Shown one piece after another: positions 1 to 64,000 of a stretch of DNA of 64,000 bases. The stretch spans positions 51,547,428 through 51,611,427 of the forward strand of contig QVOM02000119.1 of NCBI GenBank assembly GCA_003586115.2, in the 5' to 3' direction. A model generated the notes under the pieces. That model was given only the letters and a program-made list of their open reading frames with translations, was not told where the DNA came from and ran no database searches. Source of the DNA: Salvator merianae (taxonomy: Eukaryota; Chordata; Lepidosauria; Squamata; Teiidae). Both the position numbers and the translations under genes were made by a program. The number at the start of each line of letters is the position of its first letter. Position 1 is the stretch's first letter.

Positions 1-2450
1 AAAAAAAGGCTAAAGAGAATTACTACTTTTGTTCTCAAGTCATTCCTTCCAGCCAGAAATCTTGTCTCTTGGCTAAAATTTCATGAAGTTTTGTAAAATT
101 ACTGCCATGCAGCGCAGTTCCTGTTAGCCTTAAAATCTTCCTGTTCAAAGTATACTGATTTTTTCTCAAGGTACACTGAGAACACAGAAGTTATACATAA
201 ACAAAAGGACTGTTGTGTCTGATTACAGTAATCTGGAAAGAAATGCCTAGTTTTTGACTTTATGGCTACATTTTGGTACCATCCAAACCACCAAGCTGAA
301 CAAAGGGTAAGGATAGATCACAACAGGCTCTTTATTCACTTGTGTACAACCAAACTGGGCCAAATCTTTCATTTGGCCAACTGAACGAAAGCACATGCCT
401 AGCTGAGTGAGATCTTCATATTTGCAGATCTGTAAATTGACTATATTTCTGTGTTTTGCCTAAAGTGGTCTTTCAGTGGTCCTTTTTCATGAAGCCCCTC
501 TTATAGTGCTATAGTTGAATACTAGATTGTTTTGTATAAATATAGTGTTAATTGATCATGTGATTTGTCTTTTGAGTATACTTTTCAGGAGATATAAAGC
601 AATGAATGCTATGGCAGCCTTCCATTCTTCCTGTGGTAAAATTAGGTTGTGTAGGATTATCCCTATATGGCTCAGATGGGATCACTGAGAAGCAAGAAAG
701 AAATATCAGAATGCTTAGGAAAACTGGGTTTGCTGAAATAAAGTTATTTTAAACTAAAACCCTAAGGAAACAACCCAATGGATGTAAAAGTTATGAGTGT
801 CAGTCAATGGCAGAAGGGAAGCAGTGTGGAAGGGAAACTGGTAGAATGATGTGTCCTTCCAGAATCCAAAAGAAATTTGATGTGCTGTTTAATGTTTTAC
901 TTTGTCCCTCCCCTCTGCACACTCAATAATGGATTATTCTTAAGAGTGGCCAAGATGATCAGTCTTAGGATAAAACAGTGCATGATTTTCAGTGATGTCA
1001 TCAAGTGGATGGGCAGCATTAACTCTTGTGGGATAATCCAAACAAGCTATGGGAAGGGGGCTTCGTGTTGTTGGCATCTTTTTGTCTTGAAAGGCAATAG
1101 AAACACCTGGTCATGAAGGTATGGAGACTCTGAGTTGTCCATGAATCAGAGTTTTCCTCTGGGTCTTGTTAGTGTGATCTAAAGGAGTATAAACATGACA
1201 TTTTGCGCCAGCTTGGCTGCTGGAGAGATGACCTGTAGGTCATCCAATTGCATTAGGGTCTCCACTAAGGATTTCCTGTCAGGATTTACTCCCTCAACCT
1301 TTGCCTTTCTCAAGGCAGATGCAAAGCATTGAGGCTATTTTACTCACAGCTGGAAAGACCCAGTGAATATCCATGGCAGAGTGATAACTACTGCACCACT
1401 AGAAGACCTTACATTGTTGTCAAAACTGTGGTTGTTTAGCTCCCTCCTAATGTTGTCATGCTAGGGTAGGAGAGTTGTGCTTTAGTTCACCTAACTTCAG
1501 GGTTCCCATTCTTTCAGTTCTGTATATTACATTTTTTATATTAAGCACTATTTCCTCAGAATCTAACTCTTATGCTATGCAAGATTCTACTTTATGCATC
1601 TACTGTAAGAAGGAGATTTTTGTGACAAATATTTTGACATTTTATCTATTTTCTTAAAAGCTACTCACTGTAGAGACCTTGTAGAAATGTTCACATCTCT
1701 ACTCACCATGCATGTTTCCTGTCGTTTGTTTACTAACTTATATGGCTCTCTCATTAGTTGATTCTTCAAAAAAAATTCATAATGGAAATATGGATGAATG
1801 TGGAGTATTCCATATAATATCAGTCATTATTCTATTTGATATGATTAGCACTTTCAGGTTGATGTGTTTAAAATTAATGAGCCATTTGTTCTCACATTGT
1901 GTGGGGGGAAATTCTGAAAAACTCCCCAAATCACCATGAATTATGAAGATAAATGAATACAAATCAATTTTATTTTTGGAGGACAGAACAGTAATTGTTT
2001 TCCTCTGAAGAGATGTCCTAACATTTATGGTGTGAGAGAGTTGTAATGACTGAATAATGAATGCAAAATAAATTAGAAATACATGACATGGTTTTTCAAG
2101 TAGGCTAGAATGGAGTATAAGACAGTATTGATCTAGCATGAAATTTGCAACGAAGGTATAGCAACAAACATTGCATCTACATTATCTCCCTATGCCTTTT
2201 CCTCCTGTTCTATTGTCTCCTCTCATTCTGAAGAATTTTGAGATTTGCTGATGTGTGATTCTTACCCTCCCCTTTTGGTTTAATAACCTAGTAGAGCTTG
2301 TTAACTAGGAGAGCTATAGAATGGATTTGAGATAGCAAAATCCTCAGGGACAAATGCTTACTACAATAATAAACTCCTCCACTCAGATATCCCTAAGCAA
2401 TTTATGCAATTCAGAACAATAAGATGCATATAAAATCAGGTAAAAATAAT
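1..2450. other. AT-rich intergenic DNA, nothing recognised
   Basis: I see no long open frame, RNA gene or clear element here. The short open frames are all under 125 codons, overlap on both strands and show no family signature. The composition is AT-rich and CpG-poor, as in the rest of the flanking DNA. Confidence 0.5.
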
Positions 2451-2454
2451 TAGA

Positions 2455-3480
2455 GATGCATGAAACAGTTTGATTTGAAACATTTCAATCTCTAAAAAAG
2501 CAGTTCAATCATTTCAAATGCAAAACCAAATACTATTTCAATTATGAGCTTTGCTTCAAATTTGAGCCTGTTTCACTGAAATATGTTAAGAATTTTGAAT
2601 GAGCTAGAATCTGCAAAATGAAGTGTACAATTATTTGATTTTTTAAAAAAAATTTGAAAGTAAAAACAATTAAGTTGTTTTTTTTTTAAAAAAAAAAAAA
2701 CAGGCAAAGAATCCACTCTTTTTTAATTTGGATGCTAGGCTGGAGGTCCCTACAAGCCACTTCATTTTGGGCTCTTGGTTAATTTTTATTGATTTTTAAA
2801 AATAAAAATATTTAATAAATAAATTTTGTAGAAACTTGTTTTGAGTTTCCTTTTCCTTTTTGGAGGGGTCTAATGGCAACAAAATGTGCAGGTGGAAAGG
2901 ACCCATGTTTCTAAAGAAAACAGAATACACAAACATTTGAACATTTGGTTAAATTTCTAATGATTTTTAAAATGTTTCATCCATAAGAAATAATATGGAA
3001 AACCTGTATGAAATTCCCTTTCTCCTATGAAAGGCATTCAAGAGATGCCAAATGGACAGCACTGAGTGGTGAAATGCCCCCAATCTGCCCTACATTTAAA
3101 CACTTGGATAATTTTTTAACATCCTTTATCATAGGAAATAATGAGAAATCCTGTTTTGAGTTCCTCCTTCTATGTAAAGGTCTAAGATTTGTCAGAAAAG
3201 GCTGGAGGCAGGGGAAGATATTTGTAACATAATAAAACCGTAGTTTGTAATTTGGGTGGTAGATTTGATGCATATTCTCTCCATGCATCTTATTTTGGGT
3301 GCCCTTGGACCTCCCTTACATGGGGAAAAGGAAATTCAAAATAGTATTTCTCCAGTATTTCCTACAGACACTCACATTTGAAATGATCCAGATGTTTCAC
3401 AAAACAGCTCCTTGTTTCAATGAAATTCTCAAATTTTTTCAAATTATTTGAATTTTCTTTCAACAATAGCACTGATTTTT
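2455..3480. repeat. CpG-decayed hAT-like non-autonomous stretch (tentative)
   Basis: The stretch opens with TAGAGATGCATGAAAC, close to the terminus of the hAT element at 21687 (TAGGGATGTGCACGAA). It is then crowded with TTTGAAAC, TTTCAAAT and CAAAT motifs on both strands. CpG decay of TTCG/CGAA gives TTTG, TTCA, CAAA and TGAA, so this may be an old methylation-decayed relative of that element's motif-rich ends. I found no matching right end or target-site duplication. Poly-T/poly-A lies at 2680-2700. Confidence 0.3.
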
Positions 3481-3732
3481 TTATTTAGCCCTTTCATAGG
3501 CCAGTGTTAAAAAAAGTGAGCAACCCTTATTCTGATGACCAAATCACCATGCACAGTAGATATCTTTGAATGTGTTCTTTGGATTTTAAGCAGAATATCT
3601 AGGAAGGCTGCGCTATTAATTTTGTTAAAGTTCGACTACTTCTGGAATTATCTTATCAATGATACACATGGTCATATATGTGATATGTCTTTCTGTTGAA
3701 TGATCTTGTATGCAGTATACTTTGGAGGCAAA

Positions 3733-4119
3733 GGACTTTTTGCACTTTACACAAGTGAGCATCTGCTCCAGTTCGCTACTTGCTGTGGACCACAAAATCA
3801 TGCTCTGTAGCAGTACTGGGAGCAGCTGCACTGCTCCTGGTACACAGAGTTTGCATCCTCTTCTGGATGCGAACGCTGAGTGGTATGGCACTGCTGTGGC
3901 TGTGCAGTCATGCTGCATTCCCAGTTGCCATGGCAACAGACAGAACTTTCCCTGGCTGCTGTAATGGTGTGGGCTGTCAGCATTTGTGCTGTGAATGCTG
4001 GTAGCCTGTTACTGGTGTGTTCCAGGCCTCGCAGTGGGAATGGCTTTCGCGCTGTGAGGTCTGTTCCATTGTGGAATGTTCGCTGGTAAACATTCCATGG
4101 TGGAAAGTGCAAAAAGGCC
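3733..4119. mobile_element. MITE with GGCC..TTTTTGCACTTT ends
   Basis: The left end GGACTTTTTGCACTTT matches the reverse complement of the right end, GGCCTTTTTGCACTTT. The direct repeat AAA abuts both ends. No coding capacity is credible. It contains the palindrome GTTGCCATGGCAAC at 3924-3937. A related internal sequence (GCAGT.GTGC.TGCATCCCA, then a GGCAAC core) recurs at about 8510-8690. Confidence 0.55.
3924..3937. promoter_or_regulatory. RFX X-box-like palindrome
   Basis: GTTGCCATGGCAAC is a perfect palindrome matching the two half-sites of the RFX X-box. It lies in the interior of a MITE. Binding is inferred only. Confidence 0.35.
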
Positions 4120-4715
4120 AAAACTTTTCTACTGGCAGAGAACATCTGTCTGTAAATGACCTAAATTTTTGTGGAAGTTCACAACAATTCCTCATATATA
4201 GAGATTTGCATCTATATTATTTTAAGCCTTGACTTTTGTGTTGGTATCTTTCCACTGTGCAGTTGAATACTAGCACTGTTTTACATAGCCAATCCTTTCT
4301 GTGGCATTTTGCATTTCCTAATGAAATGGCATACTCCTCATAGTCCTTGCCTTCTGATTTCCTTGTTGGGTTGCTAACAGGGGCTACTGTAGTTTATTTA
4401 TTTTAAAAAAGATAACACTTTTTCACTTAATTCTAAAAACTTTATCTGTTTGCTTCTGATTTACATTACTAGCAGATACACAGCATTGTGGAAATGTGCA
4501 GCACTGATGGCACACAACTACAGAAAAGTTCTAAATATTGGGAGAGAAAAAAGGAACACTTTCTGCTGTCCCCAGGGAACATGCAGGGTCCAAAGTGTGC
4601 TTTAACAACACGCGGAAACTGCAGGTTGCTTCAGGGTTTAAAGATGCATTCCAATTGGGTGTTATCCACCTTTCATGAAATATGGCTTTGAAGTTCAGTT
4701 TAGTAACAGGAGAGT
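4120..4715. other. Nothing recognised
   Basis: Unique-looking AT-rich DNA with no feature I can support. It ends where R4-like LINE homology begins. Confidence 0.4.
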
Positions 4716-5064
4716 GCCTTGCTGTATATAGATGACCTGAAGCTGTACGGAAAATTGGAAATTGAAATCCAGTCACTGACCAACACAGTCCAAATCTTCA
4801 GTAATGACATAAGCATGGAGTTCAGCCTGGAAAAATGTGCCACAGTGGCACTGAAGAAAGGAAAGAATCATAGAAAGTGAAGGCAGCACAATGCCCAATG
4901 GGCAAACTGTTAGAAATGAGTTTAGCACTTTTCTTTAGTTAAATACTCACACAACGCCTCAGGTTAAGAAGTACAGAAGTTTATTGTAGCAATCGCGAAC
5001 CATCAAATGCCACCAGCCAGAAGCCTACAGGCATACTACAACTGGACAACATCAAGCAGGGCAT

Positions 5065-5409
5065 GTGAAAAACATGGTCAGCAAGGAATACGTCCAGAGG
5101 GTCAGAAAAATTTTGAAGAGTAAATTAAATGGCGGGAACACCATTAAGGCCATAAATACCTGGGCCATACCCATCATCAGGTACACTGCCGGAATAGTGA
5201 ATTGGACTCAAGCGGAATTGGACAACTTAGACAGAAAAGTGTGGAAATTTGTGACGATCCACTATGCATTACATCCACGTAGTGATGTTGACAGGCTCTA
5301 CCTGCCAAGAAAGTCAGAAGGCAGAGGACTTTTGCAAGTGCGACAAACCGTTGAAGAGGAGAAACATGCACTGCGGATTATGTCAAAGACAGCCAAGAAT
5401 CGGCTCTGA
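5065..5409 (+). pseudogene. R4-like LINE: RT C-terminal/thumb segment
   Basis: This open segment of about 115 codons encodes a basic stretch (RVRKILKSKLNGGNT) and then WAIPIIRYTAGIVNWTQ, the conserved region just after the RT palm in R4-type LINEs. It ends at a stop. The same protein continues in another frame from about 5410. There is no initiation context, because this is an internal piece of a polyprotein and not a gene start. Confidence 0.6.
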
Positions 5410-5432
5410 GGGAGGTTAATAACAGGAAACGG

Positions 5433-6039
5433 TTGAAAGTGCAGCAGACAAAGAATGAATACTGTAGGAGTGCAGTTCAAAGTCGAACTGAGAATTGGAA
5501 CAAGAAAGCTCTCCATGGACAATTCCTGGAGAAAATTGAAGGCAAAACTGACAAGGAGAAGATATGGTTGTGGCTCACCAATGGCACATTGAAAAAGAAG
5601 ACTGAAGCCCTGATACTTGCAGCCAAAGAACAAGCCATCAGGACAAATGCAATCAAAGCCAGAATTGAAAAATCGACTATGGACCCCAAATGCAGACTCT
5701 GCAAAGAAGCAGATGAAACGATGGACCACATACTCAGCTGTTGCAAAAAGATTGCACAGACAGACTACAAGCAATACTGTCGCCCAAATGATTCACTGGA
5801 ACTTATGCCACAACTACCATCTGCCTGTGGCAAAGAACCAGTGGGAGCACAAACTGGAAAAGGTCACTGAAAATGAACATATCAAACTACTCTGGGACTT
5901 CCAAATACAGACCGACAAAGTTTTGGAACATAATACTCTGGATCTCACAATTGTGGAAAAGAAAAAAGTGTGGATTGTTGATGTCGCCATACCTGGTGAC
6001 AATAGAATCGATGAGAAGCAGCTGGAAAAACTTACCTGA
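5433..6039 (+). pseudogene. R4-like LINE: zinc knuckle and restriction-like endonuclease
   Basis: Two overlapping frames (5433-5870 and 5617-6039) together hold the C-terminal part. First comes a Trp-rich block (KIWLWLTNGTLKKK). Then comes a Cys-x2-Cys-x7-His-x4-Cys knuckle (CRLCKEADETMDHILSC). Last is the endonuclease core ending VDVAIPGDNRIDEKQ. A frameshift at about 5780 splits knuckle from endonuclease, and a stop at 6037 cuts the last ~50 codons. The family function is target-site cleavage for reverse transcription. This copy cannot do it. Confidence 0.65.
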
Positions 6040-6339
6040 TACGAAGACATTAAGACTGAATTGCAATGGCTCTGGCACAAACCAGTACAGGTGGTCCCAG
6101 TGGTAATCGGCACACTGGATGCCGTACCTAAAGACTTGGCCGGCACTTGAAAACAATAGGTGCTGACAAAATCACCATCTGTCAGTTGCAAAAGGCCACC
6201 CTACTCGGTTCTGCATGCATCATTCACCAGTATATCACGCAGTCCTAGACACTTGAGAAGAGTCTAATGTGTGAAAAACTACGAAAGCCAGCATTGTGAT
6301 CTCGTTTGCTGTGTTTACTGTTGTTTTATAAAAATAATA

Positions 6340-7126
6340 AAAATATAAAAATATAAAACACGACATAGTAAAAAGAAACAAAATTAAAAAGAATAAAAAT
6401 ACAAATATTACAAAAAACAAATTTATTAAGATAGTAGAAACATACAGTGTATCTATAAAACATTATAACAGCTTGTCCTCAGCACATTCAACAATATATT
6501 TGATCAATATAATGTGTTATTATTGTGCAGGCCTTCAGTACAAATAAAGCAATTCTTATATGGTACATTGGTCTGCACTTGAAGAAAGGACATTTTAGCA
6601 CTGGCATCAAGATTTTATTTTTATTATTTTTTAATAAAGAGGATATGTAAAATTATTTGTCATCTGGACATAAACACAAACAAAAGGATAATGAACTGTG
6701 TCTTCTACTTTAGGTATGCCACAGAGTTTTTCATGGTGAGGTAGCTAGCCAGTTTTAGCATTATATCATTGATTTGAACAGTATACATGTAAAATCCCTT
6801 ATAAGTTTCATAGGCATATTGATTGAGAAATAGTTTTCAACTTTGACTTGGTGTTTGAAAGTAGCCATCCAAGTAATGGATTCGGAGCTAAAAATTGCAA
6901 CTATATTATTTTAAGCCTCTAAGTCCAAAGCTCATTGTTTGAAATTACCTTGGATTTATTACTGATGCAATCAAGAAACTGCAAAGAAAAGCCACGGTGC
7001 ACGATACAAGTAGATTTTGCTTTGTACACCTTGAAGACAGGTTTTACAGTGTGATAACTATGATTTATTAATTTGCTAATGAAATGTATTACAGTTGTTT
7101 ATAAGTCTATTTTCTAAGAGTAGAGC
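6340..7126. other. Nothing recognised
   Basis: AT-rich sequence after the A-rich tail of the R4-like LINE. No repeat, RNA or coding signature is visible to me. Confidence 0.4.
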
Positions 7127-7333
7127 CCATGCCCTGCACCAGTCCAGAATGCTGGAAGACCTGAAAAAACAGTTTTACCAGTGCCCTGGTAGAGGTAGCC
7201 ATTATCCAGATGGATTGACCCAGGGAGAGGGAGGGGCCCCTCTCTTCCACACTAGTGTGCAGAAGAGAGGGGTCCGAAGAGGACTGGATGCTGCACTATA
7301 TTGTACTACCAGTAAGTGCAAAAAAGCCCATAG
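7127..7333. mobile_element. MITE-like insertion with a perfect internal hairpin
   Basis: The ends AGCCCATGCCCTGCACCA and (reverse complement) GGGCTTTTTTGCACTTA resemble the GGCC..TGCAC MITE family seen elsewhere in the window. The piece interrupts a LINE RT remnant just at its YADD-like region. At 7236-7275 the arms CCCCTCTCTT and AAGAGAGGGG surround the palindrome ACACTAGTGT. Confidence 0.45.
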
Positions 7334-7890
7334 AATCATATTATCACACAGAAGATTATTGACTGCCCCCCCCAATATCTTTGGTATGTGTAGATTATGA
7401 TCTTGCAGAAACATAACCACATCATTTATATGACAGTTAAATAGAAACAGAGTTAAAACATAATCCTGCTGCACACTTACAGGTGTTAAGAACTCTTGTC
7501 TTAGGGTACCCCTACGGCCAATGTGGGTCTTCAAGTTGGTATTAGAATATAAAGCTTTGATTAATGTCAGTAGTCTTGAATTTATGTTTGTGGATAGTAA
7601 TTCATCACAGAGATAGTTCCCAATTTGCAGAATCAAAAGTCATCCACAAATCAATAAAACCAGTAAAACCACAATTTCTTGAATATTTATCAATGAAGGG
7701 TTAAAAAATACAACAGTTATCAGTTGTAGATCTCTCTTGTCTAAAGCCTATTTGTTCTTCCACAGTCATGTTGTTTGTCCTTCTGTAGAAAGTGTTTAGC
7801 AGAATTTTTAGTTATAATATCTATTAAGACAATAGGCTTGTAATTTCTTGGGCTGGATTTATCTCCCTTTTGAAATATTGGGATTATATT
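7334..7890 (-). pseudogene. Non-LTR retrotransposon RT remnant
   Basis: Read on the - strand, 7890 down to 7690 gives IFQKGDKSSPRNYKPIVLID, the entry of a LINE reverse transcriptase (the NYRPI box). Then 7636 down to about 7330 gives LIKALYSNTNLK, FLFNCHINDVV and LLCDNMILW. These match RT motifs B and C, with the catalytic YADD degraded to CDN. Stops and frame changes break it. The clade is not resolved: an APE-type LINE is more likely than L1. It is unrelated in strand and position to the R4-like piece upstream. Confidence 0.6.
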
Positions 7891-8058
7891 GCTCAGTTAA
7901 TGAATTTTGAGTACAGAGCTGAATAGAAGGGGTGCACTAGTCATAGCTGAGTTTGATAATTTCTGGGGGAAGAAAATCCTCAGCAGGGCCTCTGCTGACT
8001 TTCAGAGATTTATATGTGCTTTCAGTTTGGAAACTATGATTGATGATTATACTGGGAG

Positions 8059-8291
8059 ATTGTGTTCAGACATAAAAAAAAAAAGGGGGCATTTCAGAAA
8101 TGCCTCAGAGACAGTAGCATGTGGTCCTCAAGCTCCCAACTCTTCTCTAATCCACTTTTTCTAGCACAGAATATTTGTGAGAAGGCGAGGGGCCGATTGG
8201 TGTGTGAACAATCCCACCTCACAGCCTTCTCTAAACCACCTCAGAGCTGCTTCAAAGATGCTTTTTTTTTTTTGCTGCGTCTGATCACAAC
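8059..8291. mobile_element. hAT-like MITE with TTGTGWTCAGAC ends
   Basis: Left end TTGTGTTCAGAC and right end (reverse complement) TTGTGATCAGAC are near-identical inverted termini around a 233-bp non-coding body with poly-A and poly-T tracts. The same terminal motif bounds the element at 41887-42672. I found no clear 8-bp duplication. Confidence 0.5.
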
Positions 8292-8509
8292 TTTAGTCTA
8301 CTATAAAAAGCTTCTCAAAAATAAGTCAAAATAGGGACATTCAGAGAGAATCAAATCTTTTTCAAATTGGCAGGAAATTCTTTTCAAGTGCAGCCCGTTC
8401 TAAGTCAGCACTAACTTTAACATTATATCTGGCCTCCTTTGAAGTTCTTAAACATTGATATTGTCACCTGAGATTTAACATATTTTTATGTGCGTCGCAG
8501 TCTTGTTGG

Positions 8510-8690
8510 ATGGTGCAGCACGGGTGTGGCAATGCAGTTGTGCACTGCATCCCAATTGTCAGGGCAACTGCCAGACATTGCCACGGCTACTGTCATGGCT
8601 ATTGGTCCTGCATTCGCACTGTGAGAGCTGGTGGCCCACTACGGGACTATTCTAGCACTCACAGTGTGAATGGCTGTGTGCGAACCCAGC
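8510..8690. repeat. Copy of the interior of the 3733-4119 MITE
   Basis: The sequence shares the order TGCAGT.GTGC, TGCATCCCA, GGCAACTGCCAGACA and CACTGTGAG with 3900-4070, at moderate identity. Ends were not resolved. Confidence 0.4.
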
Positions 8691-9082
8691 CAAAGATATC
8701 CAAAGAGCTAAGAAACTGCCATTCTCTAACTTCAATCACTGGAGATGACCAAAGGTCTGAGACAGGAATATACCTAATATCTGAAATCCAACTAAATTTG
8801 ACAAATAAAGTTTGGAGGTTATAATCTGTCCTTATTTTGACAGCTACATCTGAAAACAGAGATACAAAAATATAGTTCATCCAAACACTGCTTGTTTTCA
8901 CAGCATGATAGGTAAATGGTTGAACAAAGGTAGGATCCACTCAGGCAGGGAATAGTGGTACATATTAAAGAATAGCACTATATTCATAGCATTGTTCTTT
9001 ATTGCAGAGGTATGCTGTTTGCATGCTGCCTCACCCTCTTTGTCATACTGAAGATCACCTTCAATCTGACAGGAGTCATCTT

Positions 9083-12000
9083 TGGCCCTTTCTGCACTAG
9101 CCATTAAACTGGCCCACTGCAGCCCCAATAGACTGGTCTATTTGCATAACAGGGGAGGTGGATGGCATCCATGTGCTCATAGTAATTTCTTCTGCACTGC
9201 AAATGCAACAAGGGTGCATTGTGTGTTCAAGGTGCCACAATGGTGCCATGAAGATTCTGCCAACTTTCTTTGTTATTGCCACCTAGGATTTATAAATAAT
9301 ATTTATACGTATGACTGAAGATTTTTAAACTGGCACTCTTGTTAACTGTGTTCATAAAATGCCAATTTGAACTATTCATAGTGGGATCCAAAGAAAGTCC
9401 ACATGCAGTGATGATCTCTACCAAAGAGTTCCCCAACCTTGCTTTATAATCTCCAAGAGCTATGATAAGAGTGATGAGAAAATATAAAGCTAATGCCTCA
9501 ACTGCCCTCTTCAAGAATAGCCATACTTTATGTGAATACCTTATGGCAGGATGTCTAAATTTAGCAGTACAATTGACTTAAAGACAGCAGATAAATCTTG
9601 GGTGTAGCTGACTCCTAAGTCTAGATGCTTGTCAGCTTTCAAGAACAATGTTTCTTTTCCTTCATGTTAAAAGCAAAGCCAATTTAATTACAATGGTAAG
9701 ATAATTCAAATTATTTTTAGGCTTACTAATTTAGCCCATTTTGACTTGCTTTAGTCAAACATTAATTTATTAGCTCTCATATGGGCAAACTGAGTCACGT
9801 GGGTATAATTAATGTCTTTCTATCTGTAATGCAATCTCAGAGTTTTAAGAAACTTCAGTAATTAGTAAAAGGGATTAGTACTAATGAGTTTTATCTTAAT
9901 GGTTTGAACTAAAACTAAGCGTTAGGGACCTTCCATTCCAGGGGATCTGACCCATTTTCCAGCTGGACTCTGGAGGTTCCAGATAATTCTTCTCTTGTAT
10001 TTCTCAGAGTTCATTGCTGCAACAGTTCAAAAGAGAATGCTTTGTCTGGGCCTTCTTCAAGCTAAGAAGAGTGAAAAAATATAACTGCAGTTAGCATATC
10101 TTCTATTTCTCTGTATCTATACCTCTTGCACTTTGAACTAATTCAAAGAATGCTTATCAAATAACTTCAGAATTCTTGGAACTAATTCCATCAACTCTCT
10201 TTGAGTGTGTTATCCTGAAAAAGTAAGGCATCATCTCATTTAGGCACATTTTGACCTAACCAAGTGGTTCTATTGATCCTTTCTGTGTTCAACGGCTGCA
10301 GAAGATAATGGGTTTGATCCCAAACCTCTTTCATCTGAAGGAAGCAGTCTTCCTCTGATAGAATGACTCCTTCCACTAATTAAGCTATCTGCAGTTCTAA
10401 AATAAATAATCCAGAATGAAAGAGGATGGACAATAGCCTCCTTTTTTGATGAAGGAAAGTGTGTGTTTATTGCCCTGAGTACTGGATGGTTTAAAGATTT
10501 TTAAAAGTACTGTACATTCTTAGTTTTATTTTAGACTTCCATCCTTTTATTCTTGCTGTCCATTATACTAGTAGCTCTTGGAAGGATATAAAGGTCACAT
10601 TCTTCTAATACTTCCAGAATGACCTGTTAGAAATCTTTGATTTAAAAACCGTCTGCCTGCAACGGCTGTGTTGATTGATTATTTTTCAAGATGAAGCTTA
10701 GCTTATAGAAATTCCAAAGATAACTGGATGGGTCTTTTGTTTGCAAGTTCATTTCTGATCACATTCTACTTATATTTTTCTTGCATTATTGGCAGGAAAT
10801 ACAAAACAAAGAATTGATTTGCAAGCATGTTTTTTCAATCCTTAGCAAAAACAAAATGAAGCATAATGAAAAACTGAAAGAATTCAAAGGAATGAATTTC
10901 ATGTCTTTCAGATGATATGAAAGTTGGGTTTTTTTTGTTTGTTTTTTTGAGGTAACTAGTGATTCCATTACAATTCCACTTCAAGAGATTCCAGAGTACC
11001 AGATGTGCTCAGGGTGTGTGGTGTCTGCTTGGACATCACACCTGGACTGCTCCTAGAATCTCTAGAGGGAGATAACTTTACAGTGGTTTCCCTTGCAGAC
11101 CAAGGCTGGGTACTGTTCCTGCCATTGCTATGCAGATGGTAGCACCAGGATCAGCCCAGTTCCTTTCCAGAGCCCGGTGACATTTCATTGGCTCTGGAAA
11201 CCACTCACTTCTGGGGCCATTTCCAGGTGTGCTGCTGAACTCTCCCCAGTCTACAACTTCAGAGGCCAAGGAACTTTCATTCCCCAGCTACAAAGGTAGT
11301 TCTGGATGGAATGATATCATGCAAATGGCTATCAGCATGCTTTATGGTACCTTGCCTTGTTACTGGTGTGATGCATGGGGAGTGGTTTTTGCTGAGTGTG
11401 TCATGGCACACCATGCAAAGTTGCCATATACTTCAGCATAAGAAAACTGAAGCACTTGTGAAACTATTGTCTGAATATTAAAGGCTGATCTGTGGGTTTG
11501 TCTTTCCAAAGGTTCCTGTTCCATTCCCTGCTGATTTGTCATCTGAATAAAGTTTTACATAACTACACTAGTCATGATACTATATGTTCTTGGGTACTTT
11601 GAACATGATAGCATACTTTAGAGAGTTCTGAAAAAAAGAACAGATTGGAGCTAATTGTATTATATTTTGTCAGTATTGTATTGAACTGAATTGTTAAATA
11701 ATGGATCTGAACAATAGTGTATTCTTATTATTAGTGGATTTCAAATAATAATTTCAAATAATTTTCCTTCAACACCCTGGGAATGGCAATGAGTGTCTTT
11801 TGACTACTTCAAACTCCTCCATATTATATTAGAAAAGATCCCTCAATACTACATACAATCTAGGGCAGCACAAATTTTTTTCTTCATCTCCCAACATATT
11901 ACCAATATCTCAGTAGTGGCCTGCCATTATTTGGTGGGACACAACCAGATATATTGATCTGAAGTACCTCATATAAGTGATATACTTTTCCAGAATATTC
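9083..12000. other. Mostly unrecognised intergenic DNA
   Basis: A single left-type terminus GGCCCTTTCTGCACTA at about 9087 suggests a truncated MITE of the GGCC family. A GC-richer patch at about 11000-11450 is probably an old repeat, but I cannot assign it. No gene is seen. Confidence 0.35.
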
Positions 12001-12007
12001 AGACCTT

Positions 12008-12500
12008 GACTGCCTCCAGATAGTGAGAGGAAAAATGCATGATCTTGTTTAGTTCCCGCAATTGCCTCTTGCTGTCCCTGCCAGATGGCAGAGCAAAATC
12101 ATGGGGCAAGACTGAGCCCTTACCTATCTGGCCACTTCCTCCCATGATGGCATGGTGGGTACTTCCTGGTATTTTGATGGTGCAAAATACCCAGGAATGC
12201 ACAAGTGTCAGCCCTAGCACTTGTGTGGTGGCCATTTTCAGCACTGTTTCAGGCTGTGTGCTTGCTCAGTGGCCACTGTCTATAAAATGGATCTTGGGAG
12301 CAAGCACCCAGACAGGTAAACCATATCGCTATTTTGGGAAAACCTGAGTTGGAAGTTCTTTTCCCTGGAATAGTGATATACCAGGATTTCAACTCTATAT
12401 CCTGAGACTTTTTTGGGATTGCCACAGATATGCGTGGCAATTCCAAAATAGAGCTGGGATAGTCCAATGATTCAGACCCTGTCTGGATGCAGCCTATAAC
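12008..12500 (+). mobile_element. Non-autonomous element, family with 20432-20900
   Basis: This ~490-bp unit is shared in the opposite orientation with 20432-20900. Both contain GGGATTGCCAC...GGCAATT, CCTGGAATAGTGATA, GGGCAAAATCATGG and CTTCC.GGTATTT blocks. The ends carry a TIR-like TAGGCTGCATCCAGA. A shorter relative sits at about 36715-36890. No transposase is encoded. Confidence 0.55.
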
Positions 12501-13526
12501 TCACTTAGGTTGTAATTCATCTCTAATCACTCTTCAAAGAGAGAGAAGGAATCAGCAAAATGGCAAGTTATTTTCCATATTATTTAACCCAAATGTGGAT
12601 TTTCTGGGTTAGATAATGTCACTTTACTAGTGTGTTACCTCACTCTGAAGATGGATCAAAAATTGATTAAAGGTTAGGTGTAGCTGAGTCCTTAAAACTG
12701 TCCATCTGGTTGGCTTACTGCCTCTGCTCTCTTCGTTTTGCACTGAACACGCATGAGTAAATGGGTGCATGTTATTTATCGTTACAGTTATCTTCCACAG
12801 TTTCATTAAAAATGTGAAAGGCAACTTATGATTAAAATAAGAATAGAAAATATGGACTCTCACAATAGCCCTCAAGGTTTATCATAATTTTGAAGGAGTT
12901 CAAGCTAGTATGGGATATGGATAAGGCATGTTGACCAGGCAATCTGCCATATAGGACCAACATGAGGAAGAGGGCTATTCCCTTTCAGTTCTATAAACAG
13001 AAAACTATTTTCTGTTGAACTGGGCACATACACAACATAAAAATCAGTTCCATGGTTTGGGTAGTAGGTATTAGACATTCTTCCCTGGCAACTATCTCAA
13101 TTTGGGGATCCTAGATTGAAGAAAAAAAAAAAAGAAAAGAAAAATCAACAGGACTGCCTAAACGGGAATTTTTCTTCCACCCAAATCACAGAATAGCCAC
13201 CACCACCCCAGTTATTTTTAATGCATTTTTGAAGCTTTCAAAACGACTGTTTGCTTTATAAGCTTTTGAAAACCTTTGTTTTTTTTAAATGGGGCAGTTA
13301 TTCTGTGCTTTGGGTGGCAGGTGCAGGACACTCTGCCTTGTCATTCACCAGATTCTGTGGGCCCTAACTTCTGACAGTCTTTATACTGGTCTTAGACTGC
13401 AAATCCCGCTCCCCAAATCAGGAGAGTCTTGTGGGTTAGGTAACAGGCCAGGATGCCCCTTACTACCTAGTGTTTGGAACAGACTAACTACTGATTTTTA
13501 CATACATTATATACAGTAACGGTCCA
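12501..13526. other. Nothing recognised
   Basis: No gene or definite repeat is visible. A-rich tracts lie at about 13122-13140 and T-rich at about 13280. Confidence 0.35.
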
Positions 13527-13702
13527 TGACTTTAAGGGTGGGTGTTTGCGCCCCGTGCAAAGTGCACCATGGCCGTTCGTGGGGCCTCCAGGCTCCATAC
13601 TGATGCAGCAGGTCAACCTGCTGTGTCAGTATGGAGTCCGGAGCCCCTACAAACAGTCATGGCGCACTTTGCACGGGACACGAACACCCGCCCTTAAAGT
13701 CA
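13527..13702. repeat. Near-perfect 176-bp hairpin (snapback MITE)
   Basis: Two ~87-bp arms (13527-13613 and 13616-13702) are reverse complements with only scattered mismatches. They run from TGACTTTAAGGG at one tip to CAGCAGGT/ACCTGCTG at the centre. The arms are CpG-containing and GC-richer than the flanks. The unit would fold into one long stem if transcribed. No target-site duplication was identified. Confidence 0.75.
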
Positions 13703-16700
13703 CAGGCTGCCGCTGATTATATATATTTTATAAACCTCAAGAATGTATACAAAAATCATCAAAATGTGTGGGTCTCGTGTGGGCTGGGTAGTGGCAGTAA
13801 GCATTCTCCCCTACATCATCTTGAATGCCGTAGGTCACCCACAGTTTAAAGGGCAACTCAAAACACCACCAGTTGTTCTGCAGAATGGATCAGTATTCCA
13901 CTGAGCACTTGGTCAGCATTCCTAATGATCTTCAGTTTTGTTCTGGGTCAGGAAAAAAGCTGAAATCTGTTCCATGTGTACTTGTAGTAGGAATCTGCCA
14001 CAGTACTATACAATACAAAGCAAGGTAGACAATATCCTGATGAAGAGTTACTGGAGGAAGTTAAAATGGGTATTTTGAAGATGTGTGTATGCGGGGGGAT
14101 TTTTTTCCCCCTCTAGGAGCCACATCTCTAAACTAGTACACATTTTGAGCAGCTATATACTTGGAAAGCATGCTAAAGGAAGCCACTATTTATACAGAAT
14201 TATACAAATGTAGGTATGTAGGGTTGTACTCCATGAACAGATTATTTACATTTCCCATTAGAACCGACAAGTCTTAATATCAGGTAAACTGCAGCTGTTG
14301 TCTGAGGAAGCACTTCCAAGAGGCCTGGGATGTGCAGAGAGGTGCACATGGCCTGCCCATTCATTAACCTGTTGCCTCTGAGCAAGGTGAAGCATGCTAT
14401 CACATGACTATTACTGCAGTAGCGTTCAGCTGGTCAGCTTCTGTTCATGGAACAGAATAGAAGTAATTTCGACCTTTGTCTTAAAAAGCTAAATGCCTTG
14501 GGCTGGTTCAGTTTAGATATCTTCATTTCCATACATTTAGCTCTACCTTCATATCATTGTTGAATATGTCATAGGACATGGCCAGCAGAAACATCAGCAT
14601 TATATCTAAGGCTACATGGCAGAATCCCACTCTCTCACTGTGTGTTGATAGGATATTGTCAGAAGAAACCTTTCCTGTTTCCACTTTTCTTGTGGCCTGC
14701 TAGTCTGGGAATTGTTTTTCTGTAAATTCAAAGAGCAAATGCTTCTGAGTGGCAAGCGTAGGTGGTAAGGCTGCGGTGGACTCCAAGGGTTTTGCTTTCC
14801 TGTTGACAGTAATAAATGATAATGAAGGATTACCATAATTCATTGTATGCCACAGAGACTTGAAAAAGGAACTGGGAATGACACTGTAGTCTTTTGTGAG
14901 AGAGACATTCATTATAGGACATTGTTCTCCATGTTGGAGGGTTTGTTCTTTGTTAGAAGGACCCCCACCCCCATAATCAGAAAGAGATCCTACAAAATAA
15001 ATTGGTGCTGCATAATGGCTGATATAATAGGGTTTGCTGTGATCACAAATGAGACATTACATTGTATATGTAGGCACTATTTAATGCAAAATCCATTTCT
15101 GCCAATGTAACTCAGCATTTTTTTAAACACTTTGCTCCTCTGTGGGTTTATTCTTACTTCATAATGTGAAGAAAGAAATCCTTACCTGATTTATTTTCAC
15201 AACAAATGCTCAGGTACAATTTTTTTCTTCAAATAAATCAAATCATGTATAGAAACTTTCATTTTGACTTATTGATCAGTGTTTAAAAAACAAAATAAGA
15301 ACTACAAACTGCTTTTACTGCTGAGAAAGTCTAATTCATACAAGAACAAAGATTTTGGAGGCCTCTTTAAAGTAGTTAATATACTTAAAACAAAATAAAA
15401 CAGCTGAAATATATTTTTATTAGGGATGGGAGGCACAGAATTGGTTCCGCCCATATTTCAAATGAGCCTGAATTGAAAATTGAACTTCTGTCCAAATAGC
15501 TAGAAAGAATGACCATTGCTGTACAGTGTCAAAATGTCTTATTGCTTCAAGGAATGCAGCATGACAACACTGGAGGGAGGGAAGAATGACATTTTTTTAA
15601 AAAAATGCAAATTCTTTAGTAGGAATGAGATTTCAGCGACTGTTCTTTTTATGCATTTTTATGGTTGGGGATGACACGCAGGCAGCCTTTTTATACCTTG
15701 GTAATGGAAACACAAGGTGCTGTTTTCTTCACCATCTGGCAAACAGTTTGTTACCAAGTAGATGTTTGCATGCAGCTTGCAGTCTTCCTGGAAGCTTTTC
15801 AAAGCAAGAAGGTAAATCTGAACAGGCACCTAATTATTTGCAAAACTATTAATTCTACTTTTTTAAAACACCTCTCTAGTAATTTGCAAAACAAATTACT
15901 AGATTTGTTCCCAGCTTTAAGAAAATGTGATCTGGCATAATATTAGGGCTTGGAAGTGACTTAACAAGTAAGACAAGAATTGGATTTATATAACTGAGTT
16001 AATCCTTTTTCTAGGCCATTCCTCAGAAAGGCAGATTTGGAAGTATAAAGACATGAAAAAATGAATAAAAAGCAGGTATGCTGCCACCTTAACAACTGTA
16101 ATGGAAAGACAATCTGTTAGTTAATTTGTGGTTTAGGGGGAGGAAAACTTTTCTCAAGTGTCTTAAATGTTGGGGGAAAAACTTTCTGTGGCAGGGGAGC
16201 TGAATTTTAAAGAGAAATTTAAAAGTTAAAGTGCACCAGATTAATCACTATCCTGGTAGCTCATTTGCAGATGCACTGAAGCAGTGTGCAAAGCTTATAC
16301 TAATCTGTTTTCAGCCACAGTATCTTTATTTTTTCCTCACATTAAATGTATTCAGTGTCAATGCAGAACTTCTTTAAAAAGCAACAGCAACAATCAGATG
16401 ATATAAAAGGAGAGAAATTTTGTAGAGAGAAATCTGTACTATCATTACTTCTCTTCCAGTCTGTATATGTGTTTCCGCATAGTCTGATTCCCCTTCATTT
16501 TATAACTTGATACCTCACTGAAGCCAACTGATTTAAGGTCTGAATTTTCAAGAGCACCACCATTATAAATTGCTGTGTTAACAAATGCCTAGTCCTGAAA
16601 TGAACTGAGCCAAATTAGATGCAGACCTTGGTTGATTCCAAAGCACTTTGGAGTTAGTGAGGGCTTTTCTATTGACCTTCGTTAAAGCCGTAGCACAGCT

Positions 16701-17700
16701 TCAGTAGTTTTAATGGGGTTGGAGTTGCTGCAGAATAACTGTGTCCTCATTCATATGGATTAGCATAATTTTCTTGCTAGAAGTTTGGTAGCAAGAAAGA
16801 CAGCAAAAAGGAATGAAGACTTCCTAATGGGTTCTTTGCTATATTACCGTTTGAATCATGCACTATAGCATCCCATCACCTTCAAGCAATTCGGGGCTGG
16901 TTATTTTACCCCCTTTTTAATTTTCTTTTAAAGGCCTATAGGTTAGCTCGAAGATGTTCACTTTAATTGACCCAGCGTCTTAATGTGCAGCATCCTGACA
17001 CATCTTATTGCCTTGTGTTCTGTTCTTGTCACACATACATAAGTTTGCTGCTCATTCTTAAGAAATTGCTTGATGCAGAAAATTCTCATGCAAACCAAAT
17101 GTGACCTTGAGGTGATCCTCAAGGCCACTGAAAAAGAAAACAGGGGAAAAGTCAGTTCTAATTCACACCACTGTCCTAAAGCTGAAAGTTTCTGGGTTGT
17201 CATTTTGGCCTGGTTTTGCTTTCCCTCCATCTATGCTTACTTGTGGGGGAATGTTACTGCCCTGTGTGTTGGCTGAGGCCATGTCTCCACTTACTTTGAA
17301 GAAGGTGTCTCCTGACGCCACACTGCCATTTTCAGTGGCACTGGAAGCCTTCAAAGCAGCCATACAGACTGCTTTGCTGCTTTGGTGCTGTCAGCTGCAT
17401 TGGCAGCTCCATTGCAGGGTGGTTTCTTTCAGCCCCGCATGGAGGAATCTTGGAAAATGGCACCTCCTTGCTCCAGAATGGTGATGAGGAGAGTGCCTCT
17501 TTTCATGGCATGAAGCTGCCCCCACCCAGAAGTGGGGATGTGCCCTAAGCTTCACTTCATCTGCCACTTACAAAGAAAAGGTAAGCAGTGGTTTCTAGAA
17601 AGTGGAAGTGAAAGGAGTGGTTTGGATTGGCAGCCACCTAGATCTTTGCAGACTGCATTCTAATCTGGCTTGCCACAGCTTGCAAAAATCAAAGGCTGCA
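13703..17700. other. Nothing recognised
   Basis: About 4 kb of AT-rich DNA without a supportable gene or repeat. TTAGGGATGGGAGGCACAG at about 15421 weakly recalls the hAT terminus at 21687 but has no partner. A conserved non-coding element could be hidden here, but that needs cross-species alignment. Confidence 0.35.
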
Positions 17701-17727
17701 CTCTTTCACACACACACACAGTAGCTC

Positions 17728-17882
17728 TAAAGCAGCTCAAAGGTGGTAGTATGTGGTAGTTTAAGTTCCCATCCACTAAAGTGCATCTTCTGGATTTTAA
17801 TGTGGATTAGAGGTGGGATGGGAACACTAGCATGTGCAGATAGCACCTCTAAGTCACTTTTGAGCCACTTTTTATCTGCATG
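17728..17882. repeat. Imperfect palindromic repeat
   Basis: The arms GCTCAAAGGTGGTA...GTTCCCATCC and GGGATGGGAAC...CACCTCTAAGTCACTTTTGAGC pair with gaps. The right half recurs at about 39590-39660 (GGATTAGTGGTGGGATTGG, then CACTTTTGAGC), which supports a dispersed family. Confidence 0.45.
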
Positions 17883-18149
17883 TGAACACAGCCATACTCA
17901 GTACTCCAGTTAATGTGCTGTTGCCCCAGTTTTTAAGTTGCACTGATCACCACTGAAGCCAAGACAAATCTGGATTTTAATGAGAGATACGGTAAGTTAT
18001 TACTTTTAACATCTCTTCAGTGATTTATGAATGGACATCACTGATTCTTATACTTCATTGTAGATAGTTTGTCTGTCCTAAGCAGCTTCTGGATAGTGCT
18101 GAGATATTGGCACCTGAAAGTAGTATTGCAGGGTCTCAACCTAGAGATA

Positions 18150-18345
18150 GATGTGCACTGTTCACATAATCCCCATATCTTGCTCTTGCAAACACTGAAG
18201 CTGGGGAATAAAAGTTCTGATTTTTTCAATCAAAACCATTAAATAATATGCAGGAAATGGCCCTGGAAGTCAGTCATTTTCTAACATCAGTTAGTGCCCT
18301 GGGATACTGGGCAACCCAGGTAGATTGCCTGTCTTGTTACTGTTG
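18150..18345. repeat. Dispersed repeat related to 49736-50000
   Basis: It shares CTGGGGAATAAAAGTTC, then GGAAATGGCCCTGGAAGTCA and GCCATTTTC-like blocks, with 49850-49960. A further GGGGAA.AAAGTTCCC-type block lies at about 56430. Boundaries are unclear. Confidence 0.4.
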
Positions 18346-18751
18346 ATCTGGACATGAACAACACAGGCAACTGAAGGTGGTAAGTGGTTTGCAGAATGCC
18401 CTTGGAGGTTTCTGCCCTCCGAGGCATAAGCCCAGGGGTACATTATCCTGTGGATGCCACAGCAAGAGGATATCTTATTTGTGCCAGTCCTGCCTTAGGA
18501 TAAAGCAACTTTAAGTCTTTTCCCAGTGACAATAGCAGTTTCTCCTGTTATATATGATCTCAGAATTCATGTGCTAAGGAGGTCATCTTTGCTACCCTGT
18601 GAACATCATGGCCTTTTCTGGCTGGGTCAAGCAAGCCTCAAATGGAGATCCTGTCCCAGTACTCTCTAACCTTGAAAGGACAGGTCTAAGGACAAGTAAG
18701 GGGTATTACTGAATGGTAACTTTCACTGATCTAAATGGCAGCTTAGTCTAC

Positions 18752-18770
18752 ATGAAGAAGAAGAAGAAGA
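18752..18770. repeat. (GAA)n microsatellite at the SINE tail
   Basis: About six GAA units form the 3' tail of the - strand SINE. Confidence 0.8.
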
Positions 18771-19050
18771 ACTTGGTTTTTATACCCTGCTTTCCTCGGC
18801 CGAAGCTGACTCAAAGCGGCTTAACAAGGTTATTTTTTACCCGAAGGCAAAAATCTATCTATCTTCCGCATCACACAATGTGATGCTCCCTATTTATCTA
18901 CTTGCAATTACTTGCTTTCAAACAGCTAGGTTGGCAGGAGCTAGAGGCCAGTAGAGGGCGCTCACCCCCTCTACATGGCAGACAGGGGCCTCGAACTCTG
19001 ATCCTCCTATTGAAAGATCAGTGCCTTAGCCTTCTACACCACCGTGCCTC
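18757..19050 (-). mobile_element. tRNA-derived SINE with LINE-like tail
   Basis: On the - strand the unit begins GGAGGCACGGTGGTGTAGAAGG. It carries a Pol III A box (TGGTGTAGAAGG, 19030-19041) and a B box (AGTTCGAGGCC, 18987-18997) at tRNA-like spacing. Its 3' part reads TAAGCCGCTTTGAGTCAG..GGGTATAAAAACC, an L2/CR1-type LINE tail, and it ends in a TTC repeat. CATGAA at each side (about 18751 and 19051) is a probable target-site duplication. It was presumably mobilised by a LINE with the same tail. Confidence 0.75.
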
Positions 19051-19059
19051 CATGAACAA

Positions 19060-20430
19060 CTCCTCTCCTTCATGTCAGGTGGGAAAAAGTCTTACTATAA
19101 CTAGGGATTGAGTGCCAGCTGGAGCTTCACCTCTGACCTCTTTTGACCCTATTTTCATTTACATTACATTAAGATCCAAGTGGAAGAAGGAAGAGATATT
19201 GTTTGGGAGGCCAGCTTTATTTGATAAGAGCACATTATTACCAACTCACAGAACTAAAGAAATTGCATCCTATTAAGTGATGGTTTATAGATTGCGACCA
19301 TCAGGAAAAGGGAGACAGAAACTTGTTCAATTGGAATCACTGCTTTTAGTTGCCTGAATTGAAGTAGTCTTCTGTGCATTAGGACTTGATTCATGTGGGC
19401 AAAGATGAAGCTTTCCATTATGTCATTGCTCTGCTGTCTCTGCCCCATTGTCCCTATGCCTGCACTGTTGCTGTTATTAGCTTTCCTGTTTCCACTCAGC
19501 TGTCTAAATACAATTTTGGATCTCTGGTGTCCTGGTGGGATGATCTGATGGCATTTCCTCATACACCTCAAATGGAGATATAAGACACATGTGATACAAC
19601 ATGGTTTACTGAATTTCAGTCTCCCACAAATACAATAATCCCTTCTTAATCAAGTTTCTTACTATCCGGTTTCCATAATGCATTGTTGGAAAACTGTGGC
19701 ATTCTCCTTTTACAATGTTCCAGAGTATCACTTATACACAGTTTGCTGTCAAGCAGTTGGGTCAGAGGCTAGCCTCAAAGCATCCTGGGAACTTCTTTTT
19801 GCCCCGGGAGCCATTTTGCCAGTTCTCTTTGTAGAGTGAGAAAGGTGTTTTGCAATTTGGAGAGAAATAGCTGGTTTTGCATAAGGTTTTGTGTGAGTTG
19901 TAGAGTTGGACTGCTTCAGAATGTGTGCCAATGGTAGAGGACATTCTTCCTACTGTTTTGATGTGTGGCATTACATAAGAGGTGTTGGTTAAGGTGCCTG
20001 TCATATGACACTTTCAATCCAGGCTTTTCCCTATTGACTGGAACTGAGAGAGGTCAATTTCCTATCACTATAAAGGAAATGAATCCCAGGCTTCCTGAAG
20101 AAAGTTCATTGTCAGTGAAAATCAGTGGAATGTTTAGAGAGGGTTCCCTTAACCCTCAGTCTTAGACTGAACTCTGTTGCTCTTTTTTCACTGTATAGGA
20201 ACAAAACTACAACTGTAACCTGGCAAAAACAACAGACAGTGATCATTGGGAAGTTGGACAGTACCAGGTTCTGACCACTAGATCTTTAACGAGCAATCCC
20301 ATAATCTTCAACAACACCCTTCAGGCTAATCCCAGCCTGTCATCACATGGTTGTTAAAGTTATGAGCCAAGAGGCACTCGCATTCTGCCATGATCAACTT
20401 CATACAGTTCCAGCTGTTTACATTACTGTG
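19060..20430. other. Nothing recognised
   Basis: No gene or definite repeat is visible in this stretch. Confidence 0.35.
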
Positions 20431-20431
20431 C

Positions 20432-20900
20432 CCCGCTCCAGACAGGGTGTAAAATGTGGGATTATCCTGGGGGTATGCTGGGATTGCCACACATATCCTT
20501 GGCAATTTCAGCATGAGACCTGGGATATTGGGGTGATATTTTGCTGTATCACTATTCCAGGAAAATCAATTCTCCACCTGGAATTTTATGATATGATTTA
20601 CCTTGCCTGAATGCTTGCTTTTGGCATGATCTTTGAAGAATATGGCCCCCGTGCATGTGCAGGGCCAAAACTGGCCGCCACGAATGTGTGAGGGGTAGCG
20701 ATTGCATACTTCCAGATATTTTGTGCCATTGAAATACCTGGAAGTAGCCACCTTGCCATTGTGGAAGCAAGCACCCAACTGGTAAGGCCCTGCACATGTT
20801 CCATGATTTTGCCCTGCTGTTTGGCAGGGACAGAGAAAGGCAACTACAGGATCCAAACAAGATTCCATATTTTCCTCTCACCATCTGGGGGCAGCCTGTA
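20432..20900 (-). mobile_element. Non-autonomous element, inverted copy of 12008-12500
   Basis: Reverse-complementing this stretch gives the same block order as 12008-12500: CCAGATGGTGAGAGGAAAA, CTGTCCCTGCCA, GGGCAAAATCATGG, CTTCCAGGTATTT, CCTGGAATAGTGATA, then GGCAATCCCAG. The end GCAGCCTGTAATT mirrors GCAGCCTATAAC of the other copy. Confidence 0.55.
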
Positions 20901-21678
20901 ATTGCCTTTAGTCATGAATCTTCTGCTTAGTACTATACCCATTTTCTACCATAATGCCATATTAATGAGGTCAAAGGAAAGCCAACTTCCAGCAACCATT
21001 TTTCCCCCTTACTAATGTTTGAGTCACTGTAATTAATTTGGGTAGTCTATGTTCTAAATGTTTTTGCTTTTAATTATCTCTCAGGCAGCATTCATTATGA
21101 AAATGAGCCACAACTATTTCAGCACCCTTCCTCTCACCAGGCTTTAAGATTACATAAAAGCGCTGCCTACCTAAGAGAGATGGGCATCTTCTCACGTCCT
21201 GCATTATACATGTTACACTAAATGTCACAAATGGTTTCATTGCAATATTAATGAAATTCTGCTGGGAAGCCATTAGAGTTGTATTTCACACCTGTACAGA
21301 ATGTCACTTGGAATCAGAACTATTTCAGCTGAGTTTTCTTAATGCCTCTTTGGATTCTGCATACCAAATAAGCTTCTGCATCTCACTATTGTACAGTTAA
21401 GTTGTACTCTGGATCCAGAAGCTACACAAAATCAGCCACATCATCTTCTAGCATCTAAGTCTAGCTTGTGGGTAACTTCCTCACCAAGTTCTTATCGACA
21501 TCTTGAAGGTAGGAGCTATGCAAAGTCAGGACATGCACTTATAAATGAGTAAGTAGGGTTCAAAGTTCACACTTAAACACCAAGGAACAGGCAACCATTA
21601 ACTGGCTGTCACTTCTCAGTATTATTCTTGGCATATTCTGAATCTGGGAATATGCACGGTTCTCTGGAGGCCTCCATA
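20901..21678. other. Nothing recognised
   Basis: AT-rich DNA with no supportable feature, directly left of the hAT insertion. Confidence 0.35.
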
Positions 21679-21686
21679 GTTGCTAT
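21679..21686. repeat. Target-site duplication, left copy
   Basis: GTTGCTAT lies directly before the hAT terminus and is repeated exactly at 33310-33317. It fits the nTnnnnAn pattern known for Ac-type hAT target sites. Confidence 0.92.
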
Positions 21687-21702
21687 TAGGGATGTGCACG
21701 AA
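21687..21702. repeat. hAT left terminal inverted repeat
   Basis: TAGGGATGTGCACGAA matches the inverted right end TAGGGGTGTGCACGAA at 15 of 16 positions. Confidence 0.92.
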
Positions 21703-21812
21703 AGGATTTTTTGGTGTTCGTTTTGCAAAGCCTCGAAGCACCGTAGCTTCGTTTTTGCGCGAAAATGTGACTCGCGAAAATGTCGACCTTCGTTTTCGCT
21801 GCGAAAATCTTA
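21697..21812. repeat. Left subterminal CGAA/TTCG motif cluster
   Basis: About nine CGAA or TTCG tetramers lie within ~115 bp, in forms such as GCGAAAAT and TTCGTTTT. The right end has a similar, denser cluster. In hAT elements subterminal repeats are the usual binding sites for the transposase or helper protein. That role is inferred here. Confidence 0.7.
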
Positions 21813-22129
21813 GCAAAAAACCGGGGGGGGGGGTACGTTCCTTGCAAAATAAGGGAAATAAGTATTGAAAAACTTACTTCTAACCGGTGGCTGGTTTGTA
21901 GGAGCATTCAAAGCCATGAAGCTACATTTCCTCACTTTCGATCGCGAGGTTGCGTGGAAGGAAATGAATGCTATAATTTCGCTAATATGCCAGAGAGGCG
22001 AAAGCAAGTGAAAGCAGAAGGTGTTTTTTTCGCTTTGATTTTTCATCATTTTCGATGCCATTTCAACGCTCATGTCTGTGCGCGCAAGCATGCTATGTTT
22101 TGTCCCTTTAACTATGGCACTCGTCGCTG

Positions 22130-22320
22130 GCTGCCGATCGATTGGGGCGAGGAAATTACCTATTGGCTTGCTTTCTCCTGATTGGCGCTTCGATTTCAAA
22201 TCTTCCCACCTGGGGTGTTGGCGCTCTGTTTATTTTCGCAATTACCTGCTGTTGCCATGGAAACAAAAGGGTTTTGTGATTGAATTGGGTGGGTCCATAG
22301 CACCTTATAAAAGCGGCTCC
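22130..22320 (+). promoter_or_regulatory. Transposase promoter: CCAAT boxes, RFX X-box, TATA box
   Basis: Three inverted CCAAT boxes (ATTGG within 22138-22185) are followed by the consensus X-box GTTGCCATGGAAAC at 22251-22264 and a TATA box TATAAAA at 22306-22312. Transcription would start near 22335-22340. The spacing is that of a compact RNA polymerase II promoter. Confidence 0.6.
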
Positions 22321-22335
22321 CGATGAGCCGTTAAG

Positions 22336-23229
22336 CCTTTTTTATTTCCGTGACGATCGGAGCTAGCTGACTCTTAGCTGATTGACCTGCTGCGACTGAA
22401 GGAGGAGACGAGACGCCGGGATTCGATCTCTCATTCTCTCTCTCTTCCGACCCTGTGCTTCCCGTGGTGGGGTGGTTCTCTCTCTCTCATTCCTCCCTTC
22501 CTTCCCTTCTGCCTTATCTTTCTTTTATTGCTCTTCAGGTAATTTCCATTTTCTTCCTCCACCACCCCTTTCTTTCGTATTACTTTGTGGCTGGGGGGAT
22601 AGCGGAGTGGGGGGGAAAGGAAGGGGACAGCAGACTGTGAGTGCCAGGGTCTCAGAGTTAGGCGTGTGTGTGCACATAGGCACAGTAGTTCTTATCTTCC
22701 CCTAAATAGGGACTTCTAGTGGGTTTAGGTTAGGATTACGGTTAGGCTAGGCTAAGGCTTAGGTCAAGGCAGGTAGGGCTGCTAGTGCAGGGTCCCCAAA
22801 ACCATCTCCCCCTCCCTCTGTATTAGTTAACCTTGCCCCCACAGACAATATTGCTGCTTTCATCCCCACCCCCCCACCAAATAAATTCTAGTAAGGCTCC
22901 CCCAAAGTAAGCCTGCTGCTTCTCTGGGGTAATTCGGTTCACCCAGGTTTGTGTGTGTCTCACAGCAGTGCCATAGCATTCTGCTGGGTGACACACATCC
23001 CAAATAAACAGGCACCCCCCACACCAATACCTCCTAGGCTACCCGGAGCCTTCACGGCTCCAGCCCCCACCTCACCCCTGCCAGGGCTACAGGGACTTAG
23101 GGCTCTCTGTAAAAGTAATATAATAGCACATAGATGGCTGGGAAGAAGGGCAATAGAGGTAGAGGAATGGCTAGATTCCTAGTACGTAGGGGGGAAGGGA
23201 GAGTTGATGCTGCTGGCCATGGCAGGTAG
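22336..23229 (+). other. Transposase 5' leader with probable intron
   Basis: A splice donor CAG|GT at 22538/22539 follows a pyrimidine-rich leader. A candidate acceptor AG at 23228-23229 precedes the open frame. If used, the 5' untranslated intron is ~690 bp. Around 22726-22766 it holds degenerate TTAGG-type units. No conserved coding is seen in this part. Confidence 0.4.
22724..22766. repeat. Degenerate TTAGG-like tandem units
   Basis: The stretch reads as a run of TTAGG, TTAGGATTACGG and TTAGGCTAGG variants. It resembles telomeric TTAGGG repeats but is too degenerate to call interstitial telomere. Confidence 0.4.
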
Positions 23230-24042
23230 GCATCTGAGGGGCCTACTCCCCAAGTCCCTGCCACCAGACGTATAGTCCGTGCAGCGCGCAGGCTCGATTC
23301 TCCCCAACGGGAAGCTGGGCCTGAGCCTGATGCTGGATTTTCTTCCTCAGCAGAGGCGCATAGCTCCCTCCTTCATGCTGAGAAATTGCAGGTTCCTCCA
23401 GCAAGGGAAGAGGGGGGGGTGGAGACGGCTCCAGCTGCCATGGCAGCTGGGCCTCCCCCACCTGTCCCGGGTTCCAGTGCGACCTCGCAGCCCGAGACCG
23501 AGGAGGAGCGGGAGCCTCGCCCTGGTCCTTCTCGGCCCTGGGCTGGGGGGGGGGATGGTTCTGGTCCCCAGGAGGAGCCAGCAGCAGCAGAACCATCTCC
23601 AGCAGCAAAGCGGGCACGTCATGTTAGCCCGGAGGGCAGCGTAGTGTGGAGTCATTTTGAGCTCTGCCCTGATGCTCCAACCTACGCTGCCTGCAAGCAC
23701 TGCAAGGCACGGGTCAGCAGGGGACAGAACATCCGGCATCTTGGCACCACTGCGTTGTGGAGCCATCTGAGGACTCGGCACCCTACCGTTCTGCCCCCTG
23801 ATGACAACAGTAGGCCACGCGTGCCTGGGAGTAGCAGTGCTGTGTCAGCCACCCGGCAGACACAGCTACCCGAGCAGTGGTTGCGGAAGGCTGGGGGCTC
23901 CTGGGCTGATCGTCGAGGTAGATCTCGTATAACTCGGCTCATTGCGGAGATGATCGCCCTCGACGATCAGCTACTCACCGTGGTGGAGAACATCGGCTTC
24001 CGCCGGGTGATCCAAGAGCTCGCCCCATCAGCAGGAGCGTGA
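23230..24042 (+). CDS. hAT transposase, N-terminal part with BED zinc finger
   Basis: This is the N-terminal part of a hAT transposase, which binds the transposon ends. The frame is open from 23230 after a possible splice acceptor. The first in-frame ATG is at 23440 in a good context (GCCATGG), so I take that as the likely start. Upstream ATGs at 23330 and 23375 are out of frame. A Pro/Ala/Glu-rich leader is followed by a BED finger: Trp and Phe of the WSHF motif, CKHC at about 23692-23703, and two His in LWSHLRTRH at about 23755-23781. A linker then runs to IGFRRVIQEL, the start of the conserved hAT core. The frame ends at a TGA (24040-24042). The protein resumes in the next frame, so a frameshift of about 24024-24040 breaks the gene. 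The same relative shift occurs in the second assembled copy. Confidence 0.8.
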   Translation, partial: ASEGPTPQVPATRRIVRAARRLDSPQREAGPEPDAGFSSSAEAHSSLLHAEKLQVPPAREEGGVETAPAAMAAGPPPPVPGSSATSQPETEEEREPRPGPSRPWAGGGDGSGPQEEPAAAEPSPAAKRARHVSPEGSVVWSHFELCPDAPTYAACKHCKARVSRGQNIRHLGTTALWSHLRTRHPTVLPPDDNSRPRVPGSSSAVSATRQTQLPEQWLRKAGGSWADRRGRSRITRLIAEMIALDDQLLTVVENIGFRRVIQELAPSAGA

Positions 24043-25670
24043 TGCCCACCCTGTATGAGTCGTGCAGGGAGGCGGTGCAGGTAAGGATGGCACGCACTGC
24101 CATCCATCCCTGCCCAGTTGTGCATTTCACTGCCGATCTGTGGACCAGCGGCACAGGAATGCATGGCTCCTTCCTCTCCCTCACTGCGCACTGGTGGGGG
24201 GAGGAAAGAGAGGGTGGTGTTTCGGCCAGTGCTGCTGCGCCTTCTCAAGCTCCCTCACAGGCAGTTAAGCCCCTTTGGGCCTTGCTGCATGTGGAGGAGT
24301 TTGACACGAGCCACACTGCCGAACACCTGTCTGAGGCCATGGAGCGTCAGGTGAACGGTTGGTTGAGCCATGAACCGACCCTTTGCCGTGGCTTCATGGT
24401 CACGGACAATGGTAGAAACATAGTTAAGGCAGCCGGCCTGGCGGGGTTTATGAGCGTCACCTGTATGTCTCACACTCTCCACCTGGTCGTGAGGGACGCT
24501 CTTGGACTCCCTGGGCCTGGGTCCAGGAGTGTGGGCCCCGCTGCAGCTTCCGCCACCGCATCTATGGGAGCCCTTGTGGAGAAGTGCCGCAGGATGGCTT
24601 CCCATTTGCACAGGAGTGTAAGCATGCAGAGGCTGCTCAGAGAGGCCCAGAGGGAGCGGCAGCTGCCGGAACATCAGATCCCCACTGACGTTCCCACCCG
24701 GTGGAACTCCACCTACCTCCTGCTCCAGCGCCTTCTAGAGCAGAAGCCCGCCCTTCACACGCTCGCGATGAGGCATAACGTGGAGGAGTGCAGTCTCTCC
24801 CCGGAGGACTGGCGCACCATCACGGATGCTGTCAAGGTTCTCCGGTTCTTCGATCAACTGACGAGGAAAATGAGTTCTGAGACAGCACTGCTGAGCATTG
24901 CGCTGACAAGCGCGATTGCCTTGGGCAAACGCCTTGCTGGGCTTCGGCCGCAGCTGAACACTGAGGCTGGCCGGGCCTTGGCGAGTCGGCTGCAGGCTGG
25001 GGTTGAGAGGAGGCTGACTGAGCCCTTGCGACAGAAGCCTGCCTCCATTTTGGCCAGCCTTCTGGACCCAAGGGTTCGGGAGGGAGCTGTCCCAGAGGAT
25101 CAGCTCCCTCGGTGGAGAGATCGCCTGGTCCAGGCAGTGAGGAGAGTCCAGACAGAGAGATTGGGGGGCCAGGCAGGGCACAGTGGAGGAGCGCATTCTA
25201 GCAGTGCGTCCCCCGCTTCCAGTGGCGGAAGTTCCCCTGGTCCTAGTGGTAGCGGTCGGCCCAGCAGCGTGGTTTCACAGGCAGGTCATGATGAGTGCCC
25301 AGACAACACAGAGTCTGACATTTTGGGACTCACTGACCTTCCCACGAGATGGCAGAGGCCAGCTTCCGTTGATAGTGCTGAGCAGTCCGTTCTGCAGTAT
25401 CTTTCAGGGGAAGCGGCAGATGTGGACACGGTGCCATCCGAGTTTTGGGCGAAGCATCGCCAAATCTGGCCGGATTTGGAAGCTGTTGCCTGGAGGTACC
25501 TGTCAGCTCCACCGACATCCGTGCAGAGCGAGAGGGTGTTCTCCATGGCTGGTGACGTGTTGACATCTCATCGCTCTCGCACGGGCGGCGAACTTGTGCA
25601 GCAGCTCGTCTTCCTAAAGGCCAACCTGCCCCTGCTGGGTTTTCCCGAGCTGCCTTTGGGGGATGAGTGA
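24039..25670 (+). CDS. hAT transposase, catalytic and dimerisation part (copy A)
   Basis: This is the RNase H-like catalytic core of a hAT transposase, which cuts and joins the element ends. Counting from 24039, Asp33 in FTADLWTS and Asp123 in MVTDNGRN fit the first two acidic catalytic residues. Cys142 and His145 form the CxxH motif (CMSHTLHLVV). RWNSTYLLLQ lies near residue 219. A Ser/Gly/Pro-rich insert spans about 375-415. The C-terminal hAT dimerisation domain, with SVQSERVFSMAG and LVQQLVFLKANLPLL, spans about 455-533. I did not assign the catalytic Glu with confidence. The 543-codon frame is otherwise intact. The ATG at 24042 is internal to the normal protein, and the true start is in the upstream frame. 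Two CAG|GTAAGG-like strings inside the frame look like chance donors. Confidence 0.88.
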   Translation: MMPTLYESCREAVQVRMARTAIHPCPVVHFTADLWTSGTGMHGSFLSLTAHWWGEEREGGVSASAAAPSQAPSQAVKPLWALLHVEEFDTSHTAEHLSEAMERQVNGWLSHEPTLCRGFMVTDNGRNIVKAAGLAGFMSVTCMSHTLHLVVRDALGLPGPGSRSVGPAAASATASMGALVEKCRRMASHLHRSVSMQRLLREAQRERQLPEHQIPTDVPTRWNSTYLLLQRLLEQKPALHTLAMRHNVEECSLSPEDWRTITDAVKVLRFFDQLTRKMSSETALLSIALTSAIALGKRLAGLRPQLNTEAGRALASRLQAGVERRLTEPLRQKPASILASLLDPRVREGAVPEDQLPRWRDRLVQAVRRVQTERLGGQAGHSGGAHSSSASPASSGGSSPGPSGSGRPSSVVSQAGHDECPDNTESDILGLTDLPTRWQRPASVDSAEQSVLQYLSGEAADVDTVPSEFWAKHRQIWPDLEAVAWRYLSAPPTSVQSERVFSMAGDVLTSHRSRTGGELVQQLVFLKANLPLLGFPELPLGDE

Positions 25671-26855
25671 CCAGACCATGGATCACTCCATCCCAACACT
25701 GCAGCACCATAGGCAGCCGGGACAAAAATGAGAAGAACTAGGTGGCCCAATAACCCCCAACAGGACCAGAAGAATAATTAAGCACCAAACCAGCAGGAAA
25801 CTGTAGATAAGGAGAGCCACAAAGTAAGGGGCAGAAACACAGTGTATTGAATAGTAGGGGAAGCTGAGTAGGGACTTTATTAAGGGGTAAAAAAGGCATT
25901 TGCTTTCTAACTGTTTATATTTCAGTTTGTCGGAGCAATCTCTTTCTCTGTGTCTGTGTCACGCTCAGGCACGTATGCACGCAGACACACACGCACCGTG
26001 ACGCAAACTCAAGCACACACACACACACACACACCAAGGACGCCAGGCCAATGATGACATGGGTACTAGGTACAGGTTACGCTCTGTGTCCCTGGGCCAG
26101 CAGAACCCATCAGGGTCCGCGCCCAAGGCCAGTCTGAGGCCTTGTCCGAGGTGGAGAACACACACCATCACCTCAATATGAAAAAGTCCCTCCCAGCCAG
26201 CCCTACCTGAGCAGAGGGGTATTTGAGACCCCGGGGACACCATGAGGCTATCTAGTCCAACCCATCACATATACAAACAAAGCCGTGCCCTCTTTTACTT
26301 GGGTACAGCTCATATCTCTTTTGGAGTTTAACTGAACTGGCATGTGCAAAAAATTCCTTTGGCAAACTCTTCAACAGCTTATAAGAGTCATATTTAAGCC
26401 GGAAGAACGTCTATTCTTGGGAGTTTGTGAGTTCACCATCACCATGTGTTACAATACATAACCTTCTACTGGCCGCTGTAATCTACAGCGGCATCCTCTT
26501 ATTCTAGGTTGTCTCATGCCCAACTGGAGCTTGTACCAGGCCACACATTTCCTATTTAGTTCTGCCATGGTCTGGTAAGGGGCAACCTAGAGGAAGCGGA
26601 AACCTACCTGAAATAGAGTACGATTTTGAAGGGGAATGCATGCACTTAAAAGTTTACACTTCCCACCCAGACTTTCCAAAGGAATCAGATACACAGAATC
26701 TGGATTAACTAAGCAAAACATTTTTATTGGACTCAGGGATGGTCAGGTGGGGTATACGTACAAAGGGTTAGGGATAGGGATAGGTGGGGCACTGAACAGC
26801 ACTATTATTAACAGTAGTATTAAACAAAACCTTATAAAATACACAAAACTATTTA
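25671..26855. other. Region between the convergent genes, copy A
   Basis: This non-coding DNA holds an (AC)n tract at about 26011-26032 and the - strand poly(A) signal (TTTATT on +) at 26723-26728. A TAGTCCAACCC string at about 26255 is common in reptile repeats. An ATTAAA at 26818-26823 could serve as a variant poly(A) signal for the + strand transposase. Confidence 0.5.
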
Positions 26856-27055
26856 NNNNNNNNNNNNNNNNNNNNNNNNNNNNNNNNNNNNNNNNNNNNN
26901 NNNNNNNNNNNNNNNNNNNNNNNNNNNNNNNNNNNNNNNNNNNNNNNNNNNNNNNNNNNNNNNNNNNNNNNNNNNNNNNNNNNNNNNNNNNNNNNNNNNN
27001 NNNNNNNNNNNNNNNNNNNNNNNNNNNNNNNNNNNNNNNNNNNNNNNNNNNNNNN
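26856..27055. other. Assembly gap, 200 N
   Basis: Exactly 200 Ns, a size typical of a fixed-length scaffolding gap rather than a measured one. Any open frame drawn across it is meaningless. Confidence 0.98.
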
Positions 27056-27111
27056 TTCCGCCGGGTGATCCAAGAGCTCGCCTACCCTCACGCACCACGT
27101 TCAGCAGGAGC

Positions 27112-28743
27112 GTGATGCCCTCCCTGTACGAGGCGTGCAGGGAGGCGGTGCAGGTAAGGATGGCACGCACTGCCATCCATCCCTGCCCAGTCGTGCATTT
27201 CACTGCCGATCTGTGGACCAGCGGCACAGGAATGCATGGCTCCTTCCTCTCCCTCACTGCGCACTGGTGGGGGGAGGAAAGAGAGGGTGGTGTTTCGGCC
27301 AGTGCTGCTGCGCCTTCTCAAGCTCCCTCACAGGCAGTTAAGCCCCTTTGGGCCTTGCTGCATGTGGAGGAGTTTGACACGAGCCACACTGCCGAACACC
27401 TGTCTGAGGCCATGGACCGTCAGGTGAACGGTTGGTTGAGCCATGAACCGACCCTTTGCCGTGGCTTCATGGTCACGGACAATGGTAGGAACATAGTTAA
27501 GGCAGCCGGCCTGGCGGGGTTTGTGAGCGTCACCTGTATGTCTCACACTCTCCACCTGGTCGTGAGGGACGCTCTTGGACTCCCTGGGCCTGGGTCCAGG
27601 AGTGTGGGCCCCGCTGCAGCTTCCGCCACCGCATCTATGGGAGCCCTTGTGGAGAAGTGCCGCAGGATGGCTTCCCATTTGCACAGGAGTGTAAGCATGC
27701 AGAGGCTGCTCAGAGAGGCCCAGAGGGAGCGGCAGCTGCCGGAACATCAGATCCCCACTGACGTTCCCACCCGGTGGAACTCCACCTACCTCCTGCTCCA
27801 GCGCCTTCTAGAGCAGAAGCCCGCCCTTCACACGCTCGCGATGAGGCATAACGTGGAGGAGTGCAGTCTCTCCCCGGAGAACTGGTGCACCATCACGGAT
27901 GCTGTCAAGGTTCTCCGGTTCTTCGATCAACTGACGAGGAAAATGAGTTCTGAGACAGCACTGCTGAGCGTTGCGCTGACAAGCGCGATTGCCTTGGGCA
28001 AACGCCTTGCTGGGCTTCGGCCGCAGCTGAACACTGAGGCTGGCCGGGCCTTGGCGAGTCGGCTGCAGGCTGGGGTTGAGAGGAGGCTGATTGAGCCCTT
28101 GCGACAGAAGCCTGCCTCCATTTTGGCCAGCCTTCTGGACCCAAGGGTTCGGGAGGGAGCTGTCCCAGAGGATCAGCTCCCTCGGTGGAGAGATCGCCTG
28201 GTCCAGGCAGTGAGGAGAGTCCAGACAGAGAGATTGGGGGGCCAGGCAGGGCACAGTGGAGGAGCGCCTGCTAGCAGTGCGTCCCCCGCTTCCAGTGGCG
28301 GAAGTTCCCCTGGTCCTAGTGGTAGCGGTCAGCCCAGCAGCGTGGTTTCACAGGCAGGTCATGATGAGTGCCCAGACGACACAGAGTCTGACATTTTTGG
28401 ACTCACTGACCTTCCCACGAGACGGCAGAGGCCAGCTTCCGTTGATAGTGCTGAGCAGTCCGTTCTGCAGTATCTTTCAGGGGAAGCGGCAGACGTGGAC
28501 ACGGTGCCATCCGAGTTTTGGGCGAAGCATCGCCAAATCTGGCCGGATTTGGAAGCTGTTGCCCGGAGGTACCTGTCAGCTCCACCGACATCCGTGCAGA
28601 GCGAGAGGGTGTTCTCCATGGCTGGTGACGTGTTGACATCTCATCGCTCTCGCACGGGCGGTGAACTTGTGCAGCAGCTCGTCTTCCTAAAGGCCAACCT
28701 GCCCCTGCTGGGCTTTCCCGAGCTGCCTTTGGGGGATGAGTGA
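27112..28743 (+). CDS. hAT transposase, catalytic part (copy B, probably the same gene)
   Basis: This has the same 543-codon frame and motifs as 24039-25670, with about 15 amino-acid differences. Examples are Asp for Glu in the MDRQVNG block, Val for Met before SVTCMSH, and NWC for DWR. The catalytic Asp residues, CxxH and dimerisation domain are kept. Just upstream, 27056-27115 holds only the last codons of the other frame (FRRVIQEL...). The conserved LPSRTTFSRS block is present in this copy in the second frame, from about 27079. Because it lies at a contig edge beside an N gap inside one pair of element ends, it is most likely the other haplotype or an overlap of the same gene. A real internal duplication is the alternative. 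Confidence 0.82.
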   Translation: MMPSLYEACREAVQVRMARTAIHPCPVVHFTADLWTSGTGMHGSFLSLTAHWWGEEREGGVSASAAAPSQAPSQAVKPLWALLHVEEFDTSHTAEHLSEAMDRQVNGWLSHEPTLCRGFMVTDNGRNIVKAAGLAGFVSVTCMSHTLHLVVRDALGLPGPGSRSVGPAAASATASMGALVEKCRRMASHLHRSVSMQRLLREAQRERQLPEHQIPTDVPTRWNSTYLLLQRLLEQKPALHTLAMRHNVEECSLSPENWCTITDAVKVLRFFDQLTRKMSSETALLSVALTSAIALGKRLAGLRPQLNTEAGRALASRLQAGVERRLIEPLRQKPASILASLLDPRVREGAVPEDQLPRWRDRLVQAVRRVQTERLGGQAGHSGGAPASSASPASSGGSSPGPSGSGQPSSVVSQAGHDECPDDTESDIFGLTDLPTRRQRPASVDSAEQSVLQYLSGEAADVDTVPSEFWAKHRQIWPDLEAVARRYLSAPPTSVQSERVFSMAGDVLTSHRSRTGGELVQQLVFLKANLPLLGFPELPLGDE

Positions 28744-29093
28744 CCAGGCCATGGATCACTCCATCCCAACACTGCAGCACCATAGGCAGCCGGGACAAAA
28801 ATGAGAAGAACTAGGTGGCCCAATAACCCCCAACAGGACCAGAAGAATAATTAAGCTCCAAACTGGCAGGAAACTGTAGATAAGGAGAGCCACAAAGTAA
28901 GGGGCAGAAACACAGTGTATTGAATAGTAGGGGAAGCAGAGTAGGGACTTTATTAAGGGGTAAAAAAGGCATTTGCTTTCTAACTTTTTATATTTCAGTT
29001 TGTCGGAGCAATCTCTTTCTCTGTGTCTGTGTCACACTCAGACACGTATGCACGCAGACACACACGCACTGTGACGCAAACTCAAGCACACAC

Positions 29094-29106
29094 ACACACA
29101 CACACA
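29094..29106. repeat. (AC)n microsatellite
   Basis: An AC dinucleotide run, present at equal length in the other block at about 26011-26032. Confidence 0.6.
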
Positions 29107-29795
29107 CCAAGGATGCCAGGCCAATGATGACATGGGTACTAGGTACAGGTTACGCTCTGTGTCCCTGGGCCAGCAGAACCCATCAGGGTCCGCGCCCAAG
29201 GCCAGTCTGAGGCCTTGTCCGAGGTGGAGAACACACACCATCACCTCAATATGAAAAAGTCCCTCCCAGCCAGCCCTACCTGAGCAGAGGGGTATTTGAG
29301 ACCCCGGGGACACCATGAGGCTATCTAGTCCAACCCATCACATATACAAACAAAGCCGTGCCCTCTTTTACTTGGGTACAGCTCATATCTCTTTTGGAGT
29401 TTAACTGAACTGGCATGTGCAAAAAATTCCTTTGGCAAACTCTTCAACAGCTTATAAGAGTCATATTTAAGCCGGAAGAACGTCTATTCTTGGGAGTTTG
29501 TGAGTTCACCATCACCATGTGTTACAATACATAACCTTCTACTGGCCGCTGTAATCTACAGCGGCATCCTCTTATTCTAGGTTGTCTCATGCCCAACTGG
29601 AGCTTGTACCAGGCCACACATTTCCTATTTAGTTCTGCCATGGTCTGGTAAGGGGCAACCTAGAGGAAGCGGAAACCTACCTGAAATAGAGTACGATTTT
29701 GAAGGGGAATGCATGCACTTAAAAGTTTACACTTCCCACCCAGACTTTCCAAAGGAATCAGATACACAGAATCTGGATTAACTAAGCAAAACATT

Positions 29796-29801
29796 TTTAT
29801 T
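29796..29801 (-). terminator. Poly(A) signal of the Myb/SANT gene
   Basis: AATAAA on the - strand lies about 120 bp beyond the proposed stop codon at 29922-29924. The duplicate is at 26723-26728. Confidence 0.6.
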
Positions 29802-29921
29802 GGACTCAGGGATGGTCGGGTGGGGTATACGTACAAAGGGTTAGGGATAGGGATAGGTGGGGCACTGAACAGCACTATTATTAACAGTAGTATTAAACAA
29901 AACCTTATAAAATACACAAAA

Positions 29922-32312
29922 CTATTTACAGATGCGGCAGCAATGCAGGCAGGCCAGGCAGGACTTCAGAACCTGCAGGGGGAAATAATTGCTGATCAGG
30001 CGTCGTGCAGGTTTCCCAGGGAATTTGAGGGAAAGGGCACAACAGTCAAATTGAATTCCAGCAGTAGCTGCTGGCAGAGGAGCGTTGTAGGATGAATGGC
30101 TCCTCCAACCCCTCGAGGGCCCTGGAAGATAATGGCTCGCCACGCATGCTGCCCATTCCAGGAACCTGCTGCAGCTAGTGTTTGCCCTGCTGAAACCAAT
30201 CCCGCTGTCTTCCCTACCAACGCGGTACTACTGCCTCTGGCCATAGGCCCTCACTCACCTTGCGGGCCTCTCCGGGGGAGCCTGCCTCCGGAGAGCATCC
30301 CTCAGCTCCAGCACCGCGTTGCTTATCATGTGGAGGCGGGCATCCATTGCCTCCACCTGCCCCTGCAGAACCTGCATGCCCCTTTCCATGGCAAAAGCCC
30401 TCGTGTTGCACTGCTGGTCTGTGGAAACATAAGAGGAGGAAATTAGGACCGATACACATCTGCCCAGATGCTTCACACATCCCCAGTCACGCAAAGGAGG
30501 CAAGGGCGCACTTCGCCCTGCACAGCAACACCACCATGTGAACAGCAAAAAACCCAGGAATACTCACAGTGCGTGGCCATTGCTCTCTGCATCCGAGCAT
30601 GGGACTCCAGGACCTCCTCGAGGCAGGTGGTCTGGGTCCCATGCTCCAGCTGGTCAGTCTGGGTGGCCACGTTGCAACTGCGAGGGCGGGGTTGTTGCTC
30701 CTCCTCCTCCATGCAGATCTGCAGGGCACTTGTGGAGGGGGGTGAGCCCTCTGAGGCTGGGCCTCCTGCTGGGCATCCTGTAAAGTGAGAGCAGAACAGG
30801 TGGCTCAGCAGCCAACAGGATGCAATGGGGATTGGTGCAAGAGGGATCTGCTGCCAGTAACACCAGTCCCCTAATGGCAGCGATGCAGGGTGGGCGGAAA
30901 TGGCTGGGGAATAAGGGCCGGTGCAGTACTCACTGCTTTCCTGTGTGTGTGGGGGGGGATGCCGCACCAGGCAGACATCTAAGTGCTACAGCTGGGAAGA
31001 AGGAGAGAGGAAAGGAATATAGCAACATTTCAATTCAACAACAAGATGAGTGTCACTGTCAGTGCACCTTCAGCCCTGATCAGCATTGGCAGCTGGGTAG
31101 GGCAGGGAGGGAACTGATGGAATGGATCAATGAATCAGGCCCACTCCCCCATTTCGGACAGGCTTGCAGCCCGCCCGCCCGCCAAGGAAGCTAGCTGTAT
31201 CCTGCTTCATGTAGCCCCCCTGCAAGCAAACTTACAGTGAACGCCCCTGCTGCTGCCCTCCATTGCAGGATCCTCCTGCAGAAGGATGCCTGGTGGGTCA
31301 GTGTGTGTTGGGGCTGGGGCTCCTTCCAGCACTGCGGGTGGTTCTGCTCAGGAGGAGGATAGAGGAAAGAACCACAATGAACACCTGACGGCCTGACAAT
31401 TCCCATTTTTCTCTGGGTTCACAAACCTCCACCTGTTCCCTGCTATTCCCTCATTCTTAGTAGTGTCCCCACAGCATCCCTTCCAAAGGGCAACACCAAC
31501 GTACCTTCTGCTGGCTCTGCAGCTGGCCACTCCTCCTCCTCCTCTTGCTCTTCAGGAGAACGTGCTCCGGCTGGAAAGCAATAATGTCACACTGTTCAGA
31601 GGTTGTCAGTTGGGCCAACTGCATAAGAAAGCGGTACCCACCCACCGTACTTGATGCCATCCAGCCATGTATGCGGCAGAAATAAGGAGTTCATGTTTAA
31701 TGTGTGGAGACCATCATGTGTTACAGCCAGCATTATGGTTCTGTACCTTCCCCCCCCCCCCGCATAAGGTCCCAGTCAAACAAATCAGCAGTTCCTTCCC
31801 ACTGAAATCAAGAGTGCAAGCAGTGAACAATAATACTTATTATATCATTGCCCCAACTGCCAAGAGAGTGGCAGATGCGCACAAGCGGTCAGGCCACATC
31901 TGGCAATCCATATTTATTTTCGGGGGCAGTAGGGGGGCGTTTCAATGACAAGAAGGAACAACGTACCTGAACTGGCCTTGTGGCGATGTCTCCAGTGGGG
32001 TTTCCCAGCAACCACCCAGAGCTGTCGGAGGAGGGGATAGTGAGGTGGCCTCTTCTGGTGCGGAGGAGAACCATCATGGGCCTCCAGGGCTCCGTAGAAA
32101 CCGGCCCTGAGCCCCTTGAACTTCAGCCGGCATTGTGCCACGGAGCGCCTGAATCCCCGCACCTGCAGACTTCTCGATGCCTCTAAGAAGAGGCTTCGAT
32201 TTTGCCTGCAGGTGCAGGTCATCAGACGCTCTCGCAGCCCATTGGCTGCTAGCAGCGCCTCTAGCAGGGCCTGGATCTCTTCTGGCTGCCAGTACAAATA
32301 ACGGGTTGCCAT
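29922..32312 (-). CDS. Transposon-borne Myb/SANT-like (trihelix) protein, about six exons
   Basis: A spliced gene convergent to the transposase. Proposed exons are 32312-31967, 31570-31505, 31343-31236, 30777 (or 30768)-30568, 30418-30259 and 30186-29922. Donors read CAG|GTACGT, AAG|GTACGT, ACT|GTAAGT, ACT|GTGAGT and AAG|GTGAGT, and phases agree through exons 1-3 and 4-6. Exon 1 encodes a Myb/SANT-like domain: Trp8, a helix EEIQALLEALL (11-21), the recognition-type helix RSVAQCRLKFKGLR (56-69), then HYPLLRQLWVVAGKP. Exons 2-3 give an acidic EEEEEW linker. Exon 5 is a heptad-like coiled coil (MQVLQGQVEAMDARLHMI). The last exon is Cys-rich and ends at TAG. In the exon 3-4 join the stronger acceptor creates TGA; the acceptor 9 bp later keeps the frame. 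The likely role is to bind the element ends beside the transposase, as in PIF/Harbinger, but this is inference. Confidence 0.7.
31967..32312 (-). CDS. Exon 1 of the Myb/SANT gene
   Basis: The 346-bp exon starts at an ATG in AAAATGG context, with an in-frame stop 9 bp upstream, so no longer start exists. It ends at an ideal donor, CAG|GTACGT. All of the three-helix DNA-binding domain is in this exon. A TATTTAA box at 32333-32339 is so close that transcription from it would begin at or inside the first codons. Either that box is not the one used, or a downstream Met (residue 31) is. Confidence 0.75.
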
Positions 32313-32332
32313 TTTTCCCTACGAGGTGACCA

Positions 32333-32400
32333 TTAAATAGATCCCGCCCACTGCAGTTTTATTGGCCTGTGAAACCTGCTCTGGGATTGGCTGCCTAGGA
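32333..32400 (-). promoter_or_regulatory. Promoter-like region of the Myb/SANT gene
   Basis: On the - strand: CCAAT boxes at 32400-32396 and 32365-32361, a GC box GTGGGCGGG at 32351-32343 and TATTTAA at 32339-32333, in that order before the ATG. Confidence 0.55.
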
Positions 32401-32409
32401 TCACACTAG

Positions 32410-33084
32410 TGATTCGCCCTCTCCACGGCAGCTGGGGTCTTCTGACCTCCTTGCCCAACATGCCCTCTTATCAGTGGGTAAGCCCTGCCTGGGAAGGGAC
32501 TTTCAAAAAGCTTTCAAAAAAAAACCAAAAAAAACTTTCACTGGCTCTCAAAGCTAGTAGTAAGTTACCTCATATGATCCCCGTTAGATGGCTGTCACGG
32601 TCTCGCGCGCTGAAGTCCGCTCCTTTCCCTTTTCTTCATTTAGCAGCCAGCCAGCAGCAGCAACATTCTGATTTCCACGGATCATTCGTTGCCTCGCGAC
32701 TTTGTAGTAACCTCGGTTAATTTTTTTCCACAAGCGCCTCGCCTAGTCCTACTCATTGTACGAGGTGGGCGGGCTCAGTCAGTGACGGTCAAAGCAGTTG
32801 CCTTCAGCTAAGCGAGTAATTTAGAAGGTTGGAGGCAGCCGCAGGATGAAATAACTGAGAAAAGCAGCGAAATGACGCGTCGTCGTCTTGCACTACGTTC
32901 CAAAAAGTATAACTATACCACCATCAAACAAATTTTATTAGCGTCCTAGCCATCTGAGTTTCTCATCCTCATGCGATGCGATCCGATGCGAGGCAGGCAA
33001 AGAGTTAAAAAAAAACCCGTCGTCTAAGTCTTTCCTACAGTGATGCATTACAATTTCCAACCCCTAGAGGCAGAGTCTGTAGGC
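32410..33084. other. Right inner region of the hAT element
   Basis: No coding is recognised. It is CpG-containing and carries an A-rich stretch at about 32517-32533. GATGCGATGCGATCCGATG near 32973 is a short tandem-like CG-rich string. Confidence 0.4.
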
Positions 33085-33305
33085 TGCGAAGCCACCGAGC
33101 TTCGTAGCTTCGTTGTTTTCGCTGCGAAAAAAAAGACGAAAGCGGCCGTTCGCGGCGAGTGGCGAAGGTCCCGAAAATTAGCGAAAATGGCCAGGACTTT
33201 TGCCATTCGCATTCGCAGTGGAGATGCCACTTCGCATTCAATGCGAAAGTCGCAAAGCAACGAAATTCGTACGAAATTTTGTTGCTTCGAAACTTCGTGC
33301 ACACC
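33085..33305. repeat. Right subterminal CGAA/TTCG motif cluster
   Basis: About twenty CGAA or TTCG tetramers lie in ~220 bp on both strands, such as GCGAAAAT, TTTCGCTGCGAAA and TTCGAAAC. The density is far above the flanks. The left end has the same motif family, including the shared TTTCGCTGCGAAAA string. Confidence 0.75.
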
Positions 33306-33309
33306 CCTA
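33294..33309. repeat. hAT right terminal inverted repeat
   Basis: TTCGTGCACACCCCTA is the inverted partner of 21687-21702, with one mismatch. Confidence 0.92.
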
Positions 33310-33317
33310 GTTGCTAT
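33310..33317. repeat. Target-site duplication, right copy
   Basis: GTTGCTAT, identical to 21679-21686. Confidence 0.92.
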
Positions 33318-34100
33318 TCATTGAATACTTTTTGCTAAACAACTGCCTACTTCTACTCATGGACAGCCTTACCTTAGTTTATCTTTGCTATACTTCAGCA
33401 TTTGCTAGAAATATTTAGTCAAATAAACAGTTCATATTTATTCCTATTAGCTTTTGGCTTATATATTCTTTTTTTCAATAGTGCTTTAAACTTGTTATAT
33501 ATATTTATGTGACAGCAAATCAGTCTTCAAGGGGATATTATGGCTTACCTATCCTTTGTTACCATTTTACTTTATGCCAGGATCATCCATTTATTTTATA
33601 CATATCCGCATGCCAGCTACTTGCCATATTAATGAATATGCTACTGGATCTCAGAGCAGAAGCTGACAAAATCTGTATTAATGTTTAAGGGGATGTATAA
33701 ACATGGTAAATTTTAATGCACAAAAAATGTCAGCATCCTCATTTTCACTTTTATGTTTGAACTTTTCATCCATTTTTTACTTGCGAAGCTGTTTCGAGAG
33801 GTATTCAGCAAGAAAATAAACAATGCTCTCCCCAACTTCTGGAGGAACGTACTCAATCTTTAAATATGGACTCTGGGTCTGGGATGGAAGCGATTGCCTT
33901 AGAACTTGTTAGTTGCAGCTGTTATTATTTGTAATTACATAATTAGGCAAGAGTGAAGGGAAAAGCAGAACTATACTGAGCGCATCCCATTATTTCGGAT
34001 CACACTTGGAGTGTCCACTTACTCATTTCTAACAAGAACTCCATCAAAGAAAACAAAAGGAAACATAGATTGGAATAAAACTTGATATGGTATTGTATAT
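33318..34100. other. Nothing recognised
   Basis: AT-rich, CpG-poor DNA resumes at once after the hAT element. No gene is visible. Confidence 0.4.
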
Positions 34101-34405
34101 GTTGTTGTTCAGTCATTAAGTCATGTCCGACTCTTTGTGGCCCCATGGACCACAGCACACGAGGCCCTTCTGTTCTCCACTGCCTCTTGGAGTTTGCCCA
34201 AGCTCATGTTTGTTGCTCCCATGACACTATCTATCCATCTTATCCTCTGCTGTCCCCTTCTCCTTTTGCCTTCAATCTTTCCCACCATTAAGGTCTTTTC
34301 CAGTGGGCCCTATCTTCTCAGTATGTGGCCAAAATATTTGAGCTTCAGCTTTAGGATTTATCTTTCCAGTGAACAGGGTTGATTGCTTTTAGTATTGAAA
34401 TGCAG
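34101..34405 (-). mobile_element. BovB (RTE clade) LINE, 3' end
   Basis: Read on the - strand it gives KTLMVGKIEGKRRRGQQRIR, then RWIDSV, NMSLGKLQEAVE and VVHGATKSRT, the well-known C-terminus of the BovB ORF, followed by a GTTGTT/AACAAC 3' tip. One in-frame stop lies just after KSRT. BovB is known from squamates and ruminants through horizontal transfer. This copy is a short dead 3' fragment. Confidence 0.85.
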
Positions 34406-35341
34406 AAATAAATCAAATATGGTGTTCTGCTTTGGCATATGGCTTCTCTTTGATGCTCTGTACTGACCCGAGGTGACTTCTTTTGTTTATGCGATGCTCT
34501 AAATTTATTTGCTAGTGTAGCAAATTACATTTGTAAAATAAGTTGCCCAAAAACATAGTTTGCAGGGAGACTTCTCCACAGGGTATTCTGAGTTCTCTGT
34601 TTTAGCTCATTATACTTCAGTGGGCCCAGTTGTAGTATGTAATTAGCACTGAATACATGGCCGCCATCATAAATAGTACATGATAATAGTACTATTACAC
34701 AGTACATAATAAATTGTGGGATTTTGACTCTTTCTTTCTGTGAATGTGTGTCTGTTCTGTGGGGTCCAAGCATATTTAAGGCTGAATTGGCATTGCTTAT
34801 GCATATCTAAATGAGTTCTAATTAAACCTTTATTCTTCATCATGTAGACTATTAAGAAGACATAAAGTACAACCCCTGCTAAGTGTTCATCAGAATCAAT
34901 CTTCCTTCCTTTCCTTTCCTTTCCTTTCCTTTCCTTTATGTCTGAGTTATACATTTAGGGATCTGCAATCCATCTCTGACTCATTCATTTATATTCATTT
35001 TCCAATAAGCAAAAACTGCATAGTCCTTTTACTAAAAGAAACGTGTACAAATCTGGAAGTTCCATCAAGAAAAGAAAATGCAAATTAACAATGTAACAAT
35101 CTTCTGCCCTTACAGTGGTCACAATTAAAAAACAAAGAAACAAATAAAAGCCCCGGAAAGATTAAATGATGAATAAAGGGTTTCTAAATGTTGACAAGAG
35201 TTAATATTTGTCATCATGTAGTAATCTACAGGATTCAATTCCACATTACAACAGGATAATTATCCTGTTCTAACATGGAAAGTGCGAACAGGCCCAGAGT
35301 ATCCAGTTCCAGTTAGACAGCTGAAGAAGAAGTTGGTCCCA
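34406..35341. other. Nothing recognised besides a microsatellite
   Basis: No gene or definite element is seen apart from the pentanucleotide repeat near 34906. Confidence 0.35.
34906..34938. repeat. (CTTTC)n microsatellite
   Basis: Six or more CTTTC units in tandem. Confidence 0.85.
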
Positions 35342-35760
35342 GGGCCTTTCTGCATGGACCCTTAATCTGGATTAAAGGTCCACATAGTATACATCTGGAC
35401 CTCCATATCCACATGTTAATGCAGATTGAGAAGGCTCTGCCCCTTGCTGGTATGGTTTTGTCTGTGTTTTGGATTACCAGGAGGTGCCTTTCGGCAGCAT
35501 CTCATAGCACACTGCCAAAAAGCATCCCCCCCCCCCGCTCCCCGAGGACCCAAGGCTAGGAACTTTTGTTCCTAGCTGTTTGAGGCATGGGTATGGTGGT
35601 GTGACTGTGAAGCTTATGCAACCTTTGCAGCCCCACTGTGGGCTAATTTGGATTAGCGCCATTGGTGCAGACAGTGCTGATCCAGCTCACATTTCCCTGT
35701 GATCTAAATCAGTGGAACCCTCTGATCCAGATTACAGGCAAGTAAGTGCAGAAAAGGCCC
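35342..35760. mobile_element. MITE, GGGCCTTTCTGCA family, long subtype
   Basis: The left end GGGCCTTTCTGCATGG and the inverted right end GGGCCTTTTCTGCACTTA enclose 419 bp. A CTTAATCTGGATTA block near the left end pairs with a TAATCTGGAT block near the right. It shares internal GGAGGTGCCTTT and GATCCAG..A.TA blocks with 38799-39237. Confidence 0.6.
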
Positions 35761-36714
35761 TAGGCAGGCCCTGCCCCAGCCAATGCCTCTGAGATACTAC
35801 TTACACCTCATCACGATGGCTCAGAAACTATCCCAGCTGCCGAAAGAGGAAGGCAACATGTTTTGGATCAGATGACTGCAAACAAGAGAAAGCAGAGGTG
35901 TGGCTGGCACCAAACCAAAATAATAACCGCAGCAGCAACAAAAAAACACACAGGTTAGGCAATTTTTGGAACCACTGGATCACAAAGCAGGAGAAGAAAA
36001 CACCTGAAGACCTGTGTGGTTTGTACAGGGGATCTGTACAATCAAAATATTAATCCCTTTTATTTTAATGGATCTATTGATGCACAGCCCATGAATATGT
36101 GATAAGTGGTGGTTACAATCCCTTATATTATTACATGCATCATAGGGCACCTTCCCCAAATCACTGCTCAGTGTACTCATATGTATGAATCTGATTGAGA
36201 ATGGGGGCTTTTCTTCTGCAGAAACAGAGCACTGTTTGTTGACACGAAGCATTATTTGTCCTTTGGGATGCTGGTGCAGGCTGGAGGAAGATTCGGTAGG
36301 CCTCAAAACGCGCAGCAGCAAGTGATGATGCTGTCATGTGGAATGGTAATAGCCATGCTTCTTTAGATTTGGAGAAGGCCAAACAACTGAAGGAGGAACA
36401 GGTGTGCACAAGTAGGTACATTACCTAACTTCTGAATGGAGGTGCAGCAGTGCAGCCAAACATTGGCCTCTTTGTGGAATCTGAGCAGTTTGCACACCCC
36501 TAAGAACAGAATTAGAAAGATTATGATCTGTCTGCTGATATGCTTTTTCCTTATTTCTTTTTTTTCTTCACTGTCTGATTCAAGCAAGATGTGAGAGAGT
36601 GGACAGAACACTCACCACAATTATCAGCTCAGAGCTTGACCCTACCTTCCCTTTCTCTTTCACACATTTTAAGTTCAGAATTAAGCAATGCATATAATCC
36701 ACTACATTTGGTAG
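35761..36714. other. Nothing recognised
   Basis: No supportable gene or repeat. Confidence 0.35.
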
Positions 36715-36890
36715 GCCCATTCAGATGGGAGGAATATAGCGCCATTATGGTGCTGCTATGATGGGATTGCCACACATATCTATAGCAACCCCACCATAGC
36801 TATGCTGTATCTCTCCTAAAGCATGCAATAACTTATTTTGGGAAAAGCCAATTCTCACGGTGAGTTATCCCAAAATAGCACTATTACTTA
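36715..36890. repeat. Short relative of the 12008/20432 family
   Basis: It contains GGGATTGCCACACATATC, followed by TAGCAACCCCACCATAGC and then TTATTTTGGGAAAA...TTATCCCAAAATA. These nested inverted pairs match the style and wording of the two longer copies. Confidence 0.45.
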
Positions 36891-38584
36891 CCTTTTGGAT
36901 AGAGCTGTCACCTTCGCTGTGCCATGCATGTGTGGTGGTTGTGATCTCACACTTCTGGGTATTTCATATGTGTGTGTCACTAAAATGTGCATAGACAGCA
37001 CAGAACCCCATGCTGTCTAGCCAAAAGGTGATAAATCCAGAGGTACCTTTCTCCAGAATATTCAGCCAGTTTCTGGAGCCAGCCGTAGAGTCAATAGGCA
37101 TTTCTGCACTCGAACGCTGTGATTTGGAGTACTTGCAGAAATGGTGTAAGTTGCAGAATGAAGTTACATACATTTCTATGTTAGCTTATGCTTTGCTTCA
37201 AATATTCCTCACTGGAAACTGGTACTTCAGACCAGCTTCTGCACCAACCTCAAAGTTCATATGAACTTTGGTGCTGTCCTCTGAGGGTATCATTGAAATG
37301 GCATTTTAAAGAACATGTCTATTCTGGGACACTGAAGAGTATGTTATGCATGTTTCGTGCTGCAAAGTTGAGTTTTGCTCGTCTATGGAACACATCTAAG
37401 AGTACAGAATTATAATGGTGAAATAATATTATGGGCATTTTATCACATTAAACATGAGCAGAAGTAATCTTGCTTGTATGGGTACAGGGTAACATGCATG
37501 TAGGCAGATGATGAATTAATACTGGGGCTATTTTTTTTTCTTTTAATGACTAGCAAAATTTAACTCAAAGGCATTAATAAATACGTTATGTGTAATATCT
37601 CTATCATAAAACAGTGTCTTTGCTCAAAGCAAATAGGAATTTCTTTCTCATTCATTACTTATCAAAGCATTAACCTTTCTACCATTTCCTGAGTTGACTT
37701 GCAATATGGGTTTAACTCTAATGATTTTGTATAGCATGGCTAAATATTCAGAGTAAAATCTTCTTTTACCTGGTAACCCTTGAGTTGTTTTAATTTGTAC
37801 CTTTTGTAGTTTTTTAAAAAAACAAATCTGTGGCTTTTTGCAATAACCGTATTTGCAAAAAGATAATGCTGCCATGTTGCTAATCTGCTTATTTCATATA
37901 GATACTACCAAATCTCTCTTCTAAGCCTGACTTTGAATTGTAGAATGATATTAATATGTGTAGGAAGGATTTGACAGATTGGGCACATGGGATTTTTGGA
38001 ACTTCATTAGCTAGCTTCATTAGCTTTTTAATGAGATAACTAAAGAGCTGCCATTATATAAACTGCTGAGTTTTGGGTCAGTTCATGTATACATGCTGTA
38101 TGCACCTAATTTTTTCTATGCAATTATTCCTGAACAACTTTCTGTTCTGTTCTTTAGATGAAAAGCACTGTTGGTAGGGGATAAAAAACTCAGCAGAGAT
38201 TTATCTAATCATTGCTATATAATGATTAGATAAATCCTGGAAATCCCAACTATTTTCATGTGAATGTAGATCACATGCTAGAAGTGACCTAGGAATTCAT
38301 GGGAGGCTGCAGCCGTGTGCATGATTTGCAAGCAGCTTAGAGGGGGTACATGTGGATACTAGAGTTCCAATCTCACTTAAAAGCTTCTAAAAGTGCATTT
38401 TGGCGCTTTGAAATTGGATTAGAGATATTAATATGCAGATGCTACTGCTCCTAAGCTGCTTTCAAGTCAATTTATTTTCCTGTGTGTGGATGCAGTCTTT
38501 GTGGAGGCTTTCTAGCTATATAGATCTGAGAACCAAGGATGGAGCATTTTGGGTAGAGAAGACTTATTCCAAATGTATGATTAT
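36891..38584. other. Nothing recognised
   Basis: No gene is seen. A short GGCATTTCTGCACT string at about 37099 may be a MITE end without a partner. Confidence 0.35.
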
Positions 38585-38726
38585 GGGCCTTTCTGCACTT
38601 TCTACCTTAGAATGGGATTATTATAGTCCAGCTGCTCCTGGTACAGCTGCGAAGCACTCCACAGCTATACCAGGAGCAGCTGGACTATAATTATACCATT
38701 CTAAGGTAGAAAGTGCAGAAAGGCCC
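38585..38726. mobile_element. Palindromic MITE, GGGCCTTTCTGCAC family
   Basis: This 142-bp unit is an almost perfect inverted repeat. The left GGGCCTTTCTGCACTTTCTA, then CAGCTGCTCCTGG, is mirrored by CCAGGAGCAGCTG and TAGAAAGTGCAGAAAGGCCC, around a ~28-bp loop. No coding. Confidence 0.8.
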
Positions 38727-38798
38727 AATGTTGGCACCTGCTACTGAAAGGTGTATGTCTACTTCTTATCTTATTTCCAACAGGAGAAGAAATCACTG

Positions 38799-39237
38799 AG
38801 TCTTTCTGCATGGACCCTTAATCTGTATTAAGGATGCATGTAGTTCACTTCTAGGCCACAGAGATTTGCACATTAGTTCAGATCTATGAGGCCATGCCTT
38901 CCGACTGGACTGCTCTGTCTGCATGAGACAGAGCGAGAGATCCAGATTAAGGGAGGTCTTAATCCTTATCTCTAGTAGACCCCGGTACATGGGAGGCATA
39001 CCATATTCCATATTTACTGGGAGGTGCCTTTTAGTGGTTCACTGAGAAGCCTTCGTAACCTTTGGAGGTGTGGGGAAGCTCACATGAGCTTTGCAACTGT
39101 GCCGTGGGGTAATCTGGACAGTGCAGTTAGTGGAGATGGTGCTGATTCTGCCCACACTCTCTGTGATCTAGATCAATGGGCTGGGCTAATCTGGACCCAG
39201 TGATCTGAACTGCGTGGAGGTAAGAGCAGAAAGGACC
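38799..39237. mobile_element. MITE, sister of 35342-35760
   Basis: It starts with TCTTTCTGCATGGACCC and CTTAATCTG and ends with AGCAGAAAGGACC. It shares internal blocks with the 35342 copy, including GGGAGGTGCCTTT. Confidence 0.5.
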
Positions 39238-39539
39238 CCTGTTGTGTTTCCAGTGATTGACTTCTAAAGGAAGCCAGACCTCAGTAATGATACCACATAC
39301 TGCTAGTAGAAGTGAAGAGTTTAAAACAGAATGCCACAGCCTTGGAGGGCTTTCAGTATTAGGTGCTGGAGACATAAAGGGACTAGAAAGAAAGGGACAG
39401 AGTTCAGACAGGTTCACTCTACAACCTCTGCAGCCTAATTAAGGCAGCAATGGCATCCAATCACAAGAGATACTCAATCAGGGCAACAAGTTAGTCACTT
39501 GTGAACTAAAAGTGGGATATGTCTCTGACTGCATCCACT

Positions 39540-39690
39540 CTGAAGTCCAAACAAGCACTTCCAAAGTGTATGCTCTGTGTTTTAACATGGATTAGTGGTG
39601 GGATTGGATGATTAGCATCTGCATACTACCATCACTAGGCCACTTTTGAGCTGCTTTTAAAAATATGCATAGATGCAGTCTGAATCTTAG
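39540..39690. repeat. Dispersed repeat related to 17728-17882
   Basis: It has GACTGCATCCAC at the left and ATGCAGTC at the right, and shares GGATTAG.GGTGGGAT and CACTTTTGAGC with the 17.8-kb palindrome. Confidence 0.4.
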
Positions 39691-40106
39691 GGTGTTTCTA
39701 CGCTTACCTGTGGTGGACCATTTCAGCAATACTGGATCAGCTGGAGCAGTCCTCCTCTTGATCCCATCCATATGTCCCAGAATAAGGTCATTCACATTTG
39801 GACAGCTGTTGTGGGACAGTCCTTGTGCTGGCTCTGAAGCTTGCATGAACTTTGGAGCTGGCTCTGAGGGCTCTGACAGCCCAGAATTAAAATTTCCAGC
39901 TTCAGAGACTCTGGGAGACTCATTTCGGTGCTTTGGTGCACAACTGAAATGGATACCCCTGCTAAACCCGAACATATGGAGGCATGTGCCTTCTGCACTG
40001 TTCTGTAGTCCAGTTTAGTAATTGCTAGACTCCTGCTAGATCTTTTCAAAAGGTCTAATGCTATCCCAGTTTAGGCAGCCATTTTGGTTCACCTTGTCTG
40101 GTCTAT

Positions 40107-40286
40107 GGCCCTTTCTGCACTTGGCCTTATACCAGATTATATCCTGGAATAGGGACCTGCCATCTGCATGCTAGTAGAAACCATGGCAGGCCCCATGCAG
40201 GGCCTGCTGTAAACTCCACTAGTGTGTGGATAGGAGGTCCCTGTTCTGGGATATGATCTAGAATAAAGCCAAGAGAAGAAAGGGCC
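40107..40286. mobile_element. 180-bp MITE, GGCCCTTTCTGCAC family
   Basis: It begins GGCCCTTTCTGCACTTGGCC and ends with inverted GAAAGGGCC. TAT abuts both ends. It has the same length and interior as 45181-45360 (GATTATATCC, AATAGGGACCTGCCATC). Confidence 0.7.
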
Positions 40287-40289
40287 TAT

Positions 40290-41170
40290 GTTTTGTGATG
40301 GGCAGGGCTTGCCTTGGACTATACCAGCATGCAGAATGGAGATTTCTGGACCCTTTTCTGGAGTGGTTTTCAGGTAACTTCAGAAAGACCTTAGTTTTAC
40401 TGAATGAAAGGCAAAGCAACTTATAGTCATTTTGCTTGCTTTGCAAGTTCTGGTCTTGATTTCACATCAAATTGAATAGAAACCTGGGATCTAATGAAAT
40501 AAACGTCTGATTACAAGAAACACATTAATGCAGTTGATTCTAGAGCAATTCTGTAGAGTTTTTTTTCACCAATATCAACCAAAAAATTAAACTATCATGA
40601 CACTAATGTACCATGGTACACTAGTAGAATTTATTGTACCAGGAAGCAGTGTATGGCATAATGAAAGGCACTGTCTGTTTTTTTCTATTAATGATGTTCT
40701 GGAATTAAAAATAATAATAATAATAACAAATTTGTTCCCATGTTTTAAAAAATCAGTCCTATGACTAAATCAAGGGCTTCCCTTGTTTTCCTCTGCGCAT
40801 GATGCTGGCTATTATCCCCAATTATTGGCTGTGTTTGCCAAGGCTGAGGAGAGATGTAGCTTAGTAACATTTGAATGCCCACAGGCTAGACACAAGCTCT
40901 GCCGTCTGTGGAACATATCTAGGAAAGATAATATGCGTGGCTTTCATGATTCATGATGGTATACACAGGTTGCTGCCTCTATAGACATGGACCCAAAAAA
41001 TTCACAAAGTGTAAACTGACTCTAAGAAATGAGTAATTGATAGTATAGCAGCTTTCTGAACCATTTTTACAGGATTAGTCACTTCTTGCTGCATGATAAC
41101 AGAAGTATACATTCAATCCTACTTCTCTGATATCTTTCCAAAGAACATAAAAGTCAAGGATACCATATTT
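40290..41170. other. Nothing recognised
   Basis: A short (ATA)n run lies at about 40710-40726. Otherwise there is no feature. Confidence 0.35.
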
Positions 41171-41174
41171 ACTT

Positions 41175-41440
41175 TTTTTTTTTTTTTCAATTCTGGCTGC
41201 AGTTACCATATGGCCAGAATTGTATATGCTCAGAAGTGGAAAGAAGATATTCAGTGGAGAAAAAGAAGAAAAGAGAAAGGACGGGGAGAAATATGAAGTA
41301 TAGAAGAAACTGTAAATGAAGGAGGAAGTCAATAATAATATTGATATAAGAATGTAATGTAGAATGTAATTTTATATATCTGAAATATAACAACAATAAA
41401 AAAGTGGAAAAAATAAAATAAAAAAGTAAAGGATACATTA
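41175..41440 (+). repeat. Possible L1-like 3' remnant
   Basis: After a T tract, the frame ARIVYAQKWK...WRKRRKEKG resembles the very C-terminal region of L1 ORF2 products. An AT-rich tail with CAATAAAAAAG follows. Similarity is short, so the call is weak. Confidence 0.3.
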
Positions 41441-41886
41441 TAAATAAGAGCCTAATTATTATTTTGCCTCACCGTACCTCAGTCTGATTCTTCATTTCAG
41501 CCTTATCTAGATGAGCTCAGCAGACAGCACAACAAAATCTCTGTTCTTTCCACTCTGTTTGAACCATCCTTGTAGAGCTGCAAAATAAAGCTAAGGTAAG
41601 CTTTCTAGACCCTTTCGTTTTAGCCAGTCTTTTGGCTAAATGATATGTTTTAAAAGAAGTTTTCATAATGCACAGCAGAAGACAAATTAGTAATATAATA
41701 CATTAGGTAAGAGCTGCTTATCAGATTACCTCTTCAAGTGGCAAAATAATATTGATGATTTTTGTGAGTAAACAATTTGCTGTTTCACCTCCGGCTGGAA
41801 AATATTTTTATCCAGTCCTGGGATTATAGAAAGGTCAGCACAAATGAAATGCAAAGACAGAGCATTGATGTTGTTAACTCACTAAG

Positions 41887-42672
41887 GGTGTGATCAGACG
41901 GGCTATTTTGGACGTCTTCCAGTCGCACGGAAGCTGCAGCGTTCATAAAACTCTTTGGTAAAGCTGTCTCTGCACCTCTCGGAGGCTGCCTGGGTCGGCT
42001 CTTCTATATTCGGCTCTTCTGTGCTTTCGGGTTGCCTTGGGGAGCACCTCAACCAATCAGAGCCTTGCAGGAAGCCATGGGACAATAGCACAAGAAGGGA
42101 GGGGGGCGAGTGAGCTCTTGCCAGCAGAAGGAAACTTTTCAAACTCCCTGCCTTCTGTAGATAAAAAAAGACATCGGTAGCAAGGTGTGGGAGAAAGCCC
42201 CTTGCTACTAAAGTCCAGCATGCTTTTTTAACTACAGAAGGCAAGGGGTTTGAAAAGTTTCTCCCCATGCCAGCAAATCTCTCCCTCTGCTCAGTTCAAC
42301 TGAGGCATCCACTTCCTGCCTCTCTGCAGAAGCAGCTTCCATGCAAGTCGTTAACTGCCAGGGTTTTCCCTTTTCCAAAGGAAATGTCTCCTCTGCCCTC
42401 TGCTTCACCTCTCCGCCCACTGCTCCGGTTCCCCGAGGCTTCAGTAAAAGGGGAAATAAGGGATCGGGTGAGGAAATCCTGGCAGTTAAGGAGTTAATGA
42501 CTTGGGGAACTGCTTAGCAGAGAGGTGGGGAGTGGACAATCAGCAAGCAGCTCCCTTTGCAGGCTGTGAATCGCCTCATCAGTAAGTGTATGTGGAAGGC
42601 TTTTTTCCTGTGCGCCAAGAAACCATCCGCTCCTTTCATGCAGGCGATTTTAAAAATCGCTAGTCTGAACAC
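41887..42672. mobile_element. hAT-like MITE with GTGTGATCAGAC ends and an inner foldback
   Basis: The left end GGTGTGATCAGACGGGC and inverted right end TGTGTTCAGACTAGCG match the ends of 8059-8291. Inside, 42120-42186 and 42199-42274 are reverse complements: GCCAGC, AACTTTTCAAACTCC, GCCTTCTGTAG on the left arm mirror the right arm. No transposase frame is present. Confidence 0.6.
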
Positions 42673-44109
42673 AGAAGTAGGTGCATCCAAACTAGGCTGT
42701 CTAATGAGCTTCAAATATTGCAGTACAACAGAATTTTAAAATAATCCCAGCTTGCAGTGACTTCAGAATATCCATCAGGTATATGTCTGTTTATGTACTA
42801 AAGCTCCTTAATCAATTAATGAGGTGATGTGTTTACAGAACTGTAACAGTCTGTTAATATCTGAAGTGTTCAAACTGTTATGAGAAAACGTAAGGCATAG
42901 CTTTGCATTTCATTCCAGGTTGCCTGTTCATTTGTTTCTTAAAACTATAACAGTGTTTTGGTTTTGATATAAGGAGTATGCTGGTAGAAAATAAACAACT
43001 CAGAAGCTCCATGTGCAAGCCTGTACTCACAAAAATGCTTGGTTTTAATTATATATAGATAATTGATGTTTTATTCTGCACTGACATGGCATTCAAGAGC
43101 AGCTGCACCAGAGCAGTGTGATGGCTGGCAGTCATTACCAAACTCTGCTTTTTTGGAAGGCAGTCCAGAAGGAGTAATACCTTTAATGCATCTAATATCC
43201 CTTCTCCTAAACCTAATCTTTTGCCTCCAAGCATCATACTTTCTCATGCTCGACAGTACAGTGTTGTTTGCCCCCAGTGACAATTTCTCCCCCTCCTTCC
43301 TTGCCTTCCTTTTACACATAGTGAGCTGTTGGTCAGAGCTGTAATAGAAGTCTGGCAAATTATCCCTTTTGGAATTTAACTCCCGTAATCCTTAGCCACT
43401 GCATCTAATGGCAGCACTGAGTCACTTATGAGATCTAGGTAACAAGCAATGCAAAATGCATGTTCTGAAAGTAACATATTTAGGAACAGACTAGCCATTA
43501 TCGTCTTATGATAACACTGGCACCCTACCATTTTTCCATCAATGCTCTGGCTCGTAGTATACTTTAATATGACACTATTTTTCCTCTGAAACTTTGATTT
43601 TCTCTTTTTGTCTCTCTATATGCAATAAAAAGCAGCATCTTTTCTTTTTCTCCTTCTTATCAGAGAATAATCTGCAACCTTTTGTTTTAATATTATAATG
43701 TCTGTTTGACATATGGGACTATAATATTTAATGACCTGCTTTTGTAAAAGCTCATTTTCTTTTTCTTTTTTTCAGTGTTCAGATGTTGGAAAGTGGAAGA
43801 TGCACGAAGTGAAGTGAGTGGCACAAAACAGTAGGTAGGAAAGCATTGTACAATTCAGTGAGCAACAAGGTCAATTACTTCATATCTACTCGTGGTTCAG
43901 CACAGCTGGAGTGAAAACATCATAATGCCTGACTGGCATTTCTGCAGCCATATAATGGAGAATAATCATGGAGCTTAAATCATCGGCTTACCCTCCCCCC
44001 CCTCAAAAAAAATCATTCTAGCTGGGCAAACACAGAAAGGTAAAATGCATTCTTAGTGAAGAATAAACAAATGAAAAAAAGCCCCTGCAATAGAAACCCA
44101 GAAGAATAA
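42673..44109. other. No definite feature
   Basis: No gene is seen. One exon-like string lies at 43776-43813 between a strong pyrimidine-AG acceptor and a GTGAGT donor, too short to assign. Confidence 0.35.
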
Positions 44110-44275
44110 GGGTGATTCTGTACTGGCTGGAATACTGGCTAGTATACCAGTCCAGCAAGTGTACCAGGAGCCTCCGTTCTACAAGCTGGTGTGGTCTAAG
44201 GGAGGCCTTGAGTGAGACAGAGTGGATTAGGAAGGGGTGGAGCCTCCCTTAGACTGTATAAACATGTGTAAGAGA
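44110..44275. repeat. MITE fragment, GGGTGATTCTG family
   Basis: It starts GGGTGATTCTGTACTGGC and shares CAAGTGTACCAGGAGCCTCC and GGTCTAAG..AGGCC blocks with 45831-45968. No right end was found. Confidence 0.45.
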
Positions 44276-44288
44276 AGCTTTTAGTACA

Positions 44289-44293
<5 letters not shown>

Positions 44294-44325
<32 letters not shown>
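44294..44325. repeat. (TG)n microsatellite
   Basis: About fifteen uninterrupted TG units. Confidence 0.9.
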
Positions 44326-44328
<3 letters not shown>

Positions 44329-44329
44329 A

Positions 44330-45180
44330 CTGTCCTAAGATTCTGCCACAATGCTCTGACAATAGTTTTGCAGTACAATTTTTGTCCTGGTACTTGAAAT
44401 CAATTAGTAAATCTGTTGAGGTAAACTACCCAAACAGTACCCCTTTCAATGGAGAGGAAAATATTGCAAAAATTGAATAGAATAAAATAAAGCCTTTGTA
44501 CCATAATAATTAAAGCCTACGGATAGTGTAGCTCTTCAAACAGCTAGAAGGATGGCTAAATCAATAAAGCATTACCTGTTCTGAGCATGCCTGAGCAATC
44601 TAAGTTGCAGATTCTGCTTCTTAAAAACATCCGAAATTGTTTAGTTTGTAAATGGAAATCTTGGGAGTGGATGTGACCACTTTGAACTACATGCTGAAGC
44701 ATTTTTCTAGGAAACTAAGGGGACACGCTCACAATGTCTTGAGGAGGGTATTGCGGCTAACGCCCAACTGACAGTAGAAGTTGTTTACATTGCTGTTTCC
44801 AGACATCTGCCAGTGTGATCTGAATTCTTCAGTCTCCATGTAAGCAGGATGAGCTGTGCATGTGCCAGAAGCCCCTAGATCTGACTCACAGTGGATGTCC
44901 AAATCAACGGAAGAGGGCTACTTCACAAAGAGAAAAAACTTATACCTTGTCCAGTTCCTCCCCTCCCCAGGCATCTGAAGATGCCTTAAATGTTCCCAAG
45001 TTAGATCCTACCAACTCAGATGTACCTTGGATCTTCTTTGATAGACATGGACATAAGAATATTTCCTCTTGTAGTTTATCTTTGCTTCATCGCTTTCTCA
45101 AGATCTGATAAGAACTTGATTTCTTATGATTTGATGCAGACTGTCTTGATTTTGACTTGCTTTTTACTTTTGGTAGCCCT
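44330..45180. other. Nothing recognised
   Basis: No supportable gene or repeat. Confidence 0.35.
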
Positions 45181-45360
45181 AGCCCTTTCTGCACTTGGCC
45201 TTATTGCGGATTATATCCCAGAATAGGGACCTGCCATCCACATGCTAGTGCAAACTATAAAAGGTCTTGTCCAGGGGCCTACCGTAGTCTGCACTAGCAT
45301 GCAGATGACAGGGATCTATTCTGAGATATAATCTGAAATTAGTCCAAGTGCAGAAAGGCC
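45181..45360. mobile_element. 180-bp MITE, sister of 40107-40286
   Basis: It begins AGCCCTTTCTGCACTTGGCC and ends AAGTGCAGAAAGGCC. CCCT abuts both ends. Interior blocks match the 40107 copy. Confidence 0.7.
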
Positions 45361-45830
45361 CCCTGTCTGTTGGTTTGTCCTTAGGCCCTCCGAGCCATTG
45401 GCTTCGTCCCACTGTTACTCATCCTTGAAAATCTGATTAGCATGATTTATCTGGGCAAAAAAGGATTTATTGTTATTATTTTTTAAGAATCTCCCTAGAA
45501 CAAACTGCTATAGGCAATCTGGTGAAAAACAGCTATGGCTTAAAAGGCATCCTCCTAGGCTGCCTTCAATGCAGCAGGAGCAGGTAGAGGCATATCTATG
45601 CTCAAGATTGCAATCCAGGACCACAGAGATGGGCTTCGCCAGATATACATGGCAATGATCTAATTAAAATATATTCAGGGAGCGTATGAAATAGTTTACA
45701 GGGGCTGATATGTCAGACTAGGCTTAAACATTCTTTCTTAGTACATTATCACACTGTTTTCAAAATAACACTTTTATGAGTACTCCCTTGGGAGCTTGCA
45801 TTGACAGACAGCATCAGAGAGTAGACTATT

Positions 45831-45968
45831 GGGTGATCCCACAATGTTTAGTATAATGGCTTTGCAAGTGTACTAGGAGCCTCCTTTCCACGTGCTGGTG
45901 CAGTCTAAGAGAGGCCCTGCTCCTAATATGATTGCCAGTCTGGTATACTGGCCAGTGCAGAATCCCCC
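45831..45968. mobile_element. 138-bp MITE, GGGTGATYCTG family
   Basis: The left GGGTGATCC and inverted right end GGGGGATTCTGCACTGGCC bound a non-coding unit. ATT abuts both sides. It is related to 44110-44275. Confidence 0.5.
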
Positions 45969-48029
45969 ATTCTTCTTTTGCTGCCACTGCTAGCTCCTGT
46001 GTAAGTTCAGTAGAAACTGAAGGTACCTGTAGCTTTTCCCCCCATACTGCTAGCTACCATACCCATCGTCTAGTCACAAAACAGTAGTAGGCAGAGAATA
46101 AAGGGAGGATATAAGCAGAATCATAGGGGATAGTAAAGGTATGAATGAAGTGAGTTTTGCATGGACAGGCAGGCACCTGCTCATGTTTACTCTGGGGTCC
46201 ACCTATTTAATGCCTGTATGAGGAAATGAGGTTCAAGCTGGATCTCCATTTATCAGGTGAGATGACTCTGTAACTGGTGTGTAGGGAGGTGTCTCAATAG
46301 CTGTTGAAGAAGACATCTCGACATCTCCATTTGACAATGTGGAGGGATTTCCAGTGGTGGATGGAAGTGTCTTCATTCAGGGTGGCAAATGGCATCATGT
46401 AATGGCACTCTCATTGCCAATTGCAGCCAGAAATGGGATGGTGTGATCACCGTGAGGTGGTTTTGATCAGTGTGAGTGGAGATATGGTTTGCTTTGGGAC
46501 CAGAGGTCCCGCCATCGTTCTTACAGACCAAATGAATTGCAATGGATTTGAGGATGGGCAAGGATGAGACAAATCTTGTGACAGGGTGACAAATCAGGCA
46601 ATTTTAGCCATGATGGTAGGGGATGTACTGGCAGCGTTCTGCATGACAGCTGTCAATCTGGGTCTAACTCTGGAGGCTTAGAAGTTCTGCAGGCTGGGGG
46701 ATTATTGCTGCATGCCACAAATGGCCTGTTTCTGGAGCCCAGCAAAATGGAGCGCAGCCAATGACAGCAATTCTTTTCTCTGTTTGAAACTGTTGTATAC
46801 AGTGCCTTCAGAATAAATGGCACAGGAACATAGTGACTTCTATCTCACTCTTGTTTATTTGATTTAAGCATGACACTTAGATAGGAGTCCACATACAAGC
46901 TAAAATGTTTTTTCATAAGCTCAAATACTCTTTTTTCTTTTCAGTTTTGGCTTTGTGATTCCTTTTTTTCCCCTCCTTGAGCTCCTTCATTATTTCTTGT
47001 CCTTGGCTTTGTCATGGGGGAAAGGTTGCATGTGCATTAAACATCTAAGGTTTATATAGGTTTCCTTGTGGGAAATAAGTTATTTCAAAGATGTTCAAGA
47101 TACATGTAGCACATAGGTGCATGAAGAAGTATTAAAACAATTATATAGAGTGGTACAGAGCAAGAAGGTATCAGATCATAACTGAAATCTCTGGGCTCAG
47201 TTGAGCTAAAGTGTTTTGAAGCGTAGAAGAAATAAGCTTTTTTGTTGTTTTGCTTTTGAACGTCTAATGATTCATCTTTTAGGTTTTGCAGGTACATGTG
47301 GAAATTCTTGTAATTGTTCTGTCCTCTCCTCTCATCTATTCAACTCCTCACATCTATTCACTGTAGATCAGAAGAACACATTGATTAACTCTGTTTTTTA
47401 AATCAATCTTAGTAATGTGTGTGAGTTATATTTATACCATGGCTCATTGTCAGTTAGCTCATTTAGGCTGCATCCACACAGTCAAAATTAAGAAATCTCT
47501 GAGTGTCTAGGGAGTTGGCTGAACTAAAGTTCTGCCAGCTTTTGTCTTTAAGACTTCTGGAGTCTGCTTCTAATGGCAGACTTTAGAGAAGCCTGATTAA
47601 AGTACTTTGAAGCTATCCCCATTGCTACCTTCAACCCCTGGGTTGCCATGTGAATGAGCATGGTGCCTAGAAGACAAATGTATGGCCAGCAACCCGGCTA
47701 CAGTCACAGCAGGGGGTTGAAACTTTGGTAGACATTGACCAGTACTTCCAGTTCCCAGCAGCAATTTTGGCCACATTTTGAGGCTGCTGCTGCTGCTGCA
47801 GCAGCAGCAGCATTTTACTACTGTGGCATTCCCCAAAGGCTCCAAGGGGTCATCTCAGAGCCTTATGATTTGCTTAGCCTCCCAGTGCCCCCGGATGTGC
47901 ACTCTGCACCACAGCCCAGATCTCACACTCATGAGTAAGCAGCCTTTATTAGTCCAATAGTTTAAGGGCACTTAATTTCCAGCTATGGCTGGTTCTCCAA
48001 TTATGGTTACTACCTCTTCTGGACAGAGA
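45969..48029. other. Mostly unrecognised
   Basis: It contains a (CTG)n/(CAG)n palindrome at 47783-47811 and a GGCTGCATCCACACAGTC string at about 47466 that recalls a MITE end. No gene is seen. Confidence 0.35.
47783..47811. repeat. CTG/CAG trinucleotide palindrome
   Basis: A GCTGCTGCTGCTGCT run turns directly into CAGCAGCAGCAG, giving a self-complementary ~29-bp tract. Confidence 0.8.
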
Positions 48030-48657
48030 TGATCTGGGTTTATTAATCTGTCCTCTGATAACTTCCAGATCAGATTATTGTAATGCTGTCTACATGGAGC
48101 TGCCCTTGAAGATGGTTTGGAAGCTGCAGCTGGTGCAGAATGCAACAGCTAGACTGCTGATCAGAACTGCTGGCTAGATGTACATTACGTCAGTGTTAAA
48201 AAAGCTGCACTGGCTGCCAATTGGCTACCAAACGCAATTCAAGATATTAACTTTAACCTATAAGGCCATAAGTGGCTTGGACCCCAAATATCTAAAGAAA
48301 CACCTTCTCCCATATTGACCTGCCCATGCCTTAAGATCTGCAGGTGAGGCCCTTCTGGTTTTACCACCACCTTGAGTAGTAAAGGGGGCAGGAACTTGGG
48401 ATAGGGCTTTCGTGATAGAAGCTCCCATACTATAGTCTCCCTCTGATGTATGACAGGCATTTTCACTGCATAAGTTCAGAAGACTGGTGAAGACACGTCT
48501 ATTTACTCTGGCCTTTGGCTGAAGAAACACCACTTTCAGGTGCTATTATTGTTTTTTGTGTATTCATTTTATATTTTGTTTTTATGGTTGCAACATGCTT
48601 AAGACCTTCGCATATAAGGTGGAATAAAAAATATAAAAATATAAATAAATGAATATC
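48030..48657 (+). pseudogene. L2 LINE 3' fragment
   Basis: The + strand reads SRSDYCNAVYMELPLK, LVQNATARLL, KKLHWLPIGYQTQFKI, YKAISGLDPKYL and RLVKTRLFTLAFG. This is the C-terminal part of an L2-type ORF2, with stops after about every 40-60 codons. An AT-rich 3' tail with AAATAAATGAAT ends it. It is the same LINE type as the larger - strand element at 57975-61260, but much older. Confidence 0.8.
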
Positions 48658-48689
48658 ATACTGTTTTGTAACAGTTCCACTATGTATAT

Positions 48690-48955
48690 TTTCCCTAATG
48701 ATAGAATGACCTCCCCTCTGAGGTGCATCTAGATTTATCTCTGTACATTTTTAGACCTATGACAAAGATGCATCTCTTCACTCTACTAGCCTTTGGCTGA
48801 GGGAGCAGTTGCTCTAACCTTTCAGGCACGGTTGTGTGTGGTTTTAATAAATCGAATTTTAACTGTATATTATAGTTTTATTGCACTGGTTTTACCATAA
48901 TCCTCCCTAAGACCTTAGGGTAGAGGGCAGAATAGAAATGCAAATAAATAATACA
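48690..48955 (+). repeat. Second L2 LINE 3' end
   Basis: NDLPSEVHLDLSLYIF and MHLFTLLAFG match the last coding block of L2. Then comes a non-coding tail ending CCCTAAGACCTTAGGGTAG...AAATAAATAAT. It sits directly behind the previous L2 end in the same orientation. Confidence 0.65.
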
Positions 48956-49064
48956 GAGTGGATCCATATTGCTAATGCTTCCACAGTCAGTCATTTGGAT
49001 GAGAACCCTTAAATTTCAAAGCTACTGAACAGAGAGAATCTTGAAGTTTTACAAATTCCCTTAG

Positions 49065-49230
49065 AATGTAAGAAATGCCTCACTGGATTGGGCCCATGGC
49101 CCATCTAGTGCAGCAATCTGCTCTCACAGTGGCTGACTAGCTGCACAAGAAAGCCGATCAGTAGGACATGAATACACAACCTGCCAGCTCTCTCACTGCT
49201 TGGGGTGCTTGGCTCATGCTTAGTCCCTTT
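49065..49230. repeat. Interspersed repeat with CACTGGATTGGGCCCATGG core
   Basis: The wording (CTGGATTGGGCCCATGGCCC, then CATCTAGTGCAGCA, then CAGTGGCTGACTAG) is that of a very common squamate interspersed repeat. I know it only by pattern and cannot name it. Confidence 0.45.
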
Positions 49231-49589
49231 AACATACATAAGAAGGGGCTGGTAGCTAACTTCCTTATGAAGGCTTATTTGGTTAAGTTACTCCTTTATT
49301 ATATGTTGAATTCACATGGCTGAAGGACCAGAATTCTAATTTGAAGTGGAATGCCTACAGTTTAGGCTTTTCCAAAATAAAAGTTTGCCCTTGTAATCTG
49401 CTCTTACCTGCAAGAAACATGATGGACTAATCAGTTTTCTTCAAAAGATGCATAGGTTTATAGTTTGAGATAACAGCAGGAAAATAATAGAAGTGGAACT
49501 GCAAATGGAAATTCAAACACCAGCTGTGAATGGTCTCTCTGATTTGAGATAATATCTACTGTTATGAACTATGAAGCTCATATGAAGAT

Positions 49590-49650
49590 CTATTTTGTTT
49601 ATTTATTTAATTGATATCCCACCCCATTGCTCATAGGCTTCAGGGCAGCT
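49590..49650 (-). repeat. Short L2/CR1-type LINE tail
   Basis: The + strand TTTATTTAATTGATATCCCACC is the reverse of a typical LINE 3' tail (GGTGGGATA..AAATAAA). Confidence 0.45.
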
Positions 49651-49735
49651 GACTACAAAAGACAAATACAAAAAAAAAAAGTATAATATGGCAATGAAAG
49701 CTTTCCTAAAAATGCATGTGAAAAACGCAAATAAC

Positions 49736-50000
49736 AGGCAAGATCCACATCATGTCGGATTACAGCACTGTATGGGCCAGAGAGTGTTTGCACTGGCCCT
49801 GGCAGCAGCTAGCATGCTGTTCTCACAGTCCCCCTCCTGCCTGTGCTAGTGTTAAAACTGGGGAATGAAAGTTCCCTGGCTTTGATGTTTCTGCCAGGGC
49901 CTGTTTTGAAAGGCATAGGAAGTGGCCTCTGAAGTCAGCCATTTTCTGTGTCTTCAAAAATAGGACCAGGAAGATTACTGGAAGAAAGTGGCACAGGTAG
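49736..50000. repeat. Dispersed repeat related to 18150-18345
   Basis: It shares CTGGGGAATGAAAGTTCCC, GCCAGGGCCTG and GAAGTCAGCCATTTTC with the other copies. Ends are unresolved. Confidence 0.4.
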
Positions 50001-51689
50001 GTCTGTTCAATGGCAGCATGGTGGGAGGGCAGCAGAACATACTATCAAGAGTGCTTTTCCTGCTTTGTATAGAAAGCATCTCTAGTGATAACTTTCCCCT
50101 CCTCTATGGTGGGATGGTGACTTGATGGGTGTGGGATTCTGTAATCCCTATATTTTCTCAGTGGTGCCATAAACACATTATACAGATCCTACTCAACTAG
50201 TATGATAAATTAGAAATCCAGATTGATCAGAAGGCCTGCTCTTAAAATAGGTTTGTTTGTTTTTTTTGGTTCTAAAAGCAAACATATTATATTTCCATCC
50301 TATTTTACAGATGATGCAATCTTTTTCTGCTGCGTTTAACAAGGCTGTGGAAGGGATTCCTGAACAGACACGCAAATGGTTATATCCTGTCACACTCAAA
50401 GAGACCAAAACAACATCCACCTTAATAACACTGTCACTTCAGCTGCTGCTCTATACTGTGACAGTAGCCCGAGGAAGAAGATGATTGACCGCCTTAAAAA
50501 TATGATTCTGATGCAAAGCATAATGGACACAGGAAAATAAAAAAGGAGCAAGTCTAATTGTATCTTCTTGCAGTTGCTGTTGAGATTGTTCCTGTCAGCA
50601 AATATTGTTCCTGTCTTTTAAAAACAATCTAGGCTACCGACAAGTTCTTAGATTCGGTGATAACCTTACCCAAACTTCTTTTCCTTTCAATGTTGCTTAG
50701 TCTTCCTTTGGAACTAAGGGGAGATTGATTCCTCATAAGAATGTGCATAGCAAAAAAGATCCCGGTAAAATATGGTTTTATTTGCACTAAGATCTGCATT
50801 AAAGCAACTTTTGAAATTGAAGGACAATTATGGAAGTGGCACCTAATCAGTTATGATAGAAAAGAGCCACTGCATAGGATTTAGTGTAGCATATGGAGAG
50901 ATAACAAAAATAAGACTAGACAGCAGCTTCCTGTTAACTGCTGCTTCAATGTGAAATACTCTTCTAGCAGCTTCCATCTATTGCCTGACCATTGGTTTTT
51001 TCTTTCTCTGCTTCTTTGTCACACCGGTGCATTTTCAACATTGCAACTGGTTGTTTTGCGGGTTTGTGTGCTTAATCTTATCAACACCCTGACGGCAAAC
51101 ATTTGTACAGATGTTTCTACCTGCAACTCTAATGTAGCACTTTAATGCTGCTGGTATAATCTCATGATTGGTGGTACGTTAAGAGGCTCAGAAGTCGTTG
51201 GTACAGATTACTGAATTTATGTCCCCCCACACCTTTCTATTAGATGTTAGAAGACAGAAATTAGTATTGGAAAATATGTCATACTGGTCGAGTTGAGAAT
51301 CTTGTTCCTTGTGCATTATATGCCTAATAATGGAAGATGCTGTAACAGTTGCTTATTTGATCTTTAAACAAATGAGAGGATCCCTCCAGTGCTAGAATCA
51401 GTATATGATCCTGTGCATTAATTTATGCGAACTAATATATGATCCTGTGGAATTGAAGCTATACATTGTCCTTGACGATGGCTCAGTCTATGTGGGATTT
51501 GAGTGTCACTGGGCAAAACTGAGATCTCCTTTGGATGTGTCCATCCCTGTGCCCACCCATTTATATTTCCATATGTCAATGCATATCATCAGAACATTAT
51601 TCGAACAATTAATCATGGTCCCACCAATAATAAATAGAAGACTTTTCAATTATTTATGACTCTTTGCTTAGTTATGAACTAAAATCATT
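50001..51689. other. No definite feature
   Basis: No gene can be supported. A 58-codon frame at 50311-50484 follows a TTTTACAG acceptor-like string but matches nothing I know. Confidence 0.35.
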
Positions 51690-52617
51690 CCAAGGTCTTA
51701 AAGGGCTATGAGAACTAGATTGTGAAATTACCAGCACTGATAAGCTATTGTCATCCAAACAATTTAGTATTAACTCCAATTTAAAACTCCAACATAAAAG
51801 AAACATATTTAAACGTCCTTCATAGGTGGTATATGACTCCCCTGAAGACAGCACAATTAACTAAAACTGCATCCTTCAAATGCTGGCATTGCCGAACTGA
51901 CACAGGCATCTTCTTCCACCAATGGTGGTCTTGCAGTAAAGTGAAGCCTTTTTGGCAAGATATCTGCAAAGAAATCAGTGAGACAAAGAACCTCACTGCC
52001 AGAATTTCATGCCAGAACTATGTTTGCTTAATTTGTTTATGGGTCCTAACAATTCACTTAAACATAAGCATCTTACAAAGTTCTCCTTTTCCTTGGCAAA
52101 GTGGGCAATTGTGAAAAACTGGAAAAACTATGGCAACCCAACCATAAAACAATGGTATTTACATATATGGGACACAATCATGGTGGAATACCTTTCGGCC
52201 CAGACCAAGCAAATGAAAAGACAAGGATCTGTTGCAAAGTTTAATGGCCTTTGGCTTCCTTGTCAAATATTGTCATCAGACTACAAGATTTCATGATTAT
52301 CTTCCTTTACCAGGAAAACAGTGACTCTTCCAGGATATCTCATTACACCTTCCTTGAAGTTTAAAATAACATAGCAGTGCCACTGATCGTTCAGCTAGAA
52401 GTTCTGTTTGCTCTCCCCAGACTGTCTAATAGAAGTCCTAGGTTTTGCTCTGAAAGGTTATATTGCTTTAAGATATAATAATCCATTGTTCCTCCTCTAG
52501 TTTCTCATATGTTTTACTGATATTTTTATATTTTATATTATGCTGATATTTTTATGTTGAATCTTTACTGTTCTCCATATTTTGATGTAACGTCACTAAT
52601 GTGAAAATAAAAAAGGA
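51690..52617 (+). pseudogene. L1-type LINE, ORF2 C-terminus and 3' UTR
   Basis: The + strand at 51833-52290 carries the L1 ORF2 C-terminal signature. A VVYDSPED/YMTPLKTAQL block comes first. Then comes a Cys knuckle CWHC...FHQWWSC followed by KPFWQDI, then WKNYG..TIKQWYLHIWDTI and LSAQTKQMKRQ in a shifted frame. At least two frame changes and stops make it dead. An A-rich end with AAAATAAAAAAGG at about 52603-52615 marks the 3' terminus. It is 5'-truncated, as is usual for L1 insertions. Confidence 0.75.
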
Positions 52618-53029
52618 CAATTACAGACTTGATCAGCAAAATTCTAGTATCATGTTTTTGTGTCATCCTTTTAAATGAGGAGGTTGAAGGTGGAACCTGT
52701 TAGCTCCGGTCCAACCAATTATGAAAATTTACTCATACAATGCTAATACATAAATGGACTATTTGTGTTACATTGGTTAGCAAATAATAAGGTGGTTGCA
52801 GTTATCTTAAGTACAATAAAGCTTTTCTCTAATAATTTTAAGTGAAATAAAAACACTTGACACTAGGCTTTTATGCATACATATTATTCTATATGAAACT
52901 TCTTGCCATTTATGCTTAGAAATACATTAAACCTCAGGGAAATTTTTATTTCATGCACAGTAGAATTTTTTAGAGAGTCAGCAGGTCTCCACAAAATTTC
53001 TTCCATGTTTTAAAAATCATTAGATATTA

Positions 53030-53095
53030 TTTATTGATTCATTGACACTTATATCCCACCTTATAACAAAGGTTTTAAGGTGGGTTATAAGAAGA
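53030..53095 (-). repeat. Short LINE tail
   Basis: TTATTTATTGATTCATTGAC then TATCCCACCTT is the inverse of an L2/CR1 3' tail. Confidence 0.45.
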
Positions 53096-53289
53096 TGAAA
53101 GGGGGACAGGCATAAGAGAAAGGGTCAGTCTTTAGTAGGCTGTCTATCTATTAAAACACAGGTCCATAAGTCCAGCTTACAGCTGTAAATGGTTATAGGA
53201 AAAAGAATAAGATTGACTATTTTACATTTGATTCTGTTGTGGACATTCTTGACTGCATCTCCACTTACTAGATGAGGCACCTGGTAAAG

Positions 53290-54200
53290 GTTCTTCTTGC
53301 CTCATAGCATTTTTAGAACTAAGGAAAATAAAGTTTTGCACCGATCTATCTTCTTTGTTGTTAGTTTTTATTTTGGTGTCACCATTCCTAGCAGTTGCCA
53401 TTATTTTAATTTCCTTATATTTACCTCCGTTTTAGCTTTCCTACTTTCTACTTTGACTTTCAGAATGTGCTGTTTTATGCCCTTTTCATTTTTTGCCAGT
53501 AGGGTGGTATCATCTGTGTATCTTAAACTGTTTAGTCTTTCGATTGCCAATTTTTATTCCAGATTAATCTAAATATATGTTCAAGACAGCCTCTGTATAG
53601 AAATTAAAGAGATATGGAGATAGAATACAGCTCTGTCATACTTACTGATCTTGAACCAATCTGTATTCTCATAGAGTGTTCTTATAGTGGCTTCCTAGTT
53701 GCTATACAGTGAGTTTATTAAGAGAACCAAGTTTTCTGGATTGTCAAATTAAATTAGGATCTACCATTGTTTGTCATGTTCAATGCAATCAAAAGCTTTA
53801 CTGTAGCTGATGAAGCACATATATGTCCTTTTGAAATTCACTGGCTTCTTTCTGTATCCAATGGATGTTTGCAATTGTCACAGGTGATTTCCCTCCTTGG
53901 AAACCTGCCTGTATATCAGGCAGTGATCTTTCTGTAACTGGGCCCAAATGCTGTTGTGTGTTTTTCAGAAAGACTTAAGGATTGGTATAAATGCTTACCT
54001 TTTGGTCATTCATTGGTATTTCAGATGTTTTTGCTTGAATTTATTATTACTATTGTAGGTGCTGATTTAAGCAGTTTTGCTGGGATGCTGTTGATGTTAG
54101 GAGATTTTCTTTATGATCGCTGTTTCAATGCCCATGGTATTTCATCTTTCAATATGTCTGGCTCTGCTTTAGATTGCTGTTTGTCAAATGGTTGAAGGAC
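53290..54200 (-). pseudogene. RTE/BovB LINE, reverse transcriptase fragment
   Basis: On the - strand, going from high to low coordinates: FKRTYMCFISYSKAFDCIEH, the RT motif A of RTE elements; then DKQW, VLLINSLYSNQEATIRT and RYTDDTTLLAKNEKGIKQHI, the YADD motif C with Ala to Thr; then VESRKAKTEVNIRKLK. Several stops lie between. This arrangement matches BovB-type RT. It is a different, more 5' part of the element than 34101-34405. Homology may continue weakly to about 54800. Confidence 0.75.
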
Positions 54201-55170
54201 TCTAATACTGATATAAAATTCTTCCTTTTATTCTTTCCTTTCTATCTATTTTATTTTGTTTCTGTTCATGCAGCTTTTTCTCATTTCTGTTCCTTCCTAT
54301 ATATCAGCATAGAACTATTCTTCTTCATAGGCTTCTGTTCTTGGTGCTTGTTTATTTATTTATTTATTTATTTATTTTTAAAGTGAGATTTAAAGGTTTA
54401 GCACAGATTCTAAGAGGCATTATTCTATCATTTACTGCTGGTAATTTTATTGTTTGTTATCAATGCCGCATCATTCCTGCTGCTATCATTTTGAGAAAAA
54501 TGCACCATGAATTCATCTGAGTGAAAATAGCCATTCCCAATCCAGTTAATTTCATTGATGCCAGGAATGCCTATTTTGATCCTTGTTATTTCTTTCTTAA
54601 TGATGCCTGTCTTTCCTTAGTTTATACTTTGTACATTATTTTTTCCAGTTCAGTCAATTCCTTTCATCCTAGGTTTTTATCAGTATGGAGATTCTCCAAT
54701 GGAGTTTCATCTTCTGCATCAGTATTGCCTGAACTACTCACACCATGCTGCTGTTCTTCACTGGTAGCATGTTTGATACAGTTATAGAGGCAAAAATATT
54801 TACCTTAAAAGAATAAAATTCAAGACAGCCAGTTGTAAAGACTTAAAATAGAAGAGTTTATTAGTGTGTGCGTGCGTGTGTGTGTGTCTGTCTATCTATT
54901 TATAAGAAATATTCCAAGGGCAGGGCTTTGGATAAGGGCTTTTGGAAAGGATAAGGAAGGGCTGAGGAAAAATAAAAGTACAATGTTACAATGATTCCAA
55001 CAGATCAATCAGATTTTAGGGTTCGCTAACATCCATCAGTCTCCAGTACACATACTCAAAGCCTAGAAACTTCTATGGGTAGATAGAACTAGGCATGCAC
55101 AACTAATGTACATTATAAAGCAAAATAATTTACCCTTCTGTGAGAAAAGAGAGATAACACAGCTAACTCT
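54201..55170. other. Low-complexity and unrecognised DNA
   Basis: It has a (TTTA)n run at about 54349-54379 and a GT-rich run at about 54865-54890. It may include a decayed extension of the RTE fragment. Confidence 0.4.
54349..54379. repeat. (TTTA)n microsatellite
   Basis: About seven TTTA units. Confidence 0.85.
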
Positions 55171-55172
55171 TT

Positions 55173-55705
55173 GGCCATTTCTGCACTTACCTAACTGGAG
55201 TGGTTTAAGAAGTCCGCTCCTCTCCAGCATGTTCCATTCCATGAGCAAGGGCTGCTGTCCACATTGTGAAGGCTGGAAGACCGATGTTCCAGTCCAATAT
55301 TGGCAGCAATGAAAATGCACCTTTTCTCTTCCAGTTCAGACTAAGTGCACTATCAGCAAAGTGGCCCCTGTCCCATCACTCAAACACATGTGGTACACAA
55401 GGGTGGGGTGTATGCTCTTCCATTTCTGGTTGTGAAGAGGAACATTGACACTTCCTTCCATTGGGAACAATGGGAACCTCTGTAGCTTCATCTCTGAAGC
55501 TCATGCAAAGGGCTGTGGCATGTGGAAATGCTGCCACCTGCACCAGATCAGATGGCACTATACAGCTTGTGGGCCTCTTTAAACATTGGTGGACTTTTCC
55601 AGGGACCCCATAGGATGCTTCTGGCCATGACAGCAGTTTCCATGTGTGGAAAAAGTGGTCCAGCAATCATCATGTTCAAGTATACCAGATTAGTACAGAA
55701 AGGCC
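55173..55705. mobile_element. 533-bp MITE, GGCC..TTTCTGCAC family
   Basis: The left end GGCCATTTCTGCACTTA and inverted right end GGCCTTTCTGTACTAA bound a non-coding unit. CTTT abuts both ends. Confidence 0.6.
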
Positions 55706-56430
55706 CTTTGATTATTTAAATACAACTTCTCAGAAGGTTTTGTAAATCAAATGGTAGAGCCAATTACTCATCATAAGTCTTTGTTCTTTAACACTGATAG
55801 CAATGTTAAACATGAACTGTTACATAGGCCATCCATCAGGAATTTGCTTACACAAGAAATACAAAAGTATATCAGGCCTTATAATTTCTATGTTTAATTA
55901 GTTTCTCATCAGTATTAAATTCTGTTTTGAATCTCTTACTACAGTACCTTCTAGCCCGTGGATCTTGCTTTCTAGTTTCATCTTTTGACTTCTTGACAGA
56001 TGTATCATAAAGCTATGTTGATGATATTGAAGCAGGTGGCAGGACATTCTCTAGGCCTCCCCATTTATCCAGGGTTGGCTTTATCGTACAGATGTGTTAC
56101 TATTTATACAGCTGGATTGATGATTAAGTATGAGGTCCCAATCAAAAATCTAGTTGAATTCTCCAACTTTTAGTTCATGCAGCTTCTGCACTCATCAGGC
56201 AAACACCCACCATAAATGAGTGGAAAATATTATCGTCAGTGTTAGTACCATAAAGCAGGAGAAAAAAAACCTGACAATGCCTTCACCTTTTCTGCCCTAC
56301 AACCCTTGGGAGATTTATCTTACCTTAAAATATGGCTAGCCATATTTTCAACAGCATAAGAAAAGGTCCATATCTGGGGCATCTTCTGCTTCTCCAAAGA
56401 TGTGACTATGCAGAAACAGATGCCAGGAGA
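55706..56430. other. Nothing recognised
   Basis: No supportable gene or repeat. Confidence 0.35.
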
Positions 56431-56435
56431 TAAAA

Positions 56436-56584
56436 GTTCCCCAGCATTGATGTTAGTGCTGCTATGAGCAAGAATAGCATGAAAACAGCACACTTTGTGC
56501 TTTTGCTATGGTCCTAAAAGCACAAAGTATACCATTCACACATTCCCCCAGTCTGTGGAAGCAATAACATCAATGCTGGGGAAT
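56436..56584. repeat. Imperfect hairpin repeat
   Basis: Outer arms TTCCCCAGCATTGATGTTA and TAACATCAATGCTGGGGAA are exact reverse complements. An inner pair, CACTTTGTGCTTTT and AAAAGCACAAAGT, flanks an ~11-bp loop. The unequal arms between them point to an internal indel. Confidence 0.7.
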
Positions 56585-56717
56585 ATTGACATTTGTGGCA
56601 TTGACTTTGCTGCAGTTGTTCTAGATCTAAAAGTGGCAGAATCTGCTCTGAACTCATCCTGAATTTAAAAGCCGAAAAAACAAAATACCTGCCCTCGATA
56701 TGATGAAGTTTAGAGGG

Positions 56718-56743
56718 TTATTATTACTATTATTATTATTATT
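56718..56743. repeat. (ATT)n microsatellite
   Basis: About seven ATT units with one interruption. Confidence 0.8.
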
Positions 56744-56744
56744 G

Positions 56745-57970
56745 AGTGTGGAAAAATATTTTTGTGCATTTTCCCCCAAACTGGAAAGAAGTCAACATGA
56801 TTCAGGAGAAAAAGAATATTTCACATTAATTATCTATTTATTGGCTGGTTTGAGCCCTTGGAGCAAACTTTAAATTCCTTTGACATTAATAAATGACAAA
56901 GTTACTTTCTAATTAAGAAATCATCATTTTTAAGGCAGTAGAACTGAGTGGACCTGTTTGATAATTGAGGGTCCCATCAAAGTGACAAACAGCATGTTAT
57001 TAAATTAGAGAGAGTCAAAATGATCAGACGTCTCTTAGATTATAATAGGCAGTAGCTGACGTTAGTGACAAAACACATTTCATTAATGAGGCTCTACTTG
57101 GTACCTTGTTAGTTACTTTATGCCTGTAAATCCCCTCAGAGATAGAAATGGGGCTTTGATGTCAGTCAAACCAGGAAATAAATCAAATCTGTCCTCTAAT
57201 CCTGGCTTATAGTTCATGCTGTAAACCTTTCAACCACAGTCCTCTATTACTTATTTCAACTCTGAGCTTTGGAAACATATTTATTTATTAAGAACATTTA
57301 TATGCCATTTGATAATAGTTCCTTCTGGTAGATTTAAAAACAGTAAATATTCAAATAATAGTCACATTCCCCACCCAATAAACAAATGACAACATTTAAA
57401 AAAAACTACACAAAGCTTCATCAACACAGAGCAAAATTGCTTTGAAAAATATGCATCATCATTAAAAGCACATCAAGTTCAGGAGGTTCAAAAACTCACT
57501 GTTTAAAGGTCTGAGAAATAAAAAGATTTTCACTTGATCTCCCCAATCCCCCAGAGAAGATACCTGTGGCTTGGGTACCACCAATTGTAGCTAACAGTGC
57601 CTATTAGGAACAGTCTGAAACATTTTGTTGACTAAGATGAAGGACAAGAAACTACTCCATTATTTCTACTATACTAGAATTATCCTTATGTGGTGGCAAG
57701 GCATACCGGGGGAAAAGGGGAAAACAGGCCAGTTTAGAAGGTGTAGGAGAGCCCATGTAGGTGCACAAACTGTTGCAAATGGACAGAACCATAAGATGAC
57801 GAAGGTAGGACCATTGTTCAATTGAATATATATTCAATCCAATATATATATATATTCCTTTCTGAAACATATTCAATCCATTGTACACAGGATATTGGTC
57901 CAGACTTTTAAAAATGAAGCCTTTGATCGTGTCATTGCCCCTTCTCTGTTGCCCTGTGGTCCCAGTCTGC
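56745..57970. other. Mostly unrecognised
   Basis: A short LINE-tail-like string (TTTATTTATTAAGAACATTTATATGCC) at about 57280 and an (AT)n-rich spot at about 57842-57856. No gene is seen. Confidence 0.35.
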
Positions 57971-58221
57971 AGACTGCTGTGGATTCATTCATTCATTATT
58001 TATTTATATCTCGCCTTTTTCCCAAAAAAGGGACTCAAGACGCTGTACAAGATTAAAACAACAATACAATAATATACCCAATTAAAAACTACCCATTCAT
58101 ATATACAAATAAAAATAGGATAAATAAAATCCAAGAGCAGTAATTATTAAAAATAATATTAAAAATAAAACAAGTTATTAAACACTATAAAAAGATAAGA
58201 GACAAAGAAAATAAAAAACAA

Positions 58222-60435
58222 TTAAAAATCAACTATTAAGTTAAAAGCCTTCCGGAATAAAAATGTTTTTACCTGCTTACGGAAGGCAGGAAGAGATGGG
58301 GCCATCCTGGCCTCCATGGGGAGGGAGTTCCAAAGCTTGGGGGCAGCCACTGAAAAGGCCCTCACTCTTGTTCCTACTAACCGGATTTGGGAAGGAGGTG
58401 GTACAGAGAGAAGGGCCTCAGAGGCTGATCTAAGCAGCCTGGCAGGCTCATAGAGGACAAGACGATTCTTCAGGTATCCTGGTCCTAAGCCATTTAGTGC
58501 TTTATAGGTTAAAACAGCCAGTTTAAATTGTGCCCGGAAAGGAATTGGTAGCCAGTGGAGCTCTTCCAATAAGGGAGTTGTGCGCTCCCTATAACTAGCG
58601 CCAGTTAACAGACTGGCTGCTGTTCTTTGAACCAGCTTGAGTTTCTGGGTGGTTTTCAGTGGTAACCCCACATAGAGGGCACAACAGTAATCCAACCGGG
58701 ATGTAACCAAGGCATGAATCACTGTGGCCAAATCAGGCTTCTCCAAAAACGGGCACAGTTGCCGCACTAGTTTCAACTGTGCGAAGGCACTCCTGGACAC
58801 TGCTGAAGCCTGAGCCTCCATGCTCAGAGATGAATCCAGGAGTACCCCCAAACTACGGACCTGCGTTCTCAGAGGGAGGGCAACCCCATCCAACACTGAC
58901 TGAAACCCTATTCGTGTATCTGACTTCCGGCTGACCAGGAGCACTTCTGTTTTATCAGCATTAAGTTTCATCTTGTTTGCTTTCATCCAGTTTGTTACAG
59001 CTTCCAGGCATTGATTTATCACATGCCCAGCTTCTTTGGAGTCTGGTGGAAATGAATAGTAAAGCTGGGTATCATCAGCGTACTGATGACATTTCACCCC
59101 CAAACTCCTAATGATTTCTCCCAATGGTTTCATGTAAATATTGAATAACATAGGGGACAGGACTGAACCCTGAGGTACCCCGCAGTTCAGTGGCCACAGA
59201 TTCGAACAAGAATCCCCCAGCAGAACTTTTTGAAACTGACCCTCCAAAAAGGAGCGGAACCATTGTAACACAATCCCTCCAACCCCCAACCCAACTAAAC
59301 GGCCAAGGAGGACACCATGATCAACGGTGTCAAAGGCCGCCGAAAGATCTAGCAGAATCAGCAATGATACATTCTCTTTGTCTAATTCCAGGCATAGGTC
59401 ATCTACCAGAGCGACCAGGGCTGTCTCTGTCCCATAGCCTGGTCTAAAACCAGATTGGCATAGATCAAGAAAGTTTGTCTCATCTAAAAGACCCTGGAGT
59501 TGGGAGGCCAAGACACGTTCCAGTACCTTTCCCAGGAACAGCAAGTTGGAGACTGGTCTATAGTTGTTTAATATAGTAGGATCTAGGGATGGCTTCTTCA
59601 ACAGTGGTCTAACCACCGCCTCCTTCAGATCTACAGGGACAGTACCTTGTTGCAAGGAGGCATTAATCACTTCCCCGATCCACTCAGTCAAGCCTATTCT
59701 GGCCTGTTTGATTAGCCAGGATGGACAGGGGTCTAGTACACAAGTGGTGGGTCTCACTTCCCCAAGGATCTCGTCTACAACCTCGGGCTGCACTAATTGA
59801 AATGTATTCATTAATGCTGGACCTGCAGGGGCTGACATTATCTCTGCTGTACCTACCACACTATTAGAGTCCAGCTCAGAACGAAACTGGGTGATCTTTC
59901 CCGAAAAATGGCGTGCAAATTCTTCACAGCGATCTGGTATGTGGTTCTCATATTCTATTGGGGACGGTTTTAACAGATCTCTGACTACTCGAAACAACTC
60001 TGCCGGGCGGTTGTGAGCAGAGGCAATACTGGCAGCCAGATATAACTTATTTGCAGCTTGTATAGCTCTCGTATAGGCCTTAAGATATTGTTTTGCTCGT
60101 TTCCTATTAGAATTGTTTAGTGTTTTCCTCCATTGTCGCTCAAGTCTCCTTCTCTCACGCTTCATGGCTCTTAGGTCCTTAGAAAACCATGGAGCTGGCT
60201 TAGGCCTCCTGTGTGAGAAGGGACGCTTAGGTGCAATCGTGTCTAATGCCCTGGTCACTTCCCTATTCCAGCAATCAACCAGGGCTTCGACCGGGGCATT
60301 TGTCAAGGCAGTGGGAAAAACCCCAAGAGCCCTTAAGAATCTTTCTGGATCCATGAGTTTCCTGGGGTGGGCCAACTTAACAGGAGCACCTTCCTTGCGG
60401 AGGTTCTGGGTTCCATCAAGTCTAAATGTGACCAA
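58222..60435 (-). CDS. L2 ORF2: reverse transcriptase and C-terminus
   Basis: The 737-codon frame encodes the RT that copies LINE RNA at the nicked target. Residues 290-295 hold the NNYRPV entry box, 361-373 motif A (LDLSAAFDTVDHG), 419-428 motif B (GVPQGSVLSP) and 452-455 the catalytic YADD. After that come KLNADKTEVLL (490-500), LVTSRLDYCCALY and LQ..AASLLTGA. The last block, LWNSLPMEARMAPSLPAFRK, runs into FLFRKAFN and is typical of L2. The listed first codon is not the real start, because the protein begins in the endonuclease frame at about 61204. No internal stops are seen, and all catalytic residues visible to me are present. Confidence 0.88.
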   Translation of the reverse strand: MVTFRLDGTQNLRKEGAPVKLAHPRKLMDPERFLRALGVFPTALTNAPVEALVDCWNREVTRALDTIAPKRPFSHRRPKPAPWFSKDLRAMKRERRRLERQWRKTLNNSNRKRAKQYLKAYTRAIQAANKLYLAASIASAHNRPAELFRVVRDLLKPSPIEYENHIPDRCEEFARHFSGKITQFRSELDSNSVVGTAEIMSAPAGPALMNTFQLVQPEVVDEILGEVRPTTCVLDPCPSWLIKQARIGLTEWIGEVINASLQQGTVPVDLKEAVVRPLLKKPSLDPTILNNYRPVSNLLFLGKVLERVLASQLQGLLDETNFLDLCQSGFRPGYGTETALVALVDDLCLELDKENVSLLILLDLSAAFDTVDHGVLLGRLVGLGVGGIVLQWFRSFLEGQFQKVLLGDSCSNLWPLNCGVPQGSVLSPMLFNIYMKPLGEIIRSLGVKCHQYADDTQLYYSFPPDSKEAGHVINQCLEAVTNWMKANKMKLNADKTEVLLVSRKSDTRIGFQSVLDGVALPLRTQVRSLGVLLDSSLSMEAQASAVSRSAFAQLKLVRQLCPFLEKPDLATVIHALVTSRLDYCCALYVGLPLKTTQKLKLVQRTAASLLTGASYRERTTPLLEELHWLPIPFRAQFKLAVLTYKALNGLGPGYLKNRLVLYEPARLLRSASEALLSVPPPSQIRLVGTRVRAFSVAAPKLWNSLPMEARMAPSLPAFRKQVKTFLFRKAFNLIVDF

Positions 60436-60442
60436 GAAGTGG

Positions 60443-61204
60443 TCAGTCCAGGATAATGGAACTGTGCAAGGTCCTTCTTATTCTGCAATCACTGTCATCC
60501 ATCCCACAAGAAAATACAAGGTCTAAAGTGTGTCCAGCCACACGAGTGGGGCTAGCGACAAGCTGGAACAATCCCATGGTAGCCAATCCAGACATGAAAG
60601 TTTGGGCCGCACCTGAGAGGGTAGTCTCAGCATGAATGTTGAAGTCCCCGAGTATCACGAGTTGCCGAGAATCTAAGACCACCTCAGAGATAACCTTGAT
60701 CAGTTTTGAAAGGGAAGTAGTTAAGCAGAGAGGTGGCCTGTAGACCAATAAAATCCCTAACCTGTCTCGGCTGCACATCTTTAAATATAAACATTCAAAC
60801 CCTTCAGATTGTGAGATAGGGCATCTAACTAGAGGGATCTCATCCCTGTAGACCACTGCAACTCCACCTCCCCATCCCTCAGATCTTGCCACATGTTGTA
60901 CAGAGAAACCTGGTGGGCAGAGCTGAGAAAGATTAGTTCCCCCAGCCGCCTCTAACCAGGTCTCTGTAATACATGTCAGGTCTGCATCTTCACTCAGGAT
61001 CAGGTCTTGGATGGCCACTGTTTTGCCATTCACTGACCTGGCATTAAGTAGTAAAAATTTCAACCCAGAGGTATTTCTAGTGCGGCTATCCTGATTATTT
61101 ATGAGGGGAGATATTTTGGGACTAATTAACACTTTGTCTCGCCTTCTGCCCCCCAAGTAATATAGATGCTTCCCCTTTTCATATCTTCCATTGTGCCAAA
61201 TCAC
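60443..61204 (-). CDS. L2 ORF2: APE-type endonuclease
   Basis: The 253-codon frame encodes the apurinic-type endonuclease that nicks target DNA. Asn54 (LLNARSV), Glu81 (ITETWL), the GGGVAVVYR block (112-120), GDFN (186-189) and DLVFS (228-232) match the family order. The final Ser-Asp-His segment (LSWTDHFLV) is present in the DNA but in the next frame. A 1-base indel between Cys240 and about Leu245 (near 60470-60485) therefore shifts the frame and the endonuclease ends early in HSSIILD. Translation could begin at the GTG/ATG region near 61204 or a little upstream, since no clear ATG decides it. Confidence 0.82.
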   Translation of the reverse strand: MIWHNGRYEKGKHLYYLGGRRRDKVLISPKISPLINNQDSRTRNTSGLKFLLLNARSVNGKTVAIQDLILSEDADLTCITETWLEAAGGTNLSQLCPPGFSVQHVARSEGWGGGVAVVYRDEIPLVRCPISQSEGFECLYLKMCSRDRLGILLVYRPPLCLTTSLSKLIKVISEVVLDSRQLVILGDFNIHAETTLSGAAQTFMSGLATMGLFQLVASPTRVAGHTLDLVFSCGMDDSDCRIRRTLHSSIILD

Positions 61205-61260
61205 TGGAATAGCTGCTCCCTCCTGTTCATTAATTCCCTGATCGAAATGGCAACATAACT

Positions 61261-61714
61261 TCCAATTATTTCAATTGCCTGAAGTAATTGACAAACTTTG
61301 GCAAATCATAGGGCCTTGGTAACAGTTCCTGGCTAGCTACTGAAGCTTATACCTGCATCCAGTGGTTGAATATTGAAAATCCAGACTCCTAACAATAGTG
61401 TTTTTGTAAGGACATTCATACTTTATAGCTTATTTTTTAGTGTTACTGTAAAGCAACTTCATCATCTCAGCGGAGCAGGAATGAACAGTAGTTGTGGTGG
61501 CCAATAACTGCTTGCCCTGTTTTCACTTTCCCTAATCTACTGCCGGCCATTATGTGCCACCATTGCCAGTACCAACCAAGCCTGCTGCTGATGGATCAGT
61601 TTTCTAAGTAGGCACAAAATGAGAAAGAGAAGAAGCAAAACCATTCCCCGCTGGCTGTTCTGGGCTATTTCTCTTCTTGAACTGCATCCATCCCAGATGG
61701 GGATTTCAATATTT
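61261..61714. other. Nothing recognised
   Basis: No supportable feature between the L2 element and the next L2 tail. Confidence 0.35.
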
Positions 61715-62010
61715 TTATTTTTATTTTCATTTTATTCATTAAGAATTTGTATCCTACCCTTCATCCAAAGGTCCCAGGGTAGGTCACGACAATAGAAAAA
61801 TAAAACATATACAATTAACTAAAATATATTTAAAATATATCCCATTATCCCCCCCTTCCTGGCAGGACAACACTCAGAGGAAGCTAAACATTAAAGGCTT
61901 GGATGAAGAGGTATGTTTTAACTAGATATCCAAGCCCATATAATGTAGGTGCCTGGTGAACCTCCAGAGGGAGAGTGTTCCAGGGTCTGGGGACCACCAC
62001 AGAAAAGGCC
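61715..62010 (-). pseudogene. L2 LINE 3' end fragment
   Basis: On the - strand FSVVVPRPWNTLPLEVHQA, PTLYGLGYLVKTYLFIQAFN gives the last coding block of L2. The 3' tail follows, with ACCCTGGGACCTTTGGATG and ending in ATTCATTAA-type repeats. It carries no RT motifs. Confidence 0.75.
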
Positions 62011-62033
62011 ATTTTGTGTGCCCCCCCCAATTA

Positions 62034-62458
62034 AGGTCTGGTTTGCACTTACTGGACTGTAATTGGTAAGCTGGGGCTATTCATATTTTGCATGCTGGAA
62101 CATCTCTGTTCTGTTCCAGCAGTGTGCAAAATGCAAATGGCTAAAACAGATTGTCATTGCAAAGTCCAAGATTCAGGTTTGGACTTTGCAGGGTGATCCC
62201 GAAACTGTACAGACACAGTCATGCAGTCCACCCCCCCTCAGTGCAAAGCACCTGGAAAAAATGCAAAGATGCTGTTCCTGGGCTAGTCCTCACACTTTGG
62301 GTAAGTTTGTGGACAACTTTTAACTTGTCCACAGCAGGAACAGGCTGGGGAGGGCTCAGATAGCTTCAAGACTACTGCAGTGGCATCTAGGTGCAGATGC
62401 AGAGTTCAGGCGGAAGGTGTGGGACGTTCCTGCAGGTAAGTGCAAGAATGCCCTTATC
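62034..62458. repeat. Probable MITE with TTTGCACTTA-type ends
   Basis: Left GGTCTGGTTTGCACTTA and inverted right end GGGCATTCTTGCACTTA resemble the GGCC..TGCACTTA termini. Smaller nested inverted pairs lie inside (CCAGCAGTGTGCAAAATGCA; GGAACA.C..TGTTCC). Confidence 0.4.
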
Positions 62459-62654
62459 ATGCTATCATTTGCTGAGGAATGAAATGAAAATATAATATTT
62501 CTTTATGTGCAAAGCACCACTACTTTTGTGCCTAGAAGACAGAATCAAAATTCGAGATGATTTTGGCCACACTGCGATGTCTTCTCCTCAGATTGAGAAA
62601 GAAGTCACTACTGATATGGGCTGTCTTTGAGGCAGGCAATTTACATTGGCTGCC

Positions 62655-62749
62655 TCTTAGCAGGGCCTGCCACATTCTGCACCAGCATGCAGGTGGCAGG
62701 CCCCTAATCTTGGATATAGTCCAGAATAAGACCCCATGCAGAAAGAGCC
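62655..62749. repeat. Partial copy of the 180-bp GGCC MITE
   Basis: It matches the right half of 40107-40286 and 45181-45360: GCATGCAGGTGGCAGG, GATATAGTCCAGAATA, then GCAGAAAGAGCC. Confidence 0.5.
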
Positions 62750-64000
62750 ATATTCTACTCTATTGGACATCAGTTAGACTTCATTGTATGTCCAGAGTCC
62801 AGTTCCATGCATTCCGCTTTAAGAAGAAATTCAGACAAATTAATCTAGAGTCAGAGGAATTATAAATGAACATTGTCATGGAACTTGAAATTAGTTCCTA
62901 TGAAAAGAGATTGAGAAGTTGGTGAAATATAAAAGCACTCTATAAATGTCTGAGGATATGTTATGTAGGATCACACTTGTTCTCTATCCTCCCAGAATGG
63001 AGACTATGGAATAATGGGACTAAACTGCAATAAAAAAAATATCTTAAAGGTGGTATGGGGGAACAGGGGGTGGGGCCAATTACCTTAAAACACACCAAGC
63101 ACAGCCAAGTAAAGATTGTGTTGGAGTTGCCTTGGTTTAGATTCCAATCCTTTGGTTCTACAATTTTGTAGTTAAATAGGCAGATTTATTCACAAGCTTC
63201 TTTTCATATTACTAGTCATACAGCCAGTCATCATCCACCCATCTCCCTTGCAATGATGGGGCGCAGTTTTAAAATCTAAGATTAGCTACAGCAAAGGCAG
63301 AATGTTACAGAAACTCTACCATTAACATTTCTTTCAGAATGTGTTGAGTTCCACAGAGAATATGTGGAAAATATTGTTATCACTTATGAAATCCACATTG
63401 ATTTGTAATCATGAAAGGACCAATTTATCCAGGAATTGAGAATATGAAGAATACAATACTCTTCTCCCAGGCTTCTTTAGATAAATATCCAAGGTCTTTC
63501 AACTGCATCCAATATTTGATTATGACATTACCCATGGGAAACAGTCTACAAGAAATCTAATGGACAAAAACAGTATGTGAAATTGGACAGTGTACAATTT
63601 ATATATGTGCGACAGACAGTCATTTTGAATTAATCAAGCAAATCTAAAGAACCTCAAGAGTACTGATGTTTCACATGTAAAGAAAGATTAACTTTTCATT
63701 TGGTTCTCCAGCAGAATGTGGAACAGGCAGCAGCACGCTTAATTAATGATGAGCATTTATAGATCGATGGAAGAATGCTGAAACCGAGTTATTGCAAAAT
63801 TAGTTTAAACGACTAGCATTCATAAGAGAATTTCCAGTAAACATTGAGACAAACTGTACAAATATTACCAAAGCTCTGGCCAAAACCAGATTTCTTGGAA
63901 AATGTATAACTTTGGTTGGGATGTCTTTAAGAACACATTGATGGGAGAAATGGAGCATGGGCAACTTTGTTTAGCACTTCATCACAGATTGACCACCATG
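62750..64000. other. Nothing recognised
   Basis: No gene or repeat is supportable to the window end. Confidence 0.35.

Follow-up and report, generated by a model that had tools for sequence, protein, structure and literature searches.

The window, that is, the whole stretch of 64,000 nucleotides of Salvator merianae that was analyzed, contains at positions 21687-33309 a copy of a hAT transposon family that carries a second gene, inherited with the element and predicted to be spliced, which faces the transposase gene and encodes a Myb/SANT protein. This protein is likely a DNA-binding partner at the element ends, and the reading as a whole, with this role included, is given an even chance. The layout is convergent, with a BED/hAT transposase on the plus strand and a Myb/SANT gene of four predicted exons on the minus strand. 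The hAT family is young and multi-copy, and the Myb/SANT gene counts as one of its inherited components, because it is found again between the same ends at independent insertions with separate duplications, the two genes keep a near-fixed opposite-strand offset, and the Myb domain is under constraint. On these grounds the part of the original prediction that makes the gene a component of the hAT element stands, and the helper function proposed with it is kept as a probable role.

Boundaries and organization of the element

The window copy, 11.6 kb in length, begins with the left terminal inverted repeat TAGGGATGTGCACGAA (21687-21702, plus strand) and ends with the right one, TAGGGGTGTGCACGAA (33294-33309, minus strand, given as reverse complement), and the two match at 15 of 16 bases. 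An exact 8-bp target-site duplication, GTTGCTAT, lies on both sides (21679-21686 and 33310-33317), as had been claimed from the sequence. No second end pair in the window combines 0 or 1 mismatch with an exact 8-bp duplication, and none of 20 first-order Markov shuffles contained such a pair. When up to 5 mismatches are allowed, 21 pairs with a duplication are found in the window versus 6-14 in 10 shuffles, and for this reason only the tight match was counted as evidence.

The subterminal regions are rich in TTCG/CGAA, both on the left (21687-22436, plus strand; 17 occurrences in 750 bp) and on the right (32937-33309, minus strand). In the 14 complete copies of the family, 10-16 occurrences are found in the first 300 bp and 18-23 in the last 300 bp, compared to 0.5-0.7 per 300 bp inside. 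The left region is a predicted candidate for the binding of the transposase or the Myb protein.

An assembly gap of 200 N (26856-27055) separates 2 direct copies, 24028-26855 and 27101-29928, which are 98.9% identical. Because 2 other family copies, L020 and L041, likewise show 200 N flanked by overlapping ends, the repeat in the window is most likely an overlap of contig ends, and the extra length of the window copy is most likely due only to this gap between overlapping pieces. A real tandem duplication of the transposase was considered and is disfavored for the same reason.

The original prediction of a hAT transposase on the plus strand is confirmed by Pfam, which detected zf-BED (PF02892, E 2.7e-11) and Dimer_Tnp_hAT (PF05699, E 1.8e-12 and 1.2e-13 in the 2 representations); only BED and hAT domains, and no Harbinger-type DDE transposase, were found in the transposase frames. 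The N-terminal part with the BED zinc finger lies at 23134-24042, and the catalytic and dimerization part is represented twice, before the gap (24012-25670, by frame and Pfam) and after it (27070-28743, by frame, Pfam and the alignment with Hermes). In the window copy this frame is not intact: it has an in-frame stop (TAG) near 23227, and it is also broken near 24027 and 27070. The blocks TADLWTS, VTDNGRN, and SERVFSMAG align with those of Hermes, the first 2 pieces being weak when taken alone, and hold D, D, and E at what we take to be the Hermes catalytic residues. A TATA box, TATAAAA, is predicted at 22306-22312 (plus strand), and TATAAAAG is present at bases 625-629 in all 14 complete copies. 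The predicted fold of the transposase has a mean pLDDT of 54.5, and the dN/dS of the transposase is 0.44-0.65 in 8 pairs of copies. Relatives in the protein database come from 2 lizards and 1 caecilian. The closest ones found (52% identity over 99% of the query, and 68% over 53%) are ZBED4-like proteins of Hemicordylus capensis and a hAT protein of Salvator merianae; they share the transposase likeness and are known here from their protein records only.

The Myb/SANT gene

All 4 exons on the minus strand are supported by the splice model and by the family copies. Exon 1 (31967-32312), which is also supported by Pfam, contains the start codon and the Myb/SANT domain (Myb_DNA-bind_4, PF13837). 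Exon 2 (31505-31570) encodes an acidic linker that is directly visible in the sequence, exon 3 (30568-30777) a Glu/Gln-rich stretch in which the heptad region begins, and exon 4 (30255-30418), to which the heptad test also applies, a coiled-coil-like tail and the stop codon. The predicted promoter has a TATA-like TATTTAA (32333-32339, minus strand), found in 14 of the 14 complete copies, with a GC box and CCAAT farther upstream, and the predicted poly(A) signal is AATAAA (29796-29801, minus strand), with an AATAAA in the corresponding region in 13 of these 14. In the splice model the window copy is open, with three GT-AG introns and 261 stop-free amino acids; the alternative exons 31343-31236 and 30991-30934 gave a stop or the wrong frame and were rejected.

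Myb_DNA-bind_4 was detected at E 1.4e-9 in the window copy, and PF13837 in all 4 family members scanned. For the window copy, none of 2000 shuffles equaled the heptad pattern of the tail; for the family copies L016, L021, and L025, 0, 10, and 17 of 2000 did so, respectively. An open splice model arose by chance in 8 of 5000 shuffled coding sequences. The original observation of a convergent gene with Myb/SANT domain, acidic linker and coiled-coil-like tail is confirmed, with its splicing as a prediction. By length alone the open frame at exon 1 is unremarkable, since the longest stop-free run found there measures 170 aa and the median of the shuffles is 161. It is the Myb domain, the splice model, and the family copies that support the gene.

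The search of the protein database with the Myb protein gave none among 3197 candidates at E <= 1, and that with residues 1-105 none among 203 at E <= 10. Nothing useful was found in IMG/VR or in a bacterial and archaeal genome collection. Solved structures gave weak matches to the domain, including the GT-1 trihelix at E 0.31-0.91, and a single-sequence fold of the Myb exon had a mean pLDDT of 44.

Distribution among the family copies

Each family search of the genome returned at least 150 places. Twenty copies, picked for open transposase frames and not for the Myb gene, were examined, and as expected from this choice the whole transposase frame is open in 19. Both ends with an exact 8-bp duplication are present in 15, and the duplications are all different. 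The Myb gene is open in 14 copies and interrupted or incomplete within the fetched stretch in 6, a number that also counts copies truncated by a gap or by the border of the stretch. Twelve copies combine the ends, the duplication, an open transposase and a Myb gene that is open and has canonical splice sites. The 14 complete copies are 8570-8599 bp long and 97.5-99.7% identical; their spread is therefore recent. Among the matches listed, 108 of 150 Myb places have a hAT dimerization domain within 8 kb, always on the opposite strand (108/108), and the spacing is 3300-3700 bp in 99 of these pairs.

Of the Myb exons, exons 3 and 4 were found in 20 of 20 copies and exon 1 in 18. An autonomous copy devoid of the Myb gene, the finding that was to overturn the original prediction, is partly represented by L013; this copy, 1 of the 15 with ends and duplication, has an open transposase and has lost Myb exon 1. 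Three loci taken as hAT without Myb, L037-L039, gave no Myb match better than E 1.9 and no ends with a duplication in their stretches, and L037, as read by eye, has N at both catalytic aspartates. Because of these features they may be host genes and do not form a fair Myb-less comparison.

In the part of the literature consulted (PMC4482050), PIF/Harbinger elements typically pair their transposase with a Myb gene, and a Harbinger-type element that brought such a gene along could have been nested inside the hAT element. The search for inner ends used 12 bases with at most 2 mismatches, with the left end in 29401-30254 and the right end in 32314-33290. Five weak inverted pairs with 2-bp duplications were obtained, versus 2-4 in each of 5 shuffles, which was counted in favor of nesting; however, no inverted pair with a 3- to 9-bp duplication surrounds the Myb gene. 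The six-frame Pfam scan of 29929-33400 showed the Myb domain only, and the exons are present in all 20 copies, 15 of which have both hAT ends and the duplication. A nested Harbinger element is disfavored by the inner-end search and the Pfam scan and is considered extremely improbable.

Selection on the Myb/SANT gene

The predicted Myb DNA-binding domain is constrained between subfamilies. Comparisons of the old copy L040 with L021, the window copy, L016, and L025 gave dN/dS of 0.23, 0.19, 0.25, and 0.27 (p 4e-6 to 4e-4) for the domain, and the window-L021 pair gave 0.23 (p 0.015). Another old copy, L014, had values of 0.43-0.51 against the other five, with p < 0.05 in 1 of 5. Altogether 6 of 15 domain pairs reached p < 0.05, and most pairs of young copies were not significant (L016-L025, 1.98, p 0.52). 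In the L040 comparisons with the same four copies, the protein beyond the domain had dN/dS of 0.72-0.80, which is not significant.

It is unlikely that the Myb gene is a passenger, acquired accidentally by an ancestral element and carried along since then with no benefit to it. Such a history would agree with the lack of a Myb relative in the protein database search and with the 6 of 20 copies that have no complete open Myb gene in the fetched stretch, among them copies truncated by a gap or by the border of the stretch. It would also agree with the comparison of shared and private changes in 22 copies, in which shared changes were no poorer in amino-acid changes (Fisher p 0.56) and which did not support selection on the Myb gene or on the transposase (p 0.56 and 0.88). 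Against it, dN/dS of the whole Myb gene is below 1 with p < 0.05 in 11 of 15 pairs (0.47-0.57 in those 11), and the gene is open in 14 of 20 copies even though the set was not picked for it.

Possible role of the Myb/SANT protein

By analogy with PIF/Harbinger, the Myb protein would most likely be a DNA-binding partner of the transposase. Each gene would be transcribed inward from its own end of the element. The Myb protein would dimerize through its coiled-coil-like tail, bind subterminal DNA, and there recruit or steady the transposase; it may act in trans, including on copies without a Myb gene. In the available portion of PMC2836001, the Myb-like ORF1 protein of PIF/Harbinger is an end-binding protein that interacts with the transposase and carries it into the nucleus, and the characterized Harbinger transposases are described as without an obvious DNA-binding domain.

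Several observations were counted against the partner role. With a BED zinc finger of its own, the transposase here should not require another DNA-binding protein. In L013, ends, duplication and an open transposase occur without Myb exon 1, and constraint on the Myb domain is weaker for L014 and mostly not significant among young copies. The dN/dS values beyond the domain in the L040 comparisons and the similarity of shared and private changes were weighed in the same direction. The protein database yielded transposase relatives but no Myb relative, which suggests either that the partnership is not old or that annotation is missing.

The Myb protein could be a regulator rather than a transposition factor; bound to the DNA of the element, it would repress, activate or de-silence both genes, or else compete with the transposase for the ends. 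This is rather doubtful, yet the BED finger already present in the transposase, the absence of the Myb domain from L013 and the fast evolution of the protein beyond the domain in the L040 comparisons are all in its favor. Fast evolution is frequent in proteins that face host partners. The partner Myb proteins of PIF/Harbinger, however, act in transposition, according to the same portion of PMC2836001.

Within the preferred partner reading, a more specific proposal is that of a two-component vertebrate hAT, in which a Harbinger-like division of labor evolved independently and the Myb/SANT protein would be needed in trans to load the BED-finger transposase onto the ends; many recent copies (12/20) have both genes open between intact ends. 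This proposal is tentative, and its chances fall somewhat short of even.

Comparison with known systems

To our knowledge, hAT transposons are regarded as one-protein systems, and the usual hAT carries a transposase only. The present family shares with the hAT superfamily (Ac/hobo/Hermes type) the short inverted ends, BED finger, hAT dimerization domain, Hermes-aligned catalytic blocks and 8-bp duplications, the last found in the window and in 15 of 20 copies, and differs in the addition of a Myb/SANT gene. Searches of open-access papers listed no hAT element with a Myb gene. The family has kept this gene open while spreading recently, which suggests that a two-protein layout like that of PIF/Harbinger can also evolve outside that superfamily. 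Such elements may also be a non-Harbinger source of Myb/SANT host genes. hAT transposons are in use as gene-delivery tools, and the young copies with both genes open allow a direct test of the need for a partner protein.

PIF/Harbinger and the related PHIS transposons likewise have 2 genes, with a Myb/SANT DNA-binding protein encoded in addition to the transposase, in the portions seen of PMC4482050 and PMC2836001, and a separate Myb/SANT gene is also found here (PF13837 in 4/4 members scanned, exons in 20/20 copies). In contrast, the transposase, the ends and the duplication of the present element are those of a hAT; the duplications made by Harbinger are 3 bp long, as stated in the accessible part of PMC12730594, whereas those of the window and the copies are 8 bp.

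An extra gene of another type is known in hAT elements of rust fungi, where the hAT7 transposons, as described in that part of PMC12730594, carry a TET/JBP dioxygenase gene and make 7-bp duplications. The present family differs from these fungal elements in that its extra gene is of Myb type and not a dioxygenase; no TET domain appeared in the Pfam scans of the transposase frames and of 29929-33400, and the duplications are of 8 bp and not of 7.

Structure of the two-gene element

The hAT element of the window is a real member of a two-gene family, whose Myb gene is inherited with the element and shows some constraint. As seen at its borders, the element begins at 21687 with the left terminal inverted repeat TAGGGATGTGCACGAA and ends at 33309 with the right repeat TAGGGGTGTGCACGAA (given as reverse complement), 15 of 16 bases matching between the two. 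An exact 8-bp duplication, GTTGCTAT, is found on both outer sides. No second end pair with 1 mismatch or none plus a perfect 8-bp duplication was found elsewhere in the window, and none of 20 shuffled sequences produced one; the inverted ends and duplication of the original prediction were thereby borne out. TTCG/CGAA and CpG are abundant at both ends. In the 14 complete copies from the same genome, TTCG/CGAA occurs 10-16 times in the first 300 bp and 18-23 times in the last 300 bp, compared to 0.5-0.7 times per 300 bp of the interior. Judged from sequence, this enrichment is the pattern that would be expected of clustered subterminal binding sites.

For the Myb gene, which lies on the minus strand, the model has 4 exons and GT-AG introns (predicted splicing); the predicted protein of 261 aa combines a Myb/SANT domain with an acidic linker and a heptad pattern at the C-terminus. 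Exon 1 matches Pfam Myb_DNA-bind_4 (E 1.4e-9), a match obtained in all 4 family members scanned. This model agrees with the convergent spliced gene with acidic linker and coiled coil described previously. The start is closely preceded by a GC box, a CCAAT box, and TATTTAA, and AATAAA follows downstream; TATTTAA is present in 14/14 complete copies and AATAAA in 13/14.

Transposase frames were found at 23230-24042 and, in two representations, at 24012-25670 and 27070-28743, and contain a BED zinc finger and a hAT dimerisation domain. Their catalytic-residue blocks can be aligned with Hermes transposase. The frame is broken in the window copy. The TATAAAAG of the predicted TATA box of the transposase gene is kept in all 14 complete copies. 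The closest relatives found are lizard proteins, with 52% identity for Hemicordylus capensis and 68% for Salvator merianae, which makes a squamate host likely. An apparent duplication with 98.9% identity between its halves, 24028-26855 and 27101-29928, lies around a gap of exactly 200 N at 26856-27055. Gaps of 200 N in two further copies, L020 (1882-2081) and L041 (1432-1631), are likewise bordered by overlapping contig ends; therefore, the window repeat is best read as such an overlap, and a tandem duplication of the transposase, which overlapping ends at these gaps mimic, is disfavoured. Since one copy of the exact 8-bp duplication lies on either side of the gap, both contigs represent one insertion.

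Distribution of the family in the genome

A search of the genome (2.05 Gb, 1816 contigs) for the hAT dimerisation domain gave at least 150 matches from 933 candidates. From these 150 listed places 20 copies were selected for long open frames, so the integrity of the transposase in this set, open in 19 of 20, is a matter of choice. Myb exons 3 and 4 exist in all 20 copies and exon 1 in 18; it is deleted in L013, and the stretch of L015 reads N and stops short of it. In 15 copies, both ends are present and bordered by an exact 8-bp duplication, which differs in each of the 15. The length is 8570-8599 bp in 14 of these and 7583 bp in L013. L025 has both ends and no matching duplication, and only a single end is visible in the stretches of L014, L015, L020, and L023. 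Fourteen of the 20 copies have an uninterrupted Myb coding sequence, among them L022 with its CT donor; in the others, it is interrupted by a stop in L011 and an indel in L025, and is incomplete in the stretch or exon match in L013, L014, L015, and L023. Ends, duplication, open transposase, and an open Myb gene with canonical splice sites are combined in 12 copies (L009, L010, L012, L016, L017, L018, L019, L021, L024, L026, L027, and L028). Pairwise identity among the 14 complete copies is 97.5-99.7% (median 98.6%, 91 pairs), indicating recent spread.

As to the expectation that the Myb gene always lies inside the same ends, exons 3 and 4 are present in all 15 copies with ends and duplication, and exon 1 is missing from L013. 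There, a 985-bp deletion, with a 3-base overlap between the two sides at its joint, takes out exon 1 and leaves ends, exact duplication, and open transposase intact. L013 partly matches what had been named as contrary evidence, an autonomous copy lacking the Myb gene; either the Myb gene is dispensable in cis, or exon 1 was lost after the copy inserted.

A search for Myb exon 1 gave at least 150 places from 957 candidates, at 88-100% identity. For 108 of the 150 listed, a listed hAT dimerisation domain lies within 8 kb, on the opposite strand in 108/108 and at 3300-3700 bp in 99 (the rest at 2906-5489 bp). For the other 42, absence of the transposase does not follow, because both sets of matches are lower bounds. 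Among them, L041 retains the C-terminal part of the transposase, and L040 (715-5808), an older copy, has lost the greater part of the transposase and retained the Myb gene (about 84-90% identity by exon). Conversely, 43 of the 150 listed dimerisation-domain places have no listed Myb match within 8 kb, including L013, L015, and the hAT-like genes L037-L039. L037 contains a hAT transposase-like open frame of 859 aa (5259-7835, minus strand) that shares 67-68% identity with a ZBED4-like protein of Hemicordylus and has N in place of both catalytic aspartates. Element ends were sought in this stretch and not found; the frame possibly represents a domesticated host gene derived from the transposase lineage of this family.

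Selection on the Myb gene

Constraint was assessed by dN/dS in 15 pairs among L040, L014, L021, L016, L025, and the window, excluding exon 2 of L014, which the exon search did not match. The values are simple pairwise counts from pairs that share history and copies that also decay after insertion. For the whole Myb gene, dN/dS is below 1 in 15/15 pairs, and p <0.05 in 11 (0.47-0.57). In the Myb domain p <0.05 is reached in 6/15 pairs. L040 has values of 0.19-0.27 (p 4e-6 to 4e-4) when compared to the window, L016, L021, and L025; L014 has 0.43-0.51 versus the other five, window-L021 has 0.23 (p 0.015), and the young pair L016-L025 has 1.98 (p 0.52). In the rest of the protein, values for L040 are 0.72-0.80 versus the same four copies, not significant, and 0.46 versus L014 (p 0.013). 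The transposase gives 0.44-0.65 (8 pairs). Shared and private changes did not differ in 22 Myb copies (p 0.56) or 19 transposase copies (p 0.88). An odd observation is that the Myb introns (window 30255-32312) are less diverged between subfamilies than synonymous sites (window-L021, 0.028 versus 0.075; without CpG sites, 0.022 versus 0.067).

Possible role of the Myb protein

In PIF/Harbinger, according to PMC2836001, the ends are bound by the Myb-like protein of ORF1, which also interacts with the transposase and carries it into the nucleus, both proteins being required. By this analogy, the Myb protein is most likely a transposition partner of the hAT transposase; it would dimerise and bind subterminal DNA jointly with the BED-finger transposase. 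Because the transposase keeps a DNA-binding finger of its own, a regulatory role instead is a serious rival. PMC4482050 describes PHIS groups with a Myb/SANT gene and calls the function of their extra genes still unclear. The hAT7 elements of rust fungi likewise pair hAT with a second gene, there TET/JBP (PMC12730594), which indicates that an additional gene of a different type can reside in a hAT element. Among the matches listed in the open-access full-text literature, none was a hAT carrying a Myb gene.

Other elements in the window

A non-LTR retrotransposon with long open frames lies on the minus strand at 58222-61270. It encodes an endonuclease (PF03372, E 1.8e-12) and, in a second reading frame that overlaps the first, a reverse transcriptase (PF00078, E 6.8e-33). 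A broken remnant resembling a reverse-transcriptase element is found on the plus strand at 4990-6039, with a weak zf-RVT match in one frame (E 1.1e-5, slightly under the curated cut-off).
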